This document shows, one piece after another, positions 1 to 64,000 of a stretch of DNA of 64,000 nucleotides; positions within the stretch are counted from its first letter, which is position 1; every line of letters begins with the position of its first letter. A model generated the notes under the pieces. It was not told where the DNA came from and made no database searches. It saw only the letters and a list, made by a program, of their open reading frames with translations. The translations under genes were made by a program, and so were the position numbers. This DNA comes from a virus. The stretch is from the IMG/VR virus record IMGVR_UViG_3300025671_000004, positions 1 through 64,000 of that record; one strand, given 5' to 3'.

Positions 1-60
1 ATCAAGACCAATAACCGCATCGTCAAAGCCGTCTGCTGTGTATGTATTTGTATCTGACAT
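1..60 (-). CDS. Partial gene, phage hypothetical protein (N-terminus only)
   Basis: An ATG read on the minus strand at 58-60 opens a frame that runs off the window; the visible start is MSDTNTYTADGFDDAVIG. This N-terminus resembles a small conserved phage protein family whose members begin with a D-G-F-D-(D/E)-A-(I/V)-I-G segment; the family role is unknown to me. The gene is transcribed divergently from the winged-helix gene at 90 and shares its palindromic promoter region. Only about 20 codons are visible, so the identification is tentative. Confidence 0.6.
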   Translation of the reverse strand, partial: MSDTNTYTADGFDDAVIGLD

Positions 61-64
61 TTGG

Positions 65-82
65 TAAGTTTGCACAAACTTA
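65..82. promoter_or_regulatory. Divergent promoter/operator palindrome
   Basis: TAAGTTTG at 65-72 and its exact reverse complement CAAACTTA at 75-82 form an 8-bp inverted repeat around a CA spacer. Each arm is also a match to the Bacteroidota -7 element TAnnTTTG, one pointing right toward the gene at 90 and one pointing left toward the gene starting at 60. Two opposed promoters that overlap like this could not easily fire together, and the palindrome could serve as a repressor operator. Neither arm has a clear -33 element at the usual spacing. Confidence 0.5.
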
Positions 83-89
83 ATCAATT

Positions 90-593
90 ATGAATGAAAA
101 CGAAAAGCCGCTTGCAAAACGCGAGCATGACTATCTGAAATTCTACAGAATAGTCTCAACATACTACAGAATAAAGCACAACCTAGAGCAGTCAGAATTA
201 GACATGCTGCTATTCCTGTACTCTGAGCCATACTTCGATTACGAAAACTTCAAGGAGTATGAGCAGATCATGCCATGGGACAATCAAAGGTTCTCAAACT
301 TGAAGAAGATGGGCTTCATTGAAACCATAAGACACAGAACAGGCAGCCACAGGTCGGTCTACAGGATTAGTAGAAAGGGTAGATACATGATAGCGTCAAT
401 GTACAAAACACTTGAAGGAGAGATAGACATATCCCTACACAGGGTCCTAAACCCGATGGTAAGGGTAAACAACTCCTACCGGGACAAGGTCTACATCAAC
501 GCTATCAAACTTATGAGGAGAAAGGTCTCAGCACATAGACAGAGGGGAAAGGACGAAGACGATGAACCAACTGATCCTACTCAACGGCAATGA
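90..593 (+). CDS. Winged-helix (MarR-like) DNA-binding protein candidate
   Basis: A 167-aa basic protein. Residues about 35-110 look like a winged helix-turn-helix: a helix around SELDMLLFLYS, a recognition-type stretch NQRFSNLKKMGFIE, then a basic wing RTGSHRSVYRISRKG. The C-terminus is highly charged (RQRGKDEDDEP). This layout fits a MarR-like or replication-initiator-like DNA-binding protein, but no ligand or target can be read. It is transcribed away from the main early block and its last 17 bases overlap the convergent groES gene. It could regulate the palindrome just upstream of its own start. Confidence 0.65.
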   Translation: MNENEKPLAKREHDYLKFYRIVSTYYRIKHNLEQSELDMLLFLYSEPYFDYENFKEYEQIMPWDNQRFSNLKKMGFIETIRHRTGSHRSVYRISRKGRYMIASMYKTLEGEIDISLHRVLNPMVRVNNSYRDKVYINAIKLMRRKVSAHRQRGKDEDDEPTDPTQRQ

Positions 594-834
594 CATTCTG
601 CTCTCTAACAACCGTGTGAGACTCTCCATTTATCATCAAGGTAAAGGAACCCGCTTTGTCGTAGTACAGGACATCCCCCTCCTTTACTGAGGTAACCTCA
701 TGCCCGGGGCTAATCACGGTACCCTTGTGGTATCGCATGTCCTCTACTTGAGACTGAAGCATGCTCAGGCCCGATGAGGTTTTGATTTCCTCCTTGATTC
801 TTTTGAGTACGATGTACTTCCCTACTGCTTTCAT
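577..834 (-). CDS. groS: Phage co-chaperonin GroES
   Basis: An 85-aa GroES-family protein, close to the usual 95 aa. The GroES beta-barrel ends are clear: V-L-K-R-I-K-E-E near the N-terminus, the mobile-loop region T-S-S-G-L-S-M around residues 19-25, G-T-V-I-S-P-G-H, EGDVLYYDK, and a C-terminal V-V-R-E-Q-N-V-I-A-V strand typical of the family. It would cap the GroEL-like ring encoded two genes upstream. Its start overlaps the stop of the Nmad1-like gene by 4 bases (ATGA), so the three genes 2851-577 form one operon driven from 2872-2903. The 3' end overlaps the convergent gene at 90-593. Confidence 0.88.
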   Translation of the reverse strand: MKAVGKYIVLKRIKEEIKTSSGLSMLQSQVEDMRYHKGTVISPGHEVTSVKEGDVLYYDKAGSFTLMINGESHTVVREQNVIAVE

Positions 835-1205
835 CCTCTGATTTTTGTATCAATACTTGGGAAACCATCAGGGAGATTTATCGGATCAACCTTTGTTGAC
901 ACGATATCACCCTCGTTCAGTATCATGTGCAATAAGACGGCATAGTTCGCCAAATCAATCACGGAATCGTTGATCGACTCGTTAACCGGGATCTTATCAC
1001 TCGTGAGAAGGTTACCCAACCTAGCAACTTTTGTGGCTATCATGTTTAAGCAGTTCGTAGCGGCATTCCCTCCCGCTATACTTCCTGCCAACTTGAAATT
1101 AGAAAGCCTGTCTTCATTCGCGTAATCATTACCCTTTCTCAAAAGGAGGTAGGTCATTTGACTCAAAACCTCATCTAAGTGCTCTTTTTGTTCTTGAATT
1201 GTCAT
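831..1205 (-). CDS. Nmad1/DUF1599-like protein (MazG-type helical fold)
   Basis: A 124-aa all-helical protein with the signature of the DUF1599 family (nucleotide modification associated domain 1): KGNDYANEDRLSNFK, then a helix with N-M-I-A-T-K-V-A-R-L, then ESINDSVIDLANYAVLLH, where the acidic D-x-x-x-D-L motif resembles the metal site of MazG-like NTP pyrophosphohydrolases. The family name implies a role in nucleotide metabolism or base modification; no partner modification enzyme is visible here. It sits between groEL and groES and is translationally coupled to groES, an unusual place for it. Confidence 0.7.
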   Translation of the reverse strand: MTIQEQKEHLDEVLSQMTYLLLRKGNDYANEDRLSNFKLAGSIAGGNAATNCLNMIATKVARLGNLLTSDKIPVNESINDSVIDLANYAVLLHMILNEGDIVSTKVDPINLPDGFPSIDTKIRG

Positions 1206-1216
1206 TGTATTGGATT

Positions 1217-2851
1217 TTAATCTTCTGATCTCACCATCGTGACGATGGCATTTGTTGAAATAATCGTTGTAGCCACGCTAACAGCGTTTTTGAGTGCGCT
1301 TATGGTCACCTTAAGCGGGTCAATGATACCCATCTCAATCATGTCGCCATACACCATGTTTCGTACATCCCATCCGAGTGTACCTCCAACAGAGCACTTG
1401 ATGTTGTAGTCGAAGAAGTTCAGACCTGCATTCTGAAAAATCTTGATAATCGGTTCGGTCAAACATTCAGCAAGTATGTCATGAGCCAACTTGTACTCTG
1501 CAGAAACGGACTTGTCATCATCCAACTCATCGCGGAAGCTCGTCATTTTTGATGCCACCGTGTAGAGCGCGACTCCCCCGCCGGGCAAAACACCGCTATC
1601 GAGCGCAGCTTTAACCGCGCAAACGGAGTCATCGATGCGGTCATAGAGCTCTTTCTGCTCAATGTCCGTGTTACCGCCAACGTAGATGATACCAATTCCA
1701 CCATTGAGCGAAGCGATCCGCTCGGATAGGAATCTTTGGTAGTTTTCGTCATTGGATTCATCGCGAGCCTCAACGAGTTCTTGGAATTTCTTGTCGATAG
1801 CCTCATTGTCGTAGTGATCTTCATCATCAGACTTCACCAAGATAGTCTCCAACTGATCAGAAACTACCTTGGCGACAAATCCCAAGTCTGATGTGGAGGC
1901 AATGCTCAGGTCATCACCTGTTTTTTCGCTGAAAAACGTAGCACCAACGCTCAAGGCGATGTCACCCATGATTTCATGGCGCCTAAAACCGAAATCGGGC
2001 GCACTAACCACGCAAAATTTCAGTCCGTTCTTCACAACGTTCGCAGAAAGTGTGTTAATCACGTTCTGAGAGCAGTCTCCTATGATCAAAAGCGGGGCGC
2101 GATTCTGAACCACCGGCTTGATGATGTTTTCAATTTGAACAATGTCGGTAACCTCCATCTCAGTCACCAACACATACGCATTTTCGAGTATACACTCGTC
2201 CTTTTTGTAGTTGTTGATGAAAGATTGAGACGCCATACCGCGCTTGACGCGTATTCCACTCACAACCTTGGTGTGCGTGTTGGGCGTATCCGACTTTTCC
2301 ACCGTGACTATCCCATTCTTTCCAACAGATTTGTAGACCTCGGAGATGATTTCCCCGATCTCTTTGTCGTTGTTGGCAGAAATGGTGGCTATGGACTTCA
2401 TGTCATCCTCGGATATCTCAGTAGACATGCTCTCGAGCTCACCAATAATCTCCTCACAAACCTTGTTGATGTTCGAAACCAAGGCAGATTTGTTGTCCTC
2501 CTTGGATGTCATGGCCATGGCCTCTTTGATGATGGCCTCAGCCAACACAATTGACGTTGTGGTTCCATCTCCTGCAACCAAAGCAGTCTTGTCCGCCGCT
2601 TGGCGGATGACTCTTACGGCGAGATTCTCCACCGGGTCTAAAAGTTCGATCGACTTGGCGACTGTTACACCATCCTTGGTGATGGTTAGCGAAGAAGTTA
2701 GGTGAGGTGACTCGATTAGCACCGTGTTGCCACTAGGCCCTAATGTACTGCCAACGGCTTTTGAGATTTTTGAAATGCCCGAGATGAGCTTTCTGCGACC
2801 CTCTTCATCGAAGAATAGGTCCTTTGGGTAATAACCTGATTGTTGATTCAT
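1217..2851 (-). CDS. groL: Phage chaperonin GroEL
   Basis: A 544-aa group I chaperonin of normal length. The family landmarks are in order: SKAVGSTLGPSGNTVLIE near residues 30-47, TITKDGVTVAKSIEL, the ATPase signature VAGDGTTTSIVLAEAI near residue 95, and GGGVALYTVA in the C-terminal equatorial domain. The apical domain is divergent, and the usual C-terminal Gly-Gly-Met tail is missing (the protein ends TMVRSED). It would fold phage or host proteins with the co-encoded GroES. It has its own strong Bacteroidota-type promoter 21 bases upstream. Phage genomes with both halves of a chaperonin are uncommon. Confidence 0.95.
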   Translation of the reverse strand: MNQQSGYYPKDLFFDEEGRRKLISGISKISKAVGSTLGPSGNTVLIESPHLTSSLTITKDGVTVAKSIELLDPVENLAVRVIRQAADKTALVAGDGTTTSIVLAEAIIKEAMAMTSKEDNKSALVSNINKVCEEIIGELESMSTEISEDDMKSIATISANNDKEIGEIISEVYKSVGKNGIVTVEKSDTPNTHTKVVSGIRVKRGMASQSFINNYKKDECILENAYVLVTEMEVTDIVQIENIIKPVVQNRAPLLIIGDCSQNVINTLSANVVKNGLKFCVVSAPDFGFRRHEIMGDIALSVGATFFSEKTGDDLSIASTSDLGFVAKVVSDQLETILVKSDDEDHYDNEAIDKKFQELVEARDESNDENYQRFLSERIASLNGGIGIIYVGGNTDIEQKELYDRIDDSVCAVKAALDSGVLPGGGVALYTVASKMTSFRDELDDDKSVSAEYKLAHDILAECLTEPIIKIFQNAGLNFFDYNIKCSVGGTLGWDVRNMVYGDMIEMGIIDPLKVTISALKNAVSVATTIISTNAIVTMVRSED

Positions 2852-2871
2852 TGAATTTCGATTTGGTGAGG

Positions 2872-2903
2872 CAAATGTAATCAGAGGATTTTAAAAACCA
2901 AAA
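2872..2903 (-). promoter_or_regulatory. Bacteroidota-type promoter of the groEL operon
   Basis: Read on the minus strand, TTTTG (2899-2903) is followed after exactly 19 bases by TACATTTG (2872-2879), matching the Bacteroidota -33/-7 consensus TTTG-N19-TAnnTTTG. The groEL start codon lies 21 bases downstream. This is the cleanest host-type promoter in the window. Confidence 0.75.
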
Positions 2904-2916
2904 TAAAATGTTGCTA

Positions 2917-3111
2917 TGTCGAAATGTCGAAATGGTTCGCCCCTTTTCTCTCTTATATACTTCCCCCTTTCTTTTTATTCTTTTTTTTTCCTCTATATAG
3001 CTTTTAATAATTAACAAAATTAACATAAGTATTAATAATCAATAAGTTAAGTAAAAAATAGCGTCATAAAAGAGACAGAAATTGTGTCGAAAAGAGAAAA
3101 TTATGTCGAAA
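2917..3111 (+). repeat. TGTCGAAA direct repeats and pyrimidine-rich tract
   Basis: TGTCGAAA occurs at 2917-2924 and immediately again at 2925-2932, then at 3085-3092 and 3104-3111; TGTCGATTTTGAAA follows from 3178. After the tandem pair comes a pyrimidine-rich stretch (2939-2992) with TCTCTCTTATATAC. A similar module, ATGTCGGAAA then TCTCTCTGTATAC and a T-rich tract, lies at 16102-16170 in front of the primase gene. The shared layout suggests a protein-binding or transcription-control element. Confidence 0.45.
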
Positions 3112-3886
3112 ATAAATTGGGTTTAAAAAAGGGGATTTTTGGAGTGATAGTAATGCTATCGATAAATTTCTGAAGAATGTCGATTTTGAAATGGTATCCT
3201 GACGAATTTTTGTCGGCGATATGACGATTTTTTGGGAGAGATATGGGGGGATTTTGGGTTATATATATGATTTCACGGAAAAGCCCCCGATGTGAAAACG
3301 ATCAAAAGTTGGGGTGGGGGGTGCTATTTTCTAAAAAAGGCTGCATTTTTTTGGCTTTTTTGCTGTAAGTGGCTGACTATCAATCAGTTATGGGTTCCAA
3401 AAGCCCATAGGTCAGCCGTTTTTCGTAACTCGTTGATAATCAAGCAGTTATGGTTTCGGTGGGTTTGGCTGTTTTATAGGTATCAAAGCCCGAAAAGTGT
3501 ACAAATTTTGGACAGCAGCTAAGTTGCTGATTCTCAGAGTAATAGACAAAATTTTGCGTAACTAATTGATTCTCAGCACTTTACTAAGTGCTTGGTAATC
3601 AATCACTTACAACTTTCAAGCCCTAATTTCAAACCCAATTTCGCCGAAAATCACGATTTTTCAATCGCTGTAACTTGTTGATTTTTAGGACATTACGCCG
3701 CCCACTTGATGCCGTTGGAAGGAAAAGTGTAGACTATTTTGGACATGTTTGTCTACTATATTGGACAAAATTTAGGTCATGCCAAAACGTAACTCGCTGA
3801 TTATCAAGCAGTTAGCTTTTTGGCATGTCGCTTGCTATACATTACATGTCGCAGGATGCCTATTATTGGTAACGGCGACTCGGAAA
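3112..3886. other. Non-coding control region / candidate replication origin
   Basis: About 780 bases between the divergent groEL operon and the first early gene hold no convincing coding frame; the only open frame (3292-3522) is made of repeat sequence. The region contains the seven-copy iteron-like array, three TTGGACA motifs (around 3510, 3741 and 3762), and inverted repeats such as GGCTGAC (3371-3377) with GTCAGCC (3411-3417), GTAGAC (3729-3734) with GTCTAC (3751-3756), and ATGCCAAAA with TTTTTGGCAT around the last iteron. I see no TAnnTTTG promoter facing the early genes. The mix of iterons and palindromes between divergent transcription units is typical of origins, but function is inferred. 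Confidence 0.5.
3366..3814 (+). repeat. Seven 25-bp quasi-palindromic iteron-like repeats
   Basis: Units of about 25 bases start at 3366, 3426, 3520, 3559, 3585, 3671 and 3790. Most begin TAA(C/G)T, have a central TGAT(T/A)(A/C)TCA-like core, and end A(G/C)TTA, so each approximates an inverted repeat. The copies at 3426 and 3790 are nearly identical; those at 3520 and 3671 are the most degenerate. All are in the same orientation with irregular spacing of 26-119 bases. This is how initiator or regulator binding sites look in phage and plasmid origins. Confidence 0.7.
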
Positions 3887-3905
3887 GGTTGCCCGATACG
3901 CAACC
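3887..3905 (+). repeat. GGTTGC hairpin, copy 1
   Basis: GGTTGC-CCGATAC-GCAACC: a 6-bp stem with a 7-base loop, 31 bases before the start codon of the gene at 3937. First member of a ten-copy hairpin family spanning 3887-10302. Confidence 0.75.
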
Positions 3906-3936
3906 ACTAATATAAACAAACCAAATTTATTTTATC

Positions 3937-4515
3937 ATGTCAAATTCAAATGCAAAGGTTGCGAATGGCGCAACCAAACCAAAAACCAAAACAATTAAGC
4001 TTGAAAGCAATGAACGCGCTGTAGTCAATGCCATAAAAAATGGCATGCGCTCACTTGAAACCCACTCTATTAATGGTCTTGAGAAAGCCGTAAACATTGG
4101 GCGCGAGTTCCTAAAATTGCGTCAATTTTGGAATGACAGATTAAGCTCGCTGTATCGTGAGCAGGGTGTTAATTGGAAACAATTCGTCTCAACCACCATT
4201 GGTAAGGACTATACATGGCTTACTAGGTTGGCGAATTGCGCCAAAATTAAGGACAGCGATGCGTCCGTTTACGAAGGGTTTCTATCAGATGCTAAAGTAT
4301 TGGGCTTCCCGGTCACGCCGGAAGGGTTGATAGCTTTCGCTAATGGCAAGGATGGAAGTAAGGGCAACAAAGGTAAAACACCACCGGCGGACGTCATCCG
4401 TTTCAATGGCCTTGAGGCTAAGTTCAAGGACGGCAAGTTCGAAATAGTCAAGGGCGACCGCAAGAAGGTCGAAGCCCTTGTAAAATACTTGCAAGGCGAA
4501 TTGAAGAATATGTAA
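3937..4515 (+). CDS. Hypothetical protein, DUF3102-like, first gene of the early operon
   Basis: A 192-aa basic protein. Residues about 45-110 (A-V-N-I-G-R-E-F-L-K-L-R-Q-F-W-N, then W-K-Q-F-V, then Y-T-W-L-T-R-L-A) resemble the DUF3102 / phage-plasmid pattern of a long helix followed by a helix-turn-helix-like segment. The N-terminus is low-complexity and lysine-rich, and the C-terminus has a K-F-K-D-G-K-F-E-I-V strand pair. It is the first gene after the iteron region, and a hairpin repeat lies both before it and inside its first codons (encoding KVANGATK). A strong terminator follows it, so it may be made in excess of downstream genes. A DNA-binding or regulatory role is plausible, not shown. 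Confidence 0.7.
   Translation: MSNSNAKVANGATKPKTKTIKLESNERAVVNAIKNGMRSLETHSINGLEKAVNIGREFLKLRQFWNDRLSSLYREQGVNWKQFVSTTIGKDYTWLTRLANCAKIKDSDASVYEGFLSDAKVLGFPVTPEGLIAFANGKDGSKGNKGKTPPADVIRFNGLEAKFKDGKFEIVKGDRKKVEALVKYLQGELKNM
3957..3975 (+). repeat. GGTTGCG hairpin, copy 2 (inside coding sequence)
   Basis: GGTTGCG-AATGG-CGCAACC: 7-bp stem and 5-base loop, within codons 7-13 of the gene at 3937, encoding V-A-N-G-A-T. The trailing sequence is AAACC instead of the more usual ATAAA. Confidence 0.75.
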
Positions 4516-4522
4516 TTCTTTT

Positions 4523-4552
4523 GAGGCGGGCTTCGGCTCGCCTCTTTTTTTT
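4523..4552 (+). terminator. Strong rho-independent terminator
   Basis: GAGGCGGGC-TTCG-GCTCGCCTC folds into a 9-bp stem (one G-T pair) capped by a stable TTCG tetraloop, followed by eight T residues (4545-4552). It lies 8 bases after the stop of the first early gene, so transcription of later genes either reads through it or restarts downstream. Confidence 0.88.
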
Positions 4553-4596
4553 CGTTCACACTCATCACACTCATCATGTGCCGAGCTGAACGCTTT

Positions 4597-4656
4597 TTGC
4601 TGTTTTGGAAAGGTTGCGCGGACGCAACCATGTGCGGTTCGATTCCGCAGCAGCAA
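4597..4656 (+). ncRNA. tRNA-like structure containing a GGTTGCG hairpin
   Basis: A T-arm-like hairpin, TGCGG-TTCGATT-CCGCA (4633-4649), has a 7-base loop fitting the T-loop pattern. The next 7 bases GCAGCAA (4650-4656) pair with TTGCTGT (4597-4603), with one G-T pair, as an acceptor stem would. Between them lies hairpin copy 3 in the place of an anticodon arm; there is no room for a D-arm. It is about 60 nt long, too short for a normal tRNA, and no CCA is encoded. It lies directly before the start codon at 4659. Either a tRNA mimic or a coincidence of hairpins. Confidence 0.4.
4612..4629 (+). repeat. GGTTGCG hairpin, copy 3
   Basis: GGTTGCG-CGGA-CGCAACC: 7-bp stem with a tetraloop, followed by ATG in place of ATA. 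It ends 29 bases before the start codon at 4659 and sits inside the tRNA-like structure 4597-4656. Confidence 0.8.
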
Positions 4657-4658
4657 CT

Positions 4659-4880
4659 ATGGAAACTTTAAATAAAATTCAAGCCGCATTCAACGTGTGG
4701 CACAACGGAGGTCTGCAGACCTCATCGTTTTACTCTGCGAGCGAAGATGAGGCTCGCATGGACGCGTTCATCGAGCGCTCAGAAGAGCAGCTCGAAACCA
4801 ATTCGAGTTTCACCTTACTCACGTTCACCGATGAGGATGAGGCGTGGGAAGAGTGGTGTATTTATAATGAACAATCTTAA
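4659..4880 (+). CDS. Hypothetical small acidic protein
   Basis: 73 aa, starting METLNKIQAAF. I chose the ATG at 4659 because the in-frame upstream TTG would translate the hairpin. The C-terminal half is strongly acidic (ASEDEAR, TDEDEAWEEW). I do not recognise the family. Preceded by hairpin copy 3 and followed 2 bases after its stop by copy 4. Confidence 0.65.
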   Translation: METLNKIQAAFNVWHNGGLQTSSFYSASEDEARMDAFIERSEEQLETNSSFTLLTFTDEDEAWEEWCIYNEQS

Positions 4881-4882
4881 CA

Positions 4883-4900
4883 GGTTGCGTAGACGCAACC
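4883..4900 (+). repeat. GGTTGCG hairpin, copy 4
   Basis: GGTTGCG-TAGA-CGCAACC followed by ATAAACCAAA, in the 35-base gap between genes, 16 bases before the ATG at 4916. Confidence 0.85.
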
Positions 4901-4915
4901 ATAAACCAAAAACAT

Positions 4916-5284
4916 ATGAAAATAAAAGTATTCTATGAATTATTCGAGCGCATTGAATCGGTGTTCGATGAGCGCGGTAACGTTAAAAGTCGCAAAGCAT
5001 GCACCAAACGTGTGCTTGGTAACAAGATTGATACCACCATTAAAAATGATGGTATTCATGGAAAGAACTTAATCCTGCATGAGTATATCGGGTCTGAGTT
5101 GACTGAAGTATCAATGCCGCACCACAAAGCGGTCAGCTTAGTTGATGAGCTGTCGAAGTATTACTTAGGGAAGGTAGCCCACCAAAATGGTGTGGAATGG
5201 AATGAAATGCTCTTTGAGAAATACCTTCATTACAGGAGCGTGTACGGAGAATTATTAGGACTTAAAAAACCACAGGTTGCGTAG
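4916..5284 (+). CDS. Hypothetical early protein
   Basis: 122 aa, unrecognised. Mixed alpha/beta composition with a basic N-terminal half (residues 20-45 rich in Lys/Arg). Its stop codon TAG (5282-5284) lies in the loop of hairpin copy 5, so ribosomes finishing this gene would open that hairpin. This could couple it to the next gene. Confidence 0.75.
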   Translation: MKIKVFYELFERIESVFDERGNVKSRKACTKRVLGNKIDTTIKNDGIHGKNLILHEYIGSELTEVSMPHHKAVSLVDELSKYYLGKVAHQNGVEWNEMLFEKYLHYRSVYGELLGLKKPQVA

Positions 5285-5292
5285 ACGCAACC
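5275..5292 (+). repeat. GGTTGCG hairpin, copy 5
   Basis: GGTTGCG-TAGA-CGCAACC followed by ATAAACCAAA; the 26 bases are almost identical to copy 4. The loop contains the TAG stop of the preceding gene. It ends 21 bases before the ATG at 5314. Confidence 0.85.
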
Positions 5293-5313
5293 ATAAACCA
5301 AATAATAAAAAAA

Positions 5314-5523
5314 ATGAAAAAATCAATCATTGGACTCTTGGAAGTCCTCGCAATCTACATGGCATCTATCATATTGATAAATGCCTTTTTTATGCTACTG
5401 AGAATACTAGTATTCTTCACACTCAGCATCGAGTGGGCGGATTCTTTAGGGCTCGCAATCTTCGGGTTTTGTGTGAGCATAGTAGGAGGGTTTATCGTAC
5501 TACATATTAGATATGATGAATGA
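5314..5523 (+). CDS. Small membrane protein, two predicted TM segments
   Basis: 69 aa, almost entirely hydrophobic: one segment at about residues 7-35 (LLEVLAIYMASIILINAF and on) and a second at about 45-63 (LGLAIFGFCVSIVGGFIVL), separated by an acidic turn. Likely in the host inner membrane. Function unknown; small early phage membrane proteins can alter uptake, exclusion or signalling. Overlaps the next start by 11 bases. Confidence 0.7.
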   Translation: MKKSIIGLLEVLAIYMASIILINAFFMLLRILVFFTLSIEWADSLGLAIFGFCVSIVGGFIVLHIRYDE

Positions 5524-5782
5524 GCATTTCTCAGCTATCCGCAGGAAGTATAGTACTGCGGATACGCGCACTTTTCGAGCCATGACCACCAAGTGGTTGA
5601 ACTCGATGGAAAGTATTGACGTGAAGTCGTTGGACATTATCATGTACGACCGCAGACTCAGAGGTCTGTATAAAGTGTACCTTCAAGATGACGGCGATTA
5701 CCACCTCACCAAAAGGTTGCGAAACGGCGCAACCATAAAACGTTGGAAAGTAAAAAGAAAGCAATGGAACACAGAAAGTTAA
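5513..5782 (+). CDS. Hypothetical basic early protein
   Basis: 89 aa, basic, unrecognised. The start overlaps the preceding gene (ATGATGAATGA), giving a choice of ATGs at 5513 and 5516. Its last third encodes hairpin copy 6 (R-L-R-N-G-A-T-I-K) and a very basic tail (KRWKVKRKQW). The tail may be a by-product of the hairpin and overlap with the next gene. Confidence 0.65.
   Translation: MMNEHFSAIRRKYSTADTRTFRAMTTKWLNSMESIDVKSLDIIMYDRRLRGLYKVYLQDDGDYHLTKRLRNGATIKRWKVKRKQWNTES
5715..5734 (+). repeat. GGTTGCG hairpin, copy 6
   Basis: GGTTGCG-AAACGG-CGCAACC followed by ATAAAA. It lies in the 3' end of the gene at 5513 and 29 bases before the ATG at 5764. Confidence 0.8.
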
Positions 5783-5958
5783 CGCGCGAAAGAATGGACG
5801 ACCACCATGCGTGGTTGTACCAAGGTGCGATATCCGAAGAGGAGGCGAGAATGCTTCAGATCGAAAGCGGATACCACCCGAATGGATATGGTTTCTTTGA
5901 GTTCAAGTTGAACGCAGATGGAACCACAAGTTGGAAGTGTTGGGATTCATGCGATTGA
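5764..5958 (+). CDS. Hypothetical small early protein
   Basis: 64 aa from the ATG at 5764, unrecognised. Acidic and aromatic, ending TTSWKCWDSCD. Overlaps the preceding gene by 19 bases and abuts the next start by 1 base (TGATATGG), consistent with one translationally coupled series. Confidence 0.6.
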   Translation: MEHRKLTRERMDDHHAWLYQGAISEEEARMLQIESGYHPNGYGFFEFKLNADGTTSWKCWDSCD

Positions 5959-5959
5959 T

Positions 5960-6244
5960 ATGGTGAAGTTCAAGATATACCAAGTTGGCGACCAAATAAT
6001 GGTCGAGAAACCAACTGCAGGCGAGCCATGCGTATTCATGAGCAAAATGAACCTATTTGAGATGTTTGTATCCGTATCTGATACGTTCGAGGTCGTCATA
6101 GACTCATACACCCATTTATACATGGGCGAGTTCAAGTGCGATGTAAAGCCAAACAAGAGACGTTGGATGTTTAGGATACTCAGTTGGACAGAACAGATTA
6201 TTGCTTACCAAAACCAAAAGAGATATGAGATACCGAGTAATTAA
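5960..6244 (+). CDS. Hypothetical early protein
   Basis: 94 aa starting MVKFKIYQVGDQ, unrecognised, mostly beta-strand-like (K-F-K-I-Y-Q, Q-I-M-V-E-K, F-E-V-V-I-D). I chose the ATG 2 bases after the preceding stop over a longer frame from 5918 that would overlap that gene. Confidence 0.65.
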   Translation: MVKFKIYQVGDQIMVEKPTAGEPCVFMSKMNLFEMFVSVSDTFEVVIDSYTHLYMGEFKCDVKPNKRRWMFRILSWTEQIIAYQNQKRYEIPSN

Positions 6245-12503: not shown

Positions 12504-13000
12504 TGAAAGAAGTAGAAGTAGAACAACTCACAGAGAGTTTAATCAGCAAGCACGATCTAGATGATTGGAGCTTTCGCCTAGGCAATACAAGAAGAGCTAT
12601 TGGGCGATGTATTCATCGCAAGAAGCTCATTGAGATAAGCCGGCATTACATACCACTCTTGTCAGATGACGAAGTCAAGGATATTATCTTGCATGAGATT
12701 GCGCATGCTATTGCAGGGTACAATGCGGGGCACGGACCAAAATGGAAGAAGGTCGCCAAGATGATTGGGGCAGACCCAACAAGGTGCGCGGACATTCCGC
12801 CGGAACGAACTCCACATGGCAGATACATGTTGGAGTGCGCGAACCATGGCTTGCTTGGTTATAATCACAGACTAAGCCAAAAGGCAAAGGATGCGTATAA
12901 TAGAGGATCATGTCACTATCTTTGTAAGAAGTGCAAGACACCGGTCATTATCACAGACCTAGTCACAGGAAGGAAATATGAATCAAAAAGATCATTATAG
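12503..13000 (+). CDS. SprT-like zinc metalloprotease
   Basis: 165 aa. Motif I-L-H-E-I-A-H-A-I near residue 68 is the zincin HExxH, followed by GHGPKWKKVAKMIGA, the SprT-type G-H-G-x-x-W with the third zinc ligand region. The C-terminal third holds a degraded zinc ribbon (H-Y-L-C-K-K-C plus an upstream L-E-C-A-N-H-G). SprT/Spartan proteins cleave DNA-protein crosslinks; here it may clear proteins from phage DNA. It follows the GP88-like gene with a 1-base overlap. Confidence 0.82.
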   Translation: MKEVEVEQLTESLISKHDLDDWSFRLGNTRRAIGRCIHRKKLIEISRHYIPLLSDDEVKDIILHEIAHAIAGYNAGHGPKWKKVAKMIGADPTRCADIPPERTPHGRYMLECANHGLLGYNHRLSQKAKDAYNRGSCHYLCKKCKTPVIITDLVTGRKYESKRSL

Positions 13001-13271
13001 GATATCAATAGACAGCGTACAGCATTGGCGAGTCATGCTCTCTGACGAATACAGAACAGGTAAGGTTTTCGCATTATTCACTTCACTAAAGAAGGAAGAT
13101 GTTCGAATACCAAGGTATGTGATGGAGCATTACAACTACGCGTTCTATGGTGTTGATGACGAAAAGCTTTGGAACCTAATAAGAACAGGCAAGACTGTCA
13201 ACACAGACGATGGAGATATGATAGTAGTGGCCATAGAAAAGATACCCGGAGATCCTATGATTCTCAATTAA
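12978..13271 (+). CDS. Hypothetical early protein
   Basis: 97 aa, starting MNQKDHYRISIDSVQHW inside the end of the SprT-like gene (23-base overlap). Unrecognised, mixed alpha/beta. Last gene of the early block; two hairpins follow. Confidence 0.6.
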   Translation: MNQKDHYRISIDSVQHWRVMLSDEYRTGKVFALFTSLKKEDVRIPRYVMEHYNYAFYGVDDEKLWNLIRTGKTVNTDDGDMIVVAIEKIPGDPMILN

Positions 13272-13277
13272 GATATA

Positions 13278-13297
13278 CCCTGCGGATGCATGCAGGG
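13278..13297. other. Stable hairpin after the early block
   Basis: CCCTGC-GGATGCAT-GCAGGG: 6-bp GC-rich stem, 6 bases after the last early stop codon, with no T-run. It could be a processing or pausing signal ahead of the terminator at 13333. Confidence 0.45.
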
Positions 13298-13332
13298 AAG
13301 TTTGGTTTGTCATTATTGTTTTGTTACTGTTG

Positions 13333-13364
13333 ACCCGGTGGTGCATCACGCCGGGTTTTCTTTT
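13333..13364 (+). terminator. Rho-independent terminator of the early block
   Basis: ACCCGG(TG)GTGCATCAC(G)CCGGGT forms a GC-rich hairpin (CCCGG with CCGGG, extended by GTG/CAC), followed by TTTTCTTTT. It separates the early block from the replication module and precedes a promoter candidate. Confidence 0.8.
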
Positions 13365-13441
13365 AGAAAAAATGTAACGATTTGATTTTCAATAAGTTAA
13401 ACAATATTTAGGACAACGTTCTCATTTTCAGTAGTTTTTTA

Positions 13442-13449
13442 TATATTTG
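13442..13449 (+). promoter_or_regulatory. Bacteroidota-type -7 element for the replication module
   Basis: TATATTTG (consensus TAnnTTTG) followed by C lies 9 bases before the ATG at 13459 and 78 bases after a terminator. A clear -33 TTTG is missing (only CGTTCTC-like sequence), so strength is uncertain. The short leader suggests a nearly leaderless transcript or a start codon slightly downstream. Confidence 0.5.
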
Positions 13450-13458
13450 CAAACGGTT

Positions 13459-13773
13459 ATGATAGTGTTAAACGATTTAGTAGACACCATATGTGATGAG
13501 CTATTCATCACGCGTGAAGAATTCTTCTCAGCCTCAAAAAAGAAGGAGTGTCACACAGCGAGGCAATTTTTATTTTACATACTCTACGATGAGATCGGCT
13601 TATCCTCAAGTTTCATTCAGAAGTACATGGTGATGAATTCGAGGGATATAGCAAGATCTACAATCATCGATGGAGTTAAATCAATGAGTCAGAAGATTGA
13701 CTCGAACCCTTTATACGCATCTAAATTAAATCAAATAAAATCTAGTTATGAACAAAGAAAAATCAATTTATGA
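13459..13773 (+). CDS. DnaA domain IV-like DNA-binding protein A
   Basis: 104 aa from the ATG at 13459. Residues about 25-95 follow the DnaA C-terminal (box-binding) layout: S-K-K-K-E-C-H-T-A-R-Q-F at the first helix, then I-G-L-S-S-S-F-I-Q-K-Y-M, then R-S-T-I-I-D-G-V-K-S-M, where bacterial DnaA has H-S-T-V-I-H-A-x-x-K-I. There is no AAA+ domain, so it would bind DNA, not load helicase. With the similar protein at 20601 it is a candidate binder of the iteron region. Overlaps the next gene by 26 bases. Confidence 0.55.
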   Translation: MIVLNDLVDTICDELFITREEFFSASKKKECHTARQFLFYILYDEIGLSSSFIQKYMVMNSRDIARSTIIDGVKSMSQKIDSNPLYASKLNQIKSSYEQRKINL

Positions 13774-14362
13774 GGTTCTGTCTAGCGTAGACGTATCCTC
13801 GAAGATCGAAAAGAAAGGCGATGGTCGCTACTCTTCCAACTACATGTCTTGGGGTCATGCTTGGAATGAGCTTAAGAAGTTATTCCCGGAGGCCAAGCGA
13901 AACGTGTACGAGGATCCCAACACCGGTCTCATTTACTTCTCTGATGGGCGCTATGGCTATGTCAAAGTTGGTATTGAGATTAATGGTATCGAGATGATTG
14001 ACTACCTGCCTATCATGGACAATCGGAACAACTCAATACCTGTTGAGAAGATTACATCCTTTGATGTCAACAAGACAATTCAGAGATCTACCACCAAGGC
14101 GATAGCCATGCATGGGTTGGGCATTAGCTTGTGGTTAAAGGAGGAAGAGCCTTCAGACGAGGACTCTAAATCAGCAAAGCCCGCAGGTAAAAAGCTTATC
14201 ACACTCAACGTAGGGGATGAGAATTGGTCAAGAGTACTCAAATATGTTGAGGCCAACAACCACCTTTCTCTTGAAGAGATCATCTCCAACCTCAAGAGCA
14301 AGTACACGGTTTCCGCAGGCGTCAAGAAGGAGATCAAGTCAAACTTAGAATCTAACGGTTAA
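13748..14362 (+). CDS. DUF1071-like single-strand annealing protein
   Basis: 204 aa. The N-terminal 130 residues carry the DUF1071 pattern: N-Y-M-S-W-G-H-A-W-N-E-L-K-K-L-F-P, a D-Y-L-P-I-M-D core, and N-K-T-I-Q-R-S-T-T-K-A-I-A-M-H-G-L-G-I-S-L-W. This family belongs to the Sak/Erf-type recombinases that anneal complementary single strands in phage recombination. The C-terminal part is a variable charged helical region. It is directly followed by its usual partner, a RecE-like exonuclease. Confidence 0.85.
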   Translation: MNKEKSIYEVLSSVDVSSKIEKKGDGRYSSNYMSWGHAWNELKKLFPEAKRNVYEDPNTGLIYFSDGRYGYVKVGIEINGIEMIDYLPIMDNRNNSIPVEKITSFDVNKTIQRSTTKAIAMHGLGISLWLKEEEPSDEDSKSAKPAGKKLITLNVGDENWSRVLKYVEANNHLSLEEIISNLKSKYTVSAGVKKEIKSNLESNG

Positions 14363-14367
14363 TTCAT

Positions 14368-15108
14368 ATGGGGAGTGTCAGTAAAGACTTAGATTTATTG
14401 CGCAACGACCTTGAGTACTATCATGGTATTGGTAGGAAATACCTAAGCAACTCAGACATTAACGTGTTGCTAAAGGATCCACGTCAGTACGGTGTACCTA
14501 GGCCGGATGATTTAAACTTGGCCATGGGGAGGTATATTCACACCTCCCTATTAGAGCCACACAAGGTTCAAGACATACTTACGATTGATGTTTCAAGTAG
14601 AAACACCAAAATCTACAAGGACTTCTTGAAGGCTGAGAACTTAGACTTTGTCATGCTTAAGAGCGAGCGTGATAAGTGCGATAGCATTATCAAGGCTGTG
14701 ACATCAAACGTTCGATTCTTCGACATCATATACGAGGATGGCAACATGTATGAGGAGCCGGGCATAAAGGAGATCCATGGATACAAATTCAAGGGTAAGG
14801 CAGATATCATTACGAGCTCACACATCTTGGATGTTAAGACCACGTCAGATATCAATAAGTTTAGGTCATCAGCCTACGCTTATGGCTACAACAGCCAATG
14901 CTTTCTGTACCAAGAAATATTTGGTAAGCCAATGAAGTTCTTGGTCGTTGACAAGTTTACGTTGCAGTTGGGTATATTTACACCCACATCTGCATTCGTT
15001 TCTAGCGGCGAAGAAAGAGTCAAGAGGGGCGTTGAGCTATATGAGAAGTATTTCGGACTTAATCCAATAAGCGATGTCAAGGATCACTACATTGAGGAAT
15101 ATCTTTAA
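14368..15108 (+). CDS. RecE-like PD-(D/E)xK exonuclease (DUF3799-like)
   Basis: 246 aa. Motifs of the lambda-exonuclease/RecE nuclease fold are in order: L-S-N-S-D-I near residue 28, MGRYIHTSLLEP near 52, an acidic G-K-A-D-I-I (metal Asp) around residue 143, then HILDVKTTSDI with the D-x-K pair, and a YNSQCFLYQEIFG helix. It would resect double-stranded ends to give substrate for the annealing protein encoded 5 bases upstream. The pair is a standard phage recombination module. Confidence 0.82.
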   Translation: MGSVSKDLDLLRNDLEYYHGIGRKYLSNSDINVLLKDPRQYGVPRPDDLNLAMGRYIHTSLLEPHKVQDILTIDVSSRNTKIYKDFLKAENLDFVMLKSERDKCDSIIKAVTSNVRFFDIIYEDGNMYEEPGIKEIHGYKFKGKADIITSSHILDVKTTSDINKFRSSAYAYGYNSQCFLYQEIFGKPMKFLVVDKFTLQLGIFTPTSAFVSSGEERVKRGVELYEKYFGLNPISDVKDHYIEEYL

Positions 15109-15226
15109 GAGAAACAGATACCTCACGATTAAAGTACCAATGATTGTCAACTCTCCAATAACGAAGTCTGAGATCATTGAGCAAACAAGCAATTATTTAC
15201 AACAAAAAATAACCATCAAATTATGA
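15074..15226 (+). CDS. Very small ORF coupled to the SSB-like gene
   Basis: 50 aa, starting MSRITTLRNIFKRNRY inside the exonuclease gene and stopping at a TGA that overlaps the ATG of the SSB-like gene (ATGA). It fills the otherwise empty 114-base gap. The C-terminal half (VPMIVNSPITKSEIIEQTSN) has the composition of a folded helix, and the double overlap is the pattern of the real genes here. An internal start at 15141 would give a 28-aa product. Unrecognised. Confidence 0.5.
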   Translation: MSRITTLRNIFKRNRYLTIKVPMIVNSPITKSEIIEQTSNYLQQKITIKL

Positions 15227-15498
15227 GCAAAGAAAAAGTATTTGCAAACGGAATGATAGTTAAGGTGCGCGAGGATGCGCCCGAGTGGGCTATCTGTAAA
15301 CTGTCAATCAAAGTTGAAGACTTCGTTGAGTTCTTAAAAGAGAACGAAGACAAGGGTTGGGTAAACTTGGATGTGAATGTCGGAAGAACAGGCAATGCGT
15401 ATGCCTCTCTTGACGATTGGAAACCATCGAATGATGGAGGAAAGAAGACTTCACAGAAAAAGGTTGAAGATGACTCAGAGGACGATGTTCCATTCTGA
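15223..15498 (+). CDS. Minimal SSB-like single-stranded DNA-binding protein
   Basis: 91 aa: a beta-rich N-terminal region (residues 5-65, FANGMIVKVREDAPEW, WVNLDVNVG) followed by a Lys-rich stretch and an acidic tail ending EDDVPF. That tail matches the C-terminal tip of bacterial SSB (D-D-D-I-P-F) that recruits replication and repair proteins. The body is shorter than a full OB fold of about 110 aa. Its place in the recombination module supports the call, which remains an inference. A terminator follows at 15517. Confidence 0.65.
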   Translation: MSKEKVFANGMIVKVREDAPEWAICKLSIKVEDFVEFLKENEDKGWVNLDVNVGRTGNAYASLDDWKPSNDGGKKTSQKKVEDDSEDDVPF

Positions 15499-15516
15499 CG
15501 ATTCACAATGAATCAT

Positions 15517-15545
15517 AAAAGGGCCGTTCTGCGGCCCTTTTGTAT
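15517..15545 (+). terminator. Rho-independent terminator after the SSB-like gene
   Basis: AAAAGGGCCG-TTCTG-CGGCCCTTTT: a 6-bp GC core extended by four A-T pairs and ending in a T-run. It lies 19 bases after the SSB-like stop and splits the replication module in two. Confidence 0.85.
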
Positions 15546-15566
15546 CTTAAATGAAACATACCTACG

Positions 15567-15782
15567 ATGACACAGAGAAAGTTAAACACAGAGCCTCTGA
15601 GTGGGCAAAAAACAAATCCTGACAATCATCTCACTATAGCCAATAAAGAATATGAAATTGATTTGTATAAAAAAGCCATCAAAGATATCGATGAAAAGAT
15701 ATCTAGATTGGAGGACGACAAAACGTTTTTGAATCGGGTTATCGGCAGGTTAGAAAATGAAATCAAAAGTTTAAAATCATGA
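15567..15782 (+). CDS. Hypothetical coiled-coil protein
   Basis: 71 aa. Residues 25-70 are a continuous charged heptad-type helix (EIDLYKKAIKDIDEKISRLE and on), so a short coiled coil is likely. No family recognised. Overlaps the next gene by 4 bases (ATGA). Confidence 0.65.
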   Translation: MTQRKLNTEPLSGQKTNPDNHLTIANKEYEIDLYKKAIKDIDEKISRLEDDKTFLNRVIGRLENEIKSLKS

Positions 15783-16096
15783 AAGAAGAAAACATTATCA
15801 AATCGACTACAGAGAAGAAAGTTCTAAGAGAGTCAAAGAAATTCCTTAGGTGTACAATCGGCAGCATGACCGACCTAAGAAGAAAGCTTCAAGGCATATT
15901 GGTTGGTGTCTATACCAACAACAATGTCGAGTTCTATGTCATATTTGTGCCGAAAGGTATGATGATTAATGGCAGAAATTTGAAGTACTTCAGAAGGTAC
16001 CCAAATGACGTTCAATCCACCGGAGAGATTAGTGATAGCAGGGCTTACATCGAAGGATACAAGTTCGAAGATATGGTTGAAGAAGTATGGGAATGA
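15779..16096 (+). CDS. Hypothetical protein
   Basis: 105 aa, basic, unrecognised. It has a central beta pair (GILVGVYTNNNVEFYVIFVP) and an acidic C-terminus (FEDMVEEVWE). Encoded between the coiled-coil gene and the control region before the primase, so a replication-accessory role is possible but unsupported. Confidence 0.65.
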   Translation: MKEENIIKSTTEKKVLRESKKFLRCTIGSMTDLRRKLQGILVGVYTNNNVEFYVIFVPKGMMINGRNLKYFRRYPNDVQSTGEISDSRAYIEGYKFEDMVEEVWE

Positions 16097-16253
16097 CGAA
16101 AATGTCGGAAATAACAGTCCTACTTCTCTCTGTATACACTATCTCTTTTCTTTATTATTTATTTTTTTTATATACATGTAATAAAAATAAACATAAAAAG
16201 AATAGTCCTTATGAATGAGCAACTTAGTTAAAACAAAGCGACATTAAATCGAC
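16097..16253 (+). promoter_or_regulatory. Non-coding leader before the primase-helicase gene
   Basis: 157 bases without a gene. It repeats the layout of the groEL-side control DNA: ATGTCGGAAA (16102-16111), then TCTCTCTGTATAC (16126-16138), then a T-rich tract (16145-16171). No clear TAnnTTTG element is present, and A-rich sequence precedes the ATG at 16254. It is a candidate site for the same regulator that would bind at 2917-2990. Confidence 0.4.
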
Positions 16254-18671
16254 ATGAGCATGACATACAATGTGACGATATTCAAGGATATCAAGGATAC
16301 TAGCACTCCATTCTACCGATCGGTAGGCGTTGTGTTGGGTAGGATAAGGGATGGCGCATCAAAAGACCTTGTCAAAAAAATTCGCGCTGAAAAGAGGAAG
16401 GCTGAGAGGCAAGAGTTGAAGAAGAGCCTTCCATCCATTTGCTTCAGCGGCAAGTTCTCTCGAAGAGAAGACTCTGCGCTTGTTGAGCACAGCGGGTTGA
16501 TTTGCCTAGACTTTGATGGGTATCACAAGTCTAAGGACTTGCTTCAAGACAAGGAGCGCATGTGTAACAGCCCATACGTTTACTCGGTTTTCATTAGTCC
16601 ATCGGGTTCGGGACTTAAGGTCTTGGTTAAAATTCCAAGAGATCCCGAGAACCACAAGAACTACTTCAATAGTTTGCGTGATCACTTTGACTCACCTTAC
16701 TTCGATAGCACATCTAAGAATGTGAGTAGGGTGTGTTACGAGAGCTACGATCCGTTGATTTATGTCAATGAGAACTCATCTGTTTGGTCAGAGATATCTG
16801 AGCCCGAATACACCGAGGTCGACAAGAGTATAGATCAACCAACCATCCCAATCACGGATGAAAATAAGATTGTCGAGATTTTGGTCAAGTGGTGGTCAAA
16901 GAAGTACCCAATGGAGGTTGGTGTCAGGAATAATAACGCGTTCGTATTGGCCATGGCCATGAATGAATTTGGTATCAACAGATCTCTCGCTGAGTATGTT
17001 CTGAATCAGTACGCTACGCAAGATTTTTCCCTTGAGGAGATAAAGAGGACCATTGATTCCGCCTACTCCAAGACCGACAAATGGGCCACCAAGTATTACG
17101 AAGACCAAGATACTATCAACAATGTTAAGGCTCAGCTAAAGCGAGGGACTAGCAGGAAGGACGTTAAAGCAAACTTGGTGACATCGGGGATCCGTACTGA
17201 TATAGCAGAGGCTGTTGTTTCTAGGGTTGAGGAGGATAGTGAGAATGGTGTGTTTTGGACCAAGAACGATAAGGGTAAAGTTCAGATAGACCACATCATG
17301 TTCAAGTCTTTCTTGGAGGATAATGGCTTTTACAAGTACTGCCCGGAGGGAGGAAAGAACTACGTCTTCGTTAAGGTCACCAACAACTTGGTTGACCATA
17401 CCTCAGAGAAGGAGATCAAGGACTTCGTGCTAAACCATTTACTTGAGTTGGATGATGTTACGGTGTACAACTACTTCGCTGATCAGACGCGATTCTTTAG
17501 GGAGGAGTTCTTGTCATTGCTATCCACGATTGACATCTACTTCATTGGTGATACCAAGTATGCATCATACTTGTACTACCGCAACTGCGCTGTGCAGGTG
17601 ACTAAGGATGACATCAAGATTATGGATTACATGGATTTGGGTGGATATGTTTGGAAGGATCATGTGATCAATAGGAGCTTTTCTGTTACACTATCCATTG
17701 ATTGCGACTACTCTCGATTCATTGAGAATGTTTGTAATCATGAGTTGGAGAGGATAAAATCCATGCGTAGCACTATTGGGTTCCTGTTACATGGGTATAA
17801 AAACCTATCGTACTGCCCGGCCGTAATATTGAATGATGAGGTTATTTCCGACAACCCCGAAGGTGGTACAGGTAAGGGAATCTTCATCAACGCCATATCA
17901 CAGATGAAGAAGTTGGTTGTGATTGATGGTAAGTCTTTCACGTTCGAGCGATCGTTCGCATATCAATTGGTTTCTGCCGATACGCAGGTGTTATGCTTTG
18001 ATGACGTCAAAAAGCACTTCGACTTTGAGCGTTTGTTTAGCGTAGTGACCGAGGGCTTGACGCTAGAGAAGAAGAATAAGGATGCCATCAAGATACCATT
18101 TGAGAAATCCCCGAAGGTGGCCATAACAACCAACTACGCTATACGAGGCGCCGGTAATTCATTCGCTAGAAGGAAGTGGGAGCTAGAGTTTCATCAACAC
18201 TACCGTAAGCACTTCACTCCGTTGGATGAATTTGGGCGACTGATGTTTGGAGATTGGGATGATGAAGAGTGGGCGATGTTCGACAACTACATGATCTCGT
18301 GCCTTCAGATGTACATGTCAAAAGGATTGGTTGAGAGCAAGTTTGTTAACCTCAAGATACGTCAGCTTAGTGCTGAGACTACGCACGACTTTATTGAGTG
18401 GTGTGGGTTGATAGATTCAAACGAGGAGAACTCTATGCTTGCACCCGATAGGAAGGTCTACAAGCAGGACTTGTATGATTCGTTCATATCGGAGTATCCC
18501 GATTATGGGCCTAAGTCTAAGATGACAATCAGTCGTACGAAGTTCTATCGGTGGCTCCACAGCTACTCAGTTTATCGATATGGTATTCAACCCGATGAAG
18601 GTAGAGATGTGCGCGGTAGATGGATAATTTTCCTATCTGAGAGACCAAATGAAGAAGTGATTGATATATGA
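16254..18671 (+). CDS. Primase-helicase (VirE-N / PriCT / DUF5906-like)
   Basis: 805 aa. Residues 45-165 match the BT4734/VirE N-terminal primase-like domain (GLICLDFDGYH, the acidic catalytic pair; SPSGSGLKVLVKI). Residues about 205-270 look like a PriCT domain (VRNNNAFVLAMAMNEFGINR, then EIKRTIDSAYS). Residues about 400-720 are a DUF5906-type superfamily 3 helicase: Walker A NPEGGTGKG at about 535, then V-L-C-F-D-D-V and V-A-I-T-T-N-Y-A-I. It should unwind and prime phage DNA. A second Met at codon 3 (16260) is an alternative start. Overlaps the helicase gene by 4 bases. Confidence 0.87.
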   Translation: MSMTYNVTIFKDIKDTSTPFYRSVGVVLGRIRDGASKDLVKKIRAEKRKAERQELKKSLPSICFSGKFSRREDSALVEHSGLICLDFDGYHKSKDLLQDKERMCNSPYVYSVFISPSGSGLKVLVKIPRDPENHKNYFNSLRDHFDSPYFDSTSKNVSRVCYESYDPLIYVNENSSVWSEISEPEYTEVDKSIDQPTIPITDENKIVEILVKWWSKKYPMEVGVRNNNAFVLAMAMNEFGINRSLAEYVLNQYATQDFSLEEIKRTIDSAYSKTDKWATKYYEDQDTINNVKAQLKRGTSRKDVKANLVTSGIRTDIAEAVVSRVEEDSENGVFWTKNDKGKVQIDHIMFKSFLEDNGFYKYCPEGGKNYVFVKVTNNLVDHTSEKEIKDFVLNHLLELDDVTVYNYFADQTRFFREEFLSLLSTIDIYFIGDTKYASYLYYRNCAVQVTKDDIKIMDYMDLGGYVWKDHVINRSFSVTLSIDCDYSRFIENVCNHELERIKSMRSTIGFLLHGYKNLSYCPAVILNDEVISDNPEGGTGKGIFINAISQMKKLVVIDGKSFTFERSFAYQLVSADTQVLCFDDVKKHFDFERLFSVVTEGLTLEKKNKDAIKIPFEKSPKVAITTNYAIRGAGNSFARRKWELEFHQHYRKHFTPLDEFGRLMFGDWDDEEWAMFDNYMISCLQMYMSKGLVESKFVNLKIRQLSAETTHDFIEWCGLIDSNEENSMLAPDRKVYKQDLYDSFISEYPDYGPKSKMTISRTKFYRWLHSYSVYRYGIQPDEGRDVRGRWIIFLSERPNEEVIDI

Positions 18672-20134
18672 GTAATGACGTTATAGATCGAACATCGGGA
18701 TATACTGATGACATGATGGTAGAGCAGCTCAGAATTATGAGAGATGTCATGTCAAAAAAAGTGTCTATAAAGGTTGGTCGAGGACGATCATCTAAGGTGA
18801 TAGAAAAGTATAAGTACGCAGATGCTGATGACCTTATACCAAAGATTGAAAAAAGTATTGAGTATTACGAAAACATGGGGAGAAACAGAAGTAAGATAAC
18901 GCTAAGAGATTATCAAGAAGAGATAGCCACCAAGGCGTCTCACATAATGGAGGAATCGGGTTTCGTCTATCTATCGATGGAGGTTAGAACCGGGAAAACG
19001 CTGACATCACTTAGGTTGGCGGAAATACTTGGGTGCAGGAAGGTTGTCTTCTTGACTAAGAAGAAAGCTATATCAAGCATAGAGGAGGACTATGAAAAAT
19101 TGAATCCCGACTTTGACTTGATAGTCTCCAACTACGAGAGCATGCACAAGTTGAATGTTGATGAGTGTGACCTTTTTATATTGGACGAGGCCCACACATT
19201 AGGGGCCTTCCCAAAGCCAAGCCTTCGCGCAAAGCAATGTAAGGCTTTTATCGAGAGGTTTCATTGTGGCGTGGTTCTTTTGTCGGGTACGCCGACACCC
19301 GAATCTTATTCACAGATGTATCATCAAGTGTATGGTATACCGGGCAATCCCTTTGAAGAGTGCAAAAACTTCTACCGGTTCTGTGACGAGTATGTGAACG
19401 TCAAGCAGAAGAAGGTGAACTCGATGTACATCAAGGATTATTCGGGTGGAACTGAGAAGATCATATATGAGATGGAGCCATACACCATATCATGGTCACA
19501 GAAGGAATCGGGCTTTTCGGTTAAAACGGTGGAGCATGTGCTTAGGGTTGAGATGCCAAAGCAAATAGAATCCATGATAAAGAGATTGAAAAGAGATCTG
19601 ATTATAGAGGGCAAGGAGGAGGTTATATTGGCGGACACAGGTGTCAAACTTATGAGTAAGGTTCATCAAATGTGTTCCGGAACTGTTAAATTTGAGAGCG
19701 GTAAATCAATGGTCTTGGACACGTTTAAGGCTGATTTTATTAAAGACTACTTCAAGGGAAAGAAAATAGGCGTGTTCTACAAGTTTAAGGAGGAATGGAA
19801 TGCTCTGCGTCAAGTATTTGGAAAAGAATACTTGACAGATAGCTTGGATGTGTTCAACAACACAGATTGTCAGGTTATAGCCTTACAAATTCAGTCGGGT
19901 CGTGAGGGTATAACCTTACAAAAAGCTGATGCGCTTGTGTATTACAATATTGATTTTTCCGCCACAAGCTATTGGCAGTCAAGGGATCGAATGACAACCA
20001 AGGAAAGAGAGCGCAATGATGTGTATTGGGTCTTCTCTGAAGGTGGCATAGAGGATGATGTGTACAAGGCTGTTATGGATAAGAAAGACTACACGAAAAA
20101 ACATTTTGAAAAAGGATTATTAAGTAGATTATGA
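18668..20134 (+). CDS. SNF2/DEAD-like superfamily 2 helicase
   Basis: 488 aa. Walker A in VEVRTGKT near residue 105 (Met-Glu-Val-Arg-Thr-Gly-Lys-Thr in the text), DEAH box in FILDEAHTLG near 171, motif III L-S-G-T-P-T, and C-terminal motifs V (GREGITLQKAD) and VI (YWQSRDRMTT). This is a compact two-lobe helicase with a charged N-terminal extension of about 70 aa. It probably remodels or unwinds replication intermediates. ATGA overlap with the primase-helicase and immediate junction with the next gene suggest co-expression. Confidence 0.85.
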   Translation: MSNDVIDRTSGYTDDMMVEQLRIMRDVMSKKVSIKVGRGRSSKVIEKYKYADADDLIPKIEKSIEYYENMGRNRSKITLRDYQEEIATKASHIMEESGFVYLSMEVRTGKTLTSLRLAEILGCRKVVFLTKKKAISSIEEDYEKLNPDFDLIVSNYESMHKLNVDECDLFILDEAHTLGAFPKPSLRAKQCKAFIERFHCGVVLLSGTPTPESYSQMYHQVYGIPGNPFEECKNFYRFCDEYVNVKQKKVNSMYIKDYSGGTEKIIYEMEPYTISWSQKESGFSVKTVEHVLRVEMPKQIESMIKRLKRDLIIEGKEEVILADTGVKLMSKVHQMCSGTVKFESGKSMVLDTFKADFIKDYFKGKKIGVFYKFKEEWNALRQVFGKEYLTDSLDVFNNTDCQVIALQIQSGREGITLQKADALVYYNIDFSATSYWQSRDRMTTKERERNDVYWVFSEGGIEDDVYKAVMDKKDYTKKHFEKGLLSRL

Positions 20135-20397
20135 AAACACAAAAGACAGATTATTTCGGTGTATCAGAGGTTAAGAACCCTAGCTCAAAGTGGGCTAATA
20201 AGAGATACCAAGGGTCATTTTACAACCAAAAAACAGGTCGTCACTCATTCAAGTATTTTGACAATATGAGGGATGCGGCCAAATGGGTTGATCTTCAGTT
20301 GATACGAGTTGGAAAGGATCCGGTGAACGTATTAATCAGATTGAATGGGGAAAGAGCAACAGATACAGGCAAAGAAGATCAAGGAGCTAGAATCTAA
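20131..20397 (+). CDS. AP2-like DNA-binding domain protein
   Basis: 88 aa. Residues 8-70 fit an AP2-like three-strand-plus-helix layout: YFGVSEVKNPSSKWANKRY, YQGSFYNQKTGRHSFKYF, then the helix M-R-D-A-A-K-W-V-D-L-Q-L-I-R-V-G. AP2 domains are widespread in phages, usually fused to HNH endonucleases; here the domain stands alone. The last 53 bases overlap the VRR-NUC gene in another frame, and the tail there (TGKEDQGARI) is probably not structured. Confidence 0.6.
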   Translation: MKTQKTDYFGVSEVKNPSSKWANKRYQGSFYNQKTGRHSFKYFDNMRDAAKWVDLQLIRVGKDPVNVLIRLNGERATDTGKEDQGARI

Positions 20398-20599
20398 AGG
20401 GTACTACGTTCTAAAAATTATCAAATCAAACAAGAATGGTATACCTGACTTGTTGGCTATACCAAAGGGGAGCGATGTGGAGTTTTATGAAATCAAAGCA
20501 CCCGGAGGAAGGCTTAGCAAGCTGCAGGAGTATAGATTAAAAGAACTTACCGAGCATGGCGTAAAAGCTGATGTTTACTCGGGCGAAAAATCAAAATAA
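20345..20599 (+). CDS. VRR-NUC domain nuclease
   Basis: 84 aa, the full length of a stand-alone VRR-NUC domain. Catalytic layout: E-x-x-I-Q-A-K near the N-terminus, N-G-I-P-D-L-L-A-I-P with the metal Asp at about residue 35, D-V-E-F-Y-E-I-K-A-P-G-G-R with the E-x-K pair at about 49-51, then L-S-K-L-Q. Family members cleave junctions or flaps in replication and recombination. Its start lies inside the AP2-like gene. Confidence 0.85.
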   Translation: MGKEQQIQAKKIKELESKGYYVLKIIKSNKNGIPDLLAIPKGSDVEFYEIKAPGGRLSKLQEYRLKELTEHGVKADVYSGEKSK

Positions 20600-20600
20600 T

Positions 20601-21170
20601 ATGAATCCAATTTTATCAAAATCAAACAAGCTAAAAGAAGTTGTGTTTACGGTTACCGGGCACAGCGTTGATTGTAAATCTAGAAAGCACGACCATGTGT
20701 TCTCTAGGATGATCTACTCAAAAATACTCAACGAACATGGCTTGGGCCCTTCTGCTATATGCAGGACATTAAACAAAGATCACTCAACTATTATTCACTA
20801 CTTAGACGAGTTCGGCCCGCTATGCATATCGAAACCATATGTAAGAGAGTGGTACAATTCGGCTAGGTCAATGTTCAACTTTTCATCAAGCAATTTGGCT
20901 ACCATAAGCAGGTCTGAGATGATACAAAATTACTTGAAGGTAGTGAGCTCGGTTGCTGAGGTGAGGAATGTATTAAAGTCTTTTAGAGATCAAATACCCG
21001 ATGAGGTTGCAGATGAATTTTTGAGAGCCATATCAATGTCAGAAGGGTTGGTGTCAAACGGTGAGGGCGAGATAAGAGTTGGTTGTTGTAAAAATTGCGG
21101 CAGCAAGAATATTAATGATTCGATAAAGGGGAGTCTTTTTTGCTTTTCATGCGGAGAGAAACTTGCTTAG
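20601..21170 (+). CDS. DnaA domain IV-like protein with C-terminal zinc ribbon
   Basis: 189 aa from the ATG at 20601, 1 base after the preceding stop. Residues about 25-75 (SRKHDHVFSRMIYSKILNEH, then GPSAICRTLNKDHSTIIHYL) match the DnaA C-terminal domain, including the D-H-S-T-I-I-H signature that reads DnaA boxes. After a helical linker the C-terminus has C-C-K-N-C-G-S and, later, F-C-F-S-C-G-E-K, a four-Cys zinc ribbon. There is no AAA+ ATPase domain. It may bind the phage origin or capture host DnaA sites. A longer in-frame start at 20571 exists. Confidence 0.65.
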   Translation: MNPILSKSNKLKEVVFTVTGHSVDCKSRKHDHVFSRMIYSKILNEHGLGPSAICRTLNKDHSTIIHYLDEFGPLCISKPYVREWYNSARSMFNFSSSNLATISRSEMIQNYLKVVSSVAEVRNVLKSFRDQIPDEVADEFLRAISMSEGLVSNGEGEIRVGCCKNCGSKNINDSIKGSLFCFSCGEKLA

Positions 21171-21192
21171 TAGGGAGCTAAAAATTAATAAA

Positions 21193-21405
21193 ATGGCAGT
21201 AGAAAAACCGAGACAAATAGAATGTGATGAGTGGCTTTATAAAGGTTGCTTTATCCAAGAATCAGAACACCCACAACTTATTGGCAAGTACGAAGTATTT
21301 AAAAATGATGAACTACAAACCCACGTTGGCAGATGCTATACGTTTACCGAAGCAAAAAGACTTTGTGAAGAGAATGAATGCTTTGAAAATGCACTTGAAT
21401 TTTAA
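21193..21405 (+). CDS. Hypothetical protein, possibly cassette-borne
   Basis: 70 aa from the ATG at 21193 (MAVEKPRQIECDEWLYKGC). Compact alpha/beta with three Cys, unrecognised. The stop is followed 3 bases later by GCCTAACGGTGTGGC, which fits the attC R'' pattern RYYYAAC. It and the next gene are spaced loosely, unlike the tightly packed genes around them, and may be a later insertion. Confidence 0.6.
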   Translation: MAVEKPRQIECDEWLYKGCFIQESEHPQLIGKYEVFKNDELQTHVGRCYTFTEAKRLCEENECFENALEF

Positions 21406-21473
21406 TGTGCCTAACGGTGTGGCTATGTGTAGTGCCGTAAATCGAGGACTAAACTTTAAAATATTACAGAACT
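21406..21473. other. Intergenic spacer with attC-like motif
   Basis: GCCTAAC at 21409-21415 followed by GGTGTGGCTATG and, 17 bases on, CCGTAAAT. The first 7 bases fit the R'' half of an integron attC site; I could not find a convincing R' partner (GTTRRRY), so this is only a resemblance. Confidence 0.25.
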
Positions 21474-21689
21474 ATGAACGAAGCAAAAAACATTCATAAA
21501 CCCAATAAAAAAGCATGGAGTATAGCCTTTGTTATGTGGCGTTATTTTAAGTGGGTATTAATACCTGCATGGCTTATTTTATGTGTAAACTTTGGTGCTT
21601 TTTTAGGTAAGTACCTTTGGCTGATAATGACATACTTTGGTATAGAAGATAACTTTGTGAGATTTATGGATTGGTTGATTTGGTTTTAA
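21474..21689 (+). CDS. Small membrane protein
   Basis: 71 aa. Basic N-terminus (KNIHKPNKKAW) followed by one long or two short hydrophobic segments (residues 16-55: FVMWRYFKWVLIPAWLILCV and LWLIMTYFGI) and an aromatic C-terminus WLIWF. Probably inner membrane with the N-terminus inside. Function unknown; bounded by inverted repeats on the right. Confidence 0.6.
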   Translation: MNEAKNIHKPNKKAWSIAFVMWRYFKWVLIPAWLILCVNFGAFLGKYLWLIMTYFGIEDNFVRFMDWLIWF

Positions 21690-21852
21690 TGCCACATAAC
21701 AAGCGTATAGCAGCCGTTTTAATAGCTGTTATACCCGATAAGGTATAATAATGGTATATCATACCCGAGCGGGTATAAAAGTTACTCAAACACGGTTCTA
21801 TGTGCTATTAGCTGAACCATTTATCCACCATTAACAGCAGATATAGCCGATA
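21690..21852. repeat. Inverted-repeat-rich spacer
   Basis: 163 bases without a gene. GTATAGCAGC (21705-21714) pairs with GCTGTTATAC (21725-21734) over 9 of 10 positions, and ATACCCG-AG-CGGGTAT (21761-21776) is a near-perfect palindrome whose ATACCCG half also occurs at 21731. No T-run follows, so these are not simple terminators; they may be binding sites or scars of a mobile segment. Confidence 0.5.
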
Positions 21853-21897
21853 ATGATGGATATGTCATACACTAAGTATGAAGTAAAGAATAATAAC

Positions 21898-22311
21898 ATG
21901 AAAAGATTTGAAACCAAAGAGGATTTAGATCGGGAGATAAAAGCGATACAGAAGTATTGCTCAATGTTCGGATGTTCGTATGAGAAGTTAGGTATCAATG
22001 ATATAGATTTCAAGCTAATGTCGGGTATGGATGTTATTGGGTATGTAGAGGTTAAGGGCCGGCTATCCTATCTGAGGAATGCGTACCCTCTACCAATAGC
22101 AATGAGAAAGCTCGTCAAGCTTTGCGACAAGATGCTAAACCCTATTGTCATTTGGGCCTGCGATGATGGCATTATTTATGGCGACCCTAGAGAACTTAAG
22201 GGGATCGCCAAGTTTTCCGGAAGGAAAAAGCAGAGAGAAGGATCTTTCCACGATAGAGAGATGATGGTCTACTTTGATAGACAGAGTGGCCTAAAGTATT
22301 TGAGGTATTAA
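21898..22311 (+). CDS. Possible PD-(D/E)xK nuclease-like protein
   Basis: 137 aa from the ATG at 21898 (MKRFETKEDLDREIKA); in-frame ATGs at 21853 and 21856 would add up to 15 residues. The segment NDIDFKLMSGMDVIGYVEVKGR has the spacing D-x-(8-14)-E-V-K of PD-(D/E)xK nucleases, and a VIWACDDGIIYGD strand-turn follows. No close family recognised. Encoded at the end of the replication module, where a recombination or restriction-type nuclease would fit. Confidence 0.5.
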   Translation: MKRFETKEDLDREIKAIQKYCSMFGCSYEKLGINDIDFKLMSGMDVIGYVEVKGRLSYLRNAYPLPIAMRKLVKLCDKMLNPIVIWACDDGIIYGDPRELKGIAKFSGRKKQREGSFHDREMMVYFDRQSGLKYLRY

Positions 22312-22325
22312 TAAAACACACTATT

Positions 22326-22631
22326 ATGATTGCATACAAATTAGTAAGAAAAATGAAAGATGGTAGCTATGCTCCATTGTTTATCAACAAGAAAAGCAGA
22401 ATCCCTGTCGGTGAATGGCTAGATGCCGAAGAACACAAGACCAAGGGGTTCGCGGTTAGAAAAGGTTGGCATTGCACATTGAAACCATACGCCCCTCACC
22501 TTTCGGAAAAAGGAAGGGTGTGGGTTGAGGTTGAAATTGATGACACAGAGCTTTACGATCGCCCCGAGTCACAGGGTGGCACATGGGTATTGGCTCAAAA
22601 GATGAAGGTTGTGGGTGAGATCAGTATTTGA
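22326..22631 (+). CDS. Conserved phage hypothetical (KGWHCTLKP..SQGGTWVLA family)
   Basis: 101 aa. The motifs A-Y-K-L-V-R-K-x-K-D-G, P-V-G-E-W-L-D-A-E, K-G-W-H-C-T-L-K-P-Y-A-P-H-L-S, G-R-V-W-V-E-V-E and R-P-E-S-Q-G-G-x-W-V-L-A are ones I recognise as a strongly conserved phage protein found in many phyla; its function is not known to me. Last plus-strand gene; its stop codon sits in the converging terminator hairpin. Confidence 0.8.
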   Translation: MIAYKLVRKMKDGSYAPLFINKKSRIPVGEWLDAEEHKTKGFAVRKGWHCTLKPYAPHLSEKGRVWVEVEIDDTELYDRPESQGGTWVLAQKMKVVGEISI

Positions 22632-22638
22632 TCTCACC
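22614..22638. terminator. Bidirectional terminator between converging operons
   Basis: GGTGAGATCA-GTATT-TGATCTCACC: a perfect 10-bp stem with a 5-base loop at the meeting point of the plus-strand and minus-strand transcription units. It contains the stop codon of the plus-strand gene (TGA, 22629-22631) and lies 5 bases from the stop of the giant minus-strand gene. Only weak T-runs flank it. Confidence 0.7.
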
Positions 22639-22642
22639 ACAA

Positions 22643-25600
22643 TTAATCTTTCTTAGATCGATCCATTCGTCTTTCCATCTCCTTGACTCTTCCCGATGGC
22701 GAGTCTTTTCCATACAATCTTTCGTATAGGTCCGGATACTCCTCCTTGAGTTTGCTCTTGGGCATTGTTGGATTCTTCTTCTCCTTAATGATGTCTTTGT
22801 AGATCATGGTGTTCATAATCATTCTAACATCTGCGTAGAATGGAACGTATCCAAGGTTCCCCGCCATCTCAATGACAGCTCGGTAATTCTCTAATTCATC
22901 CCTCTTGATTGCGTCAATCTCTACCTTTTCCTTTTCGACTAGTTGCTTTCCTGCAAACTCCATTGTTCTCAAAATTGGAGACATTGGCCCCATGATATTC
23001 ATCATGATATCCATCATCATATTCCTTCTAGGATCGGGCTGAATAGGAACAATTGTATACGCGATCTTATCTTCATACGCATCGTAATCACCATCCCTAA
23101 GCATATCTAGATACTTCATGTTAATGTACTCGACATTCATATTGATGAAGGTCTTGGCTATGTTACCAAAGTCTCTTCCTAATATCAAGCCCGATACACC
23201 CGATACCACGGCGCGACCGAAGTCTAATGTAGTATACTCGTCATCATCTCCCGATATTAATGATCTAAGCGCTCCGGAAAGATACTGAGTCAAGGCAGAG
23301 TAGATCACCATACGAGTTGCTACTGCGGTCATGATTGCGGCACCTTGTCTAGGTGTTATGTCACCCCTTCCGATTGCTGCGTACATGCCATATCGGAATG
23401 AGTTGAACTCATACACAAGGAATCGCGTCATGTAGTTGTTGAATATGTGAAGTATCTGAGAGAATGCCGATCCATTGATTGGTCTACTTTTCGCCGCAGA
23501 AAGAAATGGATTGTCAGATGCACCTAATAGCACAGATTTTTTGTCGGCCATTTTTCTAGCCGCATCCAATGCATCTTGGTTTTCTGAGATGTACTCTTGA
23601 TCGTTGTTCTTGATCTTTTCAAAGTCTATATCCTTTCCCGATTGTTTCTTAAACTCCTTGGCTAGGGCCCCAAACCAAAATGGTCTCATGATAGCTTGGT
23701 CGGGGGTGGTGATCATTTTGTCTGCGATCACCTCTGATGCATCTCGAATAGACCCAAGACCAACGCCTCTCACTTTGAATGACCCAATTTGCTGAGCCTT
23801 ATTGAGGATGTCATTCTTGGCTCTCGACCTATTAACGCTTCCTGCATCATCTTTCAATGTGCCATCAATCATCCTCCCTGTAAGTGTACCTTGTGGGTAT
23901 ATCCTAGACAACTGAACAGATCCAACGTTTTCCGCTATGGCGACACCATCAGGGCTAGAATATATCGATGCGTACTTCATGCCCGAGAAAAAGGATTTCG
24001 AATCAACCAACATAGCAAAAGCCGCGTTTGATAAAAATTCAGATATTGCTCGTGTTGACTTGGCTAGGACTGCTCTGTATCCCCACTTTGAAAGATATGA
24101 AGTAACGTCATCCATGAATGTTGTTTCATGCGTTGATGACATCAGCACACTCTCTACGGCAGATTTGTGAGCCATTTTTATAACATCGAAGAGTTTCTCT
24201 TTCTCGGCCTTCTGCTTCCTCTTCTCCTCTATCCTTTTTTCTATGAGCTCCTTATCTTCTTTCGATGCAGATTCTAGTTGGCTGTTCAAGTCTTCCAACT
24301 CTTTTGCAAACTTCTTCTTTATTTCATTTTCCGTGTTTCTTATCGTTCTATAAGATGTCCTCACAGGCTCAGTCATATAGTAGTCCATGAACACATCTCT
24401 AGCTGCCGTAGACACAGACTTAAATGCGTCAAAGTCAATCGGATTAACCTGCCCTGTTCTCTCCTTTATGATGCCTGTTCTTGTCGATGGATTCATCGCA
24501 TTCATGGCGTTTTGGGATTGAGTTAACTGTACACCGCTTGCGCTTGGGTCGACAATTACTGACAGGTGGTTGTAGGCATTCAATGGCTTCATGCCCTCTC
24601 CATGAACAACTAAACCAAGATGGGTGGCCAATGGGAGCAGGGATTGATTTATCTTCTCGATTGATCTTATGGCATTTCGCTCTGCCCTGTTTAATGAGTT
24701 CTCTATTTTTTGAAGATCGATTTGACCGTTTGTAGAAAAGTCCTTCCTTATCCTCTTCAGAATCTCCGCATCCTTCTTAGTGTAATCTCCTTTTTCTGCT
24801 TCTGCATACTCGATTGTTGCGTCCAAAAACTTTATTGCGGGATTTACCTTGCTATTACCGGGGTTGTTTTCAAATTCCTTCTGAATTAGGTACGCGGTCA
24901 TCTTGTACTTGGATTCGGTCACACTATTGTGATTGTAGGAAAAAGCCTCGTACAGCTTTTTGTCCAATCCCGACAAGGTCTCCAACACCTTCTTGTTCTC
25001 TGTCTTGAATCTACTGTGACCTATTGCGGTATTTTCAAATAGGGTGTTGTATATGGTCGGTGTTTTGAAGTCTCCAAAAACTTGATCTATAAAGTATAGT
25101 GGAGTTCTTTCGGCCATCACCGTATACTTATTCTTACCTTTAGAGAACAAAGCTTTAGCGCTCGCAATAACCCTGCTTATGAGCAATGGCTTTGCATTCA
25201 TTACCGATTCCGCCAACTCTATTGTAGCTCTTCTAGACTCGATCCTCTCAACCAATACTTGTGTTACGTTGTGAGCGTACCCATTATTGGCATTGTCTAC
25301 TACCTTTTGAAGTTTCTTTAGGTCGGATGGCGACATTTTCATCATGGCCTCGGTATCCTCTATCAGTTTTTTCAATCTTCTGAGTAGGGCCTCTTCAGCT
25401 TTTGGCAAACCTTCGGGTATACTAAGCTTGAGGGACATGATGTCACTTATTATACTCCTACGCTCTGCGTCAAGCTCTTGATCTGTCATGGTGTCTGAGA
25501 CCTCATTTGATAGTATGGATAGCTTCAGTCGCACCATCATATCTCTTTCTTCGATGGTAATTATACCATCGTTCACCATCTTATCGAGCGTCTTCTCGTA

Positions 25601-28600
25601 CATCAATTTACCATCAGAAGACATCACTTTGTCAGAGTAATCTTCAAACGCCATCTGAAGGTCCACAACTCGTGCATTTTCTGCATCAACTGCATCCATC
25701 ACCGTGGTTACTCGGTCAACCAACTCTCTAGCCTCTCCAAGATCCAACACGGCTGCACTCGTTCCCAACTCCTCTACTATCGAGATGTACTCATCCATGA
25801 CAGATGGTGGGATGGATTTCTCAGAGATTGAAAGCATTTTGTCAACCAATGCATTGTATCCAAAGAGGCTTCCTAACTTCTTCTTGATGTTGTCCTTGGC
25901 CTTTTTACGCATCACTTTAAGCTTTGCAGACCTATCCTTGTACTCTTCGTTCTTTACAACGTTGGATACAAAGTCAGCAAACGCTCTTATGGATGCGTCA
26001 GATGCAGGATTGACTCGGCTAAATCTTTTGAGGATTTTACCCGCTTGGCGCATTGTCAACTTCTTCTCCTTCACCAATTCGTAAACCTCTTTTGCCAACC
26101 TTTGTTGAACGGCCAACACAGCTCTGATACCACGGCCTTGAGTTCTTATCTGAGAAGAAAGGGCTTGTTTCGCTGATATGGTTATGTTCTCGACATCAAA
26201 TGTTTGACCCAATATGGTGCTTGCCTTTGGTGACTTCCTAATTGAATACCCATGATTCATCGTAGTAAGCATCACAGCCCTATTCCTAGTAATATCGTCT
26301 GCCTTTTTGTAGAAATCGCTAGCCTCCAATATCTCTATGGCCTTTGCAAGTATATCTCGTTTCTTGGCACCCTCATCAGCCATGGTGTTGTAGTTTTTCT
26401 TGATGCGACTTGCTACAGCTTTGTAGCCTTCTTTCTTCGACATCTCTTTCTCTAACTCCTCTTTCTTTCTCTGCTGTCTAACAACATTCATGCTTGACTT
26501 GGGGGGTTCTGCACCAATCATCTTATTCTCAAACTCGGTTGCCCTACGACTTGCCAAGCGATCGAATTCAGCTTTGCTCATGTATATCTTATCCTCTTCA
26601 GCAACATCCTCTGTTTCGGAAAGAGCTAAGTTGTCGAGTTCCCTTTGACTTAGGTTCATCCTTCTTCGAACGTTGTTGGCATCAACTTCACCCGCAAAAC
26701 TTTTGTAAACATCATGCAGCATGCTCCGTGCCGTCTTCGGCCCCATTATGGTGTATATCTTTGCTAAGTTTCTCTGCTCTTCATAGTTCAGATACCTTAA
26801 TGCAGCCAACTTGTTTCCTCCCCAAGGCATGTCCTCTATGTATTGTATGGCATGTTGGATTTCATGCAACATTGTTCCTTTTAGGGTATCCTCAAAATCA
26901 GAAAGGCGTGAAAATACCTTTCTCATGTCCGTGGATATCTTCTTGGGGGTTCCCGCATAATCTTTCGCCCTTCTCTCATTTCCTTGTACCAAGATTTTAA
27001 TCATATCGTCAATGGCGCCATTGACATCATTATCGGGACTCGAGTTTTTTATAATGAAGTCCATTGTTTCTCTCTCTAGCCTTCTCATAAGAGGGCTGTC
27101 GGGGATTTTTGAACCTTTTTTAGCGAATGCTAAATGCTCTGAGACCCTAGCGATATACTCTCTCACAGCTAGTGGAAAACTGTCATAGACTCTCTGTACT
27201 ACGTTCGCAGAAATTATACTACTCCTGAGGGCTTTGAAGTTTTCCTCACCATCGGTTTCTTGTGTTGGAACCACGACCGTAATCAATTGGGTGTCAGTCC
27301 TTCCGACCGGAGTGCTATACTCCCCTGCAAACATGCTGTATATGCCCGAATCCCCTCTCCCTGTTTCGCTAATCATTAGTTTGAATGGAATGTTCTTTAT
27401 GGAAGGATAGTGCTTGAATAGCTCGGGGTGATCTATTACATCCCCCACAGTCAGATCCTTCTTGCTCATAGCTATAACATCTTCAACATCCTGCCAAGAT
27501 CTAACATCTAATTTAATCCTAGCATCACGGTCACTTATTTCAAACATCCACTCAGAATTAGCGGCTTTGTAAAAGCTAGTCAACGCTTTGATCTTCTTAG
27601 CGGACTCACCGGCGGCATCCATCTCCATGGCTTTGCGCTTCTTGTCTGCTAACTCTGTAGACAGGTTTGCATTCTTGGAGCCAATGTACTTTCTAACCCT
27701 GTTCTCAGACTCCATCTCTTCTTCTGTTCTGAGTTCAAGCGGGGTGTTAGACTTGGCGTACTCAATCCTCTCCTCGATTTCTTGTATCTTCCTGTTGACT
27801 TCTTGCCTTTTATTTGATGGAAGTCCTTTTCTAGATTTTTTAAGGTCATCAATCAATGTGTTTAAGGCGGATATGTATGCATCTAAAGTTACCTTTGGCT
27901 TTTCTTTTGCAGGCGCCTTTGGCTTTTCTTTTGCAGGTGCCTTTGGCTTTTCTTTTGTACTTGGTTTAGTTGGTGTTTCTTTTTTCTGAGCTAATGAAAC
28001 GTTAGCTATTGCATCTGTAAAATTCTTAAATCTTCTCTTAGGCGTCCCTGTTGGTGAGTCAGAGATAACAAAACCAATAGGAGATCCGTCAGTCAAGACA
28101 GATTCGCTCCTGTCTATAATAAAACCACTACCGGATGGCGATGTGTATGACCAAACCGATTCCCCTTTTCTGTTTTTACTTTCTTGTTTTATTTCTGCAT
28201 CTCCAAACTTCTCAACTTGTCCTACTTTTTCTTCGGTTTCAGTTTTTGGAATCTCAGCTTTCGTCTCCTTTGGCGTAGGCTTTTTCTTCGCTGCAGGCTT
28301 TTTCTTCGCTGCAGGCTTTTTGACGGCGGGTTTTTTGGCAGCGGGCTCTTTGACGGCGGGTTTTTTGGCAGCGGGCTCTTTCTTTACGGATGGCTCTGCC
28401 CCCATCATTGTTCCGCCTAATAAAGGACCAAAAGCTTTAGAGCTTATTCTACCATCAAGAAAATCCTTTTGAACAACTCTATCTTTCGGATCCCCTTCCC
28501 TCATTACAAACCTCTGAACTATTTCCCCATCGGCATTCTTGTAGTAGATCACATTTACGCCATTAGCTAAAAATAAATTATCCGACTCAAATACGGCCAA

Positions 28601-31600
28601 TACCTCAACCGCCCCTTCGGGAGTTTCATACTCAGCCTCTTCAGCAGTCTCTACTTCTTCAGCAGTCTCAACTTCCTCGTAAGCCTTCATGACTTCCTCC
28701 GTGAGAGCAGCTATGTCTTCCTCTAATGACTTGTACTCCTCTGTTCCCGGAACCATATCAGAGATATCATCCTTCGCCATCTGAAGAGCCTCCTCTGCAT
28801 CCATGGCATCATAGTCATCTATAATCTCTTGGATGTCTCTTTTTTGCTTGGTCGGTACTTGCTTGGTCGGTTCCTTCTTGGTCGGTTCTTGCTTGGTCGG
28901 TTCCTTCTTGGTGGGCTCTACCTTTTTAGGCTCGGGCTGAGGTTTGCGCTTAACAGGCGTTTCTTGCGCTTTTTTTATAATCAGTTCCGCTTTTCGTGGA
29001 TTAAACTTACCATCCTCTCTACTTTTTTCGTTAATCTCTTGTAGCCTCCGCTTTATTGTGTTTACATCTATATCTTCATTCTCGTCAAAAGCCAATGATA
29101 TAGAATAGAATCCACGCCTACGAACAAAATCTTCATGCCTACCTTCAATTAAAGAAATTATTCTCTTGCCGTTCTCAACTCTTGTGCTAAATACAACCTT
29201 GCCATAAGGAACCTTACCCCTTATATCTCCTGTACCTAGTCCTCTCGCAAAGTTTGTCACTCGCTTACCAACCAATCGCTGAAATCCTTGAAACGTTCCC
29301 TCTATGGTTACTTCGGATTGTGGTAATATCGTTTGCTCCTTCTTGGCAGGTTCTTTCTTGGCAGGTTCCTTCTTCTTTGTAGCCTCCTTCTTTGGCTCGG
29401 TCTTCTTCTCAGCCTTCTTTGGCTCGGCTTTCTTAGGCAACCTAGTCATGGTCGCTCTTTTTTCATCCCTTACAAATCCAAATTTTTCATAGAAGGCCCT
29501 AAGTTTTTGAGGGGTGTCAAATCCCTCCACTTTCTCCATTCCTGTTATTAGATTTGCGGTTAATTTAAGGGTTACGTTATTCTTGTCCGCATACTCCGTG
29601 ACGATCTTCATTATAGCGGAACCATTACCTGCTCTTTGACCTCTTTTTTCGCTTACGACTTCATCTATTTTTACAGTATTGTCATCAATAAATCTAAGTG
29701 TTACTCTTCCAAGCAGATTTCCATCAGCATCAGTTGCCGCATATCCTCCCTGAATATCATCAAATGGGAAAACCTTATTCATATCTTCGAAGAATTGATC
29801 GCTATTTGTATTAGCCTTCTTCTCTTCTTTCTTGGGTTCTTCCTTCTTGGGTTCAGCTTTTTTGGTAGGCTTTTCCTTAGTTTGTCTGTAGTATTCGTCA
29901 AAATACTTCAATTCAGACTCAGCCTCCTCTTTGGTCATATCAAGTAGTGTGCTTGCATTGGTGTTTGGAGCAACTGAGTTACCTATTCGAACACCATAAT
30001 CAAGCGCATTCTCAAGATACCCTGTGTCTGCTTTTTCTTGTAATGCAGCTCTGTATTGCTCCGGAGTAGACTCAATAATAGCATCGAAAAACTCATGGTA
30101 GATGAAAGTATTCTTTGCCGAGGCTCGCTCTCTTTCTTTTTTGTTTTTAGGTCTAGCAGGCTCAGCCTTCTTCTCTTCTTTCTTGGGTTCGGCCTTCTTG
30201 GTCGGTTCCTTCTTGGCGGGTTCTTCTTCTAATGCTTTTAATTTTGCATCATATTCGGCGTTGATTTGCCTATCCCTTATTTTAGATGCTTCTTTATTTT
30301 CATTTATAAAAGCCTCTTTACCTTTTTGAAAACTTCCCGGGGTCATCAACAAACTTCTTGTGCCCATAGAAGTAGCTCCATCATCATAAGGGTTAATGCC
30401 AATCCATTCTTCAGCGGCCTCTATTAATTCATCTCTTGTTTTAGCAGATTTAACCCTATCAAGAGGTTTATTTAATTCCTCTTGTCTTTCTCTTTCTATA
30501 TCAGCTTTTTTAGCTTCTATATCGACCTCGGCTTTTTTCTTTGTCGGTTCCTTCTTGGCGGGCTCTTCCTTCTTAGGCTCAGCCTTCTTCTCTTCTTTCT
30601 TGGGTTCAGCCTCTTCAGCCCGGAACTCTGCCTTAGGTTTAGAAACTAAACTCTCAACTGTCTTTACAAGCTCAGGATTAGTTCCATCTGTTTTTGCCTT
30701 ATGATAAGATTCAGATATTGATTTTGCTTTATTGTTGTAATACTTGAAAAAATCTTCTCTTGTTAAACTATCTACTTTTCCACCTATTGCATTCCAAAAA
30801 CCTTGTGAATCATCATCATAATAAATAACATCTACATCTTTATTACTATTAAATATAGATGCAATAGCCATACTGCCTTCTCCTATAGCACCTGATTTAT
30901 CAGAAGTTCGTTCTCCTTTATTCCTTTCTATGCTTAAAACTTCAACCTCTCCTGCATCATTAATCTCATAAGATATTCTACCATTACGCCCAAAGTCAGC
31001 CGTTATAAGTGTAAAGCCTTCATTTTTTTGTGCTTCTGCTTCTGTAACATTAGACAATATGTTAATTGTCTTCAAAGCATTTGTAGTTGTTTCTACATTA
31101 GCCTCCTCTGTTGTGGCCTCCTTCTTCTTTAGTTCAGCCAATTCTTCATCATATTTGGCGTTGATTTTTTTTAAAACTTCTTCCGGTGTCTCACCTGTTA
31201 TTCTTTCGACTGTAGGCTTTCCATCCGGATCCGTCTTATTGGAAACGTATAATCCACCAAACTTTTTATCGCGACCGATTATACTTCCCAATTCATTAAG
31301 GCTATAACTTCTCCTTGCCTCTATGTCCTCTTCCTTGGTCTTCTCTGTTGTGGTCTCCTTCTTCGGTCTTCCTCGCTTCTTTTTAGGTTCTGCTTTCTTT
31401 ATCTCCTCCTGCACTTTCTCGAAGAACCCTTCTAGTGATTCACCTCTTGCCATGGTATCGGAGATCGTAATCATGAAGTCCACGATATTCTTTGGCGTGG
31501 CTGTACTTAGGAATACAGGTGCGCCAAGAATGCGCTCTGCGTACCTGTTGATGAGGTCTCGTATCTGATTGATAAGAGTTCTCTCTTTATTTGTCAGCCT

Positions 31601-34600
31601 TTGGAGGTTGCCCATCTCCCTTGTCAGAAGGGCACCGAACTGAGCTAAGAACTCTTCTGCGGCAATATCGTCTCCGTATTGGTTTGTAAACTCCTGTAGC
31701 TCTCTGAGTAAGTCGTCATATCCGTTGTCCTTTAAGATCTTTTTTATCTCTCCCCGGAACTTCTTAAACAAAGTTTGATTGTCTCCAAACGCCTTCAGAA
31801 GTATACCATGCCATACTTCGTGAGGCATCGTTGTTTGGTCGGCGTACTCCTCGTTAATGAGGATGGCCTTTACTTCGTTGGTCTTCGCATCTATGACAAT
31901 GAAACCACCTTCATTTCCTTGCGCTCGCAAGTTGGTGCCGCGCATTGTGTTCTTAACCAACTCATTGATGGCGTCTATGTTTTTTAGTGTTACTATGGTT
32001 GCATTCGGGAATATAGTCTTGGCAGATTTTATAACGTTGTCGAGTATGGTCTCATCTGACATCACCGAGAACTTCCTTCGCTCAAGTTTTCTTGGTCTCT
32101 TGGCCTTCTCCTCTTCGCGAATGTCATCAACAGTCATTTCAAACAGCTCTACCAATGCATCATCAGAAGATATCTCCTTCTCCCTTTCACTCAGCTCTTC
32201 GTTGTTGTACATTTTGGCAGCTATCCGCATGATGGTCTGATCGGAAACGTCCCCATCTTCTTTGTATGCGCGGTAATCCTCGTCAGATATTGGATCTACT
32301 TCTTTGGCTTCTTGTTCACCTTCTCCGGTAGTGACTTCAGATTCTGCTTGTACTTCTTTACCCATTTCTTCGCCACCTTTGGGTGTTTGGCGAACATCAG
32401 TCTCATCTGACTCTTGCTTTTGAATGGCATCTTGTTTTTGTTTTTGTTGTTCTGCTTTTATCTCTGCGCCGGTCATGTAGTATGAATACTTTTTCGGCGT
32501 TTTAGATGTCTTTTTCTCACCAACAGGAACACCTAATATGGACTCCCTGTACTCAATGGTCTTGTCACCAACCTCTTTAACTCGGTCTCTATACTGCTCG
32601 GGGACTTGATCTATGTCGTCAGCAAACATGAGCACCTGCTCATTGTCTCTGATAGATGCTATAGCTCTGTTAAGCTTAGCTCTGTCACTTCTTCTCTCTG
32701 CGGCCTGTGATATCCTTGTAATCTTGTCATTTATTTGCTGTATCCTTTTATTCTGAGCATCGGTTTTTTTAACACCTAATGACGCAGCTTCCTCTTCTAT
32801 TGATTCTCGCTCCATAAGAAGATTGAATACCCTTCTTCTTTGCTGCTCATTCATTTTCGTTTGAGGAATAGCCTTAGCCAATTCCCTCATCTTCTCTAAT
32901 ACTGCAATTTGAGTATTTTGCTCATTCTCTGTTATGGATCCCGCTTTCCTTTGGTTTACCACCTGTCTTTTAAGAGACTCGAAGGTTTTGTCATCCATGA
33001 GAGCCTTCTCTATTACAGAGTACTTGGTGGATGAAAATACATTAGCACCAAGCAGAGTGCCACCTGTTGATGCTATAAATCCACCCGCAGCTCCCAATAC
33101 CACATTTTCAAAGAATTGATTTACATCAAATCTGTCATCCAATCTATCTGTATTGCTGATTGCATTACTCAATGCCTTTACCCCTACACCAACAGCATAT
33201 TCAGCACCTTCAGATATACCTTCTTCTACAGACTCCTTAAGCATCCCTATACCTATTTTTTTGAGAGAAAACTCAACGGCCTTGTCCATCATTTTGTCCT
33301 TGATGACATTCTTTACGCCCTTCTCCTTGATATAGTCCACGACATGTCTTCTAGCAGCAGAAGTCATCATCCTCTTTCCTATTTTGCCCGGAACGAAAAC
33401 AGCTAGTGGTGTTGTGATTGTCGAGTATGCCATGGCCAACTCTTGAGCTTCAATGTGGTCTAGACCCTGCCCTCTGAGGTCTTCGTACATTTCGTCAGCC
33501 ATCATTGTTGCTGTAACGCCCCACATTGCAGCGGGACCACCAACAGCCGTTGATCCAACTTGTAAAGCTAATTGACCTACCGTATTACCAATGAATGCTG
33601 CTTTTTTATCAGTTAGATCCGTTCTAGTTTGAGCAAGCTCCGAAACCTTGGCCGCGCCTTTTACGAACTTCTCAATTTGTTCAGTCTTTATTGGTGCGAT
33701 AAATTCATCGTAAAACTCAAGATCTTGACCTCCAAAAATCATATCCGCAATGTAGAGAGACCCTCTCCTAGCCTTGTGTTCAGCTAATGCAGCCATCGAC
33801 ACTACTTGTGCAACGTAGCTAGGTGTTTTAGCTAGAAACGCGTTGTAGAAATCTTCTAAGCCTGTAACTATTGGGTTACTTAGGTCGCTTTCCGTTAGAA
33901 GGCTCAGCGATTCCAATGCATTTTCCCTTTCTGCAAATTCCTTCTTTGATTTCCCTAAAGATTCGTTGTAATCACTCTTGAGCTTTTCTATGTTTGAGGT
34001 TATCTCATTGAACTGCTCTTTGTTGTTGTTTAGCTTTGCGTCATTGAGTCCGTATTTTGTCGCCCAATCAACATACTCATCCAACTCCCTCTTCTTCTCT
34101 GAAACCTCTTTGTATATGACTTCGTTCCTCTTCTTTGTGCTACTTGCTATAGATCTTAAGAGGCTTTTTGATAATTGTTGACGCTCATTGTCTGTTGCGT
34201 ACTCAGATATAGCCGTTGTTACATCGGAGTCAACTAAAGAGAAGTCAACACCAACCATAACTCTTTCACCATCTTCCCCCCAATCATAAATAATGGCTTC
34301 CTGCGGGATCTGATCCATAATTTCTTGAGGAAGATTATCATAAGGATTGAACCTTTGAATTTTCTGAGTTTCCTCTTCATATGTACCAAAACCTCCTTTG
34401 TATCTAGGGATATCCGTTCTATCTTGGGTAGGGGCTTCGGGGGCTTTTGTTATGCCGCGATCGGGTGCCGGTCGTTGAATCTTCTCATCCGCGAACTCTT
34501 CTTCCCCAACGCCCAATTTTGCCAAAGACTCCAATGTGACTTCGGGCTCTTTTTCTTTTTCTTTTGGCTTTCCAACAGACTCTTTCTGCGGTAAAGGTGA

Positions 34601-34918
34601 TTCGCCAACAGAAGATTTTTTTGGTGATACTGATTCTTCTTTTTTTTTAATAATACCACCATTCACGAGGGCGTTGAATTTTTCGTCACCATACCTATCC
34701 CTAAGAACTTTCTCGGATATCTCTGTATCCTTGAAAATCCAAGACGGTCCGCCATCGGTTGCCGTTTCGGGTGCAGTTGATGGAGCGATTGCGCCAACCT
34801 CTGTGTACTCCTTTATGATACCATTATCAATAAGCTTTTGGAGTTTCTCACCACCATATCTTGACAGGAGATCCACCTCGTTGATCACCTTTCCTTTGTA
34901 TGTATATTTTTTAGGCAT
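22643..34918 (-). CDS. Giant 4,091-aa polyvalent internal virion protein
   Basis: An uninterrupted 4,091-aa frame, one fifth of the window. Domains seen: (1) residues 1-95, two copies of a 35-aa motif ending R-Y-G-(G/D)-E-K-(L/F)-...-G-I-I-K; (2) about 340-640, Gly/Ala-rich, possibly membrane-active; (3) HEVWH at 1033-1037 with a downstream E-E-F-L-A-Q, a zincin; (4) a GNAT-like domain at about 1700-1825 (GNGSAIMKIV, FYEKFGFV) and a weaker one at about 1300-1400 (FWNAIGG); (5) about 2455-2760, an LPD23-like peptidase region with HEIQH at 2685-2689; (6) a helical C-terminal third with hydrophobic segments. Residues about 1170-2270 are broken by Lys/Glu/Pro/Ala-rich linkers. Position and layout match ejected core proteins such as T7 gp16 and large polyvalent phage proteins, which carry enzymes into the host. 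Confidence 0.85.
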   Translation of the reverse strand: MPKKYTYKGKVINEVDLLSRYGGEKLQKLIDNGIIKEYTEVGAIAPSTAPETATDGGPSWIFKDTEISEKVLRDRYGDEKFNALVNGGIIKKKEESVSPKKSSVGESPLPQKESVGKPKEKEKEPEVTLESLAKLGVGEEEFADEKIQRPAPDRGITKAPEAPTQDRTDIPRYKGGFGTYEEETQKIQRFNPYDNLPQEIMDQIPQEAIIYDWGEDGERVMVGVDFSLVDSDVTTAISEYATDNERQQLSKSLLRSIASSTKKRNEVIYKEVSEKKRELDEYVDWATKYGLNDAKLNNNKEQFNEITSNIEKLKSDYNESLGKSKKEFAERENALESLSLLTESDLSNPIVTGLEDFYNAFLAKTPSYVAQVVSMAALAEHKARRGSLYIADMIFGGQDLEFYDEFIAPIKTEQIEKFVKGAAKVSELAQTRTDLTDKKAAFIGNTVGQLALQVGSTAVGGPAAMWGVTATMMADEMYEDLRGQGLDHIEAQELAMAYSTITTPLAVFVPGKIGKRMMTSAARRHVVDYIKEKGVKNVIKDKMMDKAVEFSLKKIGIGMLKESVEEGISEGAEYAVGVGVKALSNAISNTDRLDDRFDVNQFFENVVLGAAGGFIASTGGTLLGANVFSSTKYSVIEKALMDDKTFESLKRQVVNQRKAGSITENEQNTQIAVLEKMRELAKAIPQTKMNEQQRRRVFNLLMERESIEEEAASLGVKKTDAQNKRIQQINDKITRISQAAERRSDRAKLNRAIASIRDNEQVLMFADDIDQVPEQYRDRVKEVGDKTIEYRESILGVPVGEKKTSKTPKKYSYYMTGAEIKAEQQKQKQDAIQKQESDETDVRQTPKGGEEMGKEVQAESEVTTGEGEQEAKEVDPISDEDYRAYKEDGDVSDQTIMRIAAKMYNNEELSEREKEISSDDALVELFEMTVDDIREEEKAKRPRKLERRKFSVMSDETILDNVIKSAKTIFPNATIVTLKNIDAINELVKNTMRGTNLRAQGNEGGFIVIDAKTNEVKAILINEEYADQTTMPHEVWHGILLKAFGDNQTLFKKFRGEIKKILKDNGYDDLLRELQEFTNQYGDDIAAEEFLAQFGALLTREMGNLQRLTNKERTLINQIRDLINRYAERILGAPVFLSTATPKNIVDFMITISDTMARGESLEGFFEKVQEEIKKAEPKKKRGRPKKETTTEKTKEEDIEARRSYSLNELGSIIGRDKKFGGLYVSNKTDPDGKPTVERITGETPEEVLKKINAKYDEELAELKKKEATTEEANVETTTNALKTINILSNVTEAEAQKNEGFTLITADFGRNGRISYEINDAGEVEVLSIERNKGERTSDKSGAIGEGSMAIASIFNSNKDVDVIYYDDDSQGFWNAIGGKVDSLTREDFFKYYNNKAKSISESYHKAKTDGTNPELVKTVESLVSKPKAEFRAEEAEPKKEEKKAEPKKEEPAKKEPTKKKAEVDIEAKKADIERERQEELNKPLDRVKSAKTRDELIEAAEEWIGINPYDDGATSMGTRSLLMTPGSFQKGKEAFINENKEASKIRDRQINAEYDAKLKALEEEPAKKEPTKKAEPKKEEKKAEPARPKNKKERERASAKNTFIYHEFFDAIIESTPEQYRAALQEKADTGYLENALDYGVRIGNSVAPNTNASTLLDMTKEEAESELKYFDEYYRQTKEKPTKKAEPKKEEPKKEEKKANTNSDQFFEDMNKVFPFDDIQGGYAATDADGNLLGRVTLRFIDDNTVKIDEVVSEKRGQRAGNGSAIMKIVTEYADKNNVTLKLTANLITGMEKVEGFDTPQKLRAFYEKFGFVRDEKRATMTRLPKKAEPKKAEKKTEPKKEATKKKEPAKKEPAKKEQTILPQSEVTIEGTFQGFQRLVGKRVTNFARGLGTGDIRGKVPYGKVVFSTRVENGKRIISLIEGRHEDFVRRRGFYSISLAFDENEDIDVNTIKRRLQEINEKSREDGKFNPRKAELIIKKAQETPVKRKPQPEPKKVEPTKKEPTKQEPTKKEPTKQVPTKQKRDIQEIIDDYDAMDAEEALQMAKDDISDMVPGTEEYKSLEEDIAALTEEVMKAYEEVETAEEVETAEEAEYETPEGAVEVLAVFESDNLFLANGVNVIYYKNADGEIVQRFVMREGDPKDRVVQKDFLDGRISSKAFGPLLGGTMMGAEPSVKKEPAAKKPAVKEPAAKKPAVKKPAAKKKPAAKKKPTPKETKAEIPKTETEEKVGQVEKFGDAEIKQESKNRKGESVWSYTSPSGSGFIIDRSESVLTDGSPIGFVISDSPTGTPKRRFKNFTDAIANVSLAQKKETPTKPSTKEKPKAPAKEKPKAPAKEKPKVTLDAYISALNTLIDDLKKSRKGLPSNKRQEVNRKIQEIEERIEYAKSNTPLELRTEEEMESENRVRKYIGSKNANLSTELADKKRKAMEMDAAGESAKKIKALTSFYKAANSEWMFEISDRDARIKLDVRSWQDVEDVIAMSKKDLTVGDVIDHPELFKHYPSIKNIPFKLMISETGRGDSGIYSMFAGEYSTPVGRTDTQLITVVVPTQETDGEENFKALRSSIISANVVQRVYDSFPLAVREYIARVSEHLAFAKKGSKIPDSPLMRRLERETMDFIIKNSSPDNDVNGAIDDMIKILVQGNERRAKDYAGTPKKISTDMRKVFSRLSDFEDTLKGTMLHEIQHAIQYIEDMPWGGNKLAALRYLNYEEQRNLAKIYTIMGPKTARSMLHDVYKSFAGEVDANNVRRRMNLSQRELDNLALSETEDVAEEDKIYMSKAEFDRLASRRATEFENKMIGAEPPKSSMNVVRQQRKKEELEKEMSKKEGYKAVASRIKKNYNTMADEGAKKRDILAKAIEILEASDFYKKADDITRNRAVMLTTMNHGYSIRKSPKASTILGQTFDVENITISAKQALSSQIRTQGRGIRAVLAVQQRLAKEVYELVKEKKLTMRQAGKILKRFSRVNPASDASIRAFADFVSNVVKNEEYKDRSAKLKVMRKKAKDNIKKKLGSLFGYNALVDKMLSISEKSIPPSVMDEYISIVEELGTSAAVLDLGEARELVDRVTTVMDAVDAENARVVDLQMAFEDYSDKVMSSDGKLMYEKTLDKMVNDGIITIEERDMMVRLKLSILSNEVSDTMTDQELDAERRSIISDIMSLKLSIPEGLPKAEEALLRRLKKLIEDTEAMMKMSPSDLKKLQKVVDNANNGYAHNVTQVLVERIESRRATIELAESVMNAKPLLISRVIASAKALFSKGKNKYTVMAERTPLYFIDQVFGDFKTPTIYNTLFENTAIGHSRFKTENKKVLETLSGLDKKLYEAFSYNHNSVTESKYKMTAYLIQKEFENNPGNSKVNPAIKFLDATIEYAEAEKGDYTKKDAEILKRIRKDFSTNGQIDLQKIENSLNRAERNAIRSIEKINQSLLPLATHLGLVVHGEGMKPLNAYNHLSVIVDPSASGVQLTQSQNAMNAMNPSTRTGIIKERTGQVNPIDFDAFKSVSTAARDVFMDYYMTEPVRTSYRTIRNTENEIKKKFAKELEDLNSQLESASKEDKELIEKRIEEKRKQKAEKEKLFDVIKMAHKSAVESVLMSSTHETTFMDDVTSYLSKWGYRAVLAKSTRAISEFLSNAAFAMLVDSKSFFSGMKYASIYSSPDGVAIAENVGSVQLSRIYPQGTLTGRMIDGTLKDDAGSVNRSRAKNDILNKAQQIGSFKVRGVGLGSIRDASEVIADKMITTPDQAIMRPFWFGALAKEFKKQSGKDIDFEKIKNNDQEYISENQDALDAARKMADKKSVLLGASDNPFLSAAKSRPINGSAFSQILHIFNNYMTRFLVYEFNSFRYGMYAAIGRGDITPRQGAAIMTAVATRMVIYSALTQYLSGALRSLISGDDDEYTTLDFGRAVVSGVSGLILGRDFGNIAKTFINMNVEYINMKYLDMLRDGDYDAYEDKIAYTIVPIQPDPRRNMMMDIMMNIMGPMSPILRTMEFAGKQLVEKEKVEIDAIKRDELENYRAVIEMAGNLGYVPFYADVRMIMNTMIYKDIIKEKKNPTMPKSKLKEEYPDLYERLYGKDSPSGRVKEMERRMDRSKKD
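27893..28920 (-). repeat. Tandem repeats encoding Lys/Pro/Ala linkers
   Basis: Inside the giant gene, several short direct repeats are stacked: TTTCTTTTGCAGG-type units near 27900-27960; GCTGCAGGCTTTTTCTTC and GACGGCGGGTTTTTTGGC units near 28288-28380; and CTTGGTCGGTTC units near 28846-28916. They encode runs such as K-A-P-A-K-E-K-P, A-A-K-K-P-A-V-K and E-P-T-K-K-E-P-T-K. The protein repeats resemble histone H1-type tails. Such repeats expand and shrink by slippage, so linker length probably varies between relatives. Confidence 0.75.
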
Positions 34919-34921
34919 ATG

Positions 34922-36484
34922 TTATTGTTCTGCTACAATTTCGTCAAGTTCATCAAATATATCACCGTCCGAACCACCGCCTTGTTGTGCGCCGGTATCC
35001 AAGTCCCTAATTGAATTAAGACCTAGTCCTGTCACAATATCATTTGTAGACAGGTATGTTGACATATAGGCTGCCAATCCATTCAGATTTTCGCGCATTT
35101 CCTCTTGAACACTTTCATATTCCGGAAGAACCTTACCCGCGTTCTGTTTGTCGGAAGATGGGTAGTATTTCAATCTACGCGTTGGAACGGTATATCCCGC
35201 ACCACCTGCACCAAGTGGGACTACAACAATTTTATCTCCGTCTTTTTTGAAGTCAAAGTATGACGCATATCCACCCAATGCTGTCTGAAGTTGAGGGATA
35301 CTTACCGATGGATCTCTGTCAATCATTTGAGGAGATAATTGGGCCTTCATCTGCTCAGTTACCACACCCCTACCTTTTGAAGTTAGAGCGTCAATGTATG
35401 CCTCGCGCTCTTTGTCTGTCATTTCACCATAACTCTTAGTGGTGGTAGGTGGTGTTTTTGTAGTACGGCCACCCGAGTAGTTGTACTTAGGTATAGAATC
35501 CTTCTTAATGCTTCGATCTAGCATTGTTCTAAACCTTTCCCTCATCGCGTCTTCGGCCTCCTTCTTCTGATCAGGGTCAATCTTCGGAACAGGGTTTCCG
35601 TTCGGATCATACCCAACCAATATCTTCTTCTTATCCTTCTTAGCCTCTTCCGGGTCCCAAGTGAATGAGTACCCCAAAGCATTATAAAGAATATCAGAGG
35701 CATTGTATGGATTGGATAGCATGCTTTCAATAAAAAGCTTCTCAGATTTCTCGAAATCCTCTTTTTCCATGACATCCTCCACGGTTTCAAAGTAGCCTCC
35801 CGAAATCTGCTTGATTATTTCCTTTCCAAGTCTATCTGCGCCACTACTCAGCACGGCATCAAAATCATATTTGTCGTACTCAGTCTTCAATATGTTGTTC
35901 ATCACGTTCATAGGCATGATGTTACCCGGAGATGTATCTACCTCCATCTCGCCTGTTTTTTCGTTCTTCTTGAACTTGGCGACACCAACTTGACTGTTGA
36001 GAGGGTTGACGTATACGCGCATGTTTTTGAAATCGGTGTAACCTTCAACACCCTCCATCAAGAAGGATTCAAAACCCATGCTTTTATTATTAATACTCCT
36101 CTCTAGCTTTTTTGAGTACAGCTCATTGTAACCTTTAAACGCATTTATAACACCATCGGCACCATCGAATAGTTTCTGACGGCGACTCGTGTAATCTTGA
36201 ATGGTTATATCCCCTGCGTTGAGAAGTTTATTCAGCATCAACATGCCTTGAGAAAGCTGATTTGATGCATTCATTATCGCTTGATTAGCATCTACGTCAT
36301 CTCCTAACTCGATAGAGGAAACCTTCTGCACATAATCATCAGATGACTTTCTAAGTTCAGCTTTTTGCTTCTCCCTTGCAGAGGCTTCATCCTTTATGGA
36401 TTTTGATACGGAATCAGTTACAGAGGACCAATCTATAAGTCGGTCAAGATCCCTTTCTTTCCAACCGAAAAAACTATTAGCCAT
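34922..36484 (-). CDS. Internal virion protein (T7 gp15-like position)
   Basis: 520 aa, hydrophilic and largely helical in the first 130 residues (SVTDSVSKSIKDEASAREKQ), then mixed charged sequence with a Gly-rich, acidic C-terminus (GGGSDGDIFDELDEIV). No enzyme motif seen. It lies between the 205-aa core-like protein and the giant protein, the order of T7 internal proteins gp14, gp15 and gp16, so an ejected core role is inferred from position. Gap of 3 bases to the giant gene and an 8-base overlap upstream. Confidence 0.65.
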   Translation of the reverse strand: MANSFFGWKERDLDRLIDWSSVTDSVSKSIKDEASAREKQKAELRKSSDDYVQKVSSIELGDDVDANQAIMNASNQLSQGMLMLNKLLNAGDITIQDYTSRRQKLFDGADGVINAFKGYNELYSKKLERSINNKSMGFESFLMEGVEGYTDFKNMRVYVNPLNSQVGVAKFKKNEKTGEMEVDTSPGNIMPMNVMNNILKTEYDKYDFDAVLSSGADRLGKEIIKQISGGYFETVEDVMEKEDFEKSEKLFIESMLSNPYNASDILYNALGYSFTWDPEEAKKDKKKILVGYDPNGNPVPKIDPDQKKEAEDAMRERFRTMLDRSIKKDSIPKYNYSGGRTTKTPPTTTKSYGEMTDKEREAYIDALTSKGRGVVTEQMKAQLSPQMIDRDPSVSIPQLQTALGGYASYFDFKKDGDKIVVVPLGAGGAGYTVPTRRLKYYPSSDKQNAGKVLPEYESVQEEMRENLNGLAAYMSTYLSTNDIVTGLGLNSIRDLDTGAQQGGGSDGDIFDELDEIVAEQ

Positions 36485-37094
36485 TGTTGTGTTGTTCGTT
36501 TATTGTGTTGGTCTTACTAGATGAATCCTCCTCAGGTAGATTGTAGTTTGTTGGTATAAGCCCCAACATGTCCTGTGCTGCGCCACCCATCTGTTTTAGC
36601 ATTTGATTCATGTATACGTTGTACGCATTCTCCCTATATGCAGCAGCCTCTTGAGCCCCCATCGCTTCAATCTGATTGATCCTAGACCTAGCCGCTGCTA
36701 ATCTAGATTCCTCCGTGGCGGCAACTTGATTTAGTCGCTGCATCTCAGCAGCCATGTCAGCCCTAGTTCTTCTTTGAGCCTCTTGAGCTTGTCTCTGAAT
36801 AAGAGGTATAGATCCGATACCCCTATCCGATTCTCTAGCAGCCTCAATGGCTTGAGCGGCAGACTGTATCATGGCTTCACGCTCCAAGTCGTATGGCTCC
36901 ATGGCTATAGAAAGTCCTGCCATATAATTGGTGCTTAACTCACCCCTTGCTTGAGCTATTGCTTTTGCGGCTGAGGCCTGCGCCTCCCGCATAAGTCTTT
37001 GCTGTTCTGATGCCTGTTTGAAAGACATGCCTGCGCCTATTGCTTTTACGGCGGCAGACCCTATTGCTGCGATTGCGGCTGTTTCTAATCCCAT
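36477..37094 (-). CDS. Internal virion protein (T7 gp14-like)
   Basis: 205 aa, Ala- and Gln-rich. It begins with a Gly/Ala hydrophobic segment (AAIAAIGSAAVKAIGAGMSF), followed by long helices (QQRLMREAQASAAKAIAQAR, QAQEAQRRTRADMAAEMQRL). This composition is characteristic of podovirus gp14-like core proteins that may form part of the ejection channel in the outer membrane. Overlaps its neighbours by 8 and 10 bases. Confidence 0.7.
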   Translation of the reverse strand: MGLETAAIAAIGSAAVKAIGAGMSFKQASEQQRLMREAQASAAKAIAQARGELSTNYMAGLSIAMEPYDLEREAMIQSAAQAIEAARESDRGIGSIPLIQRQAQEAQRRTRADMAAEMQRLNQVAATEESRLAAARSRINQIEAMGAQEAAAYRENAYNVYMNQMLKQMGGAAQDMLGLIPTNYNLPEEDSSSKTNTINEQHNNG

Positions 37095-37498
37095 GATTTT
37101 ATCAATTCTTGTGTTGAACTACCTCTCAAGAATCCTTCCCTCTCCAACCTACCATTAAGAACTCTTGAGTTTGATGCGAAATAACATGCTTTGTATCCCC
37201 TTGCAAAAGCCTCTCTTTCCAAGTTCTTAATCAGCATTGAAAAGGCTTGACTTCTATTTGGTTTCTTCCTGTAGTGTTTGTTTGATACCACCCAATTTAT
37301 CCAACAGATTTTTGAATTGGTGTCATATATGTATCCCGCACATACAGGTGTTTCTCCGTCAAAAACTATCATACCACCCACTCCGTTTTCGGGCAAAATA
37401 TCTCTAGATGGAGGAGTAATCCAACCCCAAGAATTCCACCATGGCGTAAGAATAAGGTCGTAATCTTTATACTCTAAGGGAATGCACACCATGCTCAT
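37085..37498 (-). CDS. GNAT-like N-acetyltransferase
   Basis: 137 aa from the ATG at 37498, just downstream of a TATCTTTG promoter element. GNAT layout: a beta pair GGMIVFDGETPVCAGYIYD, then ICWINWVVSNKHYRKKPNRS where the acetyl-CoA loop would lie, then an A-F-S-M-L-I-K-N-L helix and a C-terminal R-V-L-N-G-R-L-E-R-E-G-F. Phage GNATs of this type often lie in structural operons; the substrate is unknown. It may act with the GNAT-like domains of the giant protein. Confidence 0.65.
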   Translation of the reverse strand: MSMVCIPLEYKDYDLILTPWWNSWGWITPPSRDILPENGVGGMIVFDGETPVCAGYIYDTNSKICWINWVVSNKHYRKKPNRSQAFSMLIKNLEREAFARGYKACYFASNSRVLNGRLEREGFLRGSSTQELIKSWD

Positions 37499-37503
37499 TG
37501 TCA

Positions 37504-37511
37504 CAAAGATA
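37504..37511 (-). promoter_or_regulatory. -7 promoter element before the GNAT/core-protein genes
   Basis: TATCTTTG on the minus strand, 5 bases before the ATG at 37498 and in the only real gap (18 bases) between the tail and internal-protein genes. No clear -33 element. Confidence 0.4.
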
Positions 37512-37516
37512 CCTAA

Positions 37517-38329
37517 TTATGGGTAACTATTCATAACGTCTGTTTCAACTGAAAATAATTCAACTTTTGACGTAGATGAGTTCTCCATGGTGAACACCAT
37601 GTAGTGACCTAATATTGATGCGTTTTCTATATTTCCCGACTTGACAAACAAAAAGAATTCAACATTGCTAGGGATTGGTGTGGTTGATGGGATTGTGGTA
37701 TTTATTCGTACCCTGTTGATACCATTTGGTATGTCTACCTCTACATTCGTAACAACGCCACATAGAACAGGCGTTCCGAGTGAGTTGAAGTACATGTAGT
37801 CACCAACACTTATGATCGAACCTACACTAACATATGTGAACTGACCCGAATCGAAATTGATTATGGTATCCGTGGGCACAGCCGTGTTCACCGATGTGCT
37901 GTTTGCTATACCAACGGCAATTCTGAGTTGATAGTCTGACAGGTTTGAAGGGACATCCGAAGAATTCCTTATGAACGAAAACCAAACACCTTCTTTTTTC
38001 TCAAAAAACACAGATGATATCTCCCCGGTAGAACTGATATCTGTCTCCATGGTCATATCCCATGAGTCCGTAGAGTGTAAACCCATAGCCTTGTAAAGCT
38101 TGTTCGCGGTAGGCATTTCATTGAATACACTAGTCATTTTTGACGAAAATTGTGTACCGTAGTATTCATTTCTGACAGGATTCACATTGTGTCTGTACAA
38201 GTTTCCACCCTTGAAAGTGTACATGTACTGATTCAAGTTCACGATCGCTTCGGGCTCGTATGAATAGAACGATGGCCAACCATCTGTTATGGTGCTGTAT
38301 GTAAGTGTATATGACTCCATTATGGGCAA
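37517..38329 (-). CDS. Structural protein, beta-rich, tail-associated
   Basis: 270 aa, beta-strand-rich with many Ser/Thr/Asn (SYTLTYSTITDGWPSFYSYE at the start, GGNLYRHNVNP). The opening resembles the end segment of tail stabilisation proteins that follow capsid-to-tail genes. It overlaps the next upstream gene by 10 bases and belongs to the tail module by position. No enzyme motif seen. Confidence 0.6.
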   Translation of the reverse strand: MPIMESYTLTYSTITDGWPSFYSYEPEAIVNLNQYMYTFKGGNLYRHNVNPVRNEYYGTQFSSKMTSVFNEMPTANKLYKAMGLHSTDSWDMTMETDISSTGEISSVFFEKKEGVWFSFIRNSSDVPSNLSDYQLRIAVGIANSTSVNTAVPTDTIINFDSGQFTYVSVGSIISVGDYMYFNSLGTPVLCGVVTNVEVDIPNGINRVRINTTIPSTTPIPSNVEFFLFVKSGNIENASILGHYMVFTMENSSTSKVELFSVETDVMNSYP

Positions 38330-39279
38330 TTTGCTATACCTGTTATCACTCCGTTCGCATCCACGATTATCACCTTCTTAGTTGGCGTCAAATCCAACTT
38401 GTAATCTCCTGCAGGAACCTTTGTTTCGCCATACTCGTCCAAGAATATGAAGTCGTACAAAGATGGGTCGCCAAAGCTAGATCCGTCAACAGGAGCATTG
38501 TAGAACGTGTTTGGGTATGTTGAAGATGCACAAGTACCACCAACATCAGATGCGTCAAATCCTGTTAGTTTCACCGGGCACCTAACCTCGATATCCCACT
38601 CGGATATTTCGCAACAAGCCAAAACGCTAACTGTTACGGATGGGTAGTACACGTTTGTTCTTGGTATCACCATTAAGCACGACCCGGGCGAAACGCCTGA
38701 CGACAAACTAACCATGCTAGTTGTTATGCCTAAGGACTCTAGGGCGCCCTCTAAGACGAAACCAATGTTATCCTTGTAGAAGTACCTATCGTACTGACGA
38801 GATGATGTGTTTACGGATAGGTTTGGGCAGTATTCGGGAGAGGCCCCTGTGGACTCGGCATCATTACCTATGATGGTGTATGTCGTTGGTCCTGCACTAC
38901 TCCCATGGAAACCATCAACAGGGGATGTAAGTTTGTTGTATGAGTTTCCCCCATATGACGCTTTTATCCCATTCGCCACATTGTTTGGGTTGAAGAATAT
39001 CAACACCGCACCTGTATACAAACTAGGGTCATTCCCTAGTCCAACAGTCATATTGTATATCCCTCTAAACACAGATGTGGATACAGAGAAAATACACTCT
39101 TGACTAAGTGTATCGCAGGGGGCAACAGCGGCCAAAACACCGCCCACTTGCCTCCTTACGACTCCATTGAATGAATACCATCCATCGGGTGCCGGAGTGG
39201 TTAAAGTAGAGTCGGTGTAGACCGCATATGCCAATGCGAAATCGGGATTGTCTATGTAAAATGTTCCTTGTGTTGCCAT
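38320..39279 (-). CDS. Structural protein, Cys-containing tail or hub protein
   Basis: 319 aa, Gly/Ser/Thr-rich beta protein with scattered Cys (APCDTLSQECIF, LACCEISEWDIEVRCPV). The C-terminus, K-L-D-L-T-P-T-K-K-V-I-I-V-D-A-N-G-V-I-T, looks like an Ig-like strand pair. It overlaps the 1,595-aa protein by 1 base and may decorate it. No named family recognised. Confidence 0.6.
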   Translation of the reverse strand: MATQGTFYIDNPDFALAYAVYTDSTLTTPAPDGWYSFNGVVRRQVGGVLAAVAPCDTLSQECIFSVSTSVFRGIYNMTVGLGNDPSLYTGAVLIFFNPNNVANGIKASYGGNSYNKLTSPVDGFHGSSAGPTTYTIIGNDAESTGASPEYCPNLSVNTSSRQYDRYFYKDNIGFVLEGALESLGITTSMVSLSSGVSPGSCLMVIPRTNVYYPSVTVSVLACCEISEWDIEVRCPVKLTGFDASDVGGTCASSTYPNTFYNAPVDGSSFGDPSLYDFIFLDEYGETKVPAGDYKLDLTPTKKVIIVDANGVITGIANCP

Positions 39280-42200
39280 TATGGACAGTCGCAGCTAGTT
39301 AAAGTTATTGTCAGACCCGCATCAATTGATGAGAGGGATTTTATACAGTAGCTCGTAGTTTGGCCGGATATAAGCGTAAATGTCTGAGCAATGTCGTCAC
39401 AATCTACGAATGCAATATTGAGTGATCCGGCCGTAGGGTTGCTTACTTCATAATACCCGCAAACATCGTCACAACTTTCAACAAACGCAACACCCGATAT
39501 CTCGGCTGTAGCAACGCCTCCAACATCCAATGCAGTAACCTCAAACACGCATTCGGGGTCAAATGCGAGGAGCTTCACAAACTCGCCAAGGTTTACACCG
39601 AATGCTCTCGGTACAACCCTAGTTTCAACAACACCATCCTCGCGGCATTGCGTTACTTCAATAAGCTCGGTGCCTTGACATCCAAAGCATGCATCCTCGT
39701 CATCGGTCAAACTCTGACATAGCGTTATTTGATAGTCACGAACATAGTCGTATATGAGGTACAGGTAGTGGTCATTTGTTGACGGCATTGTGAATGACGC
39801 CTTGAATTCGGGGTCACTACCTGTTATTGGTGTAGCGGCAGATGAAGCAGCCAACAGAGCGGCTATTCCGCCGGGTGTGTTCGAGTAAAGCGTATTTGAT
39901 CTTAGATATCTGAATCCATCTCTCGATGCGTCAAAGATAAGGTCATCCCCATCTTGAACGATCTTCTTAGATATCATTGAAACAACGGCTCCATCTGCAG
40001 GTATGTATCCTCCACCTTGTGGTCCCGAGAACCACTCGAACTGAGAAACGACATACGCGGTCGTGCCTAGAGCCATCTGCACTTGCGTGGAATGTAATGG
40101 AGAGATAAATGACCCATCAGTCCACCTGTATTGGTTGTGTATCTTTTGATTGAATACGGCCGAGCTAGATAGCGTCACTTGGATGATGTTAATCTCTTGA
40201 GCTTCGGGACATCTAACTGTTAAAATGATATTTGTTTCCCCGGACACAGCCGACACCGTAATGTCTGCAGATGTGATACCAACAACACCTTTCGGGAAGT
40301 TAAGTGACCCCGAAGTACTTACAGGACCACTAGAGTAGTTGGTGCCATTGTAGTTCACCGTTATATTCACAGACCCTGTGGTGCTCACGATGTTATAATC
40401 AACATAAGAGTCACCAACAGTTTCTCCCAAATCAATGCAATCAGAGTATGATGTAGATTCGTCAACGGTTACTCCTTTCGTGAATCCACATGGTTCACAC
40501 TCATCTTCTACAGGTATTACCTTGTCGGAAATGTGCAGAACGTATTCATCGTTATATGGATCGTATCCGCCAAGCTTGAATGTACCCGAATTGCTTATGA
40601 AGGTGTCTCTAAACCAAGAGTCCATTAACCCTGTGATATCTCTTAGGGATTCATTTGGCACCCCTCCACCTGTAAGCATTATAACGGCACTTCTTTTTTC
40701 ATCAGTAAACCAACGCAATGCCCCATACTTGGCGTAAGACTCGGGATTGTTGCTTATGCCATACTCTTCCTTTCTAGCTATCTGAGTTCCCAATACCTCG
40801 GGAACGGATGTGACCGCTCCTCCGCCGACAGCATCGGACAAGAGGTTCTTGTTTACTAGAACATACGAAATCATATCCTCTTGAAGAACCAAGATGTTGG
40901 TATCCATTCCATCCAATACTTGAACAGGTCCGAACGAGTCCTCTAAATCCTTGAAGTTTAGCAAGCTTGCATTGAACTCATTTAACTTATTAACATTGGT
41001 CTCATCGTTGTATATTCCGCTGTACGTTATATCAGCATACCTATGGGCCTGCCCATACTCTTGGGCAGCAACGCTAGTGACTCTATTGCCCAAAAGCATT
41101 GACTTACCAATAATGGAATCCTGTATTTTGTAACTCTCAGCGCCGTTTCCAAAACTATAGCAGTTGAAAAAAGCCGTATCTATGATCGCAGGAACTCCTG
41201 TGCTTACATTCTGATCTTGAACGTTTCCTAGGTGGTTTCCTCCGGATATTTCATAAGAATCTGATGACTCATACCAAACATCGGGTAAGGCATCCTTTGG
41301 TTCTGTTTCGAATATCAGATCTGCAAAACTATCTCTGTACACAACAATATTCAGCCTTACAACTGACTCCTTCTTACGATAACACGCCCTCATACCAATA
41401 GCACACAAATACCTCTTACTCGCCCTAGTTGGACAGTCGTCATCGTCAACAAACCTTAAAAAGATACTCTCATTATCCCCCTGTGGTAGCACGGATTTAA
41501 TATCATCGCAACCCGCACCCAAGGATGACATTGATATAACCGTTGGGTCATAATCTATCACTACAGGAGAGCCTCCACAAAACGATGAAGAATCAAGTGC
41601 GCTAGATATAAGTGACGCAATACCCTCTGAATCAAACCAAGATTTAAAGTCTGAGTAATCCCTCTTTGCGGTGGCCGTTATATTTGAAACACCCGACTTA
41701 GTGTTGCAAGACCACGAACAACCTCTCCCCTCTCGGTCTGCGTTTACGCTAATCGAAATAGTCGCGCCTTCGGGTATTGAATAATCTATCCATGGGTCTG
41801 TTGCTGATGTGGCATTTGGATCCTCAACTTGAACCTCATATCTCACAACAGGCCAATCATCACCTTGGACTGAGTCTGTTTTTTGGCCGTAATATATCCT
41901 CTGACGACTTTGGCCGGAGACAGAAAAGTCATTTGAAGGTATCTTCATGTAAGTACCCTCAGTTGCTGATGGTATAAAGCCCGCAGTTTTTACGGATTTT
42001 TCTAAAACAGAAACCTCCACATACCTATTTAGTGGCCCCGAAGTGTCAGCTTTTACTATCAGCTTGTCGCCCTCTTCAACCTTCCTTATGTTCTCCCCCT
42101 CTAATTTAACCCAACAGAATGCATCCACCTCAAAGAATGCAGCAGAGTATATCGTGTTATATGTTTCCTTTTCGGGCTTTATAGCAAACTTATAGTGTGA

Positions 42201-44066
42201 CGCAAAAGCGGGTGGCCTCTGCTGAGATGGTATTGTTACACGAATTCGATTTCTTGTAACAGATCCTTCTGCACCAACAAAAACATTGTTGTCAGGGCTA
42301 GTAATAACGGTAGTGGATCTGCCGAATTCATCCATGTAAATTATACCAACCTCATACCCCATACTGCTATGCAGGCTAGTCGCGATTGCTATTGGGCGAT
42401 ACACCGCATTTACCGATGTTGGTGCCAAGTACTCATACGCATAATTTGATCCACCATCATCATATCTCATTGCAGGGAATTGAAACCCTATCTCATTGCT
42501 AGATGTTGACGACAGTACCCTTATAGGTTCTGATGAGAAGTTTATACCGCTCGAAGACTTGTCTAGTGCATTCAAGCTAAAGTCAAATGCACAATTGTAT
42601 TCATCTGTTTCAGTAAAACCGGAACATGAATTCGCTACAGTTTGAATATTCGCAGCAGTACCTATGGTTTCTAAGAACTCAGCACTAGTTGCTAAGTCGT
42701 ACACACTAGTGTAATCTCTCGGTAGGATATATGTAAGTGAGAAGATTATACCATTGTTTGTGGCTGTTGGATTGGGTATTCCCGATGTAGTAAAAGAGTC
42801 ATGAGAAAGAACCACCTCAAAAGATACTCCGGCACCTTTAATAAGACTAAGCCCGCTTAGATCGAAATAAACAATACCATCTGTTACCGTCTTCGGTGTG
42901 TCTATTGTATATGTGGCGTCATCTAGTCTTGACGAAATAGATTCTTCATCTATTTCAGTTGAAATAAGAGATATGTCAAATTCTGACCTCAACTTGTATC
43001 CCGATGAATCAACCAAATCAAAGCCCTCAACGTAATTACCGTACATCAATCGATTGTCCATTATCGTTTGAGCCTTCGCCTTTATCGGAACATTGTCGTA
43101 CAACCTTGATATCTCTTGTATTGGGAGAACGGTAAGAGACTTGCTATTGTTGAAAACATACTTGTAATCCGTATTATCAACAAGACCTAGATTGCTCTTG
43201 TCTAGCTTGTCGATCACATTTATTGTGCCCGACTCCATGTCCTTAAACAGGATGTCTATACCAACCACCAAGCGGCTTCCCGAATTGTAAGTTATTTCGC
43301 ACGAGTTTATCGAGTTAATCATGCCGGTATTGAGACCTGTAACGAGGTCTACGTTAAACGCCCCCGGCACGAACGCCGGCTCAGAGAATTGTGATGTCGC
43401 AGAATACTCTCCATCTGCATATCTATACCGATACGCAAAGCAAATGAACTTCTCACTCAGATACCTATTCCCCGAACCCGATGTCAAGTTTTTTATAGAC
43501 GGAGACCCAATTGGTGGCCTTTTTATCACCAACAAATCCTCATCGGTTATTGTATCAACGTAATTGATGATGATCTTGGCCGGCTTACCATAACTTCTCT
43601 TAACGTTAATGCAGCGAGGCTGATTAAGGTTGTCGGTCCAAAGCAAGAAATCGTCAAGTATGTTTACCCCTGTAATAAAGTAATTAGGGTCAAAATTCAG
43701 TACAGAAACGGAGATGACATGGTACGAAATAGATCCATCGGTAGTATCATATGAAACTACCAAATCAAGCGGATTATTGCCTAGTGTATTCCAATCGGGG
43801 TCATGCACAAACCAAAATATCCGATTGGTCTCAGACTCAGCCGTAGCCCCAATACATACAGCGCTAGGACTAAGAGGTATACCATCGTAAGAAAGGGTCG
43901 TCAACTTTAAGTTACCCAAGGTATTCTCAACAGCCCCAATCTCAGACTCCTCCGTGGCCCCTGTTCTAACATTAAGAGCGTCAACGTACTCTCCATTTGG
44001 TATAAGCCTCTCATCGACAGACTTATTCATTCTGCCTTTTATAAAATGTCTACCGTTCTTGGCCAT
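39279..44066 (-). CDS. Large tail stabilisation / muzzle-like protein
   Basis: 1,595 aa. The N-terminal 250 residues (R-H-F-I-K-G-R-M-N-K-S-V-D-E-R-L-I-P-N-G-E-Y-V-D-A-L-N-V-R) have the form of crAss-like muzzle and P22 gp10-type tail stabilisation proteins: DALNVRTGATEESEIGAVEN, IFWFVHDPDW, LDDFLLWTDNLNQPR repeats of a beta-propeller-like body. The C-terminal 400 residues are Ig-like, Cys-rich repeats ending T-L-T-S-C-D-C. It sits after two adaptor-type genes, as muzzle proteins do. It would close the tail tube and release it on host contact. Confidence 0.75.
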   Translation of the reverse strand: MAKNGRHFIKGRMNKSVDERLIPNGEYVDALNVRTGATEESEIGAVENTLGNLKLTTLSYDGIPLSPSAVCIGATAESETNRIFWFVHDPDWNTLGNNPLDLVVSYDTTDGSISYHVISVSVLNFDPNYFITGVNILDDFLLWTDNLNQPRCINVKRSYGKPAKIIINYVDTITDEDLLVIKRPPIGSPSIKNLTSGSGNRYLSEKFICFAYRYRYADGEYSATSQFSEPAFVPGAFNVDLVTGLNTGMINSINSCEITYNSGSRLVVGIDILFKDMESGTINVIDKLDKSNLGLVDNTDYKYVFNNSKSLTVLPIQEISRLYDNVPIKAKAQTIMDNRLMYGNYVEGFDLVDSSGYKLRSEFDISLISTEIDEESISSRLDDATYTIDTPKTVTDGIVYFDLSGLSLIKGAGVSFEVVLSHDSFTTSGIPNPTATNNGIIFSLTYILPRDYTSVYDLATSAEFLETIGTAANIQTVANSCSGFTETDEYNCAFDFSLNALDKSSSGINFSSEPIRVLSSTSSNEIGFQFPAMRYDDGGSNYAYEYLAPTSVNAVYRPIAIATSLHSSMGYEVGIIYMDEFGRSTTVITSPDNNVFVGAEGSVTRNRIRVTIPSQQRPPAFASHYKFAIKPEKETYNTIYSAAFFEVDAFCWVKLEGENIRKVEEGDKLIVKADTSGPLNRYVEVSVLEKSVKTAGFIPSATEGTYMKIPSNDFSVSGQSRQRIYYGQKTDSVQGDDWPVVRYEVQVEDPNATSATDPWIDYSIPEGATISISVNADREGRGCSWSCNTKSGVSNITATAKRDYSDFKSWFDSEGIASLISSALDSSSFCGGSPVVIDYDPTVISMSSLGAGCDDIKSVLPQGDNESIFLRFVDDDDCPTRASKRYLCAIGMRACYRKKESVVRLNIVVYRDSFADLIFETEPKDALPDVWYESSDSYEISGGNHLGNVQDQNVSTGVPAIIDTAFFNCYSFGNGAESYKIQDSIIGKSMLLGNRVTSVAAQEYGQAHRYADITYSGIYNDETNVNKLNEFNASLLNFKDLEDSFGPVQVLDGMDTNILVLQEDMISYVLVNKNLLSDAVGGGAVTSVPEVLGTQIARKEEYGISNNPESYAKYGALRWFTDEKRSAVIMLTGGGVPNESLRDITGLMDSWFRDTFISNSGTFKLGGYDPYNDEYVLHISDKVIPVEDECEPCGFTKGVTVDESTSYSDCIDLGETVGDSYVDYNIVSTTGSVNITVNYNGTNYSSGPVSTSGSLNFPKGVVGITSADITVSAVSGETNIILTVRCPEAQEINIIQVTLSSSAVFNQKIHNQYRWTDGSFISPLHSTQVQMALGTTAYVVSQFEWFSGPQGGGYIPADGAVVSMISKKIVQDGDDLIFDASRDGFRYLRSNTLYSNTPGGIAALLAASSAATPITGSDPEFKASFTMPSTNDHYLYLIYDYVRDYQITLCQSLTDDEDACFGCQGTELIEVTQCREDGVVETRVVPRAFGVNLGEFVKLLAFDPECVFEVTALDVGGVATAEISGVAFVESCDDVCGYYEVSNPTAGSLNIAFVDCDDIAQTFTLISGQTTSYCIKSLSSIDAGLTITLTSCDCP

Positions 44067-44989
44067 TATTTAATCCAATTGCTTTGACCTCTCAATGGCA
44101 TCAATAGTCTGCCCGGATGCATTCTGCTGAGCCTTATCTTGGCGTTATTCAACAATGCTTTCGCTTTCTTCCTCTTTCTGTTCACGATATACTCTTGAAC
44201 ATTCAGCTTGCTGTCTAACATCTCCTTCTCAATATACGCATACACATACGCTTCAAAAAGCTTGTTGACCATGATCTGCGACTCCTGCCCATTCTCCATG
44301 CCATCGGAAATGTACTCTAAAACACATTGCTCACCTTGCATGCGCGAGTCAAAGTTTATGACACCCGATCTTTTGTCAACCCTAAAAGTTGGATTAACAT
44401 TAGCAGTAGACGCATCGATACCAAAATCACCGCCGACCTCATATCTGAAATACCATTCCCCATCGATGAACCACCCCAAATATCCGTTGTATGGACTATT
44501 CGGGTTGATGTATGGAGTCAGTAGTTTTCCATCTAATCTATCCAAGTCCAATTCAGAAAATCTAGGATTCACAACGTTTCCGTTTGAGTCATAGATAAAT
44601 CCGCCGGAACTATCTTGGAGGTACGTCTTTGCCGTATTCACTTGGGTGTTTTCGTTCAGCGGAAGTAAGGCACCATTCTTATACAGCGATATCCTAACCC
44701 AAGACACAAAGTCCGGTGGAAGTACGAATATCAAATTGTCAGAAACCTCCAACTGAAGGCTCTTGATTTCTTTTAAGGCATCGTAATTCAGCTCCTGTAT
44801 GGCTCTCTTCGCGTGAAATATAATCTTGTACCTTGGCTCATTGTTGATGAGCGAATGGTCTCCATGATACATCAGCAAGAAGTTGTTGACTATGTCAGAC
44901 AGACTAACATACTGATATGATCCCCAATTCTCATCAGTAGGGACCACACCTTCGTTTTCATAGTACTTGTATTGATTTATGTATGCCAT
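44066..44989 (-). CDS. Head-tail ring/adaptor structural protein
   Basis: 307 aa. It opens YINQYKYYENEGVVPTDENW, then an L-S-D-I-V-N-N-F helix, an N-Y-D-A-L-K-E-I helix and a F-V-S-W-V-R-I-S-L strand; ends in a basic helix (VNRKRKKAKALLNNAKIRLS). I recognise this layout from structural genes of crAss-like and other Bacteroidota podoviruses that sit between the ring protein and muzzle. Single-base overlaps on both sides. Confidence 0.65.
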   Translation of the reverse strand: MAYINQYKYYENEGVVPTDENWGSYQYVSLSDIVNNFLLMYHGDHSLINNEPRYKIIFHAKRAIQELNYDALKEIKSLQLEVSDNLIFVLPPDFVSWVRISLYKNGALLPLNENTQVNTAKTYLQDSSGGFIYDSNGNVVNPRFSELDLDRLDGKLLTPYINPNSPYNGYLGWFIDGEWYFRYEVGGDFGIDASTANVNPTFRVDKRSGVINFDSRMQGEQCVLEYISDGMENGQESQIMVNKLFEAYVYAYIEKEMLDSKLNVQEYIVNRKRKKAKALLNNAKIRLSRMHPGRLLMPLRGQSNWIK

Positions 44990-45720
44990 TACATGCCTTG
45001 ATTATCTTCTAATTCTTCCCTTTTTGCAAAGCTATAAACATCATTCTCTCTGATAGATATGCCTGCATATTGGAGTATTTTAACCACCAATCTTATCTCA
45101 TCCTCAATAGGTAGCTCTATATCTTGATAGTCTACGGCAGATTGGTTAAATATCGGAGCTCCTGCAACAATCGTGTAAGTCCACTTTGGGTCTTTCGGAT
45201 ACCTGACATAGGTACACTTCACTAAGCCATTTTGGTTTATATCAGACGGATACATAGCCACCCTCCCTCCTTCTTGAGTATAGTATGGCCAAACCAATGT
45301 GGGAGATGTCAATGGGCTTGCAAGCAAGGTTCTTATCTTGCTAAGCTCAACTCTTTCAGCGTAAGACAAAAATGCTCCCGAAGAGTTAAAAACAGACATA
45401 GACCTAATGTAATAATAGTCATCACCTGTTGTGGCTAAAGATGGTAAAAAATATTTGTTGTCTACATCCCTAGTAAGAGTCACCTCTTCTCTCGTGAATA
45501 CACCAATTGCCTCTGCAGCCATCTTTGACATGTTCCCTATATCCGACCCGGACTTCCTTGTGTTTTCGTCCGTAATGGCCTTATTATAGTTTCGAAAGTA
45601 TGACTCAAAGATATCTAATTGAGCCTGCTTGGCGAAGAGGTTGAAGTCTTCCGGTGATACATACCCAAAGTTATTTTTATTGAGTATTGCTAGTACTGTG
45701 GTTCGGATGGAATTTATCAT
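44989..45720 (-). CDS. Head-tail adaptor / ring protein
   Basis: 243 aa. N-terminal pattern L-N-K-N-N-F-G-Y-V-S-P-E-D-F-N-L-F-A-K-Q-A-Q-L-D-I-F is typical of the adaptor proteins next to the muzzle gene in Bacteroidota podoviruses. The C-terminal D-I-E-L-P-I-E-D-E-I-R-L-V-V-K-I-L-Q-Y-A-G-I helix fits gp4/gp6-type ring proteins. It is the first gene after a terminator and has its own TATCTTTG element. Confidence 0.7.
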   Translation of the reverse strand: MINSIRTTVLAILNKNNFGYVSPEDFNLFAKQAQLDIFESYFRNYNKAITDENTRKSGSDIGNMSKMAAEAIGVFTREEVTLTRDVDNKYFLPSLATTGDDYYYIRSMSVFNSSGAFLSYAERVELSKIRTLLASPLTSPTLVWPYYTQEGGRVAMYPSDINQNGLVKCTYVRYPKDPKWTYTIVAGAPIFNQSAVDYQDIELPIEDEIRLVVKILQYAGISIRENDVYSFAKREELEDNQGM

Positions 45721-45735
45721 CTCATGATCTTATTA

Positions 45736-45743
45736 CAAAGATA
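45736..45743 (-). promoter_or_regulatory. -7 promoter element for the tail operon
   Basis: TATCTTTG on the minus strand, 15 bases before the ATG at 45720 and directly after the T-run of the terminator at 45754-45776. The -33 position would fall in the terminator stem, so the element may rely on an activator or another polymerase subunit. Confidence 0.5.
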
Positions 45744-45776
45744 TAAAAAAAAGAGGCACCTCATAAAGAAGTGCCC
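45744..45776 (-). terminator. Rho-independent terminator between head and tail genes
   Basis: On the minus strand GGGCACTTC-TTTAT-GAGGTGCCT forms a 9-bp stem (two G-T pairs), then a run of eight T. It lies 30 bases after the 94-aa decoration gene, separating head from tail transcription. Confidence 0.8.
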
Positions 45777-45805
45777 CTTTAAGGGAGTGGTTATGTGGGT
45801 TGGTG

Positions 45806-46090
45806 TTAGGCGATTGTAACTCCACTTACTGCGTATGGCAAGCTTGCAATTTGATATGCAGCTCTGTTCCAAACGGTTTGAAGTGCAGCAATAACGGCAC
45901 TTTGAATGGCATCTCTCTGAGTTCTATCACTAGCTCCCGCATTTGTTGCGTGGGTGATGGTGACTACTTTACCTCCGCCATAAGTGATTGTAACGGTGGT
46001 TGTTGATGCTTGCTTGATAAGCTTGATGTCTGTGGCAGAAACCAATTGGTCTTGCTGCCCTGTTACCGGGATTGATAAGAATTTTTCCAT
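45806..46090 (-). CDS. Small head-associated structural protein
   Basis: 94 aa: beta-rich start (FLSIPVTGQQDQLVSATDIK), T-V-T-I-T-Y-G-G-G-K, then a helix R-D-A-I-Q-S-A-V-I-A-A-L. Proteins with this exact layout (I-P-V-T-x-E-x-x-Q-L and an N-x-x-D-A-I-x-x-A-L helix) occur next to capsid genes in many marine phages and are taken as decoration proteins. It has its own strong promoter and terminator, so it should be highly expressed. Confidence 0.65.
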   Translation of the reverse strand: MEKFLSIPVTGQQDQLVSATDIKLIKQASTTTVTITYGGGKVVTITHATNAGASDRTQRDAIQSAVIAALQTVWNRAAYQIASLPYAVSGVTIA

Positions 46091-46117
46091 GATCTATAAA
46101 GTCTATGTTTTAAAATT

Positions 46118-46148
46118 CAAATATACTGATTCCCAAGTAATTATCAAA
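46118..46148 (-). promoter_or_regulatory. Strong Bacteroidota-type promoter for the decoration gene
   Basis: On the minus strand TTTG (46145-46148) and TATATTTG (46118-46125) are separated by exactly 19 bases, a full consensus match. The start codon at 46090 lies 27 bases downstream. The -33 element overlaps the end of the upstream 253-aa gene. Confidence 0.72.
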
Positions 46149-46905
46149 CAAGATATTCATCCAAAGCCGCCATAACTTCTATACCGTTGTCGGTCAAGAA
46201 GTAATCAGCACAAGCCTCGTATGGTGTTTTCCCATTAGGGACATCCAACATTTTCTTTTTGTTTGATGGGAGATTAAACCAAACCTCTTTATCGTTCTTT
46301 CGCAATGAAAGAATTTGTTGCTCAAAATACTTCATCACCTCTCCTCCAAGGTTTAATTCGGGGTCAGATAAAGCAGAAAGGAACATTTCGGGCTCGTTTC
46401 TAGCGAACAGCCTAATATCTCTCTTCAATTCTGCTGAAGTCATCTTTGTTGGGTTTAAACCAAGGTAAGATCTAGCGATAGCCTCCATTTGCTCCAAGGA
46501 TATGCTTTTAGCCTGTATGATAGCCTCGGCCTCCATATCCAATCTATCCACCTCCTCTTGAGCGTCCTTCTCCTCATCAACCTCGACAAATATCTTATCT
46601 CGGTCGGGAGTGAGGTGTAAAAACCATTGAAGAGCTGTGTTCTGTTTGTCAACGTAAAGCATGCCATCCTCAAAGATTATTGGCTCCAAAATAACATTGG
46701 CATCCTGTTCGTCTTGAAATGGTGTGGGTTGGTTTCGCGCATACCTTAAAGGTCTCTGCGTCTTTGTTTCTTCGTCAAAGTAGAGCAAACGCTTTCTGTT
46801 TGTATCCCTACTAGACATTATGAAAGATAATGGTGATGCACCGTTTTTAAGGCGATAGGTGCGGTCCTTTAATTCCAATGGGAATTTACTGATTGACTTA
46901 CTCAT
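46144..46905 (-). CDS. Hypothetical structural-module protein
   Basis: 253 aa, charged. It opens with R-T-Y-R-L-K-N-G-A-S-P-L-S-F-I-M-S-S-R-D, a beta-rich region, followed by an acidic helix (VDEEKDAQEEVDRLDMEAEA) and an NPTKMTSAELKRDIRLFAR segment. I recognise similar proteins next to capsid genes in Bacteroidota podoviruses but not their role. Encoded between MCP terminator and the decoration gene. Confidence 0.6.
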   Translation of the reverse strand: MSKSISKFPLELKDRTYRLKNGASPLSFIMSSRDTNRKRLLYFDEETKTQRPLRYARNQPTPFQDEQDANVILEPIIFEDGMLYVDKQNTALQWFLHLTPDRDKIFVEVDEEKDAQEEVDRLDMEAEAIIQAKSISLEQMEAIARSYLGLNPTKMTSAELKRDIRLFARNEPEMFLSALSDPELNLGGEVMKYFEQQILSLRKNDKEVWFNLPSNKKKMLDVPNGKTPYEACADYFLTDNGIEVMAALDEYLV

Positions 46906-46928
46906 TTTAATCGATTGAATTTGATGAT

Positions 46929-46957
46929 AAAAAAAAGGGGAGGGATTTAACCTCCCC
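46929..46957 (-). terminator. Rho-independent terminator after the major capsid gene
   Basis: On the minus strand GGGGAGG-TTAAATC-CCTCCCC, a 7-bp GC-rich stem, followed by eight T (46929-46936). It lies 20 bases after the MCP stop and would insulate the most abundant structural transcript. Confidence 0.87.
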
Positions 46958-46977
46958 TTCCAAAACTACTATTAAGA

Positions 46978-48405
46978 CTACTGCTTGAAAATGAAGAAGT
47001 TGTTAGCTCCCAATGTACAGATAGCTCTTTCTGACAAGAAACTGATTTCCATCTTGTCAATATTGCTTGTGGTAGCTCCGCCTGCTCCACCTGTGATCCA
47101 AGTCTTGTACCGGCGATCCTCAGTTTGAGATTTGCGGTAGCGAACGTGGAGGAATGGACGCTTGGCGTTCTTACCCATTACTTCATCGTAAACGCTCTTA
47201 GTTCCTGCGGGAACCAATACTCCGTTAACAGCACCCGAAGCGAGGTCACCTCTCATTGTTGGGTCGTTGAGGTACTTCCAATCTGACTTGTAGAAGTCGT
47301 AACCTCTACGGAATCCTGTGAAACCAAGATTCAAAGCCATTGTCTCATCGTTGTCGAAAAGACCATAAGAAGAACCACCCGCACCATAGCTGTTCTGAGC
47401 TGCGAGCATGTCATCAATGTCGAAAGAGAATTGTCTGTTCAAGAACAGAACGTTCTCCTCGATAGCACCCTGCTTGTCGAGACGTCCAACAACGGTGTCA
47501 AAGTCTGAAAGCGTATTTGGATTACCACCTGACCAAAGGTTTCCACGACTCTCTACTGTGTAGAAGAAACCGGGAGTACCCTTGTAGTTGGCACCCAAAG
47601 CACCCGAACCCGCTGCTGCAGGAACTGCTTCGATCATTGATGTTTCGAGGTAGTCATCAAAGCGGAGACGAGTCTCGCTAGATGCCTTCATGTACCAAAG
47701 GTATCCTGTGGCACCATTCTCTGTGGTAACTTCTACCCATCCAATCTGAGCCATGTCAGAACCACTAACTTCATAGGTGTCCTTCAAGATGATTGGGTTG
47801 GTTTCGAAGATCTCATCATCCGGCTCAAGAGACCCTACCATTCCGGCAGTTCCTTTATTGAACTCAGAACCATAAATGAACACAGTACATGGAGTACCGG
47901 CAGCGAACGCCTGTCCACCACCTTCGTAGTACGCGATTCTGAATTGGTTTGCAAGCAAACCCGGTGCACCTACTTCCGTAATGATACCTTTGTTGGATCC
48001 GGAACCATTGTTCGCTGAAATAACAACAGTTTGGCCAACTCGAAAAGCGATAGTACCGGTGGTCAAACCAATAGAAGCTCTGTTCGGAACCAAAGTGTCG
48101 TTAACCGTAATAATCGCCGTGGTTGCTAATGGAGCACCCGCAGAAGTACAGTTCGTGTACTTGATGTGGAGTCGACCTTGCTCTGACCATTTGATCAAAT
48201 CTGATGTGCTCGGAATCTCAGCACCAACCATTCGCATGAATGATGAGATGCTTCGATTTCCATAACGTTCAAACTCCTTCTCATAAGTATCGGGAAGATA
48301 CTGATTCAAGAAGTTGAAGTTAGTGATGTAATTTGTTGAAACTGCGACCTGCTGAGCACTAGGCTGTATCGCATAGGTTGGTGATACTGATATTGAACCT
48401 GCCAT
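46978..48405 (-). CDS. Major capsid protein
   Basis: 475 aa. The N-terminal stretch V-S-P-T-Y-A-I-Q-P-S-A-Q-Q-V-A-V-S-T-N-Y-I-T-N-F-N-F and YLPDTYEKEFERYGNRSISS is the pattern I associate with the HK97-fold capsid proteins of Bacteroidota podoviruses including crAss-like relatives. The acidic scaffold candidate is immediately upstream and a strong terminator follows, both usual for an MCP. No protease gene is seen nearby. Confidence 0.85.
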   Translation of the reverse strand: MAGSISVSPTYAIQPSAQQVAVSTNYITNFNFLNQYLPDTYEKEFERYGNRSISSFMRMVGAEIPSTSDLIKWSEQGRLHIKYTNCTSAGAPLATTAIITVNDTLVPNRASIGLTTGTIAFRVGQTVVISANNGSGSNKGIITEVGAPGLLANQFRIAYYEGGGQAFAAGTPCTVFIYGSEFNKGTAGMVGSLEPDDEIFETNPIILKDTYEVSGSDMAQIGWVEVTTENGATGYLWYMKASSETRLRFDDYLETSMIEAVPAAAGSGALGANYKGTPGFFYTVESRGNLWSGGNPNTLSDFDTVVGRLDKQGAIEENVLFLNRQFSFDIDDMLAAQNSYGAGGSSYGLFDNDETMALNLGFTGFRRGYDFYKSDWKYLNDPTMRGDLASGAVNGVLVPAGTKSVYDEVMGKNAKRPFLHVRYRKSQTEDRRYKTWITGGAGGATTSNIDKMEISFLSERAICTLGANNFFIFKQ

Positions 48406-48438
48406 TTTCTTTTTTCTTAAGGGTTATAAAATATAAAA

Positions 48439-49563
48439 CTACTTGCGGACTCTTATTTTAAGTCTATCCGGATTGTCTCCGCTTGTCACCGGCTTGACTC
48501 TGAAATCACCCTTTGAAGTTGACCCTGTTGGTTTTGATCTTTCGCTCATGGAGATGTTTTTTGTGCTCTTATCGTAATCTTCGATGGCACTTGCAACTCC
48601 CTGCTCAAAGAAAAACTGCGCGAACTTCTCGGGGTTCATTCCTACAGAAAGCGCTTTGTGATAGCCATACGCATCCTTAATCGTTCCATCCTGTTCGAGG
48701 AACTTAGAGATCATGTTCATAGGGCTAGAGTTTGCCTTTTTCAAGTCCTCGGAGGATCCGGGCTTGTAAGAAAAACTCTTTTCTTCTCCGTTTAGACTCA
48801 CCTTAAAATCAAAACCTTTGAAATCAGATGAGAATACTTTGTCCATTTCCTGTGTGAACTTTTCTCTCTTTCTTTGAATGTCGCTCTGACTTTCAACCGC
48901 ATTCTGCTTTTGCTTTCTAAACTCCTCGAATTCAGCCTTCTCTTCATCGGAAAGTCCTAACACGCTTGACTCAAGCGGTGCGGAATATTTTTCCTTCTGA
49001 GAATTAAACCATTTCTTGGCTTTAGAAACCATATCTTTCTTAGCTACTTTGGCTTTCTTGATGTCCATTTCATCATCAAGATCTTCGTCAAACGAAAAGC
49101 TAGATAAAACAGTATCAATGTCATCTTCATCGTATTCGGGATTCTGAGACGAGATGTACTCACGCAAAAGAACATCTTCACCCATAGAGTTAACATCCTT
49201 CTGAACTTTGTAGAAGTCCTCAAGACCTCTACCTGTTTCCTTCTTAAAGTCTAAGAACTTTTGAACATCCTCAGGGATGTCGCTCTTTACACTTTTCGGA
49301 TTAATGATGCTATCTATGGACTCAGCCTTGTAGCCATACTTATCTTCAAAGAACGATAAGACATCCGCTTCGGACATCTTAATTAGACCTTCGCTTTCGC
49401 CTTCATTTTCTACCACAGTAGACGAACTTTCGGATCCATCCGAATCGTCATCTTTTGTAATATTTTCGTCATTTTCATTAGAAACGGAGTTTATAACCTC
49501 CTCTTCCAATTCGCTAACGCTTTTCTCGGGCATTGACCCTATGTCTCTAACTTTTATTTCCAT
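48439..49563 (-). CDS. Scaffolding protein candidate
   Basis: 374 aa, very acidic and highly charged, rich in Ser/Glu/Asp (NDENITKDDDSDGSESSSTV) with predicted coiled regions (VESQSDIQRKREKFTQEMDK) and a basic C-terminus (RLKIRVRK). This composition and the position between portal and capsid genes are those of scaffold proteins, which form a temporary core and bind capsid by a basic C-terminal helix. A -7 element lies upstream. Confidence 0.78.
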   Translation of the reverse strand: MEIKVRDIGSMPEKSVSELEEEVINSVSNENDENITKDDDSDGSESSSTVVENEGESEGLIKMSEADVLSFFEDKYGYKAESIDSIINPKSVKSDIPEDVQKFLDFKKETGRGLEDFYKVQKDVNSMGEDVLLREYISSQNPEYDEDDIDTVLSSFSFDEDLDDEMDIKKAKVAKKDMVSKAKKWFNSQKEKYSAPLESSVLGLSDEEKAEFEEFRKQKQNAVESQSDIQRKREKFTQEMDKVFSSDFKGFDFKVSLNGEEKSFSYKPGSSEDLKKANSSPMNMISKFLEQDGTIKDAYGYHKALSVGMNPEKFAQFFFEQGVASAIEDYDKSTKNISMSERSKPTGSTSKGDFRVKPVTSGDNPDRLKIRVRK

Positions 49564-49581
49564 TTGATTAGATTATTTTAA

Positions 49582-49589
49582 CAAAGATA
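49582..49589 (-). promoter_or_regulatory. -7 promoter element for the scaffold-capsid genes
   Basis: TATCTTTG on the minus strand in the 49-base gap after the portal gene and 18 bases before the scaffold start at 49563. A TTG lies 16 bases upstream, closer than the usual 19. Confidence 0.5.
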
Positions 49590-49612
49590 GTAATTTATTG
49601 AATACCAATACT

Positions 49613-52057
49613 TTATCTAGGTTCGAACTCCTCAAAGCTAAACCCATCCAAAGAATCCTCGTTTGACTCGAAATTTATCGGCGGAAGATCGTTCTTGCGC
49701 TGATTTATCAATTCTGACTGATTGCTGCTTTGAAGTTTAATCCTGTCATCCTTTCTATTCTCCTTCATTTCATCCCTCTTCAGCATTCCATCAGTTTCAA
49801 TTCCTTTGAGTTTCATGTTGTACATAAACTCTTCCTGCATCAATCTAAGCTTCATCTCAGCCTCAAACTGCATGGTTTTTCTTGCTTCTTCCCCTTCTAC
49901 CATTTTGACTTGAGCCTTTACTGACGCTTCATGCTCAGCCTTCACCTTGGCGGCTTGCATGGCTATCATTTGAGATCTCTCGTTTGTCTGAGCCCTCATG
50001 GCCTCCATCTGCATTTGAGCCTTCTGATCTGCCTCCTGCTTCTTCTTGCGCTTAACCTTCAGTAGTTGGTTCGCCAACTTGATGTTCTGTATCTCTCTGA
50101 CGTCTATGGCATCCTCCAAGTTGATATCACCCTTGGATAAGGCTACATTGATGTTATCCTCCAATTTGGCTTTCTGCTCTTCATCCGGGGATACTTGAAT
50201 GTGTATACCAAAGTCATGCAAATACAACTCCTTTATTTCGTTCAGTATCGAGACATTGTACTTACCAATCTTATTGGCAAACGATTCAGAAAAGTCTGCG
50301 TACTTTAGAATGTCGGAAACCCTCAAAGAAATAGCCTCAGAAAGTGTTCTGTAGATATACAAGCCACCTTCAAGTATATGCCTAGTAGCTGTATTCGAGT
50401 TTAGTGCAGCAAGCTTCTGAAGACCAACCAAAGCTCTAGGGTCGGGATCTGAACCATCTCTAGCCTCGTTAAGACCGGTCACAGTTCGAATCATGTCCAA
50501 GTAGTGGTTGTAGTTACCTATAAGCATTTGAGTCTTGGAAGCTCCCGAGTTCTTACTAAGCTCTTGAACAGGCACCCGACCATGGTTAAACTCACCTTCA
50601 GATGTATAACTTCTACCAACAACAGAACCTGTTTGGAAGTACAGCTTGAGAGCATCTTCGGGAGTGTAAGCTTGTCCTTCACCCAAATCAACCTCGCTTA
50701 TACCATCAGCGTCAATAAAAACACCATCCGGCGTAACGCGAGATATTACCTGCTGCAATTTAAGGTGCGTCATTTGAATGAGGTCGGCGAAAGGAATCAT
50801 CCTTCTCACCAAAGATTCGATCACACCCTTGTACATTCTCGGGGCTACGGCCACATAATTTGACAGCGCGTACTGAGATGTTGACTTTGGTCTGACCATA
50901 TTTTTAGCGGGCTCCCACTTCAAAATGATATTAGTACCCATCACCATCACACCCTCATACCACATATCGATGGTCTTCTCTATCTTTCTGAACCTTCCCT
51001 CCTCCATCATCTCTTCGGGAGGATTAAAGGTATCATCCTTCTTCTTAATCCTCTTTGCCCCACCTTCTAACATCTTCTCCTTGTAAACAACCTTTCTTGT
51101 ACTCTTGTAATTGTAGTACATGATTGTTACCGTGTCGCGCATAAAGATGTCATCATCATAGTAGCTCGATACGCTATGGAAGTCATACCAATCTTGAGAG
51201 TACTTCGATATTTCATCGATATCCTCCTTAGTCAGATCGGGTTTTATCTTATAGAGCTCCGTTACAGGAATCCTCTTTATTTCACCCCAATAAAAGCAAT
51301 CTCTAAAGTGTGGGTCTTCTGTGTAGCTGTACACAACATTTGCGGGATCCACATACGACAACCTAACGCCATCGCCGGGTAAGAATTCGTGCTTTGCAAT
51401 ACCTATGCCTAAGGTAACGATATCGTAATCTACACGCTTTCTGATGTCTTGGTAATGATTCTCCTCGAATACGGTAGAGATCGCCTCTTCTTCAGCAATT
51501 TCTATAGCCGGCTTATACTTGAGCTGCATAAACAACGACAGCTCCTCGTCATTTTCGGGGAGATCATCGGGATCCATGACAAATGGATTGACCCCTGTAG
51601 AAGATTGTATTTTCTCAAGTATTGGTTTTGCCACCATTTGAGCTTCAACCATATCTTGATACTTACTCCTTTTAGCCTGCGACATAGCATCCTGTGCGTA
51701 TGCCATAGGTTTAAACAGCCTGTCGGACATTCCGTTGACAACGATATCAACAAACTTCGGTATGATTGGCACCGGAGTCCAATCCAAGTTCATATAGCTT
51801 AGATCGCCATCAAAAGCCAACTCTCTCTTATACTTTGCAACACTCTGCTCGCCCCTAGCGTAGAGTCTGAGCTTGTGAAAACTATCCCATTGGGAGTAAA
51901 ATCGAGCAATGCTATTTCCCTCACCTCGGTAGAACCATTCATGCTGAATAGCTTGACCAATTTTAAGGCCATACTCCTCGGTGTCTTTTACCGAATCGGG
52001 AACCCCTTGACTAGGAAAGTCAATGGATGGCATAGATAACTTCTTTTCGCTAATCAT
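49613..52057 (-). CDS. Portal protein
   Basis: 814 aa, within the size of podovirus portals. The body has a long helical clip/stem region (HKLRLYARGEQSVAKYKREL), then VPIIPKFVDIVVNGMSDRLF, and a Lys/Gln/Met/Glu-rich C-terminal coil (AQMQMEAMRAQTNERSQMIA) like the barrel of crAss-like and P22-type portals. It overlaps the large terminase by 4 bases. Packaging motor docking and head-tail joining roles follow from family and position. Confidence 0.82.
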   Translation of the reverse strand: MISEKKLSMPSIDFPSQGVPDSVKDTEEYGLKIGQAIQHEWFYRGEGNSIARFYSQWDSFHKLRLYARGEQSVAKYKRELAFDGDLSYMNLDWTPVPIIPKFVDIVVNGMSDRLFKPMAYAQDAMSQAKRSKYQDMVEAQMVAKPILEKIQSSTGVNPFVMDPDDLPENDEELSLFMQLKYKPAIEIAEEEAISTVFEENHYQDIRKRVDYDIVTLGIGIAKHEFLPGDGVRLSYVDPANVVYSYTEDPHFRDCFYWGEIKRIPVTELYKIKPDLTKEDIDEISKYSQDWYDFHSVSSYYDDDIFMRDTVTIMYYNYKSTRKVVYKEKMLEGGAKRIKKKDDTFNPPEEMMEEGRFRKIEKTIDMWYEGVMVMGTNIILKWEPAKNMVRPKSTSQYALSNYVAVAPRMYKGVIESLVRRMIPFADLIQMTHLKLQQVISRVTPDGVFIDADGISEVDLGEGQAYTPEDALKLYFQTGSVVGRSYTSEGEFNHGRVPVQELSKNSGASKTQMLIGNYNHYLDMIRTVTGLNEARDGSDPDPRALVGLQKLAALNSNTATRHILEGGLYIYRTLSEAISLRVSDILKYADFSESFANKIGKYNVSILNEIKELYLHDFGIHIQVSPDEEQKAKLEDNINVALSKGDINLEDAIDVREIQNIKLANQLLKVKRKKKQEADQKAQMQMEAMRAQTNERSQMIAMQAAKVKAEHEASVKAQVKMVEGEEARKTMQFEAEMKLRLMQEEFMYNMKLKGIETDGMLKRDEMKENRKDDRIKLQSSNQSELINQRKNDLPPINFESNEDSLDGFSFEEFEPR

Positions 52058-54327
52058 AGAATTATTTCGCTACTTCCTCCCGAATTGTCATATCTCGCAA
52101 ATTTAACACTTATCTTCGACTGTTTCACTTCGGGTGTGTAAATGTGTTTATTACATGCCATGATAGCTAGACCCGAGCTAATGGATGCGTCAAATTTTGT
52201 ACGATTAGATATATTGAATTTGGCCCAATTGTGTAGTGTTCTGTTAAATGGCATAAAGCCTATTTCGTCAGGCTCTCTATATGTGCCCTCGGTATCGTAA
52301 CCAACATACTTCTCAATGTAAGACTCGATGGCAGATGCGTGAGCTTGCTTGACATCCTCAGAAGAGTTTGGTATTCCTCCCAATTCTTTCTCCGTCTTGG
52401 AAAGCTTCGACTTGTGCCGATCGGGCCTATCTATAGAGAAACCCCTATACCCCCTGTTTTTTATGTGGTACAAAAGTCTAGGTTTATTATTTTCCACTAA
52501 GATAGGCATTCCGTAGAAAACTATCGCCATCAAGACATCTTCAAAAAATGTCTCGGCCGTATCGGGCCTAGCCACATACTCCAAGAAAAATTGGTTGACA
52601 GGAGCGTCCTCCATGTGGAATTTTGTCAACCCATGAAGAGCTCCATTTGACGCCCCACCACCCACGGTTCCCGATATGTCGTAAGAATCACAACCGAATG
52701 CACCCAAGTAATCGTTTCCGGGATATTTGACACCATTTCTGACAGAAACATTGTTTTGTAAATGCCTAGGTGGCACCCAACTTATAAAGAACCTACCCCT
52801 GTTGTCGGGGGTGAAAATGACCTCACTATCCCTTACACCATCCTTCCAATGAAACGAACCACGAGTGACATGATGTTCGCTTATCATCGCATCATTGTAG
52901 TCGATCTGCTCGTATATCTTGGTGAGGTTAAATATGGACTCCTTGCTTTCATCCCTAAATGCGTGAGATTCAGATCTAGGATACTGCCTGTAAAATTCAT
53001 TCAAAGCATCCGGATCACTCTTCAATGAATCCGCCTCATCTTCCCAATAGTCTATGGCACCCTTTGATATCATCTCTCCATCTATACCCTCTACAGGCTT
53101 CTTTGGAGTTCTCATCACAGGCATACCGTACCTATCTATAAAGCCCTCCATATTCCACTCCATGGGTATGAAAAGCCGATACATCCCGCTTTTTGTTTGG
53201 CCGTTCTTGTTTCTTAATTGAGGATCTGAGTCATTGTACATGGTTTTGTAGTTTTCACCACCTTTATCCAAAGCATTCGATGTTGAACCCATCATGCACT
53301 TCCCAATAATCCTACTACCCAATCGTAAACAAGTCTTTGTTACGCGCCAATTGTTCAGTATGTTATTAGGTTTTATCCACTTCCCGCTTTCATCGTGCAC
53401 TAATAGGAGTAGCTTTTCACCGTCATAAGAGTTCTCGTCTGTATTCCTCCAATCAATCGTGGTGTTCAGACCTTCATCGTCATTGTAATCAGTACCATAC
53501 ATATTGGATTTAGTCATCCTAGACGCGGGAACGCGATACGCCAATTCTGTTTTCGGCCTGTCCATACCATCCATCACCGGCTTGAAAAAGAATGGATACT
53601 TCGTATTGATTGGAACAATCTTATTGGTGAACATCTTCTTTGCGTCCGGACCTGTTTTTGAAAGAAGACCTATTCTAGCGTCACTAGCTATCGTTCCAAT
53701 ATTCACGGATTCAGCAGATGCCATAAAAGAGAACCCCGAACGTCTTATCTTCAGATAATTCAAACCATAGCATCGATTGTCAGCTTTGCATGCCTCCCAA
53801 TAAATGAAGAAAACCCTATTAGCCTCACGAAAATCCGGAAATCCAACATCTATTGAAGACCATTGTAGGTACATGTAGTGAGAGCCGGTGATATACGTTT
53901 CAACACCATTGTTCATAAACCAAAAGCCGTACTCCCTCCTATCAAACTCCTCCTCTATGTAATCTATCCACTTCGTCTTGAAAGCATCGGGCATTTCATT
54001 CCATTGAGCCATTGTTTTGACCTTGGACAAATCCTTTGGCATATCAAACCTCTCCCAATATTGCTTTGACTTGATAGGAGACCTTTCGTAAGCTTTGTCA
54101 TTTGATCTAGGTAGCGCTATTTTCAAGCCATTGATTTCGTATACCTCGCCTATCTGACCATCCTTTGATATTACTACAACATCATACTTTTCATTGTAAC
54201 CATATTTCCAACTACCCGCTATGTTTGCGGTGGTCTTTACGCTTTTTGGAATATGATTCTTAAGATGTACTATTAGATCGCTTCGACCTTCTTTCTGCGA
54301 ATCCTGTCTTACTGTTGACTGACTCAT
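52054..54327 (-). CDS. terL: Terminase large subunit
   Basis: 757 aa. ATPase half: a basic Walker A-like segment LKIRRSGFSFMAS, Walker B LLLLVHDESG near residue 310, and a coupling T-S-N-A-L-D-K-G. Nuclease half: acidic G-C-D-S-Y-D near residue 545, A-E-T-F-F-E-D-V, and T-K-F-D-A-S-I-S-S-G-L-A-I-M-A near the C-terminus, the RNase H-like metal site. It translocates DNA into proheads and cuts it. The first 23 codons overlap the upstream 108-aa gene, with no good alternative start before about codon 95. Confidence 0.85.
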   Translation of the reverse strand: MSQSTVRQDSQKEGRSDLIVHLKNHIPKSVKTTANIAGSWKYGYNEKYDVVVISKDGQIGEVYEINGLKIALPRSNDKAYERSPIKSKQYWERFDMPKDLSKVKTMAQWNEMPDAFKTKWIDYIEEEFDRREYGFWFMNNGVETYITGSHYMYLQWSSIDVGFPDFREANRVFFIYWEACKADNRCYGLNYLKIRRSGFSFMASAESVNIGTIASDARIGLLSKTGPDAKKMFTNKIVPINTKYPFFFKPVMDGMDRPKTELAYRVPASRMTKSNMYGTDYNDDEGLNTTIDWRNTDENSYDGEKLLLLVHDESGKWIKPNNILNNWRVTKTCLRLGSRIIGKCMMGSTSNALDKGGENYKTMYNDSDPQLRNKNGQTKSGMYRLFIPMEWNMEGFIDRYGMPVMRTPKKPVEGIDGEMISKGAIDYWEDEADSLKSDPDALNEFYRQYPRSESHAFRDESKESIFNLTKIYEQIDYNDAMISEHHVTRGSFHWKDGVRDSEVIFTPDNRGRFFISWVPPRHLQNNVSVRNGVKYPGNDYLGAFGCDSYDISGTVGGGASNGALHGLTKFHMEDAPVNQFFLEYVARPDTAETFFEDVLMAIVFYGMPILVENNKPRLLYHIKNRGYRGFSIDRPDRHKSKLSKTEKELGGIPNSSEDVKQAHASAIESYIEKYVGYDTEGTYREPDEIGFMPFNRTLHNWAKFNISNRTKFDASISSGLAIMACNKHIYTPEVKQSKISVKFARYDNSGGSSEIIL

Positions 54328-54586
54328 CTATACCTTTCTCAATTAGGTCCAAATTATCCCTTTCTTTCTCTATTCTGTCCAATATTTCGAACGCATCGAA
54401 TATTGCAGCTTTTTTTGTTGCGGCGGCATTTTTTAGCCTATCTGCAGCCAATGCAGGGGACTCTCCATCAACCTCCTCCTTCGGCTTTATTATCTTCTCC
54501 TTAGCGACCCTTATAAGCTCCTCAACAGCCTCTTCACCCGCCTTAATTATCCTTCTCCTAAACTCTATGCTCTTACTCTCGCTCAT
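54260..54586 (-). CDS. Small terminase subunit candidate
   Basis: 108 aa, helical and highly charged (AVEELIRVAKEKIIKPKEE, AADRLKNAAATKKAAIFDAF). Position immediately upstream of terL, with a 68-base overlap, is typical of a small terminase; an obvious helix-turn-helix is not seen, so the call depends on context. Confidence 0.5.
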   Translation of the reverse strand: MSESKSIEFRRRIIKAGEEAVEELIRVAKEKIIKPKEEVDGESPALAADRLKNAAATKKAAIFDAFEILDRIEKERDNLDLIEKGIDESVNSKTGFAERRSKRSNSTS

Positions 54587-55151
54587 CCATGTTTATGGTT
54601 ATCTGATGATCAAAAACCCGATACATCACCTTGTCGTTTATTTTGAATTCATACTCGCTGTCGGGGGTGAACACAATGGTATCCCCTTTCTTCACATTAA
54701 GAGATGACAAGTAGTCATTAGGGTACTCCATTCTTCCAAAAAGAGGCTCATATCGACCCGGCTTGGATAGTATTGACTTTTTCTTTTCGATAGGACTCAC
54801 AAAGCAGAACCTATCTCTCGACTTCCAATCTTTGCCATCGTGATACATAAAAAACTGATCAGAGTCAACAAAGAAGAGACCATCTCTCAGGAAACTCCTG
54901 CCGCTCTTTCTTCGACCTTTCATATCGTTGTAGTACTTGAACACATTGTGATGAACTACAAGAATGTCTCCGGGCCTTATGGGTCCCGAATAATTGATGG
55001 GAGTACTTATTACTTTCGCAAACCTGTTTGATGCTTTATGGTCTTCTTCAGATACACTAGTCAGCAAGTTTGTGCCCCCAATGTTCAGTATATTGCTATA
55101 CCTCCTACCATCAACAGGCTCAACTATGTAAAAGTGCGGTGATCTCATCAA
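54573..55151 (-). CDS. GroES-like or packaging-associated protein
   Basis: 192 aa. The C-terminal half has a GroES-like barrel end: N-V-K-K-G-D-T-I-V-F-T-P-D-S-E-Y-E-F-K-I-N-D, then M-Y-R-V-F-D-H-Q-I-T-I; compare VKVGDKVLF...V...REEDI in GroES. Another GDILVVHHNVF strand lies near residue 60. A tandem GroES-type fold is possible, but it also resembles an uncharacterised protein next to terminase genes in other Bacteroidota phages. The bona fide GroES is at 577. Confidence 0.5.
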   Translation of the reverse strand: MMRSPHFYIVEPVDGRRYSNILNIGGTNLLTSVSEEDHKASNRFAKVISTPINYSGPIRPGDILVVHHNVFKYYNDMKGRRKSGRSFLRDGLFFVDSDQFFMYHDGKDWKSRDRFCFVSPIEKKKSILSKPGRYEPLFGRMEYPNDYLSSLNVKKGDTIVFTPDSEYEFKINDKVMYRVFDHQITINMDERE

Positions 55152-55366
55152 AAGGATAAATCAAACTCAATATGTATTGGAACCATTGGACTGAACGTTT
55201 TCCAAAGCCTAACCTCACCGGAATCATTGATTGCATGAATCTCGATAGACCCATCAGCAATTTTTCTGATATTGTGAATGGTATTTCCTCCGCCAATGGG
55301 TCCACCAATGACGAAATTCATACCGACCTTATAATCGGGCCCTATGGTTACCTTCCTTATGATCAT
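55148..55366 (-). CDS. Hypothetical small protein
   Basis: 72 aa from the ATG at 55366, which overlaps the preceding stop (ATGA). Beta-strand-rich (RKVTIGPDYKVG, GGPIGGGNTIHNIRKI). It also overlaps the next gene by 4 bases. Unrecognised; a tail or capsid accessory by position. Confidence 0.6.
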   Translation of the reverse strand: MIIRKVTIGPDYKVGMNFVIGGPIGGGNTIHNIRKIADGSIEIHAINDSGEVRLWKTFSPMVPIHIEFDLSF

Positions 55367-55788
55367 GTAGATGCTATAACATACCAAGCTGCACCATCAG
55401 AGTGCAATGTGACACACTTATACTGAGTCGTCAGAACCAAAGTATTAGAGCCGTTTATCAGCTCAGCTCCATTAGCTTGAATAGTCACGTTGTGAGAAGA
55501 TCCAAGTTTCATAACCTTCAGTACCCTTTTTTGGCTAGATGCCACAGCAGGTAAGTCGATGGTAACAGCACTACCTATACTACCATCATCGACATACAGC
55601 AACCTGTCTGAAGCGATAACAGCGTAAGAATTCGATCCCACACTAGTAAACGACAGTCTCTTTGATGAAAACTCCGATATGGACTCCGAGCTATAGTTCT
55701 GAGTCTTGTTCGAATTGTCCTTCTGACTTCCCAAGAGCATGCTGCTCTCGTCAAATTGGACTTCTGCGTATGTTGATATCTTAGTCAT
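55363..55788 (-). CDS. Beta-rich structural protein, fibre-type domain
   Basis: 141 aa. The C-terminal 80 residues (ASDRLLYVDDGSIGSAVTID, VTIQANGAELINGSNTLVLT, W-Y-V-I-A-S-T) match the repeated beta module found in tail fibre and head decoration proteins across many phages, also seen in the 110-aa protein at 60348. It is probably virion surface-associated. Confidence 0.6.
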   Translation of the reverse strand: MTKISTYAEVQFDESSMLLGSQKDNSNKTQNYSSESISEFSSKRLSFTSVGSNSYAVIASDRLLYVDDGSIGSAVTIDLPAVASSQKRVLKVMKLGSSHNVTIQANGAELINGSNTLVLTTQYKCVTLHSDGAAWYVIAST

Positions 55789-55792
55789 TTCT

Positions 55793-56053
55793 TTATTTGT
55801 CTACGGCGTGAGTTACCTCGCCGGTACTCATATTTACAACGGAGTCTTCTCCGTATTTTTCTTTCAAGCTTTTTTCCAAGCTAGCGAATTGCCTCCTAAG
55901 GTTGTCCATCTCAAGCAGTCTTCCGTGCTTCTCAACTTCCAACGAGCCAATCTCAACTTTCAATGCCTCGAATCTGTTCATTAAAGACCTAGCCAAGTCA
56001 AGGGTCTCTTTGTCAAGCATTCTAGCTGACTTTAATTCTTTCTTTTTAGCCAT
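55793..56053 (-). CDS. Coiled-coil hypothetical protein
   Basis: 86 aa, Lys/Glu-rich helix (LARSLMNRFEALKVEIGSLE) ending EKYGEDSVVNMSTGEVT. The E-K-Y-G-x-x-S-V-x-x-x-T-G-E tail recurs in small phage proteins near terminase genes; role unknown. First gene after a -7 element. Confidence 0.65.
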   Translation of the reverse strand: MAKKKELKSARMLDKETLDLARSLMNRFEALKVEIGSLEVEKHGRLLEMDNLRRQFASLEKSLKEKYGEDSVVNMSTGEVTHAVDK

Positions 56054-56074
56054 TTGATTATAGTTTATTTTTTA

Positions 56075-56094
56075 CAAATATAGCGAATCGCTAA
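56075..56094 (-). promoter_or_regulatory. -7 promoter element with adjacent palindrome
   Basis: On the minus strand TATATTTGTA (-7 element 56075-56082), 21 bases before the ATG at 56053. Overlapping it at 56082-56094 is the 13-bp palindrome TAGCGAATCGCTA, a possible operator. The same TATATTTGTA decamer precedes the small genes at 62973 and 63105. Confidence 0.5.
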
Positions 56095-56636
56095 AAAATA
56101 CTTCTGCCAAACATTTTCCCAAGACCAATCAGCACAAGGGCAAGAAGCAGAACCGGTATTACGGCGAACAAAACAGCCTTCCAAATAGGTACAGAGTTCC
56201 TCATTCTTTTTTCGAGCTTCTTTATCTCTTTATCCTTCATAACTATTACACTAGACATGGAGTCTATAACTATTACGTCAAGCGGGTCTCTTATCCATTT
56301 TGTTTCATGAATAACCAAGGTGTCCGGAGATGGGATCTCATCAATAGACAGGATGGAATCAGTTATGCGTATGACAATCTTATCGTTTTTGGTGCTGATG
56401 TAGTTTATCACGCTGTCAACAGGAAAGTGAGTTATCCTTCTAGGTTTAAGAACTACATTGACCATAGTTGAATCCTTTCTCCAAGATGGATGTCTTTTCA
56501 ATATTCTCTCAATCTTCTTGGAATCCCTTAAAGCAATACGCTCGGGAGAACATGATGACATGGTGGCTACAAACAATATGATCAAAGCCAAAAATGCGTA
56601 GTACGCGTAAATTGGAGCCAATCTTCTTCTAGCCAT
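56091..56636 (-). CDS. Likely unimolecular spanin (u-spanin)
   Basis: 181 aa. N-terminus: basic start, hydrophobic segment (YAFLALIILFVATM) and a lipobox-like M-S-S-C at residues 26-29, so probably lipidated. C-terminus: one clear transmembrane segment (KAVLFAVIPVLLLALVLIGL). Between them is a soluble periplasmic region with helical K-K-L-E-K-R at its end. An outer-membrane lipoprotein anchor plus an inner-membrane anchor in one chain is the defining u-spanin layout; u-spanins disrupt the outer membrane at lysis. Its neighbours are an endolysin candidate and a holin. Overlaps DUF5675 by 8 bases. Confidence 0.68.
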   Translation of the reverse strand: MARRRLAPIYAYYAFLALIILFVATMSSCSPERIALRDSKKIERILKRHPSWRKDSTMVNVVLKPRRITHFPVDSVINYISTKNDKIVIRITDSILSIDEIPSPDTLVIHETKWIRDPLDVIVIDSMSSVIVMKDKEIKKLEKRMRNSVPIWKAVLFAVIPVLLLALVLIGLGKMFGRSIF

Positions 56637-57075
56637 GCTGCGGTTTGTTTTCTACGATTAATGTAACCTCTTCGCCGGAATCTATAGCCGCCTTTATTTT
56701 TTGAGTAAGCTCCTTTTCTGCGGTATCTTGAATAACATCCTTTGACGGCCTGTTATATGCAACCAATGGGCACCCCGCCGTACCCTTGTGCGTGTTACCG
56801 CCATGGATGCGTATGCCAACAAATGATATACCCGCATTGGATAGAGTCACCTTGTCGGGCCTGTTATAAACTATTGGCATCAGCCTCTTGAATCTAGGGC
56901 TCATGGTTACATCAACGCTGTACTCTCCGGCCGGTATCGCTGTATGCGCCTTAACCTTTATCCCTTCAGCCCTTACGGTATCCTCCAATGTGTAGCAAAA
57001 CCTCTCATCATCAATGAACAAATCACCGATGGTGGTGTCTTTTGTGTACTCGCTTCTTACGATCTTAATCTTCAT
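56629..57075 (-). CDS. DUF5675 family protein, endolysin candidate
   Basis: 148 aa. Family pattern: F-I-D-D-E-R-F-C-Y-T-L-E-D, I-P-A-G-E-Y-S-V near residue 48, then G-I-R-I-H-G-G-N-T-H-K-G-T-A-G-C-P-L-V, where His and Cys in H-G-N...G-C match the catalytic arrangement of L,D-transpeptidase-type enzymes. No signal peptide, so export would need the holin. It lies between an exported protein and the u-spanin candidate, the place of an endolysin. The activity is inferred from fold similarity and context. Confidence 0.72.
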   Translation of the reverse strand: MKIKIVRSEYTKDTTIGDLFIDDERFCYTLEDTVRAEGIKVKAHTAIPAGEYSVDVTMSPRFKRLMPIVYNRPDKVTLSNAGISFVGIRIHGGNTHKGTAGCPLVAYNRPSKDVIQDTAEKELTQKIKAAIDSGEEVTLIVENKPQHG

Positions 57076-57505
57076 AGTATACTTCGTATTTTTTAAGGTA
57101 CAAAATTACATGTAAATCAAATGACTTGGCATGAACCACATAATTACCCCAAACCTCGAATTTATCGTGAGCGTAACCAAGTGATACAGGAATCTGATAT
57201 CCTACACTTTTATTGTAACTTCTGAGCCAAAAAGGACTTATGGAAAATCTATTTACGGAAAGAACCTGCTGAATATAAAAATGATCCCCACCACCAAACA
57301 CATCCCAAGCATATCCCACCCTAGGCCCAAATTTAAACTCAACACCTTTTTTTGACCTCTCTGTAAATACTTGGCTGTACTCAATGTATGGAGTTAATCC
57401 ATCTTTGGATGCCTTTAATCCGGGAGATATAAATGATTGACATGAAAGTTTTACAGGAAAAACAATAGCTAAACAAATAAGAATCGCATATTTAGCAACC
57501 GCCAT
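57065..57505 (-). CDS. Exported protein, possible outer-membrane beta-barrel
   Basis: 146 aa from the ATG at 57505. A hydrophobic signal peptide (YAILICLAIVFPV) ends near L-S-C-Q-S, so either signal peptidase I or lipoprotein processing is possible. The rest alternates aromatic strands (VGYAWDVF, FYIQQVLSVNRFSI, GYQIPVSLGY) like a small outer-membrane barrel, common in Bacteroidota. In a lysis cassette it may help breach or protect the outer membrane. Overlaps the holin gene by 14 bases. Confidence 0.6.
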   Translation of the reverse strand: MAVAKYAILICLAIVFPVKLSCQSFISPGLKASKDGLTPYIEYSQVFTERSKKGVEFKFGPRVGYAWDVFGGGDHFYIQQVLSVNRFSISPFWLRSYNKSVGYQIPVSLGYAHDKFEVWGNYVVHAKSFDLHVILYLKKYEVYYED

Positions 57506-57986
57506 TATTCGACCCATTCTTATTCAAAAAACGCATCACCCTCTTAACGATTCCCCTAAGACGATCATGTAGCTGTATAATCAACTCGCTTATCGCGTCA
57601 TACTCTTTCATTCTTTTTCCTGTTCTTATGGTGTACCAATGCCTAAGGCCACTCATAACGTCATTAATTGACATAACAACAAAGAATGATGTCAATGATA
57701 TTGAGCTACTAATCCCCGCAAACTTTAGTAGTATTGATATACATATGATCAGCACCAAACCCATAAGTTTTGCCAAGAAGCCAATAAGGCCCTTTTGGCT
57801 ATCAAACTCCCTTGTCTTAATAGCCGCCAATACGCCTAAAACGTAATCAGCCATAAAGGAAAATCCAAGTACCAACAACAAGGTTGGCTGAACACCCGAA
57901 TTTGACAAAATCAATGAGATCCAAGAAAAGAAAACGTATATGAGTGGTGCGTTATTCTTGAGCCAAATGATGTTCTGTTCGTTCAT
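57492..57986 (-). CDS. Phage holin family protein
   Basis: 164 aa from the ATG at 57986 (MNEQNIIWLKNNAPLIYV). Three to four hydrophobic segments: about residues 13-28, 33-53 (TLLLVLGFSFMADYVLGVL), 70-88 (FLAKLMGLVLIICISILL) and 95-115. A conserved D-Y-V-L-G-V-L-A-A is typical of the Bacteroidota/Firmicutes holin 4 type. The C-terminus is basic and cytosolic. It should time lysis by permeabilising the inner membrane for the DUF5675 enzyme. Confidence 0.78.
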   Translation of the reverse strand: MNEQNIIWLKNNAPLIYVFFSWISLILSNSGVQPTLLLVLGFSFMADYVLGVLAAIKTREFDSQKGLIGFLAKLMGLVLIICISILLKFAGISSSISLTSFFVVMSINDVMSGLRHWYTIRTGKRMKEYDAISELIIQLHDRLRGIVKRVMRFLNKNGSNNGGC

Positions 57987-57999
57987 TTTGTGATGTGTG

Positions 58000-60351
58000 T
58001 TATAATCCGTATCTCGATTTAGTAGAGTCAAACAAACTCGTAATGTCTACCTGTGATAGCGCTCTACGATATATTTGCACTTGAGCGATGTTAATGTTAT
58101 TGTTTCTATTTGGTGGTTCAGAGAACTGTGGATACGCACCTAAATAAGTCACATTATTCAGAAAAGCCACAGTACCCGAACCTGCCGTTATTGAATTCTC
58201 TAAAACCCCATCAACATAAATACTCCATTTATTGCCACTCTTAACTCCTACAACGTGGTGCCAATCTCCATAATTGAACTTATCAGTTGTAGCAACATTA
58301 GCAGTTACACTACTGCTCTCCCTTCCACCAAAATTAAAATTAAAGGGTTCGGCTCCGGATGAATTAGCTAAAAACCATCCATTATTGGAACTTGTATTAA
58401 AATAACGATTGACTATCGCACCATTACCGCTATTTGAAATAGGCTTAACCCAAGCACATACAGTCAAATCATATATCCCTGTCAACTCTGATATTGTTCC
58501 AAGGTCACCATAATCATCCACTCCATCAAAGACTAAACCACCTCCATCTCCGCTATCGTAGCCAACACCATTTACCAAAGTTCCATCAAGGTTGTTTTCA
58601 CTCAAATCGAACCATGTGGTGCCTGTACCCGGATAGCTGCTACTATTTCCCGCATCCAAGTACAGTAGATAGTCATCGGGCAACTGAGTTTTCAAGACAG
58701 TAAAGTTGTCAATTCTAAACTGCTCGATTCTACCATTGTTATTCCCCCACGCTACATATATCCCATGCTTGGTATTTGATTGTAGGGTAGTTTCAGTCCA
58801 AGTGTGAAGCAAGTTGTTGTTCAAATAAGCCTCACAACTAGAACCGCTTAACTTCACTTTGAACGCACCAACCATAGATGATGCGCTTTGTGACAACAAT
58901 GTAGTGACAACACCGGACACCTTCTTTTGAACATAAAAATTCTGAATACCACTTACACTTCTATTCAATTGAATAGCCATGTAATTATTGATATCAGAAT
59001 ACCTAAAAACAATACCTAGACCTATGCCATTCAACGATGTATTACTAGTGCTATTTAACCTAATCTCTGCATCGCTTTCATTTGTTTCTATGGTCCAACC
59101 TAAAACCCCATCCGCTCCTTGCAACCAATCAAACCAACCTTGATTAGATGTACGCTTTAATTCTACATTTGGGTTTTTATTATTGTAATCCCAAATGAAC
59201 TTTGTCCATGTAGCGCCGGCCATTGTTCCACCATACAAAGTGGACACAATAGTACCGTCAGCTCCGGTAAACGGTTCGTATGCAATTAGATTAGGGTTGA
59301 CATTCTGAACAGCAAAGGCATTAGCAAACGTGCCGCCTGTATTAGTTTTTAATGTCCATGTATTACCACCATTTGTTGACTGCCAATAGGTATTTAAACC
59401 TTGCTGTCCAAAGAATAAATTAACGCCTGTTGGGTCACATCCATTTCCTTGATAAACTGCAAATCTCCCTGTATGGCCGGCCGGAGTGATATTACTCCAT
59501 GTCTGCCCATTGTCAGTACTTTTGTATAATCTACCTGTGTTTGCCGCTCCGTTATCAAGCATTAGATATAGCTTGGACCCATCATCACTTCCGCACATTT
59601 TTGAGTAAGTAAATGTATAGCCGGCGTCAACGGTGTACGAAGACCAATTCTGCCCCATATCATCGCTATAATAAATAGCAGTACCACTTACTGCGGGGCA
59701 CAAGAAAATCCTATTGGGACTAGACAAAGTATACACGGTATCGGGCTTTGCCCAAAAATATCTCGCATCAATAGACGGAGTTGATGGCTGCGCATATAAT
59801 GTTCGAGCCGAAGGATTTACAAGAGCAACGGTATTACCCGAAGTTGGAAACGCCAACAACGTTCCATCATGGTTCATCCATTGTAACCTTGTAATCCCTG
59901 CAAGGCTTGGTGGGACGTATTCAGCCCATGTCGATCCACCATCGTAGGTCCATGCCCATCTTGATGTTGGATTAGATCTCATTCCTGTCGCAACCAACCC
60001 ATTACCTGCAACAGCGCCACCAAACCAATAACCGCCAACTGCTGAATTAAAATACTCCCAAGTGTTGCCACCATCTTTTGAGTACATCACCTCGGGACTT
60101 GCTGAAGACGATGAATTCACGGTGGCCACCATGAAGTATGGAACATCTTGCGATATCTGCAATTCAACAGGACCTGCTCCACTAAAAGAAAAAACCTCAG
60201 AAGAGAGTAAGGTGAAAGTGTCCGTATCAAAGTCGTACTTCCAAACCCCTTCAGAGCTACTTGTGGCTTCAATAATTATAGCAAATGACCCGGGCGTAGG
60301 TGTAACCCCGCCGGAGATCTGCTGTAATATGCCGTGCAAAGACTTTATCAT
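58000..60351 (-). CDS. Tail spike/fibre with Asp-box propeller and LamG-like domain
   Basis: 783 aa. Residues about 60-340 hold sialidase-type Asp boxes: S-K-D-G-G-N-T-W, Y-D-G-G-S-T-W, D-D-M-G-Q-N-W, S-T-D-N-G-Q-T-W and S-T-N-G-G-N-T-W, implying a beta-propeller. Residues about 350-540 form one concanavalin-like module, and about 565-775 another (LYLDAGNSSSYPGTGTTWFD, VFDGVDDYGDLG, D-W-H-H-V-V-G-V, SIYVDGVLENS), LamG-type. It is probably a glycan-binding adhesin or enzyme on the tail. No catalytic residues could be assigned. Overlaps the upstream gene by 4 bases. Confidence 0.8.
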   Translation of the reverse strand: MIKSLHGILQQISGGVTPTPGSFAIIIEATSSSEGVWKYDFDTDTFTLLSSEVFSFSGAGPVELQISQDVPYFMVATVNSSSSASPEVMYSKDGGNTWEYFNSAVGGYWFGGAVAGNGLVATGMRSNPTSRWAWTYDGGSTWAEYVPPSLAGITRLQWMNHDGTLLAFPTSGNTVALVNPSARTLYAQPSTPSIDARYFWAKPDTVYTLSSPNRIFLCPAVSGTAIYYSDDMGQNWSSYTVDAGYTFTYSKMCGSDDGSKLYLMLDNGAANTGRLYKSTDNGQTWSNITPAGHTGRFAVYQGNGCDPTGVNLFFGQQGLNTYWQSTNGGNTWTLKTNTGGTFANAFAVQNVNPNLIAYEPFTGADGTIVSTLYGGTMAGATWTKFIWDYNNKNPNVELKRTSNQGWFDWLQGADGVLGWTIETNESDAEIRLNSTSNTSLNGIGLGIVFRYSDINNYMAIQLNRSVSGIQNFYVQKKVSGVVTTLLSQSASSMVGAFKVKLSGSSCEAYLNNNLLHTWTETTLQSNTKHGIYVAWGNNNGRIEQFRIDNFTVLKTQLPDDYLLYLDAGNSSSYPGTGTTWFDLSENNLDGTLVNGVGYDSGDGGGLVFDGVDDYGDLGTISELTGIYDLTVCAWVKPISNSGNGAIVNRYFNTSSNNGWFLANSSGAEPFNFNFGGRESSSVTANVATTDKFNYGDWHHVVGVKSGNKWSIYVDGVLENSITAGSGTVAFLNNVTYLGAYPQFSEPPNRNNNINIAQVQIYRRALSQVDITSLFDSTKSRYGL

Positions 60352-60680
60352 GCCGTCAAGTCACCAAAGAGGTACCACTCATTAGCGCCGATTTTTACCA
60401 ATGTAGCGGCCGAGTATTGAGACGCGATCTTTGTATTAGTATCCTTACTTCGTATTGTAACGCCGCTACCTGCAGCAATCTCAGTTTGGCCGGCGCCATA
60501 CTGAGCTATAACGATTTGAACATTATTCTCGAAGCCAACAGAAGAGTCGGGTGGAACAGTAACTATGTTTGCCACAGCAACATTCATGTTAATGAGATTG
60601 CCTGCGTCACCTCTCTCGATAGTGTAGTTTGCCGTTTGGGTGTTTACACCTATTTCTGAACCCGGATATACTGTACTCAT
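60348..60680 (-). CDS. Small beta-rich fibre-associated protein
   Basis: 110 aa. Pattern I-V-T-V-P-P-D-S-S-V-G-F, V-Q-I-V-I-A-Q-Y-G-A-G-Q-T-E-I, I-A-S-Q-Y-S-A-A-T-L-V-K-I-G-A-N-E-W-Y-L-F-G-D-L is the common phage fibre module, also present inside larger fibre proteins. Probably part of the spike or its attachment point. Confidence 0.68.
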   Translation of the reverse strand: MSTVYPGSEIGVNTQTANYTIERGDAGNLINMNVAVANIVTVPPDSSVGFENNVQIVIAQYGAGQTEIAAGSGVTIRSKDTNTKIASQYSAATLVKIGANEWYLFGDLTA

Positions 60681-60693
60681 GATCTAATTTTTC

Positions 60694-61008
60694 TTAAAAC
60701 TCAGTCTTATCGATCACACAAGTACCAATACCTGTCACTTTCTCGATCTCGTCAATACACTTGTTGTGAAAATCCTCAGCTAAGGACTCTCCCCAAAACT
60801 GAGAATTAGTCAGTTCCATAACAACCGAAGCCGGAAGTTTGGCCATATTCAACTGACGATTTCCATCAAGATAATCTTGCTTACTCTTGTAGTATCTAAG
60901 ACTTGCGAAGGTAGAGCCAATCATGTGTTGATCTACGAAAACCCATGGATTTTGAACATCAAATCCATCTTGAGTTTTAACTGTGCTATTAATAATCTGT
61001 ATTGCCAT
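60694..61008 (-). CDS. Hypothetical tail-module protein
   Basis: 104 aa. Begins M-A-I-Q-I-I-N-S-T-V-K-T-Q-D-G; a mixed alpha/beta protein, unrecognised. The strand-turn start resembles baseplate or fibre-tip proteins. Located between two fibre genes. Confidence 0.6.
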   Translation of the reverse strand: MAIQIINSTVKTQDGFDVQNPWVFVDQHMIGSTFASLRYYKSKQDYLDGNRQLNMAKLPASVVMELTNSQFWGESLAEDFHNKCIDEIEKVTGIGTCVIDKTEF

Positions 61009-61014
61009 GACTTA

Positions 61015-62421
61015 TTATGTTGCTGCTATTTCTAAAAACTCCAAAGAGCCAAATGCTATTAAATCTATTGTACCCACTCCAACTGTTGGAGGTGTTACTG
61101 AAATAATCAAGTTGGATGTACCTGCGCCTATGGACACCGACACGGTAGACGAGGATAAGGATGAGTCACCGAAAGATGAAACAATTAACGGCGACCCTAA
61201 AATAGAAACGGTTGTACCTACAATCTTCACCGCAAACTCTAATTGCCAACACATGGCGTCACCGGGCGATATTACCGCCGCACCATCACCTGTCTTAGAT
61301 TGTATGGCAAGTTTTGCGTGTACGTTCCAAATACCAACATATGCTGCATTTGTTGGAACTACAGGATAAACAGACCCTGTTGTGTACAAGTCTATTGAAC
61401 CGGTAGAGTATGTCGCATTCCTGTTCTTAATGCGTATGCTTGACGTTTGGAATCCGTTTGAGTATCCAAATGAATCTTGATTATAGTTGTTTGCTTTCCC
61501 AAAAATACCTCCGGCTCTACCTGCCTCTGCATAAACAGCATTATTCTGACCACCGGTAACATGACCAAAACTCGCCCCACTCTGTACGACATTGAATTGC
61601 CCTCCCGATATGGAAGACGCATCTGCACCTGTTTCTATGCTATTTCCATTACCACCACCAATAAAACTCAAAGGTGAACGAGCCGCATTCCCATCACCAC
61701 CACCAACAATAGACCTACTGCCATTAGCAACATTATCTAATCCACCACCAACGTGTGAACGGTCTCCACCTGCCGCATTCCCATCGCCACCACAAACCGA
61801 TGCATAATTTGATGCCGCTACATTTTGATAACCACCGGCAACAACCGCGCTAATCGCATACGCACCATTCTGTTGTCCACCTGCAACGGTTGCGTGGTTT
61901 GCCCATGCGTAATTATCCTGCCCGCCACCAACAGTCGCAGCATTAGAGTCAGCACTATTGAACACACCGCCCAATATTGATGAGTAAAGACCACTTGCAA
62001 CATTAACCGTACCCCCGCCGACTACCGAATAGTTTCCGCTTGCTCTATTATCCCGACCTCCGGATAAAACAGAATAATCTCCGCTTGCAACTTGAATATT
62101 CGAGGCTCTATCTTTTTGCCAATCCGTAGCCACAAATCCTCTTGCGTTACCACCTGCAGATGTACCATCGGGAATATGAGCGACAGTAGCACCTCCGTTC
62201 TTAGCAACAAGTGCAGCGTTTACGTTCGTTCCGACACCCTTGGCGGACCAAGAAGCCGTATCTTGAGTAGTCGCTGTATACGCCTCATCCCAATTGACAA
62301 TCAATGCAGATTTGAGGTTTGAGTACGATATGCGGACATTATTGACTCCATCGTACCCTACCAAAAAACCTGTAGGGAATGAAGATACTGATGAAAAATC
62401 TGAAAACTTAAATACTGCCAT
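61015..62421 (-). CDS. Trimeric YadA-head-like tail fibre
   Basis: 468 aa. Residues about 105-305 consist of some 13 repeats of about 14-16 aa with the pattern A-x-x-A-x-V-x-G-G-x-x-N-x-A (for example SNAATVGGGQDNYAWANHAT), the left-handed beta-roll of YadA/Hia-type adhesin heads. The N-terminus (KFSDFSSVSSFPTGFLVGYD) is the virion attachment part and the C-terminus (about 340-468) is a beta domain. It is likely a trimeric receptor-binding fibre. The stop of a 48-aa gene overlaps its start by 1 base. Confidence 0.85.
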   Translation of the reverse strand: MAVFKFSDFSSVSSFPTGFLVGYDGVNNVRISYSNLKSALIVNWDEAYTATTQDTASWSAKGVGTNVNAALVAKNGGATVAHIPDGTSAGGNARGFVATDWQKDRASNIQVASGDYSVLSGGRDNRASGNYSVVGGGTVNVASGLYSSILGGVFNSADSNAATVGGGQDNYAWANHATVAGGQQNGAYAISAVVAGGYQNVAASNYASVCGGDGNAAGGDRSHVGGGLDNVANGSRSIVGGGDGNAARSPLSFIGGGNGNSIETGADASSISGGQFNVVQSGASFGHVTGGQNNAVYAEAGRAGGIFGKANNYNQDSFGYSNGFQTSSIRIKNRNATYSTGSIDLYTTGSVYPVVPTNAAYVGIWNVHAKLAIQSKTGDGAAVISPGDAMCWQLEFAVKIVGTTVSILGSPLIVSSFGDSSLSSSTVSVSIGAGTSNLIISVTPPTVGVGTIDLIAFGSLEFLEIAAT

Positions 62422-62567
62422 TATTCGATAATCATATAGTCAGAGGTGGAACCTTCCATAACAAGATACTCGCCGGTTTCCTTGACGATGTAAGATCCTC
62501 CGGGAGGAGGCCCCGAACCAATAGTTGGCTTAAGGAAATTCCCTATGGCGTTCATTGACTCTACCAT
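62421..62567 (-). CDS. Small 48-aa structural-operon gene
   Basis: 48 aa, starting MVESMNAIGNFLK, with the middle G-S-G-P-P-P-G-G-S-Y-I-V and ending M-I-I-E. Too short for usual gene calling but framed by overlaps: its ATG overlaps the preceding stop by 7 bases, and its TAA overlaps the fibre ATG by 1 base (TAATG). A Gly/Pro hinge followed by strands suggests a peptide fitted onto the fibre. A shorter start at the second Met is possible. Confidence 0.6.
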   Translation of the reverse strand: MVESMNAIGNFLKPTIGSGPPPGGSYIVKETGEYLVMEGSTSDYMIIE

Positions 62568-62815
62568 AGCGCGAGAATATCCGCTGCTGCCGTACCTGTT
62601 GAAAAAACTTTAACTACTTGAACAGGGAGGAACCCTCCTGTGAAGTTTACAAATGTAACGTCATCCAATCCTGCTGTAAGAACCCTTAAGTTTCCTCCTG
62701 TTCCTACATAGAGGGTGCAACCATAATTAACTCCACCGCCAACATTTGGTATGTTTACGGTATCACTTGGTACGACCGCTGCCGCTCTAGATGTCTGTAA
62801 TTTTTGATATGCCAT
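62561..62815 (-). CDS. Decoration-type structural protein
   Basis: 84 aa. Start M-A-Y-Q-K-L-Q-T-S-R-A-A-A-V-V-P-S-D-T-V-N-I-P is a pattern I recognise from small virion proteins in many marine and Bacteroidota phages. Beta-rich remainder with G-F-L-P-V-Q-V-V-K-V-F. Probably surface decoration; 2 bases separate it from the next upstream gene. Confidence 0.7.
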   Translation of the reverse strand: MAYQKLQTSRAAAVVPSDTVNIPNVGGGVNYGCTLYVGTGGNLRVLTAGLDDVTFVNFTGGFLPVQVVKVFSTGTAAADILALW

Positions 62816-62817
62816 GG

Positions 62818-62973
62818 TTATTTTTTGTAAGGAAACATCCGGTTAAGCGCTTGCTTTCTTTTCGAGCAACCGCAATCCTTTTTAAGAACGCGAGAAACAC
62901 CACCAACGACAGATTTTATCCCTGTCCTTGTGGTTATCTTTTCAACTGTATCTCCAAGGCCCTTTGACTCCAT
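62818..62973 (-). CDS. Small CGC-containing phage protein
   Basis: 51 aa, MESKGLGDTVEKITTRTGIK at the start, then V-L-K-K-D-C-G-C-S-K-R-K-Q-A-L-N and ending in F-P-Y-K-K. The K-D-C-G-C-x-x-R-x-x-x-L-N-x-x-F-P pattern is one I have seen in small phage proteins close to structural genes; the two Cys could bind metal or cross-link. Its start is 4 bases after a TATATTTGTA promoter element, so it may be leaderless. Confidence 0.65.
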   Translation of the reverse strand: MESKGLGDTVEKITTRTGIKSVVGGVSRVLKKDCGCSKRKQALNRMFPYKK

Positions 62974-62977
62974 ACTA

Positions 62978-62985
62978 CAAATATA
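62978..62985 (-). promoter_or_regulatory. -7 promoter element before the CGC gene
   Basis: TATATTTG (then TA) on the minus strand, 4 bases before the ATG at 62973. The distance implies transcription starts at about the ATG, giving a leaderless message, or the true -7 role lies elsewhere. No clear -33 element. Confidence 0.4.
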
Positions 62986-62991
62986 GCGAAA

Positions 62992-63105
62992 TCAATACTT
63001 TTTTCTTCCGCCCATTTTCTTCATGGATCCCTTCTTCATAGATCCCTTCTTCATGGTAGAACAACCCTTCTTCATGGGTCCGCCTTTCATAGATGATTTT
63101 TTCAT
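62992..63105 (-). CDS. Tiny Lys/Met-rich repeat protein
   Basis: 37 aa built from M-K-K-(G/S) repeats: it starts MKKSSMKGG and contains three M-K-K-G-type units, ending G-G-R-K-K-Y. Very basic (about one third Lys/Arg). DNA shows a matching repeat of CTTCTTCATGG-type units (63011-63083). The structure is polycation-like and might bind nucleic acid or the capsid interior. It is preceded by its own TATATTTGTA element. Confidence 0.55.
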   Translation of the reverse strand: MKKSSMKGGPMKKGCSTMKKGSMKKGSMKKMGGRKKY

Positions 63106-63138
63106 GGTATTGGTTTTAGTGGTTAAAAAATTTCTTTA

Positions 63139-63146
63139 CAAATATA
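63139..63146 (-). promoter_or_regulatory. -7 promoter element before the Lys/Met-rich gene
   Basis: TATATTTG (then TA) on the minus strand, 33 bases before the ATG at 63105, in a 47-base gap after the 199-aa gene. No good -33 element. Confidence 0.45.
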
Positions 63147-63152
63147 CGACAT

Positions 63153-63752
63153 CTAAGAACCTAATTGTGTCCTCTGTACAAAGAATATCACATCCCAAAT
63201 ACGAGAAACACCACCTACAGATGTTATAAATAACTGAGCTCCATTAGAAACAAAGTCCGCATCCGTGTAGTATTGGTAAAGCCTATGGAAATTATCCTCA
63301 GTATTATTACCCTTGAAATATCCCAATGACTCACTTACCCTGTCATAACCACTAGGACCCGACATAGATATCTGTAAGTGTGTTTGATTTGCGTTATCCG
63401 CCTCAGCTTTAAACACCACCGTTAGCAGATACACATCATTCACCCTTGTTGACACAAGCTTTTTTGTACTTGTATCGTAAAAATCAGCTAAAGAAGGCTG
63501 ACTTTTATAGGTGGAAGCCCCATTGTTTGGAATAAGGACCGGATTACCATCGGTGAGCGTAAGCTTGGACGATGGTGTATATTGGCCATCATCATACCTA
63601 CACCAACCTAAATTCGCCGCTTGGAAATACGCAATGATATCCTCAATGGTATAAGCCTCTGCATATGAATTGAGTAACGCAGATTTCTTGTCTTGTGTTG
63701 GAACGGATGGATCCACTCCGTGAAACTTAGTGCCGGGAGGTATAAGTGTCAT
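63153..63752 (-). CDS. Structural protein, tail or head fibre candidate
   Basis: 199 aa. The N-terminal V-D-P-S-V-P-T-Q-D-K-K-S-A-L-L-N-S-Y-A-E-A-Y-T-I-E-D-I resembles capsid/tail fibre attachment domains that begin with a short conserved peptide followed by a helix (Y-T-I-E-D-I-I-A-Y). The remainder is beta-rich. Role inferred from location in the structural module. Confidence 0.55.
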   Translation of the reverse strand: MTLIPPGTKFHGVDPSVPTQDKKSALLNSYAEAYTIEDIIAYFQAANLGWCRYDDGQYTPSSKLTLTDGNPVLIPNNGASTYKSQPSLADFYDTSTKKLVSTRVNDVYLLTVVFKAEADNANQTHLQISMSGPSGYDRVSESLGYFKGNNTEDNFHRLYQYYTDADFVSNGAQLFITSVGGVSRIWDVIFFVQRTQLGS

Positions 63753-63776
63753 GCCTTGCTAATTCTTATCAAAAAA

Positions 63777-64000
63777 CTATACTGTATAAACCCTTTTTAA
63801 TCTGTAGCTAACTACCATAAGTTGAAACAAGTTAATAGTTGCTAGTGACTGTTGCTCCAAGTATATGCTTGGAATAAAATCCCTCCCCACCTTGTCTTGA
63901 GGAACACTTATAATGAAATTAACAACAGCATTGTAAAGTGGAGCATTACTGCTATTTCTTTGGATAGCTATAGTTGATTCGTCCATACCCGAAAGAATGG
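63777..64000 (-). CDS. Partial gene running off the right edge
   Basis: A minus-strand frame open from the window edge to a stop at 63777. The visible part includes D-E-S-T-I-A-I-Q-R-N and V-N-F-I-I-S-V-P-Q-D-K-V. An internal Met exists at 63986, but the frame is open upstream (I-L-S-G-M-D-E), so the real start may lie outside. Probably another structural gene; unrecognised. Confidence 0.5.
   Translation of the reverse strand, partial: ILSGMDESTIAIQRNSSNAPLYNAVVNFIISVPQDKVGRDFIPSIYLEQQSLATINLFQLMVVSYRLKRVYTV

Follow-up and report, generated by a model that had tools for sequence, protein, structure and literature searches.

A giant cysteine-free polyvalent protein closing the late operon of a Bacteroidota-type podovirus, with a predicted role as an ejected carrier of exchangeable enzymes

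The final late gene of the virus IMGVR_UViG_3300025671_000004 encodes a single chain of 4091 aa without one cysteine, which, with good probability, is an internal virion protein ejected into the host together with two cysteine-free partners of 205 and 520 aa, carrying enzymatic cargo. Its architecture, the conservation of its motifs, its place in the late operon and an absence of cysteine that extends across the family, as in known injected proteins, are directly seen. By its predicted domains, the giant belongs to the known class of phage polyvalent proteins, and its conservation pattern describes a conserved chassis with swappable cargo. Here it is proposed that the protein probably enters the host as infection begins and serves there as a multi-tool.

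The giant gene and its genomic setting

The stretch of DNA analysed, called here the window, has 64,000 nucleotides and is nearly the whole of the IMG/VR record (65,864 bases). The giant ORF (22643..34918, minus strand) is a single stop-free frame with an ATG start, and takes up 19% of the window, in agreement with the first-pass annotation of one 4,091-aa chain in a fifth of it, to which the strand is added here; the plus strand across the same region has stop codons throughout. Its ATG sits within a few bases of the stop of the preceding gene, and it is the final gene of a late operon on the minus strand, which runs in the order terminase (52054-54327), portal (49613-52057), capsid-type protein (46978-48405), a 1595-aa tail/virion structural protein (39279..44066) that has 30 cysteines and serves as a contrast, the cysteine-free 205-aa virion structural protein in the position of T7 gp14 (36477..37094), the cysteine-free 520-aa protein in the position of T7 gp15 (34922..36484), and the giant.

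These late genes are a short-tailed-phage set, and the phage is a Bacteroidota-type podovirus. Homologues of the 1595-aa tail protein were found in 87 phage records (tblastn), giving a Pachyviridae/Elemovirus-like late module; the nearest phages by this protein are ctfjg026 (Manatee Spring), Cellulophaga phi18:3 (Pachyviridae) and the Flavobacterium elemo phages, which have giants of 3859, 1935 and 3694 aa, respectively, at the matching place. The window giant is the longest among the family members examined. The tail protein encoded on a 15-kb IMG/VR contig (L005) is 100% identical to the one in the window, and the two are probably one phage population sampled twice. The window also encodes a phage-borne GroEL chaperonin (1217-2851; phrog_5725, E 2.3e-124), and both groEL and groES are present in related phages. 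Between the virion genes lies a 139-aa gene (37085-37504) with a GNAT-like look, whose counterpart in ctfjg026 is annotated as an N-terminal acetyltransferase complex subunit; because it has 4 cysteines, it stands outside the cysteine-free rule described below.

The place of T7 gp16 had been assigned to the giant, and the position does match, the giant being the last and largest of the internal virion protein genes; the sequences, however, have no detectable homology (hhalign E 0.7), and none was found by profile comparison with T7 gp15 either. The gene order, the late position and a large last member are shared with T7 gp14/gp15/gp16 and with P22 gp7/gp20/gp16. Unlike the ejection proteins of T7 and P22, the window giant is far larger, and cargo enzymes replace the cell-wall-degrading domain of T7 gp16.

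Absence of cysteine in the giant and its neighbours

The other genes of the window contain 144 cysteines in 13,621 aa, from which about 43 would be expected in the giant, against the 0 in 4091 aa found. Base composition as the cause was ruled out, since position-specific base composition predicts 34 in-frame cysteines for the giant and TGY codons occur 63 and 182 times in its other two sense frames.

The comparison was extended to the ORFs of 79 related loci, sorted by homology only; these counts replace a contrast of ORFs of at least 900 aa in loci L005-L084 which, being divided by cysteine number, was circular. The homologues in the gp14 position have 0 cysteines in 13,227 aa (48 of 48 cysteine-free), those in the gp15 position have 4 in 24,901 aa (43 of 45), and the giants of these loci that bear the core described below have 1 in 16,883 aa (9 of 10). 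This stands against 103 cysteines in 27,477 aa for the portal homologues, 136 in 22,727 aa for the capsid homologues, 83 in 24,243 aa and 112 in 22,530 aa for two further late proteins, and 1961 in 123,704 aa for the homologues of the 1595-aa tail protein; the cysteine content of portal, capsid and tail homologues is 0.4-1.6%. Additionally, 65 non-redundant giants, picked by core homology and mostly with incomplete frames (8 of the 65 are complete in their locus), contain 8 cysteines in 141,163 aa. For the 72 loci with the first protease domain, the longest plus-strand frames total 82,794 aa and 21 cysteines (none in 52 of the loci), and 30 in 75,604 aa were counted in loci with the LPD23 module (48 of 64 without cysteine), these being 64 of the 160 loci fetched, chosen by long matches and not by cysteine. 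One frame with this module, in an Alistipes senegalensis contig (L195), is cysteine-rich (7 in 758 aa) and could be a non-phage or decayed version and a helpful contrast.

The T7, P22 and T4 proteins used as controls, and N4 gp50, are known to be injected into the host. Cysteine is absent from T7 gp15 (747 aa) and gp16 (1318 aa), from P22 gp7 (229 aa), gp20 (471 aa) and gp16 (609 aa), and from T4 IPI (95 aa), IPII (100 aa), IPIII (193 aa) and gp2 (274 aa), as well as from N4 gp50 (3500 aa), gp51 (644 aa) and gp52 (150 aa). The giants of the Pseudomonas phages H66 and 8P have 1 cysteine in 3787 aa and 2 in 5145 aa, respectively, and the crAss001 cargo proteins gp45, gp46, gp47, gp49 and gp50 have 2, 0, 1, 1 and 3 in 842, 534, 2341, 1349 and 2412 aa. 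In gp49 and gp50, which are RNA-polymerase proteins, there is a cysteine at residue 5 and the remaining chain is nearly free of it. Exceptions among injected proteins are T4 Alt (3 in 682 aa), T7 gp14 (1 in 196 aa) and T7 gp6.7 (1 in 88 aa), and some proteins which are not injected also lack cysteine, namely T7 gp9, N4 gp56 and gp57, the P22 scaffold and gp26, and the 374-aa head protein of the window at 48439, counted among the non-injected; the T4 tape measure gp29 is cysteine-free too. Because of these cases, a single short protein without cysteine carries little information; when the absence spans an entire gene block and thousands of residues, however, it is hard to explain otherwise than by ejection.

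For the polymerases of N4-like phages, both the absence of cysteine and this explanation are already in print (PMC3715699 and PMC5795418). No statement of the absence as a general rule for injected proteins was found in open-licence full texts, and the word cysteine does not occur in the ejection-protein review PMC8954989. New here is its use as an independent argument for ejection.

Conserved core, N-terminal tag and exchangeable cassettes

When the window giant was compared by segment with 23 complete or fragmentary giants from related phages, the N-terminal part was weakly conserved, the first HExxH domain was common to 3 of them, the middle of about 1200 aa was without relatives, the module of LPD23 and the second HExxH was common to 1, and the C-terminal core to about a dozen. 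This core (residues 2807-4091; 22646..26500, minus strand) is almost all helical in its model (pLDDT 75.6, pTM 0.74), bearing out the helical C-terminus proposed before. It matches PHROG 32588 and the elemo giant (hhalign 99.4%), and viral contigs contain at least 115 relatives, which were reached by alignment queries, a single-sequence pattern search of viral contigs with the core or the LPD23 domain having returned none. Its mean column identity is 49% (60 sequences), against 11% and zero invariant columns in the roughly 400-1000 aa that immediately precede it in 50 relatives. Comparison of the core with the ctfjg026 and phi18:3 counterparts gave no significant homology, none is detectable in phi18:3 gp123 or H66, and the core has no solved relative in the PDB. 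A search of a viral model library gave 46 matches at E ≤ 0.001, and many of the matched models are pieces of phage giants that bear the names polyvalent, ART-PolyVal, N-acetyltransferase or structural protein; because the TM-scores past the closest relatives are low (about 0.15-0.5), the wider structural link of the core to phage giants is only suggestive.

At the other end, two repeat copies of about 32 aa and about 44% identity were read by eye (residues 5-36, 34811..34906, and residues 60-91, 34646..34741, minus strand), and the giants of relatives often start with two short repeats. They are followed by a KKK...S..G tag (residues 91-115; 34574..34648, minus strand). Among 31 non-redundant giants, picked by length and low cysteine content and not by KKK, 29 have KKK within residues 31-135, mostly after one or two short repeats, whereas control stretches taken from these proteins have it in 32 of 622 cases; the longer form with S..G.S is present in 22 of the 31 against 4 of 497 controls. 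The tag is absent from the phi18:3 and elemo giants, and those of H66 and 8P are without KKK but have a doubled short motif at the start. The repeats and tag may together be an address for packaging or exit. Further along is a Gly/Ala-rich stretch (residues 440-640; 32999..33601, minus strand), for which membrane contact is a weak possibility; the segment had been called possibly membrane-active, for which hydropathy gives no support, as no stretch reaches a usual transmembrane threshold and the best Kyte-Doolittle 19-residue mean is 1.47, from residue 606. The window, ctfjg026 and elemo giants also have in common a QKQ...E motif with a Gly/Gln/Glu-rich stretch after it (residues 825-890 of the window giant).

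Two HExxH motifs are present at exactly the residues given in the first-pass annotation, 1033-1037 and 2685-2689, where about 0.014 would be expected from the composition of the giant. The first (31808..31822, minus strand) lies in a zincin-type domain (residues 877-1165; 31424..32290, minus strand) and is invariant in 57 of 57 aligned sequences. In this alignment, H1033, E1034, H1037 and E1089, the last being a candidate third ligand (31652-31654, minus strand), are the sole invariant columns (H154, E155, H158 and E210 in the numbering of alignment A5), as would be expected of an active HExxH...E zinc site, and the domain is predicted to be a protease. The domain model (pLDDT 78) has a strand sheet and then the HExxH helix, and a zincin fold is likely; matches to solved zincins are weak, with a best Z of 6.1 and no Foldseek hit below 0.001. 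The best structural neighbours are N-domains of the lethal-factor type (Z about 6), a likeness that may reflect a common arrangement only. No solved structure is a convincing relative of this domain, and 50,697 phage records contained no relatives of it.

The second motif (26852..26866, minus strand) is invariant in 34 of 34 aligned sequences and has a candidate ligand in E2744 (26687-26689, minus strand). It follows LPD23, a large polyvalent protein associated domain (residues 2413-2468; 27515..27682, minus strand), which scored 30.5 bits in the genome search, over the cut-off of 27, and 23.5 and 26.9 bits, just under it, in protein scans. In this arrangement of LPD23 and then HEIQH...GE, none of the 34 sequences, which come from many phyla, departs from the H, E, Q and H of the motif or from the G-E pair further on. 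The module is encoded by at least 241 viral stretches and by 128 stretches of genomes. The 3787-aa protein of Pseudomonas phage H66, annotated as verified in the virion by mass spectrometry, contains it as well. Conserved as the HExxH sites are wherever they occur, they are missing from half of the relatives: 12 of 24 giants or fragments have them, as do 23 of 65 core loci (visible part only). They are not universal in the family and are assigned to the exchangeable cargo, not to the conserved body.

Between the two protease domains, the cargo string (residues 1184-2344; 27887..31369, minus strand) carries islands on Lys/Glu/Pro/Ala linkers, the window giant having eight islands set apart by near-identical linkers; this variable middle of cassettes is hypervariable. 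The island at residues 1703-1827 (29438..29812, minus strand) is a GNAT acetyltransferase, which alone scores 24.9 bits with PF00583 (curated cut-off 20.7) and matches the solved GNAT of PDB 1r57 (E 3.3e-6). Several GNAT-like domains had been proposed, of which this one stands; a second near residues 1240-1430, plausible by eye, is without Pfam support. Peptidase_M1 at residues 3527-3620 and SAT at 1069-1137 were below the Pfam cut-off and were dismissed as chance. The NCBIfam scan of the giant gave nothing, and no polymerase family was found in it by the Pfam or NCBIfam scans. Upstream of the core in 50 of 57 non-redundant relative fragments, the Pfam scan found LPD23 (4), ART-PolyVal (4), SprT-like (3) and GNAT (Acetyltransf_7, 1).

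Ejection, its alternatives and related phage systems

In the proposed model, the giant and its two cysteine-free partners would be packed in the head and exit first, with the helical core and the N-terminal repeats and KKK tag as a carrier for placement in the head and exit through the tail. The three would cross the tail and envelope as partly unfolded chains; unfolding on exit has been proposed for the crAss001 cargo (PMC10172136). In the cytoplasm, the cargo islands would refold, including two zincin-type metalloproteases, LPD23, the GNAT and unassigned islands on flexible linkers. The proteases would then most likely cut host or defence proteins, or release islands by cleavage of the linkers, and the GNAT would modify a host protein. 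Packaging, ejection, enzyme activity, targets and the roles of tag and linkers are thus predictions for the window phage.

Presence in the virion is annotated for two counterparts, the 1935-aa protein of phi18:3, a virion protein 'based on experimental MS/MS proteomics', and the 3787-aa protein of H66, found in virions by mass spectrometry. Because neither has detectable core homology with the window giant, this evidence speaks by position; that of H66 bears also through the LPD23-protease module. Together with the absence of cysteine, these annotations make ejection appear better supported than before.

In the main rival explanation, packaging and ejection also take place, but the proteases act only in the particle, where they mature the giant itself or further head proteins, and little enzymatic cargo acts in the host. 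In-head processing by such domains is one option proposed, as for N4-like polymerases, in PMC5512222, the linkers flanking the islands look cleavable, and among the late genes scanned none was recognised as a prohead protease of its own. However, maturation cannot depend on HExxH, because the half of relatives without it keep the same core and neighbours, and it gives no sense to GNAT, LPD23 and ART-PolyVal in relatives; this explanation is considered unlikely. Clearly less probable still is that the giant, like a tape measure, acts as a structural ruler or channel and that its enzymatic domains are degenerate: although the core is mostly helical, 3 of 9 relatives give weak matches to a tape-measure model (best E 0.0066) and T4 gp29 shares the lack of cysteine, the catalytic residues as sole invariant columns of the first protease domain argue against decay, the giant lengths vary about twofold among related phages, unlike a ruler, and the gene set is that of a short-tailed phage. 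Least probable is a giant made late, not packaged and acting in the dying host; in its favour, virion presence is a prediction for the window phage, but the absence of cysteine common to the giant, the two preceding genes and known injected proteins, as well as the mass-spectrometry annotations on positional counterparts, speak against it.

Preferring ejection with active cargo, the giant can be set beside known systems. Its earlier description as a phage counterpart of polyvalent proteins holds as to the class; the idea is not new, because phage polyvalent proteins, including those of the N4 type, are already described in Iyer et al. 2017 (PMC5512222). With these the giant shares several unrelated enzymatic domains in one chain (at least two, here the pair of conserved zincin-type sites and the GNAT), zincin-type proteases, an LPD domain (LPD23) and a location among late virion genes. 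It differs from them in another core family (the C-terminal part, PHROG 32588), in a very long string of Lys/Glu/Pro-linked cassettes, in the N-terminal doublet and KKK tag, and in its total lack of cysteine. N4 gp50 and its N4-like relatives likewise are giant cysteine-free virion proteins ending a cysteine-free three-gene block, with a protease domain in the same chain according to PMC5512222; however, N4 gp50 has no detectable relation to the window core (hhalign E 0.57), and a polymerase domain is not recognised in the window giant. T7 gp15, T7 gp16 and the three P22 proteins resemble it in being cysteine-free. The H66 and 8P giants share LPD23 followed by a HEIQH-type protease, the near absence of cysteine and the doubled short N-terminal motif, but have a different core and neighbours and no match to the first protease domain or the GNAT. 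crAss001 gp45-gp50 are also cysteine-poor giants stored in the capsid, seen by mass spectrometry and proposed to unfold on exit (PMC10172136); unlike the window giant, they are RNA-polymerase-related, not strictly cysteine-free and without the KKK tag.

A wider proposal is made tentatively, at slightly less than even confidence, that exclusion of cysteine is a general rule for the proteins that tailed phages push through the envelope, where a free thiol would be trapped by the tail or the oxidising periplasm, and that with the N-terminal repeat/KKK address tag and exchangeable cassettes on a common helical core it would form a delivery system, in many phyla, whose injected effectors could be read from sequence.

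The proteins injected besides DNA decide the first minute of infection, and so far they have been recognised one by one. The mark described here needs only the sequence, falls exactly on the three genes in the gp14, gp15 and gp16 positions, and is shared by most of the injected proteins known from textbooks that were examined; for specialists, the point is a sharp cysteine-free gene block by which the proteins likely to be ejected can be picked out without data beyond the sequence. With its conserved carrier and exchangeable cargo, the family makes it possible to ask which parts serve packaging and exit, and what the proteases and the acetyltransferase do in the host. If true, the cysteine mark would let candidate injected proteins and effectors be listed from the genome.
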